Shown here in pieces: positions 1-64,000 of a stretch of 64,000 bases of DNA (its first letter is position 1; the number at the start of each line of letters is the position of its first letter). The position numbers were made by a program, and so were the translations under genes. Origin of the DNA: Mytilus galloprovincialis. Its lineage: Eukaryota > Mollusca > Bivalvia > Mytilida > Mytilidae. A model generated the notes under the pieces. The model made no database searches. It worked only from the letters and a program-made list of their open reading frames with translations, and was not told the DNA's origin. Location: assembly GCF_965363235.1 (NCBI RefSeq), contig NC_134845.1, positions 12,152,101-12,216,100 of the forward strand, read 5' to 3'.

Positions 1-905
1 TAATGGTTTTGCGAGCAAATTAAAAAATGCTCTTTCAAACATAGGGTTCAATCATGTATGGGAAAATCAAAATACTTTCTCCAAAAAATGCCTTATTAAT
101 GCTGTAGGTAAAAATTAGCTGAAAGGTACAAATGGAAGTTTTTAACGACCTTGATTGGCTATACAGCCCTTGCACGGTCGGTCTGAAAGGTATACAGATT
201 TTTGGAAAGACAGTCTTTTCAACGACCAAAATAACCCTAATGGAAACAAAATAAGATCATACAAAAAATAAAAAAAAATAATACAATTAGATTTTTTGTT
301 ATTAATAGATCTAGATCGATACATGGTATCAAATTTTAGTAATAGTTATCTAAATATTGAACAGGGTAGATACCGTACATTACCTTTGGAAAAAAGATTA
401 TGTCATCTCTGTAAAAAGGAGGTAGAAGATGAATATCATTTTGCTTTAAAATGTCAAATTTTAGAAGAATAAAGGCAAAAACTTTTTCAGGAAGTAGAGA
501 GTATAGTTCCAAATTTCACCAAAATGTACGTCTGATGAGTAAAAATTTGCATTTATGTTTACATTTAATGAGTATGACATAACTAAAATGATTGTCACGG
601 AGTTAATGATTTACTATGTTTTAAGAAATAGCCTGGCTGATAAGAAAAACTAGTCGATGTAACAAAGTATAGTATTTGTTATGATATATTTTATAACAAT
701 TGCATTATAATTTTTTGTACTTGTACAATCAAATTTGCAAAAGTATCACCTCCTCCAAAACATCTAAATATAGTCTTATCGAATTTGAATGTTGTTTAAA
801 TTTCAATATTGTATGTTTGTAATGATTGTCATGTTTGTCTTGGAAACAATCCAATATTTGGATTTTACACCAATAAAATGATTTGATTTGATTTGAATTG
901 ATTTG
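1..905 (+). mobile_element. 3' fragment of a non-LTR retrotransposon (LINE)
   Basis: The first bases translate to a degenerate LINE ORF2 tail (NGFASKLKNALSNIGF, then VWENQ). Around 317-470 a frame reads RYRTLPLEKRLCHLCKKEVE followed by DEYHFALKC, the C-terminal Cys/His motif typical of many animal LINE ORF2 proteins. Stops and an unrelated stretch (about 147-300) interrupt it. The 3' end near 860-905 has the Pol II-like AATAAA context and a short TTTGA-type tail. It is 5'-truncated by the window edge and clearly dead. The clade is uncertain (CR1/Jockey-like). Confidence 0.7.
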
Positions 906-1117
906 CAATTACAAACACAAACTGTCAAGGAAGCACGTATCACGAATGCATATACAAAGAAGGAAAGTTGTTTATCTGCTCATTTCAACGAAATCATATG
1001 TTAGTAAAGTAATTTGTCATCGGCATTTTGCTGGTCTGTAAGGGAACGACCCATTTAACTCATAAAAAAGGGGGTGGGTTATGTTTTTTTCCTTAAAAAC
1101 AAACTTCTGACACAAAT

Positions 1118-1535
1118 CTAACTCTGACATTACCTTCACCTTTAATCATTCATGGATCTAAAATTTTGATCTCAGATTTTAGTATAATAGATATAAGAAG
1201 ATGTGGTCTAAGTGCCAATGAGAAAACTATCCATCCAAGTCACAATTTTTCACGATATTATTGAAAGTATTGTAAATAACTATAGTGACAAAGGTATTGT
1301 TTTGGTATGTGGAGATTGAAATAGCTGCATGGGTGAATTAAATGAGTTTTTACTCAATGATGATCTAGATAAATATGTTCAAAGTGTTGAGCACGTACTG
1401 TAAACCCCATTATTTCTATCAAAAATTAACTCTGACATTACCTTCACCTTTAATCATTCATGGATCTAAAATGTTGATCTCAGATTTAGTATAATAGATA
1501 TAAGAGTGAACTATCCATCCAAGTCACAATTTATA
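1118..1535. repeat. Direct repeat carrying LINE endonuclease relics
   Basis: A stretch of about 75-100 bp at 1118-1195 recurs nearly unchanged at 1425-1500 (both contain CTCTGACATTACCTTCACCT). Between them, 1293-1316 spells GIVLVCGD, resembling the catalytic GD strand of a LINE apurinic endonuclease. The arrangement suggests a degraded LINE fragment that was partly duplicated or inserted inside repeat R3. No open frame remains. Confidence 0.45.
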
Positions 1536-1780
1536 AAAGTAAATCATTATACTAGGTCATTTAAAGAACGGCCTTCAACACGAACACCGAACAGCACGCT
1601 ATACAGGTCCCCAAAATATTACTATTGTAAAACCATTGAAACGGGAAAACCAACGGTCTAATCTATATAAAAAATGAGATACGTGAAACGCGTATAAACT
1701 ACACAAACAAACGACAAATACTGAACATCACATTCCTGACTTAGGACAGGTGCAAACAATTGCAGACAAACCGTAACTAA
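1195..1780 (-). repeat. Interspersed repeat R3, interrupted copy
   Basis: This matches a repeat I recognise from mussel sequence. It begins AAGATGTGGTCTAAGTGCCA, continues through AAAACCATTGAAACGGGAAA and ends near 1780. It is interrupted at about 1250-1430 by the LINE-like direct repeat. Other copies in the window are at 41930-42285 (opposite orientation) and 46195-46345. It carries no ORF, and its parent element is not identifiable here. Confidence 0.55.
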
Positions 1781-1833
1781 AAAATGAACTTCTTTCTGAA
1801 AAGTTTTAAAATATGATTATGAAAAATAGTCTT

Positions 1834-1990
1834 GGTGTTCTTGGCAAGGATTCCTTCCAACCTTGATACATAACTGGAGATTTATCAATTATATTGTATA
1901 TCCTATAAATATGGTGTTCTTGGTAAGGATTCCTTCCAACCTTAATACATAACTGGAGATTTATCAATTATATTGTATATCCTATAAATA
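1834..1990. repeat. Two-copy tandem repeat, 79-bp unit
   Basis: The unit starting GGTGTTCTTGGCAAGGATT at 1834 is repeated at 1913 with only a few mismatches, a simple local duplication without coding potential. Confidence 0.85.
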
Positions 1991-2074
1991 AATGTTTAAA
2001 TAACTGCTAGTCATACTAACTGATATTAAAGTTGGTAACGACAAAAAAATTGAAATATAAAGATGATCTGCTAT

Positions 2075-2457
2075 CAATCTAATTAAAAACCGATCTCTCA
2101 TCGCTCCTGTTTCTGATATGTCGCTTGGGAGATCTAACGAAACCGGCTTTGAGGTCACATGTGAGCGAACTAAAAGTTATGAATTTATAAAGATATGCAA
2201 ATGAGTTGACGACCTATTAATAAGCCAATCAAAAAAGTTTATGAATTATTTTGACTGACGATTTCGTCGTAAATAAAATGAGTTACATCCCTTTGCCTTA
2301 CGTTAAACTTCCAAGATCGTAGAAGACTCAATTTCATTGGTCAAAAAAGACACACCTACGAGGTCACTCACATGTGACCTCAAAGCGGGTTTCGTTAGAT
2401 CTCCCACGCGACATATCAGAAACAGGAGCGATGAGAGATCGGTTTTTAATTAGATTG
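2075..2457. mobile_element. Mutator-like MITE with about 100-bp TIRs and 9-bp TSD
   Basis: The ends are long inverted repeats: the left arm begins CAATCTAATTAAAAACCGAT and the right arm is its reverse complement for about 100 bp with a handful of mismatches. The element is flanked by the direct repeat ATCTGCTAT at 2066-2074 and 2458-2466. Long TIRs with a 9-bp TSD are typical of Mutator-like elements. The 383-bp body has no transposase, so it is non-autonomous. The palindrome at 40400-40455 shares the TIR start. Confidence 0.8.
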
Positions 2458-2466
2458 ATCTGCTAT

Positions 2467-2900
2467 CATAGAATTGAGAATGGAAATGGGGAATGTGTCA
2501 AAGAGACAACAACCCGACCATAGAGCAGACAACAGCCGAAGGCCACCAATTAGTCCTCAATGCAGCGAGAAACTCCCGCACCCGGAGGCGTTCTTTAGCT
2601 GGCCCTAATCAAATATGTATACTAGTTCAGTTATAATGGACGTCATACTAAACTCCAAATTATACACAACTGACAAGAAACTAAAATTAAAAATCATACA
2701 AGACTATAACAAAGGTCAGAGGCTCCTGACTTTGGACAGGCGCAAAATTCCGGCGGGGTTAAACATGTTGTTGAGATCTCAACCCTCCCCCTTTACATCT
2801 AGCCAATGTAGAAAAAACCAGACTCACAACAATACGCATGTTGAATTAACAAATTTACTTATCAGATGCATGAAATTATTTCTGTGACTGCATCCTACGA
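2467..2900 (-). repeat. R1: 3'-end region of a retroelement, minus orientation
   Basis: It begins AATTGAGAATGGAAATGGGG and passes CTCCCGCACCCGGAGGCGTT, an abundant mussel repeat. The same sequence in plus orientation follows a reverse-transcriptase-like C-terminal frame at 55920-56402, so R1 is best read as that element's 3' untranslated end. Other copies are at 25658-25953 and 35452-36050. Confidence 0.65.
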
Positions 2901-2904
2901 TTCT

Positions 2905-4003
2905 TTGCGACAGATAATTTTATACTAAGTGAATCTACCTGTGTTCGAAATCTTGGAGTTTTTCTCGATCAAACCCTCAGCATGCAGCAACAGACAAATG
3001 CAATTACCAAATCCTGTTTCCATCAGATTCGTAACATAGGACGGATTCGATCATATATAACGGAGGACGCTTGCAAAACTCTTGTATGCTCTCTTGTTAC
3101 GTCGCGACTTAATTACGGTTATGCTTTGATGTATGGTGTGAATGCCTCGAGTCTATCCAAACTTCACCGTGTTCAGAACACAGCTGCCAGACTAGTGACC
3201 CGCAAAAAAGAAGTTTGAACGTATAACTCCAACACTTATGACTCTTCATTGGCTACCATTTAAATTCCGATGCCATTACAAAATGTTGCTTTACGCATTC
3301 AAAGCCTTGCATGGACTTGCACCTTCGTATCTTAGTGAACTAATACATTTTTTATAAACTAGCACGATCGTTACGATTTGAAAATGCTTCTTTAATTGAG
3401 ATGCCAAAAAATGCGCGGACCAAAATGTATGGTGAAAAGAGGTTCGATGTGGCGGCCGGGACTATGTGGAATAGCCTTCCAACAAATCTTCGAAATGAAC
3501 AATCGCTAGAACTATTGAAGAAAGGACTAAAGACGCGTCTATTCAAAGTTGCATTTGTGGATTACTCATAGTTAAGACCTGGAACTGTGATTGTTTGTAT
3601 TTGACTGTGGTTGATTTTTAATATTTTGTACATTTTAGTCTGATTTCATGTGTTTCTGTATATTTTGATATAACAATTTTTTTTTTTTACAAGCTGGAGT
3701 ATTTTAGTAACTTATTTTTAAAAACAAAAATTCAGCAATTTTAGAAATATTTAGTTAAGATAACAAGTTTTCAAATTTTTACTTATTCATTGATAATTGT
3801 TTTAAGTCATTTTTAACCAAGTTGCTGGAGTCTTAAGCTTTTTATAGTTGATTTGATGCTGTATGCTTTTAAACATATTTTGGTATATTTTTAACTTTGT
3901 AATATCGTGTATGTACTTTGTTTTAACATGTACAGCGCTTAGAGTAATTGTAGTTTTATATTATACGCTATAAAAATGCCTTGTAATAATAATAATAATA
4001 ATT
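2905..4003 (+). mobile_element. 5'-truncated L2/CR1-like LINE, 3' end (copy 1)
   Basis: The sequence encodes the C-terminal part of a LINE ORF2: LGVFLDQTLSMQQQTNA, then LVCSLVTSRLNYG, RVQNTAARLVTRKKE, LHWLPFKFR and ALHGLAPSYL, in that order, with frame breaks after the A-rich KKE codons and stops further on. A noncoding 3' part ends in an (AAT)n microsatellite tail at about 3987-4003, as is usual for CR1/L2-type elements. It is a close match to 29514-31256. It lacks the catalytic RT core and is dead. Confidence 0.8.
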
Positions 4004-5514
4004 AAAAACCAATTGTTCAGAGAACAATTGAAGGTCTTTCCATCAAAACAATGTATTTTGCATTGCCAAGAATTAGTCCGGTTTAATGGAGGTAATCCAA
4101 TCTTGTCAATAAATTTATTTCAAGGACTGATAACTCTAGCATACATTGTTATCAATCCATCCCAGCGTGTGTGGTTAAATATCGAGGTCTGGTAATTAGC
4201 ACCTTGTAATTTTTGTCTCTTATCTTAAAATTCATGTTATAAACATTCACAATAAATTTTCTGATTATATCATGGAAATTGATAATATATCAAGAACCGA
4301 CTATGTTTACATTTTGGATATAGTTTTCTAAAATTTTTCGTAAAACCCATTCTTATGAACGCATCTATAACAAGCTGCTGTCCCTTTCACACATTCCCTG
4401 TTTCCATTCTCTATTTTTTTTTCAGTTTTGATACGTTAGCTGGTTGTTACAATTAACAACGTGTCTTTTTTTTTTTTAAAGTTTTATATTATTATTTTTT
4501 TAATTACATTTTTTATTATCATTTTTTTTTCGAGGAATGATGGGGATTTGTTTTAAAAATCTGGGTGTGTGTTAATACCACTTAACATTTCGCTCAAGTA
4601 ATAATTGTAGGTCGGTTTTGTCCTTTTTTTCTTTTCGTAATTTGAATCTTTGATATAAAAGTTTGCCAGTTAAATAGTTATAGCTCTCCATTCTTTTGCT
4701 CATTCGATAAATCGGCAATCGTTTACTCGAGCAACATTCATCAATTTGAAAGTCGTCACGTCACGGCAAGCATAACATAAATGTGTTTTAATTGAGTTAT
4801 AATAAAAGATGATGTTAACAGCAATGAGACAGCAACCAAATGACAGAAATAACCAAATAACGCCTAGATATGGCAATACTCAGTCTACATGGTCCTGGCT
4901 TGGAACGAATATATATAATCATAGAATTCGGTCATATTATTCGTACATAAACATAAGTTTCATTTAAAGAAATAAGTGTGTTTTTCTCTACAACAATTAT
5001 TTTGACCCAATCCAATACTATATGTTAACGAAGGAACCATAAGACGTTAGGCTATATTACAATTCAATCCCATTGCAATATTATGAATAGTTATCAATAA
5101 AATGTCTATACACGTAAAGAAAGTAATGCTTACGACCAGAAATGGTTGTTTTGTGATAGCCCGTACAGACGCGGCTCGTTTTTTTTTTCTGACATGAACG
5201 CAAACTGAAGTTATTCAGGCCCTATAACCATAAAAGTACGATACTTAATACAAATTTCAAACTTTAATAACTTGTAAGCCTATGAACTCAAGTTGTGAAT
5301 ACTAGTGCGCAAAATCTACTTAAAAGGGTTGTGGGATACAAGAGAAGTTGGAACAATACAATTTGAACTCAGTACTAATACCCCTATAGAGAATGACATA
5401 CAAAGAAGCCTAGTGTTGGTCATAAGAATAGCCCAGATTCTTCGTTGATTGATATAAAATGATCAATCATATTTTATATTCTTATTTTTGATGGCGTAGT
5501 CCGTCGGGTCAATC

Positions 5515-5610
5515 TTTCAAAACAGAGGCTGCAGACACCAAGGGGACACTCATGACTAACAAGTCGAAAAAACAATCTTAAAAATACTGACAACGCCATG
5601 CATGGCAAAT
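5515..5610 (-). repeat. Diverged fragment of repeat R5
   Basis: The stretch around GCAGACACCAAGGGGACACT and CTGACAACGCCATGC matches the reverse complement of the R5 repeat seen fully at 47213-47540. It is short and old. Confidence 0.4.
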
Positions 5611-7589
5611 AAGGCGTTAATTAGTTGACATATGGAATAAAATTAAAATACAAATTGTTTCCATCGAGAAAAAGGGGGGGTTCTTTGCCAAAAGCACCAA
5701 TACGAGAATTGTTAACTGAAATTTTCTTTATAAAAATATTGGCGTAATAAACAAGTCTTTATGAAATAAACTCGCTATGTCGCGTCTCGACACCAAACAG
5801 TCTTAATTATGCATAGTAGAGAACAAAATAAACCAAACTCACATTAATCATTGCACAAATGTGAGATGCGGTTCTTAGAGAAAAATATTCTGGCAAAAAG
5901 TATCAATATTGTATGGATCGACTTTTTACAAGTTGTTTATCTCCTATCATACATGTACTCCGCGGGAGGTTATCAAACATTTTACTTTACAATATTACAA
6001 GTGGACAATGCAACTACCGCATACTATGTACAGATCATGGAAGTATTATATTGACATTTTCATTTTGCCATTTCATCTAAAGCACCACCCAAAAGTGATC
6101 TCTTAAAGTACATGCTACAAAGTAATAAATGACACACGCACTATATTCTGTGTTTAATTTGAAAGAAAGGATACGACAGTGGTCATTCTTTTTTTGTGAA
6201 GAGTTATGCTGTGTTTATTTTTTTTCTCTTTCAAGAAATAATTTGTCATCAAAGTTATATATTTCTGTCATGGGTTGATACCCGATATCCTTTATTATTC
6301 TATCACGAAATATTCGTTTGTTTTTACTAAACTCTCATATCTTTGAAGGAAACGTTATATATTGTATAACCGGTACAGAGAAGCTCCACGTTATTATTAT
6401 AACAATTTACAGTACTGTTTTGCCATCGTATCTAGAAAAATATATAGTTATTCTTGTTTCATTGTTTCGTACACTGAATCTCTTGGCCATATATAGATAT
6501 ATGATGATGAATAATTGATATTGATACAACCTTATACCAGAGTCGACCACCTACTATTGTTTAGTATATCCTCATGTACCTGCATCTCTCTTTTACTTCT
6601 TTTTAATTAACCTATTCTTAACTTTATTGGTTTTGTCACGTTGTGACCTTCTCATAGTCATAGAGATTATACTATTACCTAATTTTGAATATTTGTATAG
6701 TAAGCTGCTAATACTTATAAAATGTTCATGTAAATAAATTTGAAATATATTGACTATAATGTATTTCAAGTTGTTTTTTTCTAATTTGAAAATAATAGTG
6801 CACGATTAATTTTAAACCAATGTTTTTTAAATATTTTATTTATGTTTAATACGACATATAGACTTATACATGTGTATATAATTTAAGTTGTAACGAAGAT
6901 AACGTGTACAGTAAAAAATTTTAAACATATGGACCAATTAAAACATTAATAAATTACTTATTTTAAATACGAAAAATCTATTTTGTGATGTATAATGATA
7001 TATTCAGCGCCGCATGACATCTTAGTGCTCGTGTATATCATTTTACACTAATCTTGACGCTCGTCATTGAATATTGGTAAAATGTTAATTTTTGTATTAA
7101 AGATGGTATCAAGAGTAATATATTTTTAAATGTCGAAACTTATATCAAAAGATTCTGCAATCTTTCTACTTTTAAATGATAACAAGGTCAAATAAATGTA
7201 CTTTGATTTAGTATTTTAAAATATTTTTTAAAGATGTGCCCTTATGGTTATCAATTACTTTTTACCATGTAAGTATTTGTAACAATGACTGTTACTAAAG
7301 TTAAATTGGCATCAAGAAAGAAAAATCCGAAAAAATAAATAAAAATATTACCTGTTTGCTAAAATATTGAAGAACATAATGCAAACAAAGGTGAAACAAA
7401 TTTTTTATAAGAAAATGTTTAAATCGTCAATTGAAATATATTTCCCGTTGACTTCTATATATCGAATTCATAGATAAAATCTATGACCAGCGACGCATGC
7501 GCATTACGGACCGGACTGATTCTTGACACTGGATATGAAAAGTTGTGAAACTAAGTTTAAAATGTCATTTCAATCGTCAAATGATAGCT

Positions 7590-8681
7590 CCTAGTAAGCT
7601 GATTCCAAAAATATATTGTTTCCATACATTTTTTTTAAATAAGGGAGATAATTTGTTACTTCCGGTTTGAAAAATGTTACTTCCGATTATATTTGAATAT
7701 TTACTTGACACTGATTCCAAAAATATCTGGTTCTATATACTTTTATATTAAAAAGTACAAAAAAATAGCTATTTCCGGTTTACAAAAGGTCACTTCCGGT
7801 TGTTTTTTACAAGGTTAAATGGTTTGATATCTTTTTCTAAAAGTTGTATATCTTTATCATGTATACATATAGAATAAAAGCAAAGGTCAAAATCTAGAAC
7901 GTCAAATTAAGCTATGACCTTGAGATCAGTTTCAAGGTCATAAACCAAGGACCTCAAATCAAAAGACCATAGGTCTTTATTATATTTAGTTAATGAGTTA
8001 TATCACCAAACGCGTATTTTTAAATACAAGAGGGGAGAAAACTCCCTTTTACATTCAACGTACGCTTGCAATCAAAATTAACATCTTACGACATGTCGCA
8101 ACTAACAATTTAGTAAAAATAATTTTTTGATATCTTATACAGTCTTTGGATATAAGTGAAAATAAGCCAAATTCAAATATTAGAATATGACCTTGACCTT
8201 TGACCTTGACCTAATTTTCATTTTTTGGGACCAAGGACCTCAAATCAAAAGATCCTAGGTCTCTATCACTTATGATTTATAAGATAGAAATTCATATCAC
8301 TTATATCAGATGCATAAGGGGAAATAACTCTCATATGGAGCGGTCATATCGCTTCGGTCAAAATAGGACAAATCATGCGAAGGATATAACGAGCAATTCT
8401 GTAAAATAAATTTGTCATAATCTTTTACGGTTGCGAAGGAGATGCGCTAACAAGGAAAACAGTGTTTGGGGAGATAACTCCTACAAAGAAAAGTATTCGT
8501 TTACGCAGGGTAAATTTCAAAAGTGCATAAACTGTTCGATATCATATACCAAATATCTAAGCGACATATTGCGAAACAAATGTTTATCGCAAGAACAAAA
8601 TTAGGCGGAAGAAAAAAAAAAAAAAAATAATCAGAAGAAAAACAATAGGTCTTTCCACAGAAAAGTGGAAAGACCTAATAA
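7590..8681. repeat. Repeat R8 with internal direct repeats and terminal hairpin
   Basis: Two related subunits contain TGATTCCAAAAATAT followed by CACTTCCGGTT motifs (7600-7810), and two more contain GGACCTCAAATCAAAAGA (about 7950 and 8230) followed by AGGGGARAWAACTC motifs. An A-rich purine run precedes a perfect 13-bp hairpin, TAGGTCTTTCCAC / GTGGAAAGACCTA, at 8646-8677. I recognise this as a widespread bivalve repeat. A Helitron-type 3' hairpin (followed by CTAA) is one possible reading but is not established. Confidence 0.5.
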
Positions 8682-8810
8682 TTTTGATAGCTAATCTGCA
8701 ATCAATTCCATCTTCATGCCTTACATATCGTGTACTGTGTTACAACTCATCTGCTCTACTAACGCGGGAAGGTAAAACTAGGCCACCGAAAAACTGAATT
8801 TTAAGTTCCA

Positions 8811-8880
8811 TCTAGGTTGTCGAGTGCATGGTCTCGACATCCCTATAGCACGAGTTCGGATCCCGGCTAGACAAGAAAAA
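8811..8880 (+). repeat. tRNA-like/SINE-like relic, copy A (shortened)
   Basis: TAGGTTGTCGAGTGCATGG resembles a Pol III A box, and GAGTTCGGATCCCGG resembles a B box (GTTCRANNC). Relative to copy B (31385-31470), about 30 internal bases are missing. A tRNA-derived SINE head or tRNA pseudogene is possible; I cannot fold it convincingly. Confidence 0.35.
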
Positions 8881-8937
8881 TCAAATTTGCAGATTTTCAA
8901 TTGCGTTGTGCTGATATTTTAAGCATCATTTAATTTA

Positions 8938-9124
8938 CATTATTTGTAATGTTTTATATGTCATGTATGGTGTACATTATTTGTCATTTTTTATATGTCA
9001 TGTATGGTGTACATTATTTGTCATGTTTTATATGTCATGTATGGTGTACATTATTTGTAATGTTTATATGTCATGTATGGTGTACATTATTTGTCATGTT
9101 TTATATGTCATGTATGGTGTACAC
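8938..9124. repeat. Minisatellite, about 38-bp unit, five copies
   Basis: The unit TATATGTCATGTATGGTGTA plus CATTATTTGTMATGTTT is repeated about five times. It is absent at the homologous place in copy B (about 31500), so it arose or was lost after the duplication. The apparent peptide repeat MSCMVYIICHF is a translation artefact of this array. Confidence 0.9.
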
Positions 9125-9609
9125 TTGGATTACACAATTTAACATATGTGTTTTATCCAATAAAATATTTGAATTTGAATTTGAAAATACTTGCTATAAT
9201 GCAAGGAAATCTTATTTCTGAAAAGGCTATATTCTGTGATACTTTTCGGGAGGGATATAACTTGACGTGAAATGTATACCTTCAATAAGTAATAGCATGT
9301 GTCAATAAGATGATATTTTGTTATTACCTTTTGGATATGTATTTCTTCTCCATCAGTTGTATTCGGGACTCAGGAAAAGTACAGTTAACATCTAACCTGG
9401 ACCAATACAGAAATAGGCACTTTGTGTCTCTAAAGTCAGTTAATCGCGAAAGCTCGGCAATAAAGACTGTACTCGATTCTCAATACATGTGCAAAATTTT
9501 GCTCGAAACATTAAATACGGTGTTTTGCGTCTTGTTTTTAGATTAGTTGATTTGTGCCACGTATTGTTCTTTTGACTTAAACCAACTTCATTGCTTTTTA
9601 CGGTTTGTT

Positions 9610-9830
9610 CTTATGTTGAGCTGTTACACCCAGATTAGATGAGTGTTGCGTGCTCACAAACATTACGTTGTTATATACGGTATGGGGGTTTCGTGTTGTA
9701 GAAGGTCATACGGTTGCCTATAATTGCTTACATACACTTCATTTAAACTTTTATGGAAAGTTGTCTCATTGTCAATCATACCACTTCATTTTGATTTTTT
9801 TTATGCTCGAAATTTTTATGTCCGTAAGCC
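9610..9830 (+). repeat. Interspersed repeat R7, copy A
   Basis: It contains GAAGGTCATACGGTTGCCTA and ends near GTTGTCTCATTGTCAATCAT, a diverged form of a very common mussel repeat. The homologous copy is at 31960-32150, so it predates the segmental duplication. A separate minus-orientation fragment lies at 33615-33725. Confidence 0.55.
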
Positions 9831-10046
9831 CTGCATGTTACACAAAACAACACATTGGAAACTTAAATTTTTATTTGACATTGTTCCAATTGTGTATGTT
9901 TATCCGATAACATACCTTTTTCTTAATTTAATTGTTGTGCGTTTAGAAAATAAGTTTTATATTCGATTAGCACTTGAATGTTTAGGAGGCTGTCCTCCAG
10001 TTTTTAAAATTGCAAAAAAGCAGTAAATTGAAATTAAAGAAGATAA

Positions 10047-10052
10047 TTTATT
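10047..10052 (-). terminator. Polyadenylation signal AATAAA, HSPA12-like gene 1
   Basis: The minus strand reads GAAATAAATTATC about 110 bases after the stop codon. It is conserved at the same distance after gene 2 (32396-32401). Confidence 0.5.
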
Positions 10053-10161
10053 TCAACAAAACACATATATTCTACAAAATTATATTTAGTTTAAAGAAAA
10101 AAAAAAACCCCATTTCCACGGTAGTTTAAACCATGATAGTTTGTGTTGTACATTTAATGAA

Positions 10162-13100
10162 TTAGCGTAGGAAGTCAAATTTGGCAGCAGTGCTTTTCCC
10201 TGTATGCTTAACAATGGCTTTCACTTCTAGTTCCGTCTTACCAAAAATCATTTTAACACCAACATCCCGACAAACGCCTAGTTTTGAATCAGGAAGTTCG
10301 ACAGAAATTTTACCGTGAAGACTACAACCCCTTTCATCTGTGTATCTCGGATTTTTGTTTGTAGACGTCCACACATCAACTGCCATTGAGGTCTGATCGG
10401 AAGAAACCGGTGAATAGATTTGTTCTTTAATCTCCTCATCGATTCTCACAGATTGTCTGATTTCTACGTGCTTACTAAATCGACCTCTGCACAAGACATC
10501 ACCATCCTCATCAATAAACTTTTTATCTTCCGGGTCTTTCCCTTCATCAAAAGGACTGCTACTTTCTATGCCGTATGTCACTTTACACACCCTGGTTGAG
10601 ATAACCGTTTGATCAAAACCAAACTGGACTGCTCCCTTAAGTACAGCTAGACCTGCATCTGGTGGGATGATAATGGTTTTGGATGGAAATGCTTTTTTGA
10701 CTTCATGTTGTAGTAAAGGTGATTCAGAAAATCCCCCCACCATAAGAATGGTGTCGGTTCCTTTTACTTTTGGGTCATCAAAAATCTTCTGAAGATGTGA
10801 TACAATGTATGCACATGGTTCTGCAAACAGGTCAGTGGCCGTGTCTGGTGCCAGACGCAGTTTATCTTTCTCTAATTTTGCTACATGTGTACTCTTCAGT
10901 TCTTTACCAGAAACAGCCGCGTAAGCATCCTTTAATGACACAGGCACTCGTATTGTAGTCTTACTGGTCTGATCAGATTTAATTGTTCTTTTCTTTAATT
11001 CAAATTCACGTTGTAAATCTAATTGACCAGATTTATTTTCTTGTCGAAATTTATGTAAAGCAGGCTTTCCTACAAATTCCTCCAAACGTTTTTCGAAGGC
11101 CAGGTCGACTTTCGTACCACCCCAGTCGCCACCATTAGCCATGTACAGTTGTTTAATAGATTCGTCCTCTTGAACCTCTTGTACTGTAATATCTATGGTA
11201 CCGCCTGATATAAACAATATTGAAATATGTACATAACACTACAAAATGAATAATAAAATTCTTTTACATTACAATGTATAATGATAATAAAATTACCATG
11301 TATAATTATATTCATAGTATTTAATGTACAATCAAATCAATCATAGTATTAAGAAACTATACGATTGGCTGTATTTTTTCTACACCCTTTTCGTTAATTA
11401 AAATGTATCGAATAATATCCATTCTCAGTTTATTTAAAAAAACGAAATTTCCAGTCCAATCAAAATAAGTATACTAGTCTGTCTTTACTTTTTAGTTTCT
11501 TGAACTCTGTATTACTGGTAACCAGAAGAAAATATGACTAGAAGAAGCATAAGTGAATGATCTTAATTAAGAGAAAGATACGATACACATGTGCCAGTCA
11601 CTTAGGATTATTTGATGCATATGTAAGAGCAGGATCTGTTTACCCTTCCTGAGCATCTGGGATCACCCCCTTTTTAGTGGGGTTCGTGTAGCTCATTCTT
11701 TAGTTTGTTATGTTGTGTTTTGGGGTACTATTGTTCGTTTTTGTTTTTGTTTTAATTTTTTTTAGCTATGATGTTGTCAGTTTATTTCCAACTTATGAGT
11801 TTGAATGTCCATCTAGCATCTTTCTTCTTTCTCTATCAAAGATTCATAGCTTCATTTTTAGTTTTAGTTTGCGCTATACAGAATACTCACCTCCTGCATC
11901 CAGGATAAGGTATTTTGTCCCTGGTGACAGTGCATCTATTGTGGTTTGACCATCTGTAACTGTTAGTTCGTTAGGTATATGTTTACAGTATATAGAAGCT
12001 GCTTCAGGTTCCAATGCTAAAATCAACTGAGTGTTGCGTATACCTCCCTGAAATAATTATTTATTAAAATGAAAACTCTGTCAAATCATAAATGTCAGAA
12101 ACATAAAAAAAATGTCAATAATGATTTGTGCAAATTTGCAATGGGTACCATTTTGAAATTTTGCACAGTTATTCGTGATAAAATACATAAATACTCGAAT
12201 ATTAACATTTTAGATTTGTATTTATTAACACTGAACATGATTTATTAATCCTGAATGTTTTATGATTCCTTCATCATACAAAAAGTTAGCGTCGATAAGG
12301 ATTGTATTAAAACACACCACAACCACATTCAATGGACCCTTGTTATTTTACTAACCGATTGTTGATTCACAGGTCTGCTCAAACTGCAACTGATAATGTG
12401 TATTTAACTTCCTTATTCGTTCTAAAAGTAAAACTAGATTCCAATTCTATTACAATTAGTAAACAATGTACTAAACAATATACTACCTTTATAGCAGACT
12501 CTCGCATGAATTGTTTAGCCGCATCACTCCAAATAGCGGGAACGGTTAAAACCCATTGGATCTCATCTGGTTTAAATGCTGTTTGCAGATCTCTCTTGGC
12601 CCATTCACCCATCATATGATTTTTAAGGAACTTTATACTCTCTGCAAACACTTTCATGGCTGACATTTGCCTGCCTTGGTCGTCTTTAATTTTAAGATCC
12701 CTTGGCATTTCCTGCAGTTATACATTTATTTTGGGAGTTTATTGATGAATCAAATCGTCTGGCTCACTCACAAACTATATTTAGTCGTAATGACTTGAGG
12801 TGGTTAGTTGAATTTGTACGTAAAAGACAAAGTTTATTCTATTTTAAATGTTTCTTTACTTAGTCCATACAATACTAATCAGTGCTTACTGGTATTTTGC
12901 CTGTCGTGTATGGGAATTTAACTCGTGGTATCATGAAATGAGTATGTCCATTTATAAACTTCTTTGTTTCCACGAAGAACAACAGTGAATTTAGTCTTCG
13001 TGTTTGTGTAGTTGAATTTCAAACAAATGTGTCTCAGGAATTATAAAGAAAATATATGTATATAAATTCTTTTAACCCTATTCAATTTGTTTTCTTGCAG

Positions 13101-13663
13101 CAGTTTGCCAACAAATTGTTAAATCCGAGAAATAACCATTTTCTGGCAATCCATTGCTCGTTATTCAGTTTTCTATGTAATGTGTTTTGTAAAATTAATT
13201 TTCTTTTGGCATTATTTTTGTCATGGCGTTTTCAGTTGTTTTCTATAATGAGTTTGTAAGACTCTTTGATATCTTTCGCTTCTCTTTTTTCGAGTATTGA
13301 ACCAAGTCTTTGATAATAGTAACTGGAATTTACCTGCGGCCCGGTTTTATACAAATCCATTTTAAATCTTCGAAAGTAGTGCCATCCTTTATGGTTGTTT
13401 TCGTTTGCAAGCTCAGTATATATGTCTTCAGCATCTTTTCCGAATGCGACAAAATTTTCATCAGAATCAAACAGAATACAGGTTGGAGTTTTCAAAGACA
13501 TTCCAGTTTGAGACCCTGTTGCCCAAGTGTGAGTTGATATTAATAATGAATTAGTTTTGTAGTCATCCAATGTAGCAAACGCATAACCAGAAAATGTAGT
13601 ACCGAAGTCCATAGCTACCACTAGCAAGGGAGGTTTCTCCTCCTCGGAAGCAGCCATGTTCAT
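10162..13663 (-). CDS. HSPA12A-like: HSPA12-like protein, gene 1 (heat shock 70 kDa protein 12A-like)
   Basis: Four coding exons, 13334-13663, 12487-12711, 11891-12047 and 10162-11204, join in frame with GT-AG introns (110 + 75 codons, then a phase-1 junction) to give 584 aa without a stop. Actin-fold ATPase motifs are in order: phosphate-1 DFGTTFSGYAF at residues 19-29, phosphate-2 DAGGGTIDI at 235-243 and adenosine loop GGFSES at 394-399. As in other HSPA12 proteins, length and sequence depart from canonical Hsp70 and no ordinary substrate-binding/EEVD tail is visible. The family comprises divergent, probably cytosolic ATPases, expanded in bivalves and linked to stress and immune responses; the client here is unknown. 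Two ATGs lie near the start (M1 and M3); gene 2 supports the second. An R5 fragment sits in intron 3. Confidence 0.93.
11575..11870 (+). repeat. Fragment of repeat R5 in HSPA12 gene 1 intron 3
   Basis: The stretch GAGCAGGATCTGTTTACCCT through TATGAGTTTGAATGTCC matches R5 (full copy 47213-47540). It is absent from intron 3 of gene 2, so it was inserted in copy A or lost from B. It ends just before the exon 3 donor. Confidence 0.6.
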
Positions 13664-13695
13664 ATTTTACTACAATCTGAAATTAATATATAAAA
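13664..13695 (-). promoter_or_regulatory. Conserved 3' splice site in the 5' UTR, HSPA12-like gene 1
   Basis: Just upstream of the ATG the minus strand reads TTATATATTAATTTCAG then ATTGTAGTAAAAT. The same pyrimidine-rich stretch ending in CAG precedes gene 2. This looks like an intron acceptor rather than a promoter, implying a noncoding first exon farther upstream (candidate ending at 18530). Confidence 0.5.
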
Positions 13696-14151
13696 CACTT
13701 GAAGGATGTTATAATTACACCCTGTCTTCACATTTCAATCAAAAGGTTATCAATTTGAAAAATAATACTAGAATACTTAGATGCTAATAGCATAGCTAAA
13801 CATATTAAATGATACCAAAGTTGTTCATAAACATAAAAGCAGCCTTACTTTTCTGAACGTGGTCTGTGTATTTTATAAGTCTTATATGTTTGCAAGTCTT
13901 TGCAGACAAAGCCATGGTTAGAATTATGTTTTTCAAATAATCACGTGTGTTATGTTACAATGAAATACCCTCGAGTCTTTTTTGTCATTCGTAGTTTGCG
14001 ATCATTGATATTTTAATCATTGTTTAGAATACGTATTACATTTTTTAACCTTTATTATCGTCACCGAAAAAAACTTTGTCTTAACCATGCAGTCGTACAC
14101 GATATATTAATCTATACTTCGTAAGTCAATTTGTTTTCTCTCAGTCAGTTT

Positions 14152-16982
14152 CACGGCCGACACTCGGCTAACCGAGAGATTGGTCGGTTAATCTATATTG
14201 AGTATGCGGCTATATCGGCGGTTGGTCTGTTAATCGGGTTGGCTAAAGTCTGTTAATCAGGTGTTATCGAGAAAATCATTGAAAGTTCAGCATGTTTCAT
14301 TGTATAACTTTTTAAATATATTTTTATCATAAAAATTAGTCATGTCTAACAAAACAATTCAATGTACTGAATCCAGTGGTGTAATTAATTTTTTTTCTAG
14401 CTTCGATGTACGATCTATAAAATGAAAAGGCGGGTTACTCATCAATAAATTTATACACATTTTACACACACAAAATGTACACAAAATGACACGTTGGTTG
14501 AATTTACTTGCATGCAATATTTTGAATATCGAACAAAGACGGGCATTATGTTTGTCAGCAATATTGATATCATCGTGTGAAAAATCTACACGAAAATCTG
14601 TATTTGGTGACACTAATTAATCTTTATTTAAAGGCTGGTCTGTTAATGGGTCGGATATATAAAACCCGGTCTGTTAATTGGTCTGTTAAGAGTTATGAAT
14701 GGCAACACAAGTATAATTTTATTGCTATATGGGGTGACTGTTATCGGATCAAATGGGTAGGCTCAAGGCCAGCAACTAAAATATACGATAACAACACATG
14801 AATAATGAAACATAAAATATACGGAATTCTAATATGACGTGTTTCTTTCGCTTTGTGAACAAACACATGCACTAAATCCACTAAAAATTGTTTGTACATG
14901 CGTATATTGACTTCTTCAGAATAATGAATTTTATCAAATTATCATTCTTTAACTTTTAAACACTTTAAACTCTTAAATGGTGCACATGATGGTACCAATT
15001 TAATTATGATGACTGTAATGTGTTGCATTCCGAAATTGACAAATTTGACCTAGATACGACAACCGTTCATGCTGGCTGTTCAAACTCCTTCCTCTGAAAA
15101 ATCACAATGCCAGCCGTTAGCTTCTTTACAAGTGAAAAAGTTAGGTTCATGGAAGAGCCTACACAAACGCTTTTACACTTAATACTTATCGGACATAGAA
15201 ATTACCTTAATTGTCCTATCCAGAATCGAAATAATGGATGCAAGCTATACTTTATTGTAGTTTTAACATCGGTAGGCATTACATTCGTGTTATTTTAGGC
15301 CTCACTATCGCTCGGTCAAAAATAATCACGAATATAATGCCTACCAATGTTAAAACTACAATAAAGTATTATAGCTTGCATCAATTATTTCTTAAACAAC
15401 ACGTGAACAATGACCAATTTAGACAATGGAAATTGAAAATTGATAAAAATGGTTTCAAAAAGTTTAATATTAAAGTAATATTAATATATCCAAGAATGGT
15501 CGCATACTAGTATATCATGTGGATTCGGTTTACTGTTTAATTGTCATGAATGATGCCAATTTGTCATCTGCATTGGTAACCAGTATATAAATCTGAGATA
15601 CACGTCGTAATGTAACTAAACATCAGTAAGTAAAATATATTGGGATGCTAGAATATAAAGAATAGAGAAAGAATAATGAGTAAGATAAATAAAATGTAGA
15701 GAAAAATGGCATAACAATTTTAAGAATACAGAAATAAACAATACCCCTAATCCGGACCCTACACGAGACGCAGAATATAGAATAATAGATAAGGACAGTG
15801 GAGAGTGATGCATTGTTCAAAAAGAGAGAAAAAATAATAATTGTTTAAGAATACAGACATAAAACGGCCCTGTGCGATGTACTCATATTGGTGACAAATG
15901 CTAGAAGTTTACATACGGACAACTGCAGTTCTCCTCTGCACTAATGTAGAAAGGAACTAAACGGAACAAAATGAATGAAAACTCAAGATAACCAAATGTA
16001 GCTGCATTCTCCTCTTTCCATTTACTTCTTTAGAATGATTTGTAAACAACATATGATTAAGTAATATAAGAAAAGAACCAATTGGATAATGCTGACGAAT
16101 AAGCCTTAGGGTTTAACGTCCAGTTACAAATATCAAGTGCATATGAGAGCGACAACAGGTTATATGTACCCTGTGTTGTATTAGAGGGACACTTTCAGTC
16201 GGATTTGAGAACAAGCTACTTTGAACAGACAGACAAATTAAGGCTGATTGAAAACGTTAATAATAAATTCTTGCATATTCAAGCGGCCAATCCATATCAC
16301 GCTATATTGAAGTGACACACCCTTCAATTAAATGAAAAGAAAGTAAAAATAAAAATACTGTTACTAGAAGGATACTGTATTGTCTTTTTTTTTTCTCTCA
16401 AGAACATCTCATTCATAACTTTTTCAATGGGAAAATATAAAGGTGGCTAAATAACTCTTAACTGACACAATTTCAATTGTCCAACCCATTAACAGACCTT
16501 ATTCCCATAATTTTCACTAAAACGTGGTATTATTCACGTTATATTACAATTATGAAATATTTAATCATTTCAATTTGTTTTTTAGAACCGAAGTACTATT
16601 TTGTGTACTTTAAATGATATCTAAAATTGTTTGTTTTGCCTTTTATTAAAAAAATTGCTATGCGTATATACGTATAAGCATAAATACTACATACTTGCGC
16701 GACGCCTTTTAGTTTTACTGAAAACTGCGCAGACTATGAAATATTTTTATAGGTTGAAAATGTTCTATGATAGATATCATTTTGTCAGACACTTTTCTTT
16801 TTTTGATTTGGTTCTTATAATATGCCAAAAATCTGTATATTTGATAGAGTTTAACATTAAATTGTACGTTTTACTCTTAACAGACGTATAACCAACCCGA
16901 TTAACAGACCAATCGCCCATATAGCCGCATACTCAATATAGATTAACCGACCAATCTCTCGGTTAGCCGAGTGTCGGCCGTG
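14152..16982. mobile_element. 2.83-kb DNA transposon with about 95-bp TIRs, 5-bp TSD
   Basis: Left end CACGGCCGACACTCGGCTAA and the right end are inverted copies, identical for about 65 bp and similar for about 95 bp. AGTTT flanks both ends (14147-14151 and 16983-16987). The subterminal motif GGTCTGTTAAT recurs several times inward from the left TIR (14223-14690) and inverted near the right end (about 16488 and 16880-16910), a likely transposase-binding array. No transposase frame is recognisable, so it is probably non-autonomous. CAC termini with a 5-bp TSD would fit Transib-like transposition, but that is a weak assignment. It lies in the putative 5' UTR intron of HSPA12 gene 1, in copy A only. 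Confidence 0.8.
15222..15397. mobile_element. Palindromic MITE nested in the 2.83-kb transposon
   Basis: Arms of about 60 bp, starting GATGCAAGCTATACTTTATT on the left and inverted on the right (ending 15382), surround a short centre containing CACTATCGCTCGGTC. Spacing and near-perfect symmetry suggest a foldback MITE inserted within the larger element. TSDs were not resolved. Confidence 0.65.
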
Positions 16983-17222
16983 AGTTTATGACATATGAGC
17001 ATTGGTTTACTGTTTTGCCTTTATTTAGATGTTATAGGTCAAACATTGCATGATCTCTTAGATTTTACTTGTCCAATAGGTCTCTCATTTACTGAGCTAT
17101 TTTGAGATTAAAAAAAACTAATTGTATTTCAAAATGTTAAACTGCATACCTATTATTTTTCCTCCTTTTGGAATTTTCCTTTGGACATATCCATTTGACG
17201 TGGCTCGGTACTTGTAAATCCC

Positions 17223-17257
17223 GTCATTGTGTCATTGTGTCATTGTGTCATTGTGCT
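17223..17257. repeat. Short tandem repeat, 10-bp unit TCATTGTGTC
   Basis: About three and a half head-to-tail copies of GTCATTGTGT. No function is visible. Confidence 0.9.
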
Positions 17258-17399
17258 GTGGTTAAGTTTGTATACTTGTCTTTGTCTAAATGCCTTTTTG
17301 TGTTTCTTTGTTGACATATTCGTTTTGTTTTTTTTTTTTTTATAGTTACTAGGAATATAAAACGGTGTTGACTGCTGTAAACCTAGTTTTGAAATGTTT

Positions 17400-17665
17400 G
17401 CCTATTGTTTGTGGGTTTTTGTTCGCACATCGTTATCGATTTAATAGAATTCTGTGCGACTGTGAGAGGTTTAGCTAGCTATAAAACAATCTTCCACATA
17501 AGAAAATGCCTGTACAAAATCATGAATATGGCAGTTGTTATCCATTCGTTTCTTGTGTTTGAGCTTTTGATTTTGCCATTTGATAACAGACTTTCCGTTT
17601 TGAATTTTCCTCAGAGTTCATTATTTTGTTATTTCATCTTTTTTTACAGGAAAAAAACCTGAACA
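17400..17665 (+). repeat. Interspersed repeat R4, copy 1
   Basis: The segment includes GTGAGAGGTTTAGCTAGCTA, CCATTCGTTTCTTGTGTTTG and TTTCCGTTTTGAATTTTCCT, a common mussel repeat. Related copies lie at 41345-41575 and 52140-52370, with a fragment at 51660-51730. Family unknown; noncoding. Confidence 0.6.
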
Positions 17666-18529
17666 TGACCCTTTTTTTAATTAAGTAAAGGTTTGCAACT
17701 GTTAACTTTGCATTTTGGTGCATACTCCGTTCCTCACAATATGTCATAAAATATAAGAAATAAGAAAAACTGTTTTCTCAATGAAAAATTATTGAACACG
17801 GGGGTTAATTTTATTTTGAGGAAATTGATGACAAAAGTCGGCACTTAATTTCGAAGATGAGAATTCAGTATTCAAATATCTGCAAAGGCCGTCAAAGTTT
17901 AAAGCAGACCATATTTAAGTTTAAAACTTTTAGTTCCAACATCGATTTTTAAATTTTGGAGTAAAACTACGGTTTTTGAAGAAAAAAAAAAATCAAAAAA
18001 AATCGTGTATTTGTTACTTGGTGCTGGTAAACGACTTTTCCATGAAAACACTGTTAAAAAAACTTGCATGATACGAATGGTTTTGATATGAAAATAACAC
18101 TCTTTTAATATTTACCTTGCCGTGGTACTTTTGTATGTAATTTCATTTGATATGGAAAATACATTGCCTTGTATCGTTACTTTCTTTTGTTGACTAGTAT
18201 ACTTACAAACAGGTCCTTATTTTAATACGTATCCAATACCTAAAATGTACAGTCTGATGTTCTCTGCTTTTGTATTGTTTTTGGTTCTGTCTCATTGACG
18301 TATAACCCCATGCACAATGGAATTGTCAATCAAATATTAATGTTTACTACAGCTTGATAAACTACATACACCTGCATTTGAGTTGGATAAAAGGCCTGTG
18401 AGTATACAATAATGTAAATATATCTTATTGTAGAAATACATTTCAAACCACGATCCAGATAATTTAACAGTAATAAAGAAAGAAAAAACCACATAGGAAA
18501 GATTTTATGTATTATAAATTTATGCTTAC

Positions 18530-18580
18530 CTAATTCTTCAAACTTGAAACCTGATTTGACACGGGGAAGGAAATTAAAAA
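18530..18580 (-). other. Candidate noncoding first exon of HSPA12-like gene 1
   Basis: On the minus strand, TTCAAGTTTGAAGAATTAG is followed by a strong donor, GTAAGCATA, at 18530. The same sequence and donor occur at 37499 upstream of gene 2. With the acceptor just before the ATG it would form a 5' UTR intron of about 4.8 kb (0.8 kb in gene 2). The exon's upstream limit is unknown, and conservation may simply reflect the recent duplication. Confidence 0.4.
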
Positions 18581-18961
18581 TATGCTCGTTTAATTAGATT
18601 TTACTATAGACTACTACAGTATTTGTTGTTTTACATTTATTTTATCAATCAATAAGCGATAAACATAGACTTTAAACTATCTTATTCTATGTGTTAACAA
18701 ATCTGTTTATATGAAAAATACTCGTGAGAAACAATAGACAACATTATTTTATGATTTTTTTTTCAACATTTTGAACAAAGTTTTAACCGTATATTTGATT
18801 AAAGTTTGAGATCGCAAACCACTGTATTGATTTTAACAGGTACATCATGGGTTGGAAATAATCGTCTCCCAAACGTATCGCCGCGAGTTATACATTTATT
18901 CTCCGTCTGTCCGGAACATAGCAATACTCAGAGACCGTTTAGAACACACATTTCATACTTA

Positions 18962-20194
18962 GGGGACGACCATTTGATATTCGGGTGGGGGGGGGGGGGG
19001 GGGGGGGGGGGGAGGAGGATTTGCCTTAAATCGGTTATTTATTTTTGTTAACTAAGAGGACATGTTATCTATTTTTTGCACTATTGAAGCAAGATTTTTC
19101 ATTTGTATTAGAGCAAGGGACTGATTTTTTATTATATTTACTATATTTGAAATATTCGAAAACATACAATTTTTAAATTATTTGTTTATTATAAATAATA
19201 CATAGATAGTCAAGCCATTATGATCCATTTAATCAGAATTAATCATCATCCTGTGCATATACATGTATTGCATACATACACAGTATTAAAGTATGTTTGT
19301 ATATTTTTTTGAAGGGTTTTGGCGCCACTGAAGACCCAAGAAGCTATAGAACAAATGATGCAAAATCATGCTTTCTGGGTGTTCCCAGACCCTTTCTTAA
19401 TCTGAAAATGCAAGTTCTGTTTTAATAAATTTTTGACAATATTTTGGTCTCAAAGAAAAATGTATACATTTGTAAGACTTTAAAGTTGCTAGGGACAACA
19501 TCAAAAGACCAATTATGCATGATAAAGCAAAAATGTTATTCACATATTTAAGTCTGTGGCTTCTGTTTTTTTCTCATGATCAAGTTAATAACAAAATTAC
19601 TAAATTACAAAAGGAATGCAACACTAACAGAATAAAGAAGGGCAATCAATGAACAAAAGACAAATAAATAAGAAACATTGATCCCGAAAAATCAGGGGCT
19701 ACGTCTAAGGAAGAACAGAACTTGCTTCTTCCAAGGCACTCGCCGTGAGCACAATTTGATATGGAGACAAGCGTTTGGTTTTGTAATTTCCTACATGAAG
19801 CATTTGCCTCAAGGTAGTTGCGGCCCTGTAATGAAATAGAGGTAAGTGTTCCTGAGAAAATATACCTCAAGTTAAATGAAACTAATTTTCAGACATTTCA
19901 AGTATATCTAAATAATATTTATACTTTTATCATTAAAAGATTTAAAATTGGGAAGTGTTTCACGATTTTTTTTTTGGAAAAATAGATGAATTTATGAAGA
20001 ATATGATGCCATCTCATACTTTTGATTAGACCTGCTGAGTTATTTATTTTCAATCTATTGCAAGTCAGGTAATTTATTTTTAAACTACCACAGAACAAAC
20101 CATTTATTTTTGTGATTATCAATGCAGAGTTATTTATTTTCAAAATCCATCTCCCCCCTCCCCACCACCACCAGAATATCAAATGGTCGTCCCT
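18962..20194. mobile_element. PIF/Harbinger-like non-autonomous element, TTA TSD
   Basis: The ends GGGGACGACCATTTGATATT and the inverted AATATCAAATGGTCGTCCCT are TIRs of about 20 bp, flanked by TTA (18959-18961 and 20195-20197). Copy B has the uninterrupted site at about 37912 (CATACTTATTAGGATG). TTA targets and G-rich TIRs fit PIF/Harbinger. Inside the left end is a run of about 30 Gs followed by GGAGGAGG; the right end has the C-rich complement. No transposase frame is seen. Confidence 0.8.
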
Positions 20195-21311
20195 TTATAT
20201 TAGGATGTTGTGTCGTCGTATTCTCTTGGCCAGGCTATATTTATATTGTCTATTTCTTTTGACTACTTTTGACTACTTTTACGATTTATTGTTTTATTTA
20301 TAGTCAACGGCACCTTGTGAATGGAAATTCTCTGAGTTCGTTATGATAAAAACTCTCAGACCTGGTAGGATTGTTTGCCATCATGAGTAACTGACCATAT
20401 TTTTTCGCCATTGTGATTCGACCATTTTTCAGGAAATTATTGGACTTTGGATATTTATTCTAGTATTGTGACAATAACGTCCTGTAAACTCAACTCCGCT
20501 GAGCCAGTTTTACAGAAAGCTCTCATACTTTGTAAAATTGTTTGACATCATGTGTACATTATGTAGTTGAATATTATATTGCCAATTTGATGTGAACATA
20601 TTTACGGGAGTTATGGGACTTTGACAAACGACAATTATAACAAAATACACACTGATTTCATTGTGATGGACTTTTTCAAAGCATCTGCAAAAGAATATTA
20701 TAAAAATTTTGATTATTAATGGAGTATTGCAAGAATATCAATTCATGAACTCGAATCCTTGAAAACCGTTTTACAGAAAGCTACCATATTTGGTAGGATT
20801 GTTTACCATCATAAGTAGAGGACCATATTGTATCAACTTTTAATTCGATCAATTTTGTATTATTGTGCCACTAACATCCAAGACTTGTTAATGTGAATTA
20901 TATGAGACTGTTTGACAGAAAGCTCTTTTATTCAGTACTAGTGTGTGCCTTTATTTATGTGTGAGTAGTTGACCATGTTGTACCACCATATGATATGAGA
21001 TTTCACCATCTTTAGAACATTGTTCTGATAACACCTTATGAACACAAATTCTCAATCCGTTCACATGAAACTCTAATAAGCCTAATAATTTTTTTTAGAT
21101 TATTGTTAAACGAGTTTTTTCATTTCTAATTTCTAATAATGACCTAAACTTTAGCAAAATCATTCTGTAGAGCTGCTAAACCTTGTCTTTATTCATGTTA
21201 GGTATAGAAATGCTGATTTAGGCAAATTACTATTGATTATAATTATCAAATTGGATGGTCAGTCATGTCCAGCCCTGTGATTGGGATACAACCTTTAAAA
21301 ATTACACTTAA

Positions 21312-21702
21312 GGATGTTTGCTTGTCATGTTTTTGGAATTTTAGTCAGATTTTTGAAATCCTCTGGTTTTATCCATTTGAATGCCTTAAAATATTTTGCC
21401 CATTGACCCCCAATTTTCTTTTTATAAATCTAATACATGTATAATTATAAACTATTTGTAAAAGTCTTATCAAATCTTATTTATCTTTTAAAAGTTTTTG
21501 AGAACTTTTATTGGTCAATGAGAAAACTAAGAAAATTCTAGACAGAACATTTTCCCGCCAAAATTCCAATGGCTAATATCTCGAAAACAAGCACATTGAC
21601 CCCTATATTTTTTTTGCTTTTTTGCTTCCTTAATTAATCCCCTATCAATATATAATAGTTTTATGGAAAGCTATTTATTTTGAAACTAAGCAGCGAACTT
21701 CC
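21312..21702. mobile_element. Kolobok-like MITE, TTAA target
   Basis: TTAA flanks both ends (21308-21311 and 21703-21706). TIRs GGATGTTTGCT and inverted AGCGAACTTCC are imperfect. TTAA duplication is shared by Kolobok and piggyBac; GG termini favour Kolobok. The 391-bp body is noncoding and corresponds to a repeat I recognise in mussel DNA. Confidence 0.6.
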
Positions 21703-22279
21703 TTAAATAAACTTCGTTCGTCCGAAGTCTCAAACTACATCATTTAAAAAAAAACCAAGAATGAATGAAAAAGTTGTATTGTTAGGAGTTTTATGATCCA
21801 TAAATGGACCTCAAATGATAGCAAAATTCATTTTAGATGTCGGAGATATTTGACATCTTAGTTTCTTCGTAATACAGGCATTGTAGAAAAATAATTGATA
21901 TTTTACAATATGATTCTGAACTCTAGAATGACTCGATACAGAAAAAATAAGACAGTGGAAAGAGACCTGACAGTGAATGAAGACTCTAGACAATTGCATC
22001 TTCCTCGTGACATCATTCCTCTTATAACATGAATACTATATGATGTTCGGAAACCTTGGACCTGTAGCATGTTTTAAAAAAATAATATTTTACTTTTTTC
22101 CTTACATAACGGGTAACCAGCCGGTGCCGTTTGTGAGGTTATACAAAACAGATTTTGTTTGCCTGTTATTCGTGAATTTTTAAAAAATGGGGTAAAGCAA
22201 ATGTAGTAAATTGGAGTTAATTTAAATTGATATTTTGCACAATTGGTCATTTAAATGCTTCTTGTTTAAGATTAGAATA

Positions 22280-22409
22280 TAGAAGAAGAAGAAGAAGAAG
22301 AAGAAGAAGAAGAAGAAGAAGAAGAAGAAGAAGAAGAAGAAGAAGAAGAAGAAGAAGAAGAAGAAGAAGAAGAAGAAGAAGAAGAAGAAGAAGAAGAAGA
22401 AGAAGAAGA
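22280..22409. repeat. Pure (GAA)n/(TTC)n microsatellite, about 43 units
   Basis: About 130 uninterrupted bases of GAA. All long reading frames here (poly-Arg, poly-Leu, poly-Ser) are artefacts of the triplet. It directly abuts the 3' end of a minus-strand LINE, so it is probably that element's expanded tail. Confidence 0.97.
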
Positions 22410-22560
22410 TTTATTATTCCAATCAAGTGCCCTTGATGGGCAGCATAGCATGTACACATAACACGATACATCATGATTAAAATTGTAACAGAAAAACATT
22501 TTATGTTCTAAAATGAAACAATAAAAAGTTCAGACACAGATGTTATTATCTTCATTCTAT
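22410..22560 (-). mobile_element. 3' end of a minus-strand LINE
   Basis: On the minus strand the sequence reads GCTATGCTGCCCATCAAGGG, then ATTGGAATAATAAATC, then the (TTC)n tract. This matches the 3' ends of a mussel retroelement family with simple-repeat tails. The 5' limit is unclear and no coding part is present. Confidence 0.5.
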
Positions 22561-24741
22561 ATAAGTGCAATGAGTGCAAATATATAAGCGAACCATGTGT
22601 GTAATCTGAATTTAAAAAATTTAAACCAAGAGATATTTTTAGAAAGTTGGTCAACCATTGTAGAATATTAAAGACGCCATATGATCTGTATATATAGGGT
22701 ATAAACGGCATTTCAAGAAAATCCTTTAGTTCTCAAATTCTTTATTGTTTACAAAATCTCTCCAACTATAAATAACTATAAACCACTTTTGCTAAGGTAT
22801 TAAAGATGTTGCAAATTAAAAATTATTCATTGTATTTGGTACATTGACATTTGTAAGCATATTTGTGAGTTTTGATTTTGTTCGAGTAAAGAGTAATTCA
22901 AATTTCGAGAAATGTACTAATAGAACAATTTCGTGTTGTCGTTATACACATTGTAATATGATCAGAGGGGAGGGGTTTCCTGGAACGTGTGGTTTTGTGT
23001 TTCTATAAGGGATTTCAATGTTTTATAAGGGTCTTAAAGGGAGTTCTTCATTTCCACATTCCTTACTTTTGAATGGTCATATTTCTTTATCTTTAAAAAT
23101 AACGCTTTCTCTGTAAAAATCTCATGACAATTTAACTTCTTAATTTATACATAATTGTATGATTTATTCATTCTGTACGTCGTACATTCCTGTACCAGAC
23201 TATTCATAATCAGTATTTCATAATCTAATTAGTTATTTTCCATTGTTATTCTTTATACTTTTGCATTTCATTATCCTCTATCATTTATTTACTTCCGCCG
23301 CACGGCAAATGGGGCATTAAGTGTGTCCCTTAACCGTCCATCCTTCCGCCTGTCGTACCGTCCGTCAATCTGTGTGTTTGTCTCATGACACATATAAGCA
23401 AGCTTGAGTGGGGGCATTCGTGTCATCTGACAAATTCTCAGACTTTCTTAAATTTTCTGTATTGTACGTTACATTTTATAATTGTTTTGCTATCTTTCTC
23501 TATTATGCAACCTCGATTAAGACCTTAGCTCACCTATACCAAACCAAGTATCTTATTTCCATTTAGAGATGTATATTTTTACAGTATATACTGAAAGTAA
23601 TCATATGACTTTTAAAAGCTTTAAATAAAACATAATGGCTATAAAATACTTACAAGAATTAACTTCTTATACAAAAAGAAATATGTTCATTATGTATATA
23701 TATAAATATATATTCATTCATGTTAGATCTTACCTTTAACATAGACTTTTTAGAACGTGACTACCTTTATAAATTCCCAAAATGATCATTTCGGGGTATT
23801 TCGAATCAATATACCTTCCATAAAATCACAATTTAGCAATATAAGTTTGACTATTTTTATATTACCGCCGAACAATAGTTTAAAGGGTATGTAAAGACTA
23901 TCTTTCCGATCTATATATTTGCAAAAGGCTAATTGACATTTCAGAATGATATACATAACCTTAAACATTGTAAAATTTTATAAAAAAAAAACCCATTCTT
24001 TCACATATCGCTCAATAGCTGTAATAAAATGCGAACACAAGGTTGGAGAGGTAATCTTGAAACATGTAATGTATAGAAAATAGTACGTTGTTAAGCCTAT
24101 TATTCGACCGATGAGTCTGCGATCTTTAGATGACCTCTATGTTTTTCTATACGCTGGCTGTCATACGACATAAGGCATCCCTATTTGACGTACACAAATA
24201 CAGCCAATTATAACGTAAGTAACTTCGGTCATTACTTTATTAAAACTAGGGAAAGTTTGAGAAAAGGTATAACCATATTAAGATCCATTTTGGTACAAAT
24301 TACTATTTATATACAGTGTCAAGCAATGATTATTTTAATTGTTCAATAATTTAGGATTGAACAAACATTTCAGCAATGACATAACTGCATGTGTAAACTT
24401 TCTGGACAGCAAAATAACATTTGTATGGATGTATTATTTGTATGATTTTTTTAAATATATTTAATTACATATTAATATATAGTACTAAGATATATAAACA
24501 ACTGTTCTAGTTTCTCCTGCAATTTAAAAAAATAAAAGGCGACAGGACTGCTTCCGGTTCCGGTTTACAGCAAGTTGAAATTTGTTCTAGTGAAATTTTT
24601 TTGGTAAATCTGTGTCAATCATTCAAATTTGTGTCCATCCAAGCCAATTTATACATCAAATCACATCATTACATCATATTATCCATATATACCACATTAT
24701 TTAAACCTTTTAACGTAATATAAGGCAGGCATTACCTGTGA

Positions 24742-25162
24742 ATGGGGACGAAGTCTGTATTATTTATTTTTTTAATTCAAACATGTTGATAAAAGAAACG
24801 GAAATACCGTAACGTTTCCGATATTGGTTCTGTTGTTAGGGATTTAGTTGTGACGTTATTTAAGTTATGACGTCATATTTAATGTAAACAAAAAAACGCT
24901 GTTATCCAGGTAACGTCTTTTTCATATCAAACAATTATTAAAAATGATTGGGTGTTAAATTCCTTCCTATATTTGTTGATATGTTGATAAATATACATTT
25001 TATTCAAAGTCTCATGCAAACAAGACCGGAAACGGAAGTAGATCTGAAAAAAAAGTTAACGATTTTGAGTTCATTAGTAGAATGAAAAATTCGGGAAATT
25101 TTCCCGAAATTTTTGATTTTTTTTATTGATTTTTCTACCGTAATTGGGGACTTCGTCCCCAT
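24742..25162. repeat. Inverted-repeat element with GGGGACGAAGTC ends
   Basis: ATGGGGACGAAGTC at 24742 is inverted at 25149-25162, where it forms part of a GGGGACTTCGTCCCC palindrome. The inner part carries matched CTTCCGG-type and AT-rich stretches. It lies in the 1.1-kb spacer between duplication copies A and B. Probable MITE; TSD not resolved. Confidence 0.4.
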
Positions 25163-25333
25163 ATAACATCAGAAATATGTAGCGAAAAAAAAAGTCACCC
25201 ACCACGTTTTTTCTCCTTGTCCGACATAGGGAGCCCTATACGGAACAAATATACTGTTGAAAATAAAACAATTACTGCTTAAACTTTTCCATATTGCCAC
25301 AAGTTGACTTAATACAGTTTATATAATACATAT

Positions 25334-25650
25334 ATGTCGGTGACAAAAATATTGAAAGAAAGGAAGAAGTTTTACTCAAAAATAAGAGGTGCGGCGCTAG
25401 ACCGAGAAACATACCTAATCACCGATAGTAAAGGAGTTGGATTACAAGAATTCACACCAAATTCCGTTAAAGGAAATTTCAACGTGATATACAAAAGAGG
25501 GGCAACCATAGAAAATAAACATCATATTGGAGACCTACTTCAAAAACTAAAATCGTCATCATCAGATAACCCAATAGTTTACATATGGTTAGGCACTTGT
25601 GAAATTACAAGGAAAGTATATAGAACAATAGAAACAAGAAAATACCCATA
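25334..25650 (+). pseudogene. Truncated retroelement-type ORF with SGNH-like segment
   Basis: The frame contains YLITDSKGVGLQEF, then VIYKRGATIENKHHIGDLLQ and NPIVYIWLGTCEITRK. A DSKG motif followed by a GTCE strand resembles SGNH-hydrolase-like domains that I recall next to reverse-transcriptase ORFs in molluscs. After about 102 codons it runs into the R1 repeat, which supplies the last codons and stop, so the frame is cut. There is no evidence that it is a host gene, and the parent element is not identified. Confidence 0.45.
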
Positions 25651-25657
25651 CCAAAGC

Positions 25658-25953
25658 ACGTCCTTCAGCTGGGCCTAAACAAATATGTATAATAGTTCAG
25701 TGATAATGGACGTCATACTAAACTCCGAATTATACACAAGAAACTAAAATTAAAAAACATACAAGAATAACAGAGGCTCCTAACTTGGGTCATGCGCAAA
25801 ACTCCAGCGGGGTTTAACATGTTTTTGAGATCTCAATCCTCCCCCTTTACATCTAGCCAATGTAGAAAAACCAAACTCACAACAATACGCATGTTGAATT
25901 AACAAATTTACTTATCAGATACATGAAATTATTTCTGTGATTGCATCTTACGT
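25658..25953 (-). repeat. R1 retroelement 3' end, copy B of the composite
   Basis: It matches 2588-2892, including ACATCTAGCCAATGTAGAAA and the junction sequence CTTATCAGATACATGAAATT. It then stops at GCATCTTACG, where an RTE LINE has inserted. Confidence 0.7.
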
Positions 25954-28900
25954 CTAGTGTGCTGTGTTTTGTGTCTGTGTGCTTGTCAACTCTCGTTTTC
26001 AGCACAGCTGGCTTACAGAAATGTGAAAAGGTGAGCAGTTTGTCAGTCTCATCCTGCCAGTACATAGCCTCTCCACATCAAGTCCTATGTAGTACCTCCC
26101 CGTGGTAACAGATGGATACTGAGCACCGAAAGGCCTCAGGCATAACTACAAGGGCGACGGGAAGATGGGTCTCGTGAGCCTATGAAGGCAGACTGTCTAG
26201 GAGAAGGAAAACTCTGATTTCTAATCCCGGTTGGTGGTACCCGTTAGTCCTTTCAAGACAACCACTCCAGCTATTGGACAAATAGTGGGGAGATCACTGC
26301 TCCGGCGGAAGATTGCTGCTAATCGACAACGGCAAAGGGCGTATGAGGACAAACAATGCCCCACCGGCCAGTGACCCGTATGGGGAAGGCTACATTCCAG
26401 ATGCCTTTACAAAACCACCTGGAACCTTTAGGTAGGCCAATCCCCCGCTTAGAGGTTAAAACGGATTACAGAAACACGAAACGAAAATTTACAAACTTTG
26501 GATGAAAGAGAAGAAAAGACCTTTACATAGAAGGAGAATGACGTTGGATGGCCACAACCGAAAGGAAGCTACACAACTGAGACTTCTGAACTCTAAATCC
26601 GCAACAAAGATAAAAACATGGAATGTGAGATCTATGTACATTTCAGGAAAAGCGCAAGCAATCGCCAATGAAATGAAGGCATATGAAATAGGCATACTAG
26701 GAATAGCGGAAGCAAGATGGAATGATGCAGGACAATCAAAACTTGCATCAGGAGAAATGATTATATACTCTTCACATATGGAGGAGAACGGTCAACATTC
26801 TGAAGGAGTTGCCATTATGCTGTCAAAAGAAGCTCAGAAAACATTCATTGGATGGGAGCCAATAAGTGCAAGAATCATCATGGCAAAATTCAAGACCACA
26901 AATAAAAGGATATCATTAAACATCATCCAATGCTATGCCCCTACAAATGGCGCAGAGGACAATATCAAGGAAGAATTCTATCAATTGCTGGTAGAAATCA
27001 CCAGGAAATGTAGCTCCAAAGACATCACAATCTTAATGGGAGACCTAAATGCTAAAATAGGAAGCGACAACACCGGTTATGAACAAGTAATAGGAAGACA
27101 TGGGCTAGGAGAAATGAATGAGAATGGAGAGCTCTTTGCCAACCACTGTGCAAATCACAATCTGGTCATCGGTGGAACAGTTTTCCCACACAAAAAATGT
27201 CATCTAGCAACATGGGTATCTCCAGACATGAACACTGAAAACCAAATAGATCATGTCTGCATCTCCAAGAAGTTTAGGAGAAGTTTACAAGATGTCCGAG
27301 TTAAAAGAGGAGCTGACGCTGCCACTGACCACCACCTTATTGAAGCTGAAGAAACACCAAATTATTGGATCAACAGGAAAACGATTTTACATATCAATGT
27401 TGGAAAACAAAACAAAGAAATCAGAATTCCCGATAGAGCCAAAAATCGCTTCTCAACATTTCAGAATGCAGCAGAGGAAGTAATTTCAATAGAAGATCAC
27501 TGGCAAGAGATTAAAAAAGCTTTCACGACAGTTTGCGAAACTTCAGTTGGTTTAAAAAGTAGGAAACATCAGGAATGGATAACGCCAGAAACACTTGTAA
27601 AAGTAGAAAAAAGGAAAAATATAAAAAAATATCCTGAACAACAGCAAAACAAGATCAGCAAAACAATCAGCCTGAAGAGAGTATACTATATCTAACAAGG
27701 ATGTCAGGAACAGTGCAAGGAGAGATAAGAAGGCATTTGTAGACAAACTGACAGCAGAAGCAGAAGAAGCAGCCAGAGCAAACAACATCAAAGCTCTGCA
27801 TGACAACATAACACTGCTAATTGGTAAATACCAGAAAGGTAGACCAGTCAAAAGCAAAGAAGGGAAAACACTTAACACACATGAAGATCAAACGAAAAGA
27901 TGGGTTGAGCATTTCAAGGGTGTGCTAAACCAGGACCCACCTGTAAGAAAAGCTGACATCTCACCCTCGGAAGAGCTTTTGGCAGTATAGTGTAAAAGAC
28001 CATTAACAGGAGAAATAAAGAAAGCCACAAAAATGATAAAGAACAACAAAGCTCCAGGTCCTGACAACATACCTGCAGAAGCACTGAAAGCAGACATTGA
28101 AACATCAACTCAAATGCTATATGAGCTGTTTGGAAAGATCTGGGAAGAAGAAGAGGTCCCGCTAGAATGGAAAGAAGGACACATGCTAAAGCTTCCAAAG
28201 AAGGGCAATTTAAGCATTTGTGACAACTATAGAGGAATAATGCTACTATCAGTTCAAGGGAAAGTTTTAAATAAAGTTATGTTAAACCGACTCAAAAATG
28301 CAATAGATGAAAAGCTTTGTGACAACCAAGCTGGATTTAGACAAAACCGATCATGTGCAGACCAAAAAGCAACCTTACGTATCATCCTCGAACAATCACA
28401 AGAGTTCAATTCATCACTCTATTCCGTTTTTGTCGACTTTGCCAAAGCTTTTGACAGCTTAGATAGAGATGTGTTGTGGCAGTTAATAAGACACTATGGC
28501 ATTCCTGAAAAAAATTATTACCATCATCAGAAACACCTATACAGGAATGCCGAGTAAGATTATAGATGAAGGTCAATTAACAGAGGCTTTTGATATAACA
28601 ACTGGGGTAAGACAAGGCTGTCTCCTTTCACCTATGCTATTCGTCCTGTCAGTTGGCAGATGGCAGACAAAATGTCATCCAATGGACCATGTTCACTCAG
28701 CTGGATGACCTAGACTTTGCCGATGACATTGCATTGCTATCCCACAACCACCAACAAATGCAGGACAAACTAGAGCAGGTTGAAAAGAGAGCAGCAGAAA
28801 CGGGCCTTTCCGTCAATCATAACAAGACCAAAGTGTTAAAGCCAAACACAAAGTCCCAAGCAAGTCTGATGGTTAACACCCAAGCATTAGAAGAAGTTGA

Positions 28901-29513
28901 ATCCTTTACATACCTTGGAAGCGTTTTGGATAATCTTGGCGGCTCAGATAAAGATGGAAAGATCAGAATTGGCAAAGCCAGAACTGCATTTAACATGATG
29001 GGGTCAATCTGGAAAGCACGAAATATCACGCTTAAGACCAAAATACGCTTGTTCAATTCAAACGTAAAAACCATACTCTTATATGGAGCTGAGACTTGGA
29101 AAACAACAAAAAACCTGCTTAATAAACTTCATGTCTTCATTAACAACTGCCTCAGGCGCATCCTTAATATCAGATGGCCTGAGAAGATATCAAACAAGAT
29201 CTTTGGGAAAAGACCAACCAATCCTTAGTTGATGAAGAGTTAAAAAAGAGAAAATGACGATGGATAGGACACACACTGAGGAAGCCAAAAACTAACATTA
29301 CAAGGCAAGCCTTACAGTGGAACCCACAAGGAAAGCGTAGCAGGGGCAGACCAAGATACACCTGAAGAAGGAATGTTCCAGCCGAGATGGAGAAAGAAGG
29401 TTACAAGCTGCACGATCTGGAGAGGCTAGAAAAGAACAGAACAAGGTGGAGAAATATCGTTAGTGGCCTTTTGCTCCACCAAGAGGCAACATAATTAAGC
29501 AAGCAAACATCTC
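25954..29513 (+). mobile_element. Nearly full-length RTE-type LINE, inactivated
   Basis: A 5' UTR of about 550 bases is followed at 26502 by an apurinic endonuclease domain: KIKTWNVRSMY, LGIAEARWN, IIQCYAPTNGAED, ILMGDLNAKIG, ENQIDHVCIS and DAATDHHLIEAE, close to the RTE/BovB type long annotated as craniofacial development protein 2-like. Reverse-transcriptase motifs follow: NNKAPGPDNIPAEALK (28033 on), NYRGIMLLSVQGK, FVDFAKAFDSLDR, GVRQGCLLSPM and FADDIALLSHN (catalytic pair), then RRILNIRWPEKIS. The frame changes near 27.6 kb, 28.5 kb, 28.68 kb (with lost sequence before FADD) and 29.2 kb; in-frame stops lie near 27988 and 29358. The 3' end is GCAAGCAA-type. It interrupts the R1-L2 composite. 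Confidence 0.9.
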
Positions 29514-31256
29514 GCCATTCTTTGCGACAGATAATTTTATACTAAGTGAATCTACCTGTGTTCGAAATCTTGGAGTTTTTCTCGATCAAACCCTCAGCAT
29601 GCAGCAACAGACAAATGCAATTACCAAATCCTGTTTCCATCAGATTCATAACATAGGACGGATTCGATCATATATAACGGAGGACCCTTGCAAAACTCTT
29701 GTATGCTCTCTTGTAACGTCGCGACTTGATTACGGTAATGCTTTGATGTATGGTGTGAATGCCTCGAGTATATCCAAACTTCAACGTGTTCAGAACACAG
29801 CTGCCAGACTAGTGACCCGCAAAAAAGAAGTTTGAACATATAACTCCAACACTTATGACTCTTCATTGGCTACCATTTAAATTCCGATGCCAGTACAAAC
29901 TGTTGCTTTACGCATTCAGAGCCTTGCATGGACTTGCACCTTCGTATCTGTGTGAACTAATACATTTTTACAAACCAACACGATCGTTACGATCTGAAAA
30001 TGCTTCTTTAATTGAGATGTCAAAAAATGAACGGACCAAAATGTATGGTGAACGGAGGTTCGATGTGGCGGCCGGGACTCTGTGGAATAGCCTTCCAACA
30101 AATCTTCGAAATGAACAATCGCTAGAACTATTGAAGAAAGGACTAAAGACGCGTCTATTCAAAGTTGCATTTGTGGATCGCTCATAAGTTAAGACCTGGC
30201 ACTCTGATTGGTTGTATTTGAATGATGTTGATTTCTAATATTTTGTACATTTTAGTCTGATTTTATGTGTTTCTGTATATTTTGATTTAACATTTTTATT
30301 TTTATTTTTTTTACAAGCTGGAGTATTTAAGTAACTTATTTTTAAAAACAAAATTCAGCAATTTTAGAAATATTTAGTTAAGATAACAAGTTTTCAAATT
30401 TTTACTTATTCATTAATAATTCTTTTAAGTCATTTTTAATCAAGTTGCTGGAGTCTAAAGCTTTTTATAGTTGATTTGATGCTGTATGCTTTTAAACATA
30501 TATATTTTGGTATATTTTTAACTTTGAAATTTCGTGTATGTACGAACTTGTGTACGTTTTTTTTAACATCTAAAGCGCTTAGAGTAATTGTAGTTTTACG
30601 CGTCTGGCGTACACAATTATAATCCTGGTACCTTTGATAACTATTTACACCACTAGGTCGATGCCACTGCTGGTGGACGTTTCGTCCCCGAGGGTATTTG
30701 TATTTGGCACCACTTTTTGGAATTTTGGATCCTCAATGCTCTTTAACTTTGTACTTGATTGGCTTTGTAAATATTTTGATATGAGCGTCTTATGTAGACG
30801 AAACGCGCGTCTGGCGTACAAGATTATATTCCTGGTACCTTTAATAACTATTTACACCACTGGGTCAATGCCACTGCTGGTGGACGTTTCGTCCCCGAGG
30901 GTATCACCAGCCCAGTAGTCAACATTTCGGTGTTGACATGAATATCAATAATGTGGTCATTTTTTTTTTATAAATTTCCTGTTTACAAAACTTTGAATTT
31001 TACGAAAAACTAAGGATTTTCTTATCCCAGGCATAGATTACCTTAGCCGTATTTGGCACCACTTTTTGGAATTTTGGATCCTCAATGCTCTTCAACTTTG
31101 CACTTGTTTGGCTTTATAATTATTTTGATATGAGCGTCACTGATGAGTCTTTTGTAGACGAAACGCGCGTCTGACGTACACAATTATAATCCTGATACCT
31201 TTGATAACTATTATTGCGCTATAAAAATGCCTTGTAATAATAATAATAATAATAAT
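29514..31256 (+). mobile_element. L2/CR1-like LINE 3' fragment (copy 2), interrupted by R6
   Basis: It begins TTCTTTGCGACAGATAATTT exactly as copy 1 does at 2901. It encodes TLSMQQQTNAITKSC, VTSRLDYGNALMYG, then FRALHGLAPSYLCELI, NERTKMYGERRFDVAA and LWNSLPTNLRNEQSLE, ending VAFVDRS. One frame shift after RKKE separates two open stretches (29599-29835 and 29855-30187). R6 is inserted at 30598-31212, after which GCGCTATAAAAATGCCTTG and the (AAT)n tail continue. It is less degraded than copy 1 but lacks the RT core. Confidence 0.82.
30598..31212. repeat. Repeat R6, CpG-rich, with internal duplicated modules
   Basis: The module AGACGAAACGCGCGTCTGGC with ATTATAATCCTGGTACCTTT occurs at both ends and in the middle, and GGACGTTTCGTCCCCGAGGG occurs twice. 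This is a mussel repeat built from tandem modules. It splits the LINE's 3' end, whose two halves match copy 1. Other copies are at 44630-44876 and 55372-55470. The family is uncertain. Confidence 0.6.
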
Positions 31257-31384
31257 TTAAATAGCTAATCTTGAATAAATTCCACTTCATGCCTTACATA
31301 TCGTGTACTGTGTTACAACTCATATGTTCTACTAACGCGGGAAGGTAAAACTAGGCCACCGAAAAACTGAATTTTAAGTTCCAT

Positions 31385-31500
31385 CTAGGTTGTCGAGTGC
31401 ATGGTCTAGAACGCTGTGCACAGTTCGGGCGGTGTTATCTCGACATCCCTATAGCACGAGTTTGAATCCCGGCTAGGCAAGAAAAATAAAATTTGCAGAT
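31385..31500 (+). repeat. tRNA-like/SINE-like relic, copy B
   Basis: TAGGTTGTCGAGTGCATGG (A-box-like) and GAGTTTGAATCCCGGCTAG (B-box-like) lie about 70 bases apart, as in a tRNA or tRNA-derived SINE head, followed by an A-rich stretch. Copy A lacks part of the middle. I did not find a clean cloverleaf. Confidence 0.35.
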
Positions 31501-31959
31501 TAGGTGTTTTATCTAAAAAAAAAATGTTTGAATTTGAATTTGAAAATACTTGCTAATGCAAGGAAATCTTATATCTGAAAAGGCTAGACTCTGTGATACT
31601 TTTCGGGAGGGATATAACTTGACGTGAAAAATATACCTTCAATAAGTAATAGCATGTGTCAATAAGATGATATTTTGTTATTACCTTTTGGATATGTATT
31701 TCTTCTCCATCAGTTGTATTCGGGACTCAGGAAAAGTACAGTTAACATCTAACATTTACCTGGACCAATACAGAAATAGGCACTTTATTACTCCAACGTC
31801 AGTTTATCGCGAAAGCTCGGCAATAAAAACTGTACTCGATTCGCAATACATGTGCAAAACATTAAATCCGGTGTTTTACGTCTTGTTTTTAGATTAGTTG
31901 ATTTGTGCCACGTATCTTTTTTTTTTACTTAAACCAATTTCATTGCTTTTTACGGTTTG

Positions 31960-32150
31960 CTGTTACACCCAGGTTAGAGGAGTGTTGCGTGCTCACAAAC
32001 ATGTTTAACTCTACGTTGTTATATGCGGTATGGGTGTTTCGCTTTGTAGAAGGTCATACGGTTGCCTATAATTGCTTACATATACTTCATTTAAACTTTT
32101 ATGGCAAGTTGTCTCATTGGCAATCATACCACTTCATTTTGATTTTTTTT
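31960..32150 (+). repeat. Interspersed repeat R7, copy B
   Basis: This is the counterpart of 9610-9830, with GAAGGTCATACGGTTGCCTA and GTTGTCTCATTGGCAATCAT. It keeps the family's usual GGCAATC where copy A has GTCAATC. Confidence 0.55.
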
Positions 32151-32395
32151 TATGCTAATAATTTTTATGTCCGTAAGCCCTGCATGTTACACAAAACAAC
32201 ACATTGGAAAATTAAATTTTTATTTGACATTGTTCCAATTATGTATGTTTATCCGATAACATACCTTTTTCCTAATTTAATTTTCGTGCGTTTAGAAAAT
32301 AAGTTTTATATTTGACTAGCATCAGAATGTATAGGAGGCTGTCCTCCAGTTTTTAAAATTGCAAAAAAGCAGTAAATTGAAATTAAAGAAGATAA

Positions 32396-32401
32396 TTTAT
32401 T
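32396..32401 (-). terminator. Polyadenylation signal AATAAA, HSPA12-like gene 2
   Basis: Same context as gene 1 (GAAATAAATTATC on the minus strand), about 80 bases past the stop. Confidence 0.5.
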
Positions 32402-32478
32402 TCAACAAAACACATATATTCTACAAATTTATATTTAGTTTAAAGAAACAAAAAACCCTGTGTTGTACATTTAATGAA

Positions 32479-35400
32479 TTAGCGTAGGAAGTCAAATTTG
32501 GCAGCAGTGCTTTTCCCTGTATGCTTAACAATGGCTTTCACTTCCAGTTCCGTCTTACCAAAAATCATTTTAACACCAACATCCCGACAAACGCCTAGTT
32601 TTGAATCAGGAAGTTCGACAGAAATTTTACCGTGAAGACTACAACCCCTTTCATCTGTGTATCTCGGATTTTTGTTTGTAGACGTCCACACATTAACTGC
32701 CATTGATGTCTGATCGGAAGAAACCGGAGAATAGATTTGTTCTTTAATCTCCTCATCGATTCTCACAGATTGTCCGATTTCTACGTGCTTACTAAATCGA
32801 CCTCTGCACAAGACATCACCATCTTCATCAATAAATTTTTTATCTTCCGGGTCTTTCCCTTCATCAAAAGGACTGCTACTTTCTATGCCGTATGTAACTT
32901 TACACACCCTGGTTGAGATAACCGTTTGGTCAAAACCAAACTGGACTGCTCCCTTCAATACGGCTAGACCTGCTTCAGGTGGGATAATTACAATTTTGGA
33001 TGGAAATGCTTTTTTGACTGCATGTTGTAGTACAACTGATTCAGAAAACCCACCTACCATAAGAACTGTGTCGGTCCCTTTTACTTTTGGGTCATCAAAA
33101 ATCTTCTGAAGATGCGATACAATGTAGTCACATGGTTCTGCAAACATGTCTTTAGCAGCACTGGATTCCAGGCGCAGTTTATCTTTGTCTAGTTTTGCTA
33201 AATCGTTACTTTGAAGATCCCTCCCCAACACCTTCTTGTGGGCTTCTCTAAGGGACACAGGCACTCGTATAGTGAGTTTACCTTTCTGGTCCGATTTAAT
33301 GGTTCTTTTCTTTATCTCAAATTCACGTTGTAAATCTAAGTGACCACCTTTATCCTCTTCTCGAAATATCTTTAATGCAGGCTTTCCTGCAAATTCTTCC
33401 AAAAAATGTTCGAAGGCAAGATCGACCTTCGTACCACCCCAGTCGCCACCATTTGCCATATACAGCTGTTTAATGGATTCATCCGACTGTACCTCCTGTA
33501 CCGTTATATCTATGGTACCACCTGACAAGAAAATGTTAAGATATGGTCATACCTACATAATAATTAAAAAAAAATGAATTGCATTTAAATCGGCATTACA
33601 TGTAGCTGCAATATCGACATAAATATATAAAAAAAAAGATGTGGTATGATTTCCAATAAGACAACTTTTCGCAACAGACTAAATGATACAATAATTAAAT
33701 ATAGATCACCGTATGGCCTTCAACAATGAGCAAAGTATAAAATAAAGTATATTTATTTTGAAAACATTTACAAGAACGGAATTATAGTTCTCTACTTGTA
33801 GTTAGTTTGGTTCAATTTTTTCTTACCTATTGTATCTGCAGTATCATTAAACGATGATATTGTGTTATCATTTCACGATATTAAAAAAAACTCTGAAAAT
33901 ATTAACTAAATCTCTTTGAATATTTTTTTGGTGAACATTGTAGTTTGTTTTATCAAGCATTAACGATAAAATGTCCTCACCTCCTGCATCCAGTATAAGG
34001 TATTTTGTCCCTGGTGACAGTGCATCTATTGTAGTTTTTCCACCTGCAACCTTTAGTTCGTTAGGTATATGTTTACAGTACACAGAAGCTGCTTCGGGTT
34101 CCAATGCTAAAATCAACTGAGTGTTTCGTACACCTCCCTGAAATCATTACAATAAGTAAAAAATCATCTGACTTATGTTTAGCTGAATTTAAATATGCAA
34201 AGGGTACAATGTATCTTAATACTAAACACACACCAGCAATGCTGTAAATCTTCTTTTCATATAACAACTATTATTTTTACTTTTAAGATTTGCTACGACT
34301 GCAAAGTCACATATGATTACTAGTAGATCGAGTACCTAAACAATTAATACAGCGACAAAAGTTATAAATATAAATTATGGCTACTTATAAAGTTTTTTTT
34401 TTATACAGCGGCATACTTTTCAGCTGGCTATAGGGTAACCAAATTTGATAAATTAATAACGTTTTAAAACAAAATGATAAGAAAAGCTCACTTGGACCTT
34501 CGATCCAGATGAGCGAAAAAAAGGGGGGGGGGGTCATTTGAGACGGATTTTCTTTTTTCGTGCAAAGTGCGAACAGTTTTATTTAGTTAACTCAACGACT
34601 GAAAGTGTATTTTATAAGTAGATATACATTGTAGCAGAAAATGTCTAAAAAAGAGTAAAACAATAATAACATCTGCTAAAAGTAGGAACATTTGCCTCAT
34701 TGTTCGTGAGTTAAAAAATTGTAGATTCTATAAAATATTCTCTACACAGTCGTTTTTTTAAGCGGTAGTCATTTTGTCAAGTTGTTATTTCATTTTTCAG
34801 AGCAATTAATGCGGATGTTTTTACCTGATATTTCTGTAAGTTATTTATAATTTATCAAAACACGTATCCATTATTCAAAAACGTAGTCACTAAGGCTCAG
34901 TGGACATTAATATTACTTAACCGATACGACAATGTTCTGAATTATACAATACATTTATACACATGCAGTACCTTCACAGCAGATTCTCTCATGAACTGTT
35001 TAGCCGCATCACTCCAGATGGCGGGAACTGTCAACACCCATTGTATTTCGTCTGGTTGTAATAATGCATGTTCCAAAATATTCCTTTTAGTCAATTCTGT
35101 CATCATGTGATTTTTCAAGAACTTTATACTTTCAGAAAACACTTTCATTGCCAACATAGGTTTTCCAAGGTCGTCATCAATCGTTAGATCTCGCGGCATA
35201 TCCTGCAGTAGTACAGTCTCATATTAATAGATTATATTACATCAACATGCAACACTCTAAATTTTCAATATAGAAACACAAGTTACCATGTAGTATGTCA
35301 ATCGATTCGACCATTATCAATGCGCCCATCATCTTATAGTAACACAGAGTATATGTTCTACACCCCGTATACTGTAATACAACACGTTTTTATTCCTAGA

Positions 35401-36759
35401 ATAATCTTAGTAACACACTGTATTCTAAGTGACACAATAAAATTAAGAATGGAAATTGGGAATCTGTCGAAGAGACATCAACCCAACAAAAGAGCAAACA
35501 TCAATCGAATGCCAGAAATGGTTCTTCAACACAGCTAGAAAATCCCGCACCGAAGGCGTACTCTAGATGGCCCCTAAACAATGTGTACAAATTCAATGAC
35601 AATGAAGGCCATACTAAACTCCAAAACATATAAATGATCTAGAATTAAAACTCATACAAGACTTACAAAGACCAGAGGCTCCTCACTTGGAACAGGTGCA
35701 ATTATGCAGCGGGGTTAAACGTGTTCAGTGAAATATCCCCCTTCCCCTATACCTCTAGCTAATGTAGAAAAAACAACACACACAACAATACGTTTAATAA
35801 AACTCAGTTTAAAGAAGTCCGAGTCCGATGTCAGAATAGGTAACAAAAGAAACTAAGCCAAATGACAATAATACATAAACAAAATTAACAAAGGATTACT
35901 AGCAGTTACTGACATGCCAGCTCCAGACCTGAATAAAACCGATTGGAAAATTATGTCTTCACCCTATGAAAATCAAGCACAATCCCTCCCGTTAGAGGTT
36001 TAGTATCATATCTTCATGAAATATATGAGAAGAACATAACCCGTAACAATGTATTCTTAAAAACACAATGTGTTGTAATTTACACAATAGTATTTGCGAG
36101 CTTAGAGTGAACTATTTAAATGTCAGATATTACATGGGGCAAATATTTTCACACCCTCCCCTTAATCGTGTACATATTCATGTTGTAAATATGTTTGCGC
36201 CTAATTAATATGATTAGAGTTGTTTGGCTGTAAAACAATAAAAAAGTATGAATAGTTATATAATCTAAAAAATCTTGTTATTTTAAATGAGAACGAATAG
36301 AAAACGATATAGTTCTTTGTACATTCAATAATTGAAAGTCAATGTAATAAAAAGTATAACTAATCCAAGAATTCATATATAGAAAATATTCAACATGGTA
36401 CCCAACAACAGTGGTAATATTGACATATAAGTGAAAAATACCTGGTGTTTGTACAGATTCATTTTAAATCTGCGGAAGTAGTGCCATCCAATATGGTTAT
36501 CTTCTTGTGCTAGCTCAGTATACTTGTCCTCGGCATCTTTTCCAAATGCGACAAAATTTTCATCAGGATCAAACAGAATACATGTTGGAGTTTTCAGGGA
36601 CATTCCAGTTTGAGATCCAGTAGCCCAAGTATAAGTTGATATCGATAATGGGTTAGTTTTGTAGTCATTCAGTGTAGCAAACGCATAACCAGAAAATGTA
36701 GTACCGAAGTCAAAGGCTACCACTAACATAGGGGTTTTCTCTACCTCGGCAGCAGCCAT
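32479..36759 (-). CDS. HSPA12A-like: HSPA12-like protein, gene 2 (heat shock 70 kDa protein 12A-like)
   Basis: Coding exons 36442-36759, 34972-35202, 33981-34137 and 32479-33521 join at the same positions and phases as gene 1, giving 582 aa with no stop. It starts MAAAEVEKTPML. Motifs are DFGTTFSGYAF at residues 17-27, DAGGGTIDI at the exon 3/4 junction and GGFSES in exon 4. Exon 2 has two extra codons (ILEHALLQPDE against DLQTAFKPDE in gene 1). The last about 164 residues differ from gene 1 at only two sites, while the preceding 84-residue subdomain differs at about 30. The role is as for gene 1: actin-fold ATPase, client unknown. Introns hold R1 (35452-36050) and R7 (33615-33725) insertions absent from gene 1. 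Confidence 0.93.
33615..33725 (-). repeat. R7 fragment in HSPA12 gene 2 intron 3
   Basis: GATGTGGTATGATTTCCAAT through CCGTATGGCCTTCAACAATG is the reverse complement of the common mussel R7 repeat. It is not present in gene 1's intron 3. Confidence 0.6.
35452..36050 (-). repeat. R1 retroelement 3' end in HSPA12 gene 2 intron 1
   Basis: It runs from GGAAATTGGGAATCTGTCGA through ACATGCCAGCTCCAGACCTG to AGGTTTAGTATCATATC, co-linear with the reverse complement of 56440-56860 over about 600 bases. It extends farther toward the coding end than the R1 copies at 2467 and 25658. It makes intron 1 of gene 2 about twice as long as that of gene 1. Confidence 0.7.
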
Positions 36760-36795
36760 GTTGATATTTTACTATAATCTGAAATTAATATATAA
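36760..36795 (-). promoter_or_regulatory. Conserved 3' splice site in the 5' UTR, HSPA12-like gene 2
   Basis: The minus strand reads TTATATATTAATTTCAG then ATTATAGTAAAATATCAAC before the ATG, matching gene 1. Gene 2 has no earlier ATG here, supporting MAAAE as the start. Confidence 0.5.
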
Positions 36796-37498
36796 AACAC
36801 TTGAAAGATGTTACACTTACACCATGGCTTCACCTTTCTATCAAATGTATATTAATTTAAAACACAAAATATATAGATTCTTACTATGTCTATCAAATTC
36901 GTGTGTTTTATAAATTAGTTAAAACGACTACACCGAGAGTGGCATATTATAAAGAGATATATTGTGTTTGCAGATTTACATAAAGAAATGCAAGAAATAA
37001 GTACACACAAGCAGAACTACATTTTAATACGTACCGCAGCTTAATGTTGATGCTTACGGAATTGAATGGACTGCAGATCCTAGATAGCTGATAATAATTT
37101 TGTTCATACATTTTCTTGAATCCGACGAGTTAGAGCCTGAGACAATGCAAACACTATTGTTGGTCGTATTGAACTACAATATACATTCTGATGTTCTCTG
37201 TTTTTGCATTGTCTTTGGTTCTGTCTCATTGACGTTATAACCCTATGCACAATGCAGTTGTCAACCATATATTAATGTTTACTCGAGTCATTTATATTTG
37301 GATTGATAAACTACATGTACCTACATTTGTATTGGCTAGAAGGCCTGTGCATGGGTATAAAATAATAATGATAATGTAACTATATCTTATTATAGAAATA
37401 CATTTCAAACCACGACCCATATAATTTAACAGTAATAAAAGAAAGAAAAACCACATAACCAAGATGTTATGTATACATTTATGCTTACCTAATTCTTC

Positions 37499-37550
37499 AA
37501 ACTTGAAACCTGATTTGACACAAGGAAGGAAATTAAAAATATGCTTGTTA
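37499..37550 (-). other. Candidate noncoding first exon of HSPA12-like gene 2
   Basis: TTCAAGTTTGAAGAATTAG followed by the donor GTAAGCATAAA at 37499 corresponds to 18530 in copy A. The intron to the acceptor at about 36776 would be about 0.7 kb. Its upstream boundary and promoter are unresolved. Confidence 0.4.
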
Positions 37551-38840
37551 AAATAGATTTTACTATAGACTACTACAGTATTTGTTGTTTTACATTATCA
37601 ATCAATAAGCGATAAACATAGCCTTTAAATTATCTTATTCTATGTGTTTACAAATCTGTTTATATATGAAAAATAGTCATGAGAAACAATAGACAATATA
37701 ATTTTATGTATTTTTTCAACAGTTTGAACAAAGTTTTAACCGTATATTTGATTACAGTTTGAGATGGGAAACCACTGTATTGTTTAAACAGATACATCAT
37801 GGGTTGGAAATTATTGTCTCCCACTCGTGTCGCCGCGAGTTATACAATTATTTTCCGTCTGTCCGGAAATAGCAATACTCAAAGACTGTTTACAAACATA
37901 CATTTCATACTTATTAGGATGTTGTGTCGTCGTATTCTCTTGGCCAGGCTATATTGTCTATTTCTTTTGACAACTTTTACGATTTATTGGAATTTGACCA
38001 TTTGTTTTAATTACTGTCAACGACACCATGCGAATGGAAATTATCTGAGTCGTTAAGTACAAAACTCTCAGACAGGGTAGGATTGTTTGCCATCATGAGT
38101 AACTGACCATATTGTATCGCCATTCTTATTCGACTATTTTAACAGCAAATTATTGGACTTGGGGTATTTATTCTAGAATTGTGACAATAACGTCTTGTGA
38201 ACTCAATTCCATGTAGCTAGTTTTTACAGAAAGCTCTAATACTTGGTAAGATTGTTTGGCATCATGTGTAGTTGGATATTATACTGCCAATTTAATTTGA
38301 TCTGAACATATTTACGGGAGGTATGGGACTTTGACAAATAACAATTATAACAAAATACAAACTGATTTCATTGTGATGGACTTTGTCAAAGCATAAACAA
38401 AAGAATACTGTAAAAAAATGATTATTAATGGAGTATTGCAAGAAAAACAATCCTTGAACTCGAATCATTGAAAACAGTTTACAGAAAGCTATCATATTTA
38501 GTAGGATTGTTTGCCATCATAAGTAGAGGACCATACTGTATCATCATTTAATTCGGTCAATTTTGTATTATTGTGCCACTAACATTCAAGACTTGTTAAT
38601 GTGAATTCTTTGAGACCGTTTGAAAGAAGGCTGTTTAGTACTTGTGTGTGCCTAAATTTATGTGTAGTTGACCATGTTGTACCACCATATGATATAAAAT
38701 TCTCATGACAATTATTTTATTTCTGAAATTATCCATAATTATAAAAATAATTATGATTTATTCCTTCTGTATATCGTACATTTCTGTACCAGACTATCCG
38801 TTATCAATATTGCATAATCTAATTATTTTATTTTAGTTAT

Positions 38841-39962
38841 CACTACAACTTCTCAGAGTCTGAATTGACCAGTTTTTGTGCTCGACCAGTAAAATCGAGC
38901 ACACATTTTACTCGACTAGTCTCGACATTGTCTCAACTGTACTTAACTGTACTTAAGTGTACTCGACTAGGTCTCGACTTTACTTAATTAGTCTGATTCA
39001 GTACTTGATGATCTTTGTGTAGTCTGAAATGGTCTTGACCAAGGCTCGACCTGTCTCGACCTGTCTTGACTAGTCTCGACCTGTCTCAACCAGTCTCGAC
39101 CTGTCTCGACTAGTCTTGACCTTCAAATTTAGTTTTGACTGGTGTAAATCAGCCCATCTAACTAAATTAAATATTGATCTTACAAAATTCAAGCTTATTA
39201 GGTAGTTTGATTTATTGCTGTGAAATGAAAGAATTTAATTTTACAATATGTAAAAAAAAAATTATTATAGAAAAATTCAGATAGGAATCTTTAATTTTTT
39301 TTATAACTTTTTCAAATTAACTTGGATTTTCATCAAACTATGCAGATATCTTAGATATATATCAAGCTTACTGAATCCCATTTCATTTAGTTTTTTGTTG
39401 TTTTGCTGTAAAATTTAAGAATTAAAGTAATTTTGGTAAAAAAGCTAGGATTTGCAATTCGGACAAAATAGAGATAGTACACTTTAATTTTTTTAATAAC
39501 TTTTTCAAATCAACTTGGATTTTCATCAAACGATGCAGCTATCTTAAATGTATACTAAGTTTACTAAATTCTTTCATTTCACAGCAATAAATCAAACTAC
39601 CTAATAAGCTTGAATTTTGTAAGATCAATATTTAATTTAGTTAGATGGGCTGATTTACACCAGTCAAAACTAAATTTGAAGGTCAAGACTAGTCGAGACA
39701 GGTCGAGACTAGTCAAGACAGGTCGAGACTAGTCAAGACAGGTCGAGACAGGTCGAGCCTTGGTCAAGACCATTTCAGACTACACAAAGATCATCAAGTA
39801 CTGAATCAGACTAATTAAGTAAAGTCGAGACCTAGTCGAGTACACTTAAGTACAGTTAAGTACAGTTGAGACAATGTCGAGACTAGTCGAGTAAAATGTG
39901 TGCTCGATTTTACTGGTCGAGCACAAAAACTGGTCAATTCAGACTCTGAGGAGTTTGTAGTG
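38841..39962. mobile_element. CACTA-like foldback element, about 400-bp arms, TAT TSD
   Basis: The 1122-bp element has ends CACTACAACTTCTCAGAGTC and its inverse. Arms 38841-39239 and 39565-39962 are near-perfect inverted copies, rich in CTCGACCTGTCTCGACTAGT-type tandem motifs. The spacer holds two diverged direct repeats (about 39287 and 39481). TAT flanks both ends, and the unoccupied site is seen in copy A at about 23247 (GTTATTCTTTATAC). CACT termini with a 3-bp TSD indicate the CACTA/EnSpm group. No transposase; non-autonomous. Confidence 0.88.
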
Positions 39963-40399
39963 TATTCTTTATACTTTTTCATCCCATTATCCTCTATCAT
40001 TTATTTTTGTAACCCCATCGCACCGCAAATAGGGCGTTACGCTTCACCGCCTTCCGTCCGCCTGTCCAAACGTCCACCCATCCGTCTGTCTTTCCGTCTC
40101 ATTACACTTATTATCAGTAAGCTTGAGCGGGGGCATTTGTGTTCTCAGACAAAAACTTTCTTTATTTTAACTAACTTTTCTCTTTTAAACGTTATATTTT
40201 ATTATTGTTTTCCTATCTTTCTTTATTATGTAAACTCGATCAAGACCTTAGCTCATCTATACGAAACCAAATATCACACACTCACTACTAGTATATGAAT
40301 TTGTCAATAAATAAGTGTTTATATGTACTGTTATTTTTTACTTATGTTCGATTTTTTAAATAGGTTATATATTATAATGATATGTGCCAGACTTTTAGT

Positions 40400-40455
40400 C
40401 AATCTAATTAAAATATAGATCTCTGATTTCAGAGATCTATATTTCAATTAGATTG
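40400..40455. mobile_element. 56-bp palindromic Mutator-like MITE
   Basis: CAATCTAATTAAAATATAGA is mirrored at the right end, giving an almost perfect hairpin. It is flanked by ACTTTTAGT and ACTTTTCAG, an imperfect 9-bp TSD. The first 14 bases equal the TIR start of 2075-2457, so the two are one family reduced to bare ends here. Confidence 0.75.
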
Positions 40456-41344
40456 ACTTTTCAGTTCAGACCTATTTATAACAAAATGTCTGGTAACAGA
40501 CATGTTTTTTCATATTGTTTAATCCATAATACGTTTACGTCTGGTTTCTTTGAATTCAAACATTCACACCCTGAGCCTTTGTAATGGTGCAGTATACTAC
40601 TTCCATGCAGAGATGTATTTTTTGACATTATATACTGAAGATAATCATATGACTTGCAAAAGCTATAAACAAAACATAATGGCCATTTTATACTTACAAG
40701 AGTTAACTTCTTGTACAAGGAAGAAATATATTAATTATGTACATATATAAGTACATTCATATTAGATCTTAGCTTTAAAATAGAATTTGCACGTGACAGA
40801 TTGTTTAGAATACCTTTGAAAATTCCCAAATGATAATTTCTGGTAATTTCGAATCAATATGCCTTCCATAAAATCACAATTCAGCAATTTAAGTTTCACT
40901 ATTCCTAGCTTACCCAGTCTATGGAAGAAGCGAATTGATTAAAACGTTTCTTATATCACATAACGATATTGTCTAATATCAATTGTAAATATGCAGACAT
41001 TCCTTGCGGCAAATGTTGTTTTCGGCAACGAAAAATTAAGAAAATACGAACTTTAAAACTTAATTCTCAAATATAAACAACAATTGCGTCTAAATATGCA
41101 TTCACAAGTTAGTTAAAAGCAAAAGTTTATGTCCGTGTAAAATCTAATGTGCTGTATTTTTCTTATATACATAAATAAACAAATGTTATTATTCTAATAT
41201 CAATGGGATACTTTTAAAATATCATAGCAGTGTTTTTGTTATATCAATATTAGTACTTATTAGTATTATTATTAGACTGCTGTACCAATTTTCTTTTTTA
41301 CAATTTTACCTTTTATGTTTGTTTTGTTCACGCATCGTTGTAAA

Positions 41345-41575
41345 TAGAACAGAATTTGATGAAACTGTCATACACGCGAGAGGCTTATCGCTATACAACC
41401 AGGTTCAATCCACCATTTTCGAAATTTGAAATGCCAGTACCAAGTCAGAAATATGACAGTTATTGTCATTCGTTTGGTGTGTTTTATCATTTGATTCTGC
41501 CATTTGATAAGGGACTTTCTGTTTTGAATTTTCCTCGGAGTTCAATATTTTTGTGATTTTACTTCTCAGTAGTAT
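41345..41575 (+). repeat. Interspersed repeat R4, copy 2 (nested)
   Basis: CGAGAGGCTTATCGCTATAC, GACAGTTATTGTCATTCGTT and TTTGAATTTTCCTCGGAGTT match R4. It sits within the 3.69-kb transposon. Confidence 0.6.
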
Positions 41576-41929
41576 TGTATGTAAATAAGCAGTTTTTAGA
41601 CCAATACTTAAATTCAAATTGGTTTTGGCAACATCTTTCAAATTTCTCAATTGGTTTTGGAAGCAAAACTAATCAAATAAGGGTTTTATGAACAATGTCG
41701 TCATAAAACGGCTAAAAATCAAAATTATTGTTCACATACATGTATATAGTATCTAGCAAATTTTATAATGAACGTATCGAAATAATATATATCCGATATT
41801 ATCCAAACGCACGCATGGAAAACTTTCTTTTTTGGTAACAATGAAACTAACTTGTTCCAAAGATGAATCATACTGTCCTCGTTCAGATTGATTCGACAAA
41901 ATCTGACCTGTACTTTTGAATCTCGTTTT

Positions 41930-42285
41930 TTTTATACAAATTAGACGGTTGGTTTTCCTGTTTGAATGGTTTAGTTTAACACTAGTAATTTTTTGGGTTC
42001 TATATATCGTGGTGTTCCAGGGGCGGATGCAGGAATTTTCGAAAGGGGGGTGCTAACCCAGGGCACCCAGGGCAAAGGGGGGGTGCAAAACATATGTCCC
42101 GATACAAATGCATTGATCGGCAAAAATAAAGGGGGGGTGCGCACCCCCAGAACCCCCCCCTGGATCCGCCACTGTGTTCGCTATGAGCCAAGGCTCCGTA
42201 CTTTGATCTATAATGGTTTACTTTAAACAAATTATTACTTTGATGAAAAGTTGTCTCATTCGAACTCATACACCATTTTGTTTTA
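41930..42285 (+). repeat. R3 repeat, nested, split by a MITE
   Basis: GACGGTTGGTTTTCCTGTTT, then after the MITE GAGCCAAGGCTCCGTACTTT and AAAAGTTGTCTCATTCGAAC follow the R3 consensus in the orientation opposite to 1195-1780. Confidence 0.55.
42018..42174. mobile_element. 157-bp GC-rich MITE with CAGNGGCGGAT TIRs
   Basis: Left end CAGGGGCGGATGCAGG and right end CTGGATCCGCCACTG are inverted, with G-runs next to each. TGTTC is found on both sides (42013-42017 and 42175-42179). These ends are like those of short elements found across animals and often placed near hAT, although only five TSD bases match here instead of eight. Confidence 0.7.
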
Positions 42286-44629
42286 TTTATAAATCTTTAA
42301 AATTTCCTCTCATAAATAACTGCTTTCCAGTCCTCCAAAAACGTCATTAGAGTGCTAAATCTTTAAGTTTAGTAGTGATTTGTTCCAGTCAAAAAAGGAC
42401 AAATTTTATTACGTATAAAGCTGTCAAACTGAATTTTACACCCCCTTAACACAGAATTGTTTCTATAATTTTGATATAATTTGTTCCACCCGTAGTACAC
42501 TACACTGTAAAAATCTTTTTGAGATAGAGCATGTGCGATTTCTTTTAATTTGAATTTATTGTTTGAAAGAAATGCACTACGAAATAACTGTGTTCTCGGG
42601 CCAAAAGGAAGAAGTTTATTTGCAAGGCCTCTGAAAATTGAATAAAATTAAGAATGGAAAAATAGTACTAGAATACTGAACACCGGATGACCGTAAGTTA
42701 TTGTGGATGGTCACAAGCACTTTTCTTAGAAAATAATAAGGTTTATCACTTATAAGATAAACCAATTTAATGAAAGAGATTTGATTAATATATTTATTTT
42801 CCTTAAATGACATATTTTATCATTCGGATCTGCATCTCGCTTCCGGCTTATAAACATCACGTGACTTCAGCCTCACAGTTGAACTAGCTACTCTGGATAA
42901 GTTAAAGTTTCAAAACCCACTCACCTCCCCTCACACTCTACCAACAATTACTTGTGTCTGCTGCTGTTTTATTCATTTTTCAGGCTGTTCAGAGAGAAGC
43001 CTGATACTTAATACGTTGTTGGACAAAATAAAGATGACTAGACTAAGCCGATGGAATTGCTTGCTGAACAAACTTTTGAGAACTATCGTATTCTAAATAT
43101 TCGAGTGAGTGTTATACAGTTTTACCAGGACAATCAGCCAGCGGCAATGTGATTGGAACAATCAGTATGATTTTAGTTTATCCACCTGGAACACATACAG
43201 AACTTTAAATTTTTGTTATGAACTTTCAGAGTTTATATATCCAATAATAGTATAATTGTTTTCATTATATGGTAATAAAATATTTTGTCACAGTAAAAGG
43301 TTGTTTGGCGGGGTCTGGCAAGATTAAGGGGTTATGATCCGTTCCTGTATTGGATCTTATTAGTTTTTTACTTTCCTGCGTTACCGCAGGAAGTTCTGTT
43401 GAAACCATCTCATGTCTACCCTGAGTGGCCGGTTCTGAATTGGTACCAGTTCGAGCTTAACTGTTTTATGATCTAGAAATTGTTAAATTGTTAATCTTTA
43501 CTCCCCTGAAACCAGGGGGTGATGCGAATAAGACCCGACGTATCTGGGGATCATGGCCCTCGTTCTCTTTAGGATTTAACCTGGAGGAACTATAGCATCC
43601 ATTGCTACCAATGGTGCACAGATTTGTCAGTTAAATCAATCATGTCGGCATTCTGTTATCTTGTCAGACCTCGTCATTCAAAGTGAACTGTGGCTGTTAA
43701 TTCCACATAAATTGCTTGTTTGTTATGCTTTGCCTTAAACTTGATTCTTTAATTAACCTGATATTACCTGAAAGTGAGGTCAATGTACCGAGATATATTT
43801 TTGCTGAGTGTAAATGGTGAATAAATGACAGGCAATTAAACCTCGTCGTAATAACTATTACATTGTATAGTGATACAAATCAGAATACTCTGGTTTGTTG
43901 TTATATGTTAATTTATATAATTTTACATTTTCGAAATAATAAGTTCATGTAAGAGTCAATTTTGTTACAGGTACTAAATTCTGGAGATATTGATCCTCAA
44001 ACATTAAACCGGTCATGATCTAAGTTGGTGAATTATGTTTTCGGTTTTCTTGACATGCATTGTGACGTGTTATCGTATTCATTTTATATTAGAAAACTAT
44101 AGCAGTTATATTAGAAAAGTATTGCATTCATAAATTTTTGATATTTAAAACACATCGCTATTATATAAGACAAACATCGCATTGAAATAATGAAATATAG
44201 CAGTATCTTAGACTTATAGGTGATTTTGGCTTAGCAAACAATTGACTTCATCTCAATTTCATTCCACTGGATTTGCTACATGATATTTATTGAATGTGAA
44301 CATCTACAAATGATAAATCGTACATTTATGTTTCATTTATTCAACAATTCAATTTTCTCGTATAAATACACCTTGCCTGTTATTATATAAAATAATTCAT
44401 GGAAATTATACAGCAGACGTATGTCGTGTTAAATATCACCCTGTTTTAAGAAAAGAGTCATTACTTTATACCGAGAAATATGCCTTTCTTCAACAAATGC
44501 TAACATTCGTCTGAAATTTCCCACAATGCAACTCGTTGATATGAGACAATATCACTCGTTGATATAAGAAACGTTTATATCGATTCACTTCTTCCATAGA
44601 CTGTTACCACAGAAACAATAGTTTCATAG

Positions 44630-44876
44630 ATATTTTATAAATTTCCTGTTTACAAAACTCTGAATTTTTAGAAAAACTAAGGATTTTCTTTTCCCAGGAG
44701 TAGATTACCTTAGCCGTATTTGACACAATTTTTTGGAATTTTGGGTCCTTAATGCTCTTCTACTTTGTACTTGTTTGGCCTTTTTAGCTGTTTTGAAATG
44801 AGCGTCACTGTTGAGTCTTATGTAGACGAAACGCGCGTCTGGTTTATTAAATTATAATCCTGGTAACTTTGATAAC
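44630..44876. repeat. Repeat R6, copy B only
   Basis: AAATTTCCTGTTTACAAAAC through AGACGAAACGCGCGTCTGGT to TAATCCTGGTAACTTTG. Copy A reads straight across (ACAATAGTTTAAAGGGTATG at about 23872), so it was inserted after the duplication. Confidence 0.65.
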
Positions 44877-45638
44877 TAGTTAATATGTACGTAAAGACTA
44901 TATATATTAGCAAAAGGCTAACGAACATTTCAGAATGATATTCATAACCTTAAAGGAGAAGGTAACCCAAATTTTACAAAACAAATATTCTTGCACATAT
45001 CGCTAAATGACTTATATAACAACAAGCGAACACAAGGTTGGAGAGGTAATCTTGAAACACATAATGTATTAAAAATAGTACGTCGTTAAGCATATTTTTC
45101 GACACATGAGTCTGTGACCTTTAGATGATCTCTATGTGTTTCTATACGCTGGCTGTCATACGACAAACGGCATCCCTACGTGACGTACACAAATATTATT
45201 TTACAGCAAATTTTAACGTAATTTCGGTCATTACTTTATTATAACTAGGGAAAGTTTGAGAAAAGGTATAACCATATTAGGGTCCACTTTTAGTACAAAT
45301 GGAGAACTTCGTACTATTTATATACAGTGTCAAGCAATGATGATGTTATTTATTCAATAATTTAGGATTGAACAAACATTTCAAGATTGACATGACTGCA
45401 TGTCTAAACTTGCTGGACAGCAAAATAACATTTGTATGGATGTATTAATTGTATAATTTTTAAATAGATTTAATTACATAATAATAGCACTAAAATATAT
45501 AAACAACTGTTCTAGTTTCTCCTGCAATTTAAAAAAAGGCGACAGATAGATACCAAAGGGTCATCGAAACTTATTTATATATAAATCAAGTCAAGAGAAA
45601 CTGACAATATCATGACCAAAAAAAAGAAATGACGGAAT

Positions 45639-46105
45639 GTGGCACAATCGTATCGATTGAATATGATCGATACGATCGTGCAAGGTTTGAAAAATTGATA
45701 TAGAGTTGACTGTGTTGAATATATTATTCAACCGTGGCACAATCGTAACGATTGCATACGATCGATACGATCGTTTAAGGTTTGAAATAAGAAAATACAA
45801 TTGACTGAGTTGATTATATTGATCAACTGTGGCACAATGGTATCGATTGAATACGTTCGATACGATCGTGCAATATTTGAAATAAGAAAATAGAGTTGAC
45901 TGAGTTGATTACATTGATCAACAGTGGCACAATCGTATCGATTGAATACGATCGATACGATCGTGCTTTGAATGCAATATAAATTAACATTTTACAGAAT
46001 TGATTATAATTATAGCAAAGTTGACTGAGATGATATATCCTGACATGAATGAAGAATGTTAATTTGGTACAACAATTGATTGAATCGACCAACTGATACG
46101 ATCGA
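45639..46105. repeat. 95-bp satellite, four regular units plus a decayed one
   Basis: GTGGCACAATCG starts at 45639, 45734, 45829 and 45924, exactly 95 bp apart. Each unit contains a palindromic core of ATCGTATCGAT and ATCGATACGATCGT, then an AGTTGACTGAGTTGATTA stretch. A degenerate fifth unit ends near 46105. It begins about 90 bases after the end of duplication copy B and is absent from copy A's end. Confidence 0.92.
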
Positions 46106-46194
46106 GTACAGTTGACAAGATAATTATACTACAAAATAGAATGTGTCGAATCAATCGATTGTCGAATATTGTACCATACCTTTTTTATAACGGA

Positions 46195-46345
46195 GTATGC
46201 ACATAGCGCATTGGCTCACACCGAGCAACAAGCTATAAAGGTCCCCCAAAAATGACTAGTGTAAAACCATTCAAACGGGAAGACCAACCGTCTTATCTGT
46301 ATAAAAACTACTGAACATCAGATTCCTAGTACGATATTACTCTAT
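46195..46345 (-). repeat. R3 repeat fragment
   Basis: CATTGGCTCACACCGAGCAA, ATGACTAGTGTAAAACCATT and ACGGGAAGACCAACCGTCTT match R3. The following stretch to 46689 is AT-rich, with no feature seen. Confidence 0.55.
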
Positions 46346-46980
46346 TTATTTTGTTAATCATGAAAACTCTTTATAAATCTATAATTAAAATATTAACAAT
46401 AACTTTGATTTCATGTTGAAATAATTAAAAAAAAAATAAACCGTTTAAATGAATGGATAGAGACGACTAACTTTTTCAAATAGTAATATAACTCATATAC
46501 AAACATACAGGTCGGGTATTTCTTTTTTTAGAAATAATTACCTAGTATATTGTGCATTTATAATATCACTTTTTTTAACTACAAACATTAATAGAAAAAG
46601 CCAATTAAAAATGTAGTAAATACCGCAAGTAATATTGCAGTAACGTTTAATAATTTTCGATAAAATGGCTTCTCATCAAGTGACGTCATTTATTTACGCA
46701 ATTTTTGCTTTTCTTCCTGTGTGAAGTATTTTTTAGAATCTTCAACTGTTCCACAAACCCAGTCCTTGCAGGCTTTGTGTAGTCTCGATTCCATGCCCAT
46801 CATCTGTGGAAAGAAAATGGAGTTATCAGATAAGATTTTTTTATCAAATGTGTACAATTATATTTACTATATCTGTTGATTTTTAAGAAAATTTATTTGT
46901 TTAAGACTTACTAAAATGTGCCACCTCTATAAGACAGACATCCCACAACATATATACCAAAAATACATCTTTATGGTAAT

Positions 46981-47212
46981 AGGCCTCGGTGGCCGTTCTG
47001 TATCACTAGCGTGTGGTTGTGCATACGAATCCCACACCTTCAGTGAACATGACTACAATCTTAACTGACCAGGTTGTCATTTGTCCTGCCAAAGGTTGGT
47101 GGTTCACATCGGACACCCGGCTTCGTCCATCGGTACAGACGGATCTCCAGGAAATAGCAAATATTTTATAATGTAGCGAACACCAATCAATCAATCAATC
47201 TTTATATGAGCA
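46981..47212 (+). mobile_element. tRNA-derived SINE in the last intron of the SLC5 pseudogene
   Basis: GGCCTCGGTGGCCGTTCTG looks like a tRNA acceptor and A box, and GTGCATACGAATCCCACAC like a B box. The body contains CCAAAGGTTGGTGGTTCACA and CACCCGGCTTCGTCCATCGG, which resembles the conserved central domain of bivalve SINEs I know, and the tail is (AATC)n near 47193-47206. Head, body and simple tail are the normal SINE layout; diverged from its founder. Confidence 0.7.
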
Positions 47213-47540
47213 TTTAGTCCTTGCGTCGTAACTACAATCCCCTTCCCTTTCATGAATGTGACCTCCCGAATTAGACTATATACCGGATTTGTTATCACAT
47301 AAGCAACACGACGGGTGCCACATGTGGAGCAGGATCTGCTTACCCTTCCGAAGCACCTGAGATCACCCCTAGTTTTTTGTGGGGTTCGAGTTGCTTATTC
47401 TTTAGTTTTCTATGTTGTGTCATGTGCACTATTGTTTGTCTGTTTGTCTTTTTCATTTTTAGCCATGGCGTTGTTAGTTTATTTTCGATTTATGAGTTTT
47501 ACTGTCCCTCTAGTATCTTTCGTCCCTCTTTTAGTGGAAA
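47213..47540 (+). repeat. Interspersed repeat R5, longest copy
   Basis: It runs from GTCGTAACTACAATCCCCTT through AAGCAACACGACGGGTGCCA and AGCCATGGCGTTGTTAGTTT to CTAGTATCTTTCGTCCCTCT, an abundant mussel repeat. Reading frames across it are not conserved proteins. From 47541 to 49440 the pseudogene intron holds AT-rich sequence in which I see nothing else. Confidence 0.6.
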
Positions 47541-50500
47541 CTACACTATATGTCCATATCTGGATCGCTCCAAGGCTCAAAACAGCTGTATGTTAATAAC
47601 ACAGAAACTATCATTGATCTGCTGTCAATTATGACTTTTAAAAATAACTTAAGCAAAACAAAACACTATCAAATCAATCAAAAGATAAAACATGACATCA
47701 GGCACCCACTCAAAAACTTCAATTAAACCTATTGGTAAGATATTTTAACATTCGATATTTGCAGTGTATATAAAGTGCGAATCCAGCTAGTTCATTTTCA
47801 CTGTCATATGCGGGTATGTCTATTGTAGAATAAAGGATCATGGGAAAACTGTATTTGTTTACGTTTTGAAAATACCAAATTAATTGATTTGAAGAAAAGT
47901 TTTTACATATTTTCATTGTGATATGTCTTAATTATGTACAAACATAGCATTAAAGTTCAAATAAGTGTTACAAAAGCAACATAATATAGCATATCGATTT
48001 TTGAAAGCGATCCATTTTAACTATAGATGCGATGAATTATCACTGTTAGTGCAGTCATTTCTGATGTGGAATTTTCGAAGATGCGAGGAATTTTTATTGT
48101 AGAATTATGTGATAAATGCACTTGAAACAAATGAAAAAACTTAGTTGATGACTTTAGAATATATGATAAATGTATTTTCAAATTGAAATACAAACTCCTC
48201 ATTCATTCTTTATGAAATATATAGCTTTTCAAACTTGTAACAAAAACGCTTCTCAAAATGTCATATTGTATTCTTCAAATTACGTTTTTTATCTATTGTT
48301 TGAGCAAGTCGGCTAAATTAAGGCTTTACAGCTAATTTCCTAATGCATGTAAAGCAAAACTTTGGTTGACTTGATTGCTTAGTTTGTATAATTGTTTATA
48401 CAAACTTTGTAAATAAGATTGACATCTTTAAACAATATGTATCGGCATAGTTCAACCTGTATTCATATAATTATTATATTTGAATTAAATTGGGTGTTAA
48501 AAAAAACAAAGCAAGCACGCTAACTAAAGTCTTGCTTTACATGCTTAAAAAATACGCTGTAATAGATAAAAAAATAAATATATCATACAGTGAAAATGCG
48601 CCGCATATACAATACTAGTGAATCGCTCTACAGTGAAAATGAAAGAATAGTATCATTATTCGACAGTTAACATGACTCACATAAAGAAAACATCATAGTG
48701 GAATTCAGTTCAATATGAAGAAACTGAATGACAAAACCTATTCTACGTTATACAACTTTAATAATTGTGTTGAAATGAATATTTTTTCTGCAACAACATC
48801 TTACCTGTTAGTTATAAAACACCTGCACGATCTATTCGTGAAATGTCCTAAAGATTCACCTATTTTGGTATATATTTCACAGCTATTTGGATTTAGGCGC
48901 GAAAAAAAAACCCGTTCGCATCTTTTAGTTTGTTTTATTAGTATTATGTGTTTCTTAACATATACTTTTTAACTAATTTTCTTCATTTTCTTCAAAAATA
49001 AAAAAAAAGTCGTCTGTTTATTTATCATTCTACATCAAAAATTTCTGGTATATACAGTGAAAATGATACTTTAGGATCCGCACTTTACATACACTGTATT
49101 TGGTTAATCAATGATGTTTGTATTGAAAGACTTAACTATGATAACTTTTTACTTCACAGCCTCAGTATGTAGTATAAGTTAAAAAAAAAATGTCTGTATA
49201 GACTCAATATTTAAAAAGTCACATTGTTTTTGTCAGTTGTTTTTATTCTCTAAATCATGGTTTTTCAGAAGAAAACTATGAACCGTTACTATAAACGTGT
49301 TAATGAGCAATATTTTTTGTATTGCCATTGTATCGATGGTAATAATTTAAAAGTGATTTTACTAAATGATGTTTAAACCATTTTCCTAAAATACAAATTT
49401 TCCTACAATAATTAATAAGCCTATTAAAATATAAACATACTTTCGGTACCGTCATCGATTTCTCTATTTTCCGTTCTTTTTCTCTCTCGTCTTCTTCATC
49501 ATCCTCTGACGATAGGTCTGGTTCTTCCTAGTCATTTGTTGTCCAAAAGGTAACACGTCTTAACTAAAACATCTGAGTGTACATTCTGTATATGAATTAC
49601 TCACAACAAAAAGATTTATTTCATGACAGAGGAATGTGATGGGGTCATCACCGAGGGCCCGCTCCATGCAAATGAGTAAATTGTAATCAAACTCTTAACT
49701 TTGCCAAAACAATCTTACGCAATCTTACAAGAAATGAGCTCTTTTTGACAAATGATACAAGAAGATTTCCGTTTACATGGCTCATTGTTAAACGATACCC
49801 CTTCGTCCCCAAAACAGTCAAAGACCTTAGCTCGCATGTGAATGATCTAATAAAGATGACTATTCGATATATTGTCAACACCACATTTTAGAAAAACATC
49901 CTACGAAGTATACGATTTTTGTTAAATGAGTTATAAGAGGAGAGTTGCGTTCAAAAGGGTGCGAGCATATGACGAATTGACAAGCGAGAGCCTAAGTATG
50001 GTTATTAAAATTGGACTTATTAGCAACTCATCATGGATTTGTTCCATTCACGTACTCCTTCCATTGTTTATAATTGTCATAGAGTATCACAACATGAGCA
50101 AGTGATTAGATGTAACCAATAGAACCGGAACTGCTTATTATTCTAAAGCAAATGAGATCACAGCCAGACTTTATTTGTTCGTATTATTCTAATTTTTTTT
50201 TGTGGTTTTTGTTATTGTTCTGTGGGCTGTTTTTTAGTTATTTTTCTCGTATTGCATTTTTAGTTTTCGGGTAGTATTTTGTTGAATATTTTGCATATGT
50301 CCGTCTTTTAACTTTAGACAATGGAGTTGTTGGTTTGTGGTTTGTAACCTTGATATCTTTATACTTCTACATCTATCTATTTCTATTGGAAAATATATCT
50401 TTATTGGAAATACTATTTCTATATTAACAGTATTAAACTAAACTGTGTTATTAATCCATCATAAATAATGAGGTGCAAAGACTACTGTTTAAATAGACAC

Positions 50501-50884
50501 AAAAGGTGTCAAACGGTGTATATATACTTTGATCAGCATGATGGCTGTCTGAATTGATAAATCTAATATTATATTTTTGTTCTCTTGTTAGTTTCCATTA
50601 AAAGTTAAAATAAGAATAAGATCAAATACATACTTTTTTCTCAGGTCTTGGCTCTGTGAATATGTTGATTACAAAAATAGCAATAAAACTAAATATAGCC
50701 AAAATGGCGGCAAAGTGCAGAAAGTCTACATCCTTCACGATAGATAGCTGGTCTATCATCTGGTTCTCCACTACCACACACTGGCGCTACATAGGTGAAG
50801 TCTAACGCCATTCTCACGATACCAGCTACTAAATTTAACATCAAACCCCAAAAGGCTCCCTGGAAATAAAAGGAACAGTAACAT

Positions 50885-51000
50885 GAAAATGATGATGATG
50901 ATGCTGTCGACGACAACGACGATTTTGATGATGATTATATATGATATCGATGACGAAGACTATGTTCTTGTCAATGGTAACGACCACGATAATACTTATG
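50885..51000. repeat. GAY-rich imperfect triplet repeat
   Basis: ATGATGATGATGCTGTCGAC then CGACGATTTTGATGATGATT: a degenerate (GAY)n simple repeat next to the GAFWG exon of the SLC5 pseudogene. Confidence 0.75.
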
Positions 51001-51924
51001 ATGTGAAATATATTTAGATACATGGTATTATACACGGTTTATATGTTGCGTATGGTGTTCTTTAACATAAGGACATCAACCGTCGGATAAAAACACAGGA
51101 AAATTTGCTATCTGCGTTTTACAAAATTTTTGTCGAAGCTGGAGTTTGAATGAATATATGGAAATGTTCAAAGCAACTTGTTACAGGTTGTTGATATCAC
51201 ATCAGAACCTGTTTACTTTCCATTTGAATACAAAACATGTATCATACTTGCCTGTTCCGTCAATCTTTTCAAGAAAAATGCAAGAAGAAATAAAACACAC
51301 ATGAGTGGAATCAAAATATGACCGGATAGCCTGCATATAAAACCAGAATGTTCCTCCCTCTACAGCTTCTAAGATAGGTAACCAGATTTTACTGATACAA
51401 ACTAGTATCAAAACTTTTACACCGCCTACATTCATGAGCTCGGCCTGAGAAGCCTGTTTACGGAACTGACGCCATATATCCATCGTCATAATTGCACTTG
51501 CACTGTTTAAAATAGATGTAAGTGAGCTCATGAGAGCTGATATCAGGGCGGCCAACATCAATCCTTTCAAACCTAAATACAGAAATCTAAAAAGTACCAT
51601 CACGACTGATAGCAAAGTAATGCTCATTAAATCTTTTGTATGAAAACATCAATTACCTTTGTTCAGATTTGTTTGATGTGTTTGAGCTTTTGATTTTGCC
51701 ATTTCGATTATGACTTTCTAGAAATTGACTACGAGGGTCGGTTGGAAACAAAACTTTACGACCAAAGAGATGGTTTCAACTTCCCAATGGTTTCCTTTCT
51801 AGTTATAAACCAAGAGATCTAAATGGTGAAGTTGTAATCACCACTTCGTAACTATTACGGCCGCCATCATGTGTTGGTTGAACTTAATGGAATATTCGTT
51901 ATATAGATGATATCGGATATGTTC

Positions 51925-52100
51925 CTTATTCGTAACTACAATCCCCTTCACTCTTCACGAATGAGACCTACCGAATAAGACTAGTTAACTACTTTGTAAC
52001 AACATGAGAAACACGACGGCCACATTTGGAGCAGGATATGCTTCCTCTTCCGTAGCACCTGAAATCATCCTTAGTTTTTGGTGGGGTCCGTATTGGTTTT
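51925..52100 (+). repeat. Repeat R5 fragment
   Basis: CGTAACTACAATCCCCTTCA, ACACGACGGCCACATTTGGA and CACCTGAAATCATCC match R5. It lies directly before an R4 copy in the intron where the Cys-rich-loop SLC5 exon would be expected. Confidence 0.55.
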
Positions 52101-52139
52101 GTAGCCCTATTTGTGACATCTAATTCGTGCATCATTATA

Positions 52140-52370
52140 AATATTATGGAAATTGATGCGAAAGTCGTACAAGTGAGAGGTTTAGCGCTATAAAACCAAG
52201 TTCAATCCACCATTTTCTTCATTTGACAATGTCTGTACTAAGTCAGGAATATGACAGTTGTTGTCCATTCGTTTGATGTGTTTTATCTTTTGATTTTGCC
52301 ATTTGATTAGGGACTTTCCGTTTTGATTTTTCTTCGGAGTTCAGTTTTTTTTTAGTTTATTTTTTGTTTC
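52140..52370 (+). repeat. Repeat R4, copy 3
   Basis: AAGTGAGAGGTTTAGCGCTA, GACAGTTGTTGTCCATTCGT and TAGGGACTTTCCGTTTTGAT match R4. A smaller piece is at 51660-51730. Confidence 0.6.
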
Positions 52371-52579
52371 ACATATAGTTGACATTTTTACCAGCAGTAA
52401 CAAACCAAAACTAGTCTGTAATATGCAATTTGTTGTAATTTCGGTACTGGTGTTGACTCGTACATCATGGATTTGTTTGAATTTTACTCGATATTATTCG
52501 ACAGTAGACTTAATCGTATTAAACCAATCTTGTATTCGACCTTCATTTGACCGTTTCTTAATTATTCAAAGAATCTCAA

Positions 52580-52750
52580 TCATACTCTGCTGAAGTCTGA
52601 ACCATACTAAACCAAGTCTAAACCATCCTCGAACGAGTCTGAACCATACTGAACCAAGTCTAAACCATCCTCGAACGATTCTGAACTATAATCAACCAAG
52701 TCTAAACATACTCAACTAAGTCTTTAAACTTCTTCGACCAAATCATAATC
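52580..52750. repeat. Imperfect tandem repeat around AACCAAGTCTAAACCATCCT
   Basis: About 44-bp units of GTCTGAACCATACTGAACCA plus AGTCTAAACCATCCTCGAAC are repeated three to four times, decaying at both ends, with a 14-15 bp sub-periodicity. Intronic within the SLC5 pseudogene. Confidence 0.75.
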
Positions 52751-53107
52751 TTTATCTCTTATTTCTTTTTCTTAGAATGACAATGAGTTAAACATGTTTT
52801 ATCCTGGTCGAGTACGAGTTCAGACGTTTATGGTATTGTCAAGTTGGGTATTCATCATGGTTGAATTTGTTGTCGAGAGATATCATGTATATTTTAAACC
52901 TTAATTAGTTAATGGTTGAGTTTTGGACAGCGGTATACTATTGTTGCCTTTATTATACATATTCATAGTAAGGACATTCGGTTATTATTAATTAACTCAT
53001 CATAGATACCAGGACTAAATTTAGTAATTATTTACATCAGTGGAATTTATAGTATAAAATAAGAATAACAAAAGTATGCTTCATAAAATTGTACATAAAA
53101 TCCCTAC

Positions 53108-54447
53108 CTGGATATAATATTCTGCTGATCATTCCGAGTACAACAAACAAAAGAAGCCCTGTTAACTTTATCAAAGCACCATACAATGACCCAGCTTTAG
53201 CATGAACCATATTTTTTGCTGGCAATGTCCTTTGTACAATCAACTACAACAGACAATGTTGGTTGGCATCACAAACCATTCATTGGAAAAAAATTAAGTA
53301 TCGATAAGTGGACGAGGATATGCTGGTGTACATAATTTGTTCGTCTGTTTACAAAATGATGCATATCCTCTGCTTTGAAAGTTAAATTCGAATCAGCAAT
53401 AAAAGAAAAAATGAAAATGATAGTTTTCTGATAAAGTGAATGAATGTTACGGGCATATGCTAAATTATAAACTGAGTTTTAATTCGTCTATAAAAATAGT
53501 TCGCCTAAATTTAACAAATAATAAATGCATTCCCATTCATTTTAGATATCTTACCTTAATATTGTATATCAATGAAGTAAATACTTGGTCCATGCACCAA
53601 ACATAGAATCCCCGGAACGACAATCCTGTCAGAGCTATAGTCCACGGTATATAACCCGTCTTTGGACTTCTAAGGATGTGCAAGGCGTATTCTCTTGGCA
53701 TACCACAAGAGTAAAATGACTGATTAAGTAATATGTAGTTAGCACCACTGTTCATATACTTTTCTGTCATAGCATTTCAAACTCCAACCTCTATATTTTA
53801 TTTTGATTAGAATTAAATTGATTTTTGAAAATTGTTAAGACAAAACAACATTTTTTTGCGATCAAGGACCCCTACTCACTCAAAATAAAGAGAACTGTTG
53901 CACTAGAAATCAATATAACACAGTTAATGTATCTGTATATATGACAGATGCCAGTCCAGCTACAAACAAACAAATGTTCGATCATTAGCATACACATTTT
54001 CTTTAATAATATTTTGAATGAAAAATACTAAAAGTAACATTTTGTGAATTTTATACGTTTGAATCACTTTTCTACCTCTACTTTCATCTGGAAAGATTAA
54101 CGCTAATTATCGCATCATACTAATTTTTCACACAAACCAAATTATTGGAACATGACATTTCATTTGTGGCTCAAAGAGTATATATACAGTTCACTTATTG
54201 AAAGGATCACAGCCACAAAATAAAAGATAAAGTTTGAAGGCACATAACGATTTCAGTGCAATTGGTTAAACATATTTCTTCATTTTGACGAATAGGAATT
54301 ATAGTTGAATTTTAAGTTGAAAATAGGAGGTGTTGCAATACGTTTCTCATTCTTGTTGTATAGTTTAATTCTTATTCCGTGTCTTACCCCACATGATATA
54401 TAAACAGGTACAAATATCCATCCTAAGGCAATTAGGAAAAACACAGC
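53108..54447 (-). pseudogene. SLC5 pseudogene, middle exons
   Basis: 54388-54447 encodes ALGWIFVPVYISCG (SGLT: LGWLFVPIYIKAG). 53880-53959 encodes GLASVIYTDTL, then shifts frame before ATVLFIL. 53585-53790 has an in-frame TGA at 53777-53779 before NAMTEKYMNSGA, then ALHILRSPKTGYIPW and GFYVWCMDQ. 53108-53243 encodes IVQRTLPAKNMVHAKAGSLY and GMISRILYPG, matching VQRCLSAKNMSHVKGG and PGMISRILY. Pro is Leu in VVLGMIS. Confidence 0.85.
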
Positions 54448-55371
54448 CTGAAATGAAAATTATAATTTTCTTATAGCAAAGCCTTTGGGGTCACAAAATA
54501 CATGTTGACTAAAATCGTCCAATGCAAATTATCTGTGCAAGGCAACATGAGTACTTTGGTTTTCTTGGTCTCCTATATTATTATTCAATGTGTATTTCAA
54601 TGGTCAGATTTCTCAAAAAAGGTCAAGATATAGAGGAGAAAACAATAAAAGTGTTACATTCATGAATTACATAATACCTTGCAAATTAACTTTGATGTTG
54701 ATGAAAGAAAATCACTACTTTATGTAATTTTCACAGATGAATAAAGGCAACAGTAGTATACTGTTGTTCAAACCTCGTAAATCTATGGACAAAAAACAAC
54801 ATCGGGGTAACAAACTAAAACTGATGAAAATGCATTAAATATAAGAGGAGAACAACGACACAACATTAAAATGTAACACACACAGAAACGGACTAAGCAT
54901 TAGACAAAATCCGATGAGAATAACAAATATAACAGCAAAACCAAATACATGAATTTGCGATAGATAAGTACCGTGACACGTTTTATAGTAATGTGAATTC
55001 ACACTCAAATATAAGAGAAAACAAACGACACAACGGAAACACAACGTTAAAATGTTACACACACAGAAACGAACTATGATATAACAATGGCCATTTTCCT
55101 GACTTGGTACAGGACATTTTTAAAGAAAAAAATGGTGGGTTGATCCTGGTTTTGTGGTATGCCAAACCTCGCACTTAAATGACAATGTTTAATATAACAT
55201 TAAAATGACAAAATAATATTACAGGACTACAATACAAATAAATAGGAGAACGTATAAGACAAAGAAACACATGATTAATAGATAACAAAAGGCATCAGGT
55301 TTGAAATTCAATACACCAAAAACGCGCCTCGCTTCACCAAGTGCGTGTATTTTATAATTCATGTCTATAAT

Positions 55372-55470
55372 TTTTGTATTTTCGAGCGTCACTGATGAGT
55401 CTTTTGTAGACAAAACGCGCGTCTGGCGTAAATAGAAAATTCCAATCCTGATATCTATGATGTGTTTATT
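55372..55470. repeat. Short R6 fragment
   Basis: TTTCGAGCGTCACTGATGAG and AAACGCGCGTCTGGCGTAAA match the end module of R6. From 54448 to 55371 the intron shows no other recognisable feature. Confidence 0.6.
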
Positions 55471-55919
55471 CACGATGCTATGACTAAATTCTGTCAAAAG
55501 TCAAAACCGTATTCAAATACTTTTAAGCAATTCAAGGAATCACGCTATGCGATCATGGGGATACATTCCTTAATGTTTAATTGTTTTACTTTATTTGGAA
55601 GCACATGTTAAAACAAAACAATATCCGTATTGTCATACCAGTCAATCCGAGTACTGTCTCCTGTGTTAGTAACACCCTAGGGGACTACCAGTGCAACAGC
55701 AAAAGTATCGTCCCAGTGATTGTAGTAATAACTACTGTAGCAATTAAGTACAGTGTCGGTGTTGCCTTTATACCTTGTTCTACTTTTGTTGGTCAGAAAT
55801 AAAAAAAATCATGACTTCAAAACGAAAAAATATAAATCATTATCTTCCACTAATTTACAACAAAAGCCATACAACTGATGCTATTATCCTGACTATATTT
55901 TAATTTTATGTCGTAAAAT

Positions 55920-56860
55920 GTGCAAATCGACACCAAAACATTTATTATCGTTAATTATCCGTTTTTAGATGGTGACGTTCCCTTGTCACCATCTTACGGT
56001 GTTTATATATCTCAACTTGTACGATTCGCTCGTGTATGTAACAATGTTTTAGATTTTAACGAGAGAAATTTATGTATTACTGAAAAATTATTACACCAGG
56101 GTTTTCGATATCACAAACTAGTCAAAACATTTACTAAATTTTATCATCGGTATAAAGACATGATTCGTAAATATAGCTCAACATGCAGACTTCTAATACG
56201 TTCAGGTATTTCACATCCAATTTTTTATGGTAATATTCTTTATAAAGCACAAAGGTGTCAGTATTCACCTCAGAAACTTACAAAACCTTTGAATAGACTT
56301 ATTAAGAAGGGATATAATTACGATACTGTTGTCAAGTCATTAAAGATTGCATATTTTGGCGTTAATATTGAGTCACTGATAAGGTCTTTGCATCGGAACT
56401 AAACACATTATTTTTAAAAACAGTTGTTGGCATGACACGGGTTATGTTCTTCTCATATATGTTATGATGGTATGATACTAAACCCCTAACGGGAAGGATT
56501 GTGCCTGATGATCATATGATGAAATCATAATCTTTCAGTCAGTTTAATTGAAGTCTGGAGCTGGCATGTCAGTTAACTGCTAGTAGTCTGTTGTTATTTA
56601 TGTATTATTGTCATTTTGTTTATTTTGTTTGTTTACATCTTCTGACATCAGACTCGAATTGTGTACAATTTGGAAATTAGTATGGCGTTCATTATCACTG
56701 GACTAGTATATGTTTGTTTAGGGGCCAGCTGAAGGACGCCTCCGGGTGCGGGAATTTCTCGCTACATTGAAGACCTGTTGGTGACCCTCTGCTGTTGTTT
56801 TTTATTTGGTCGGGTTGTTGTCTCTTTGACACATTCCCCATTTCCATTCTCAATTTTATT
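55920..56860 (+). mobile_element. 3' fragment of a non-LTR or Penelope-type retroelement, with R1 end
   Basis: An open frame at 55920-56402 (160 codons, no true start needed) reads FLDGDVPLSPSYGVYISQLV, then ARVCNNVLDFNERNLCITEK, GFRYHKLVKTFTKFYHR and ISHPIFYGNILYKAQR. I recognise this as the region after the reverse-transcriptase domain in a retroelement family common in molluscs and cnidarians; whether it is a LINE or a Penelope-like element I cannot decide. The R1 sequence follows directly (56410-56860, ending CACATTCCCCATTTCCATTC), so R1 is this family's 3' end. It is 5'-truncated and sits in an SLC5 pseudogene intron in the opposite orientation. Confidence 0.65.
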
Positions 56861-56914
56861 AAAAGTCAAACTCATAAAATCAATATACCATATTGTAAGT
56901 TATGGTAGACTTAC

Positions 56915-58930
56915 ATGCCTTTCATATATAATAACGGCAAATCCAGAAGCCGCTGCTGTTCCAGCTAAACAAATAAACATTGAAGCTCCTACAGTACTAG
57001 CATAAATTGATGCACCCACCTACAAAATACAAGAGACATACTTTATAGTTGTATGTATAGGTAGTATACTGAACTAACTCTGCCCTAGAACATACAATTA
57101 TAAATTGGACAAAATTAATTTTAAATATCTGACATTATCGGGATCGTCAAATATAATACTTAAACGTACAAAAAACAAGCGTGTACGTACTATTTGTCAT
57201 AAGTGACATTCTAAAGTCTCAAATCATGATTATGCATTTCTATCTCACCTCAAACCTACCAGAAGTGACTGAAACGATGATTTCGTGGTGTTGTTTGCAG
57301 ATTTATAATACGTTTACATTGAATTAACGTACAGGGGTAAATTCATGGTAGACATATTTTTTTTTGTTTTACATATTTTGATACGCACATGCTGAAGACG
57401 ACAAAAAAAAATAAGTTATTTCTAGATGTCGCTTCATCCGGACGCTTTCACAAACACATTAATGAATGGGTTCAAATTGATGGACACTACACACCAATGC
57501 CTATGGGAGGTATGTATTGACCTTTGTATTGGTTTCAAGAAAAAATTGTTTTCACTGGAATACTTTTCTTCACAATTGTTATGTCAATATGAATAAAATC
57601 GGCTAATTCCTACATAATAGTTGTTCTAGAATAATGAATGACACATTTTCAACAAAATTTTGTAAAATATGACTATTGATCACTATATTAATTTACGACT
57701 TACGGGTATCCAGTGCATTGTTTTTCCCGCCAAAAAGTATCCAGTTGCATTTCCTCTGTTTGGTCGAAATTTCGACTGAAAATGATAGATATTCTGTCAA
57801 TGTTATGAATAAATATATCATTGAACTGCTATGGACTTTGTAGCATGATACATAAAAAATTAAAAATACAATTCTATAAAATTTCGTAACTGTTAGAACT
57901 TCCCCAGCTCTAAAGAAAGTGTTAAGACTTATAATTCAATAATCTCTGAATTAAATTGTTAAAACTGTTTAACATCTAAGGTATGGAATAAAAATACAGA
58001 ATGCATGTAGACAACCGAAAGTATATTTTAAGTTGTGAAAGATTCGGTTTTACATGCACATGTCTATATACAATCTTCTTTTTATTTATTTTGTTTCAAG
58101 GAAAACATCAACTTTTACGATCATGACAATGAATAGTAACAATATGAAGTTTGAAGTTTTAACATTTACGCATAGCATTCCTTAGAAAAGTATATTTTGT
58201 GTATGCAGCAATACAAACAGGTAAACAAATCTATCATCGATTTAAACTTATTATCTGATATTATCACTGAGTAGGTTCTTGAATGGTAAAAGCTTAATGA
58301 AAAACATTGCTGCAATGATTAATTGAACAGACATTTAATAGTCGGTGCTTGGTTGAATATGTATTGCGGATGAATTCAGGGTTCTTTTCTTTATCCTTTC
58401 GCTCCTTCCAAGTTTAATTACTAATAATTTAATTTTGGATGTGTCTTCTGATTGGCTAAGAACATTTATATCGGCTCATAGACATAATCTTATTCTGTGG
58501 CCGTGACGTTGCCAACGTTGTTTTCACGATTTCCTCCTTAAAAACCTGCTACAAGTGCCATTCAGTGTGCTCCACATTTTATGTGTTAGTCTTTCCTTAA
58601 ACATACCCTTGATTGATAGAAATGAGTGAGAGTGAGCAAACTTGATAAATGAAAATTAGGGAAGCGTTTTCGAAACAGGATTTTTTCAACAAATTATTTT
58701 CAGTGGCAAATTTTAGAGGAATAAACAGTATACAAAAAAGGGATATACAAAATATCGACTTGGGATTTAGGTTCAGAATGAAAATTATATGTTTTAGCTC
58801 AGTTGCACCAATATCACTGATACAAGAATGTAATGATTCTATATAAAGTTACTCACCCACAGTCCTACTGCAGGACCACCCCGAAATATATAGCAATAGT
58901 AACAAGGTCCTCTGTATGGAGTGTTTCCAC
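56915..58930 (-). pseudogene. SLC5 pseudogene, exons 1-3
   Basis: Exon 1 (58857-58930) reads VETLHTEDLVTIAIYFGVVL, then loses frame by one base before the expected AVGLW; the eight bases holding the ATG in the sister exon (TAAACATG) are missing. Exon 2 (57704-57775) gives RPNRGNATGYFLAGKTMHW, like the NRGxxxGxFLAGR strand of SGLTs. Exon 3 (56915-57019) gives VGASIYASTVGASMF, then LAGTAAASGFAV. The usual Asn of the Na+-site region ASNIGS is Thr here. Exons 2 and 3 remain open with good donors (GTAAGT). Confidence 0.85.
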
Positions 58931-59225
58931 CAAGTACAATAAGCTCCTGTTTTCATCCCTTTGTTATCTTTTTAACTGTCAGTTTGAATTTTCGCAGTTT
59001 ATAAGATAACACAGAATATTGGTACGGTACCGTTTATGGTACATTAATCGTGTTACTGAGACACGTTGTTTAACTGGTCAGGTGATAAATGATAGATATT
59101 TCATATGAATTCAAATTCAAATATCCAGGTACACTTTTGTGTTTATTTGTACAAGAATATGCACATGATGCATATATAGATAAACAGGTAAAAGTATTCA
59201 GGTGTAAAAATAACAAGAACTTATT
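58857..59225. repeat. Left arm of inverted duplication around SLC5 first exons
   Basis: Its reverse complement follows 62930-63317: promoter-side pieces TCTCAGTAACACGA, GAATTCAAATTCAAATAT and AAATAACAAGAACTT have inverted counterparts, ending in the first exon. The match is imperfect (several indels), so the event is not very recent. Confidence 0.7.
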
Positions 59226-59403
59226 AGTAATAATGTTTCGTACCAAAATTTAAAACAGGACCGAGAAAACCGGTTCTGATGTTGATATTTTTTTTTCTAA
59301 ATTATATGAATTGTAAATATGAAGACACTTCACAAGGAAGCAGATGTTTTACTTCCAAAAGATCTTTCACTATTAAACACGTTCCTTCCAAAATTTACAT
59401 CTC

Positions 59404-59668
59404 GTTCACACGTACATTTAATTCGAATTGTATTCGAATTGAATGCGATCGAATTCGTTAATCGCAATTACACACTCTTTTTTATTTGAATTGGCTGAAT
59501 CGCATTATCCAATTCGCATTAAAAATGCGTTTTTGTTATTATGAATTTGAGGTAACGTCGTTTGGACAGTAAAGCGAATTTAGAGCGCATTGTGATTCGA
59601 ATTAGAATTTACGTTTGAACGTAAAACGTTTAGAATGCGAATTAAACTAATTCGAATTACGTGTGAAC
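59404..59668. mobile_element. 265-bp MITE with GTTCACACGTA TIRs
   Basis: The left end GTTCACACGTACATTTAATT and right end AATTCGAATTACGTGTGAAC are inverted. The inside is packed with AATTCGAAT and GCGAATT motifs in both orientations. It lies in the spacer between the SLC5 arms. TSD unresolved. Confidence 0.7.
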
Positions 59669-60269
59669 GCGACAAACGGAAGAGTTCTAAGTAATATCAT
59701 TGATTATAGAGTGTGCCCTCGATTATTTCCTGCATTTCAATGTGATTTGAAAGTTAAATATTTACTGGACTAGAAAAATGAGCAACAATGTAGGATTTAT
59801 GCATGGACATATAAACCGCTAACCTGCCATTTAAATACAAACAAAAATGTATTTTCATACTCAATATCAAAGTAATAGCAAACGTTTATTACCTTGTAAT
59901 AACTGTACTGATATGTTTATCTTTTGTTCAAAAACTATAACTATACGTTTCATGTTATATGAGGTATCAGTTTTTAGCCCATCGATTACCGTTTCATTGA
60001 ACTTTAAGATATCTTTCGAAATTTAGACTTAGATGAAAACCATGTGCCATAGCAACTTTGTTTCACTTGTTTCGTCGATTGATTTTTGTTAGCTTGTAGG
60101 AACTGCCTCATTTTAAACTAGCCTTGGAGTTTGATAATTTGTTATGCCAATTTTTAAATGTGAAGAATTAAGTACTTTCATGATGATAGACCAATCAAAG
60201 TTTTCATTGAAATTGGTAGCATCGACATAATATATATATTTAATTTTAGTATATATATATAGAGAGAGA

Positions 60270-60411
60270 GAATAATACATGGCAAAATCCGTATCATATG
60301 CCGTATCATCCCGAGATATCAATATCAGCCCGAGGGCCTTTAGGCCCAAGGGATGATATTGGTCGACGGTGATACGGCATGTGATACGGATTTCGTCATG
60401 TCTTATTCTGT
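60270..60411. repeat. Imperfect palindrome with GATACGG motifs
   Basis: AGAATAATACATGGCAAAAT and its approximate inverse at the right end enclose CCGTATCATATGCCGTATCA-type arms, with a GGGCC-containing centre. It is preceded by a TA/GA dinucleotide run (60222-60270). A foldback element is likely. Confidence 0.7.
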
Positions 60412-61109
60412 TTATCATATATTTTAATAGAATCAGATTCATGGGATATCCATTTTTTTTAAATCGTCCGAAATTATAAGCAAGAAAAGAACATTATGAT
60501 TGTGCTCTATTTTCCCAGCTGACCTTTTCTTTTATAGACTTCCTTATTTGCTTAATATCCACATCGTAATATTCCCTATAACCTAATTTTATTCTCAATA
60601 TACGTTTAAGACAATGTATTAAAATGCACCCACAAACGATACTGTTCTATTATTTCAACAAAAAATAATGTCTAAAAAATAAATATTGTAAGATGTAGAA
60701 ATGTTTAAAGTTTTCTAGTTTATTTGGCGATGATATTATTCATGATCTGGTTCATTTTAACTTCTGACGAGGTGAACACCAAGAAAAATATTTATTGAAA
60801 AGTTTGCTATCTATTCTAATCAAATTAAAATCGTAAAAATTTCCATTTGTGTTTTACCCATTAGGTAATGCAAACAGACTTCACAAAAAATAAGACCAAA
60901 TAAGCAATAGAACTTCAGATATTTCCGTTTTATTGTGTCTTTTTTATAGATAAAAATCGCTCGTAAAGTTACTGGTTACTAATTTTTTTTAAATATCGAT
61001 TTTATTTTAAAATTTTTGTTAGTTTGAACTATTTTTTTCCCTTTCATGCCAGGAAATACAGCAACTTGACGTCATAGGTCAAAAGTTGACGTCATTCACA
61101 CTATGATGT

Positions 61110-61215
61110 CACGCCAGGTATGCGATACGGGTTTTGCCATGCGATACGTGGTATGCGATACGGGTTTAGCCATGCGATACGGGGTATGCGATACAGGGTA
61201 TGTGATACAGACTGG
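61110..61215. repeat. Tandem GGTATGCGATACGGG repeats
   Basis: About six copies of an 11-15-bp motif (TATGCGATACGGG, GCCATGCGATACG). They share the GCGATACGG theme with the palindrome at 60270-60411, suggesting that both belong to one roughly 0.95-kb element. Confidence 0.75.
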
Positions 61216-61270
61216 AAAAAATACCCTTTATTAGATATACAAAATTGCTGTATTTTGTACTAAGTATATG

Positions 61271-61274
<4 letters not shown>

Positions 61275-61301
<27 letters not shown>
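61275..61301. repeat. (TA)n microsatellite
   Basis: An uninterrupted alternating TA run. Confidence 0.95.
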
Positions 61302-61302
<1 letters not shown>

Positions 61303-61817
61303 CAAAATTTCTATATGAATCCGTCCTAAAAAAAAGCATTTTCAATATCCGTACTATAAATCAGTTATTTGAATGGTGTTTAGATCAATAAATACATATT
61401 TTTCGAACGTTTTTTTTTAGCATTTTTAAGTTGGAGAAAGTGTTTAGATATGTGTTTATGGTCATTTTTAGCTTATAAATGAGTGTTTCAGGTCTGTAAA
61501 CGTTTAATATTAAAACACATTTAAAGTTGTTTATATATATATATTCAAAACATGTTTACATGTAATGTGTTTACTAAGAGATGTTTTGAGATAATATAGT
61601 CCTATTCATGATGCAAACTAGCATTGAAAGAATATAAAGATGCTTAATTTGAAAATTGTTTTTGCTCAAAAGCAGTCGCTTGTTTACTGTAGTACATGTA
61701 TTTGTCATTATTCTCGATTTCGTTTTCCCTCTTTTTCACTTTATTGTACAAAGGTTAATTTTAATAGATTTAAAGCTGACAGAAATATGGAATCTATGAA
61801 AGTAAATTCATGTCATG

Positions 61818-61899
61818 AATCTTCTGTTCCAAGTTATTATATTACCTGCCCATGTCAAGAATCTTCTGTTCCAATTTATTATATTACCTGCCCATGTCA
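61818..61899. repeat. Two-copy tandem repeat, 41-bp unit
   Basis: GAATCTTCTGTTCCAAGTTA is repeated 41 bases later with one change. From 61900 to 62929 I see only AT-rich sequence with no supported feature. Confidence 0.85.
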
Positions 61900-62929
61900 A
61901 ACATTATTGTCGTCTACGTTGACTATCTTGTAGATTGTTAATCAATGATGTATTTGTTTCCATCTAGCATTTCCAGTTATATATAACTTTGTGTTTGAGG
62001 CTTTAATTGCGCAATGATCATAATTTGATTTGCAACAATTGTTTGCAGTGTTTATTCTTACTTTGACCTGAATTTATTTATGACTCTAACTCATTGTGAT
62101 AACCAACATAAGCTTCAGAAAAAAAATCCCTTATCGTTCAAAATTGTGCTACGCCGGTATATGCAAGACATATTTGAAGCGATTCATATAAAATATGTGG
62201 ATAAGATGAAGTAGGTGCACGACGTTACTATATATAGTTGTGATTCTGTTTGTAAATACTTTCACTAATGGGTTAAGGAGGAAATGATAATACCCCTGAT
62301 TAAATGGTAAAAGCGATATTCACTAAAAGTAACCTGAAACAATAGTTCAAATAAAAACCCTACATGAGTGCACAATATTGTATAGTAACTAAAGTTTGTG
62401 ACAAAATATCATTGAATTAGGATTTATGGTTCCGTATAAAAAAAACAAGAAAAAACGGGCAAAAACGTGAACTGCAATGTTAGAATTGACTTATTCCATG
62501 TCGTTTCAAGGTAATAGTATTGCGGTCAAGCAGATACAACGAAAAGTATTTCAAATCCAGAATTACTCTTTAACTTATACAAGTAGTTTTAATTTGAAAA
62601 TAATTATTTGATTGGTAGTGTCGAAAAACTAAAAAAAAAAAACAATTCGGACTCAGACTAAAACCATAACTCCCCGCATTGAAGTTGAAAGGTTGCTACC
62701 TAACTAAAATTATCAAAATTATCAAAATTCAACTTCATTGTTAAATAACGTAGAAAACCGGGTTTTTTAGGTCAGTAATATATGAGATTGAAGTATTATT
62801 GCAAAGGAAAAAGTTCTGACATTTGCGTTCAAGTAAAATATGCGATAAAATAATACAGTATAATAGTGCAACTAAACATACTGTTTTTAGTTTATGTATG
62901 AAACGTTTACAGGGACCAGAATAGACAAG

Positions 62930-63239
62930 TACCTGTTATTTCTACACTTGAATAGGTACGTTTACCTGTCCATAAATATATTATATTCTTTTACAAGTTA
63001 ATACGAAAGTGTCCTTGAATATTTGAATTTTAATTCACATGGACAAGCCATCATTAACTGACCAATTCGTCTCAGTAACACGATACTATAAACGACACGT
63101 TGTTATATTCTAAAGTCTCTGAAGCGTACAACAAATAAAGGAAGACGATTCAACATCAAAACTGATGAGTTTAAAATGACATTTAGAAAGGTAACAAAAC
63201 GGTGAAAATAGGATTTTATTGTACATTGTACTTGTAAAC
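62930..63239 (+). promoter_or_regulatory. Upstream region of the intact SLC5 first exon (right inverted arm)
   Basis: This 310-base region is the inverted counterpart of 58931-59225, so the likely promoter and 5' UTR of both SLC5 copies share ancestry. Shared blocks include GTCTCAGTAACACGA and ATTGTAC before the start codon. No clear TATA box is visible at a canonical distance. Confidence 0.45.
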
Positions 63240-63317
63240 ATGGTGGAAACACTTCATACAGAGGACTATGTTACTATTGCTATATACTTTGTGGTCGTCT
63301 TAGCAGTAGGACTCTGG
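63240..63317 (+). CDS. First coding exon of an SLC5-family sodium/solute symporter (partial gene)
   Basis: ATG at 63240 opens 26 codons, MVETLHTEDYVTIAIYFVVV then LAVGLW, followed by the donor GTGAGTAG at 63318. This is the N-terminal extracellular stub and first membrane helix of SGLT-like proteins (human SGLT1: [20 protein letters not shown]). The exon ends in phase 0, as does its relic at 58857. No second exon is found before the window ends, so the gene continues beyond. It runs opposite to the decayed copy. The substrate (sugar, myo-inositol or other) cannot be told from one exon. Confidence 0.85.
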
Positions 63318-63784
63318 GTGAGTAGGACTAACAAGGATCATGGCATATTTTAATTTTGCATGAGTTTTATAGATGTAGGGTACATTTATCGGGCGTCTCT
63401 TAAATCCTTGCCTTATATTAAATTCGTCTGTGACCCGTGCAGTGATATTTTTATATTGACACTTATACCCAAGCGAATGTCTTTTTTATTGGCAAATAAA
63501 AGCAAACTAAATTCATTGTTGATAAAAAAAAATGTTGAAAATGTCCTGCATTCTAAGCGCATTACTGGATTGTGCATTATCAAGACTCTCAAGATGAAAT
63601 ATTTGACAGCCGGGGATGTAGTATTTAATACCTAATTAACGTGGGGAGATATATGACTTTATTATACACTTAGTTGTAAATACAGATAAATTGTATGTGT
63701 AATAGAATCATTGACAAGCGTGCTGTATCAGCCACCAGTGATGATATCGATATCAGCACGGTTAAAAAAGCTTTATCACTCCTT

Positions 63785-63925
63785 TAATCTGTATGACGTC
63801 ACGTCATCGATTGCAGTCACTGTTGCAAAGGCTTTATCAAATCCCTAATCTGCATGACGTCATTTCAAACCTATAATCTGTATGACGTCATTTCAAACCT
63901 CCTTATCTGTATGACGTCATGTCAC
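63785..63925. repeat. Tandem AATCTGTATGACGTCA repeats
   Basis: Four units, each with the palindrome TGACGTCA (63794, 63855, 63883, 63912), spaced by TTTCAAACCT-type linkers. TGACGTCA is the CREB/ATF consensus, but the array looks like a repeat family first; it sits in the first intron of the SLC5 gene. Confidence 0.75.
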
Positions 63926-64000
63926 ACAAAAAACATATCCGTGAGGTATATGTATATAATAAAGTGTATATGATATGGCTTTTTCAATATCTCACACCGT

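Follow-up and report, generated by a model that had tools for sequence, protein, structure and literature searches.

Patchwork exchange is the probable source of a divergence step within a tandem pair of putative HSPA12-like genes in the mussel Mytilus galloprovincialis

Neighbouring Hsp70 copies that undergo gene conversion under purifying selection are described for mammalian HSPA1A/HSPA1B, where conversion was inferred in the tandem genes, and for Caenorhabditis hsp70 pairs (PMC5865164, PMC3966223). The pair reported here resembles them in consisting of adjacent Hsp70 copies, but youth is limited to the gene's 3′ end and the DNA downstream of it, while the ATPase core is old and the introns are unrelated. 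Local peaks of divergence between less diverged stretches, which our locus also displays, are described for the red/green opsins (about 24 kb apart) and for Drosophila CG18281/CG17637 (PMC3924837, PMC2588116); unlike in those cases, most of the gene falls within the divergent island, whose introns are not homogenised but unalignable. Bivalves carry an expanded Hsp70 family (PMC4759782, PMC8382680), and HSPA12 transcripts are reported from Mytilus edulis (PMC8774603). The present pair likewise consists of HSP70-domain genes, and this literature, as far as the cited texts go, gives copy number and expression rather than exchange. Among the titles and abstract openings listed from the open literature, none deals with HSPA12 genes of bivalves exchanging DNA.

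The window, a 64-kb stretch of DNA analysed as a whole, contains two four-exon genes on the minus strand, g1 and g2, each intact at 582 codons and 582 aa (Table 1). The label HSPA12 is provisional, and hence we call the genes putative and HSPA12-like. The Pfam profile PF00012 (HSP70) scores 29.5 and 25.2 bits for the two genes, above its gathering cut-off of 20.6, and the best-matching PDB chains are those of BiP (E ~1e-7). DFGTT (residues 17–21), EPEAA (196–200) and GGGT (235–238) are identical in g1 and g2; the ATP-binding motifs of HSP70 are given as DxGTT, EPxAA and GGxT (PMC12692333). The isoelectric points (5.94 and 6.03) and masses (65 kDa) lie below the HSPA12 values in the same source (pI 7.17 and ~74 kDa), which are averages and not defining limits. 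The pair is predicted to encode distant Hsp70 proteins. An AlphaFold model of exon 4 has a mean pLDDT of 38. A tblastn search of the window at E up to 1 returned no HSP70-like exons beyond g1 and g2, no relatives were found in viral and prokaryote contigs, and the window holds no tRNA genes. Further along, an open frame at 51205–51648 on the minus strand matches PF00474, the sodium:solute symporter family, at E = 6e-21 and is probably part of a neighbouring transporter gene.

Table 1 Positions in the window of the exons of both genes and of the flanks of the two duplicated units.
Feature	Position	Strand	Evidence or remark
g1 exon 1	13334-13657	-	Splice borders and intact frame
g1 exon 2	12487-12711	-	Splice borders and intact frame
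g1 exon 3	11891-12047	-	Splice borders and intact frame
g1 exon 4, divergence step at 10639	10162-11204	-	Changepoint, splice borders
g2 exon 1	36442-36759	-	dS against g1 0.51
g2 exon 2	34972-35202	-	dS against g1 2.06, saturated
g2 exon 3	33981-34137	-	dS against g1 0.18, low; flanked by two unalignable introns
g2 exon 4, whole (last exon)	32479-33521	-	Splice borders and intact frame
g2 exon 4, near-identical 3′ part, codons 424-582	32479-32955	-	9/477 mismatches, dS 0.08
g2 exon 4, divergent 5′ part, codons 237-423	32956-33521	-	110/566 mismatches, dS 0.60, dN/dS 0.23
Unit 1 downstream flank, with insertions	2589-10161	.	Five aligned blocks against unit 2
Unit 2 downstream flank	25659-32478	.	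Collinear with 2589-10161; interrupted by a LINE (25953-29516) and repeats (30599-31208)
Unit 1 upstream flank	13761-24545	.	Six aligned blocks from 18240 on, with unit-specific insertions
Unit 2 upstream flank	36863-45545	.	Collinear partner; alignable from 37174, first 311 bp not

Alignment of 9145–11213 with its partner yields 170 mismatches over 2009 aligned sites, and the sharp identity step that an earlier note on this DNA had placed in exon 4 proves real, since changepoints in all mismatches and in synonymous changes both lie far beyond permutations. The single best changepoint for all mismatches falls at 10639 in g1 and 32956 in g2, separating 4.0% mismatch on the 3′ side from 19.5% on the 5′ side, with a log-likelihood gain of 56.2, where the largest gain among 1000 shuffles was 9.9. 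Synonymous changes place it at codon 424 (gain 20.0 against a maximum of 11.1; equalled in 0 of 5000 codon permutations), with dS 0.60 before (52/126 sites) and 0.08 after (8/103; Fisher P = 4e-9). An abrupt step in neutral divergence within the gene, one mark of an interlocus gene conversion tract, is present; the flat dS along exon 4 that the note had named as evidence against its reading is not seen. In the alignment to BiP, codon 424 coincides with a gap following residue 369, within the final conserved part of the nucleotide-binding domain; codons 424–582 comprise the very end of that domain and the C-terminal region. The note's counts by eye were borne out: the last 164 residues (419–582) do differ at two sites, 485 and 512; 10162–10620 and 32479–32940, for which about ten base differences were given, differ at nine; the 3′ flank is near-identical as stated (9145–10161 against 31501–32478, 49 mismatches in 958 aligned sites); and the 84-residue stretch from HKFRQE (g1 residues 286–369), for which about 30 differences were claimed, has 30 of 84. 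Its placement directly before the last 164 residues was mistaken, for residues 370–418, of which 7 of 49 differ, intervene, and the tract edge at about codon 424 lies some 55 codons past the end of the block.

The note had offered two causes, conversion of the 3′ end or a helical subdomain driven apart by selection. The second would mean positive selection on block 286–369 within a duplication of uniform age. Besides its 30 changed residues, the block has a non-synonymous density of 40/197 against 67/789 in the rest of the core (P = 9e-6), 2.4 times higher (odds ratio 2.7), which speaks for selection. Identity to BiP at aligned positions (21/66 in residues 282–365, 30/103 before and 22/60 after) gives no sign, over those 66 positions, that the block is generally less conserved; this too favours selection, and the idea of a simply poorly conserved region is unsupported by it. 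Residues 282–365 align with 245–311 of chain 6hab_A (numbering of that alignment), a lobe that is presumably subdomain IIB. As the cause of the step, however, selection fails, since dS rises with dN: in the block dS is 0.75 and dN 0.24, giving a dN/dS of 0.32 (bootstrap 95% 0.17–0.56; 0 of 1999 replicates reach 1, with 1 of 2000 dropped), and the maximum-likelihood estimate for residues 282–365 is 0.21. Synonymous divergence is raised not just there but across most of the core, and the non-coding DNA on the 3′ side is as low in divergence as the coding DNA beside it. The synonymous density of the block (26/55) equals that of the rest of the core (88/222, P = 0.36), and the step is therefore an age step, with the amino-acid contrast following mainly from age; the block additionally has a faster protein rate, whether from relaxed constraint or from selection at a few positions. 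A dS that is not flat refutes positive selection as the origin of the step, and we give that reading next to no credence. As to age, conversion of the 3′ end is supported: synonymous sites and non-coding DNA alike show low divergence on that side of the step, through ~8 kb of flank with insertions counted.

Exons 1, 2 and 3 differ at 45/318, 55/225 and 13/157 positions, and the two parts of exon 4, with all dS values, are given in Table 1. Exon 2 is saturated (dS undefined in 31% of bootstraps). Maximum-likelihood dS agrees (0.42, 2.09 and 0.24 for exons 1–3, 0.65 and 0.08 for the 5′ and 3′ parts of exon 4), and YN00 gave no value for exon 2, codons 237–281 and the 3′ part of exon 4. At synonymous sites, exon 3 differs from exon 2 (P = 6e-7) and from the 5′ part of exon 4 (P = 0.004), and exon 1 differs from exon 2 (P = 9e-4). 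Introns 1–3 of g1 and g2 are unalignable, the best among the matches listed having E 0.004 and lying off the diagonal; intron 3 has one 25-bp match (E 0.011) roughly in register. In simulations with an author-chosen indel setting, which left out transposon turnover and replacement, g1 introns mutated to K = 0.12 or 0.14 aligned in all 60 of 60 runs over ~95% or more of their length at E 1e-3. With K raised to 0.3, a value close to the Jukes–Cantor distance of the most diverged upstream block (0.277), means were 75–90% with a minimum of 43%, falling to 14–25% at K = 0.5 and ~0–1% at K = 0.7. Whatever the synonymous rates, the intragenic non-coding DNA looks older than the non-coding DNA on either side. 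The introns hold repeat-like pieces (g2 intron 1, 35437–36044; g1 intron 3, 11627–11827; g1 intron 1, 13154–13288), so part of their dissimilarity may reflect replacement rather than age.

In an old duplication, an old core could also have been kept by selection, with conversion homogenising the region while exchanges reaching the core were removed because each copy requires its own kind of core, leaving a peak of divergence. This account is compatible with a raised core dS, because blocking conversion would raise dS too. It has theory and examples behind it (PMC3924837, PMC2588116), it suits the amino-acid excess in residues 286–369 (40/197 against 67/789, P = 9e-6), and both genes are intact at full length. 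In the opsins, however, introns are homogenised and exons differ, whereas here the introns are unalignable, and unalignable introns can by themselves block conversion without selection. We consider such protection unlikely.

Self-comparison places both genes in a collinear direct tandem duplication, 2589–24545 against 25659–45545, with units of 20–22 kb. Downstream, mismatches in the five aligned blocks number 23/294, 45/1057, 1/44, 11/219 and 49/958 (7.8, 4.3, 2.3, 5.0 and 5.1%), with no heterogeneity among 45/1057, 11/219 and 49/958 (P = 0.64) or on adding the far block (P = 0.11), the 44-site block being left out of both tests. Comparing the synonymous sites of exon 4's 3′ part with the two larger downstream blocks shows no difference (P = 0.15), and linked non-coding DNA at similar divergence, a further mark of an interlocus gene conversion tract, is present on this side. 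Upstream, the first 103 bp carry 14 mismatches, and the six further blocks (70/709, 88/778, 17/126, 70/302, 52/313 and 63/615; 10–23%) are heterogeneous (P = 2e-8). Three of the six upstream blocks exceed two of the five downstream blocks in divergence (221/2102 against 94/2015, P = 1e-12), and all blocks summed give 360/2843 against 129/2572. A single old pair with a converted end is in this respect an oversimplification, as the upstream flank also lies far below the introns in divergence. Both flanks represent genuine duplicates. Independent transposon insertions do not explain the upstream similarity, as the blocks are collinear and are split by elements with an empty partner site.

Each unit carries insertions of its own. 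Unit 1 alone holds a 1.24-kb element at 18962–20197 with 41-nt inverted ends (90%) beside a long G run; its empty site in unit 2 lies near 37913, and upstream blocks U1 and U2, contiguous in unit 2, are split by it in unit 1. Unit 2 alone holds an element at 38841–39962 with 398-nt inverted ends that are 98.7% alike, probably a recent insertion, with an empty site in unit 1, and a LINE (25953–29516) whose endonuclease and reverse transcriptase domains are broken over several open frames. Upstream of g1, in a stretch without a collinear counterpart in unit 2, lies a ~2.8-kb element with 107-nt inverted ends (95%; 14151–16983). The 311 bp just upstream of the alignable 5′ end of g2 (36863–37173) match the g1 upstream region over 24 bp at most; beyond such matches they have no counterpart there, so g1 and g2 differ in their proximal upstream DNA. 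Just beyond the right edge of the duplicated unit are 95-bp tandem repeats with internal inverted repeats (45638–46013).

An assembly artefact, or two haplotypes joined end to end as a false tandem, would account for some of this. Alleles in a highly polymorphic animal could plausibly differ by the 4–5% seen across the 3′ half, and unit-specific transposon insertions occur between haplotypes too. Saturation in exon 2, unalignable introns and 10–23% divergence upstream would nonetheless exceed what we expect of alleles, and we judge this explanation very unlikely. A single unequal crossover is likewise disfavoured: it expects upstream-flank sequence to the left of 2589, and the upstream-flank blocks have no match in 1–2588 at E 1e-10, a short stretch in which only 2.6 kb is visible and from which insertions could displace a further unit.

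Age models were compared by AIC on neutral-proxy counts, letting the synonymous/non-coding rate ratio vary freely and leaving out the introns and the 44-site block. One age (3834.9) fits far worse than two ages with a young 3′ side and an old rest (3699.9), and an island of two ages, with equal flanks against the body, reaches 3802.9, ~103 units worse than the latter. A three-age island gives 3697.9, falling to 3690.0 when exon 3 is grouped with the upstream flank, and a five-age model has the lowest value, 3674.9. Because the young-3′/old-rest model nearly ties with the three-age island, these counts by themselves are no proof that the body is older, and that claim rests on the introns.

We favour patchwork recombination between tandem HSPA12-like copies, with patches of differing age and the youngest at the 3′ end, at a probability of about 0.72. 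Exchange would have proceeded by homologous recombination, either interlocus gene conversion or double crossover. The youngest event would have replaced the DNA from about codon 424 of exon 4 through the 3′ end and on into the flank beyond it, extending towards the unit's edge, and the identity step would be the end of that tract. The tract comprises ~2.8 kb of aligned sites at 2–5% mismatch, or 3.05 kb with the farthest block (7.8%), now spread by insertions over ~8 kb of unit 1. Outside it, the gene body (exon 1 through codon 423) would have kept its older divergence, while short exchanges confined to exons would have persisted wherever the copies were still homologous, ending at the unrelated introns; unalignable introns, a saturated exon 2 and intermediate exons 1, 3 and parts of 4 are expected under such exon-limited exchange. 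Such a layout, with a young tract starting in mid-exon and running towards the limit of homology next to an old body with unrelated introns, is the footprint of interlocus exchange. Conversion tracts in Caenorhabditis are reported as mostly 50–200 bp, with a maximum of 2,958 bp among 7,829 pairs (PMC3966223); our tract is about as long as that maximum, which makes a double crossover, segmental replacement or repeated conversion as likely as one event. We infer conversion over double crossover, as we do the direction of exchange, the introns being old rather than replaced, and the intermediate exons being separate small exchanges.

Both flanks are less diverged than the body, a pattern that calls for either two rounds of homogenisation or a single body replacement; parsimony favours neither. 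The old body may have been spared, in an old duplication whose flanks were homogenised, or may have been imported from a distant paralogue. In the latter course, which we regard as possible but rather unlikely, a distant HSPA12 paralogue would have supplied a new body for one copy (~3.1 kb, from exon 1 to codon 423, introns included), and the divergent island would be an imported cassette instead of a leftover that escaped conversion. Equally tentative is the rest of this course, in which a fairly recent tandem duplication of flank, gene and flank would have come first, its age corresponding to the ~10–11% mismatch in three of the six upstream blocks, and a later exchange would have refreshed the 3′ end. 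Import would explain why the introns are unalignable although both flanks align; the upstream flank is a true duplicate, as U1 and U2 attest, and possible bivalve donors are many, one Hsp70 orthogroup being reported with 68.1 in bivalves against 4.4 in others (PMC8382680). Against import, the heterogeneity of the upstream flank (10–23%) looks more like patchy exchange than a single clean age, and exon 3, whose dS of 0.18 would be near that of the supposed duplication, sits between unalignable introns. Going further, whole ATPase cores of distant paralogues (exons 1 to the 5′ part of exon 4, with introns) might be swapped as cassettes into young tandem copies, which is speculative and, in our view, doubtful. 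It is just as doubtful that the C-terminal region and flanks are common to neighbours and that codon 424 is a recurrent cassette border. Patchwork exchange remains our preferred history, and the locus is most likely a fairly ordinary, clear case of DNA exchange between duplicated genes.

The bivalve Hsp70 expansion and conversion between tandem genes are both already known. When expanded families of bivalve stress genes are dated or scanned for selection, each pair is usually given one age, whereas here a single pair spans dS values from 0.08 to saturation, and any dS, duplication date or tree computed over the whole gene would be misleading. If cores were swapped as units, expansion of the family would be combinatorial as well as additive.
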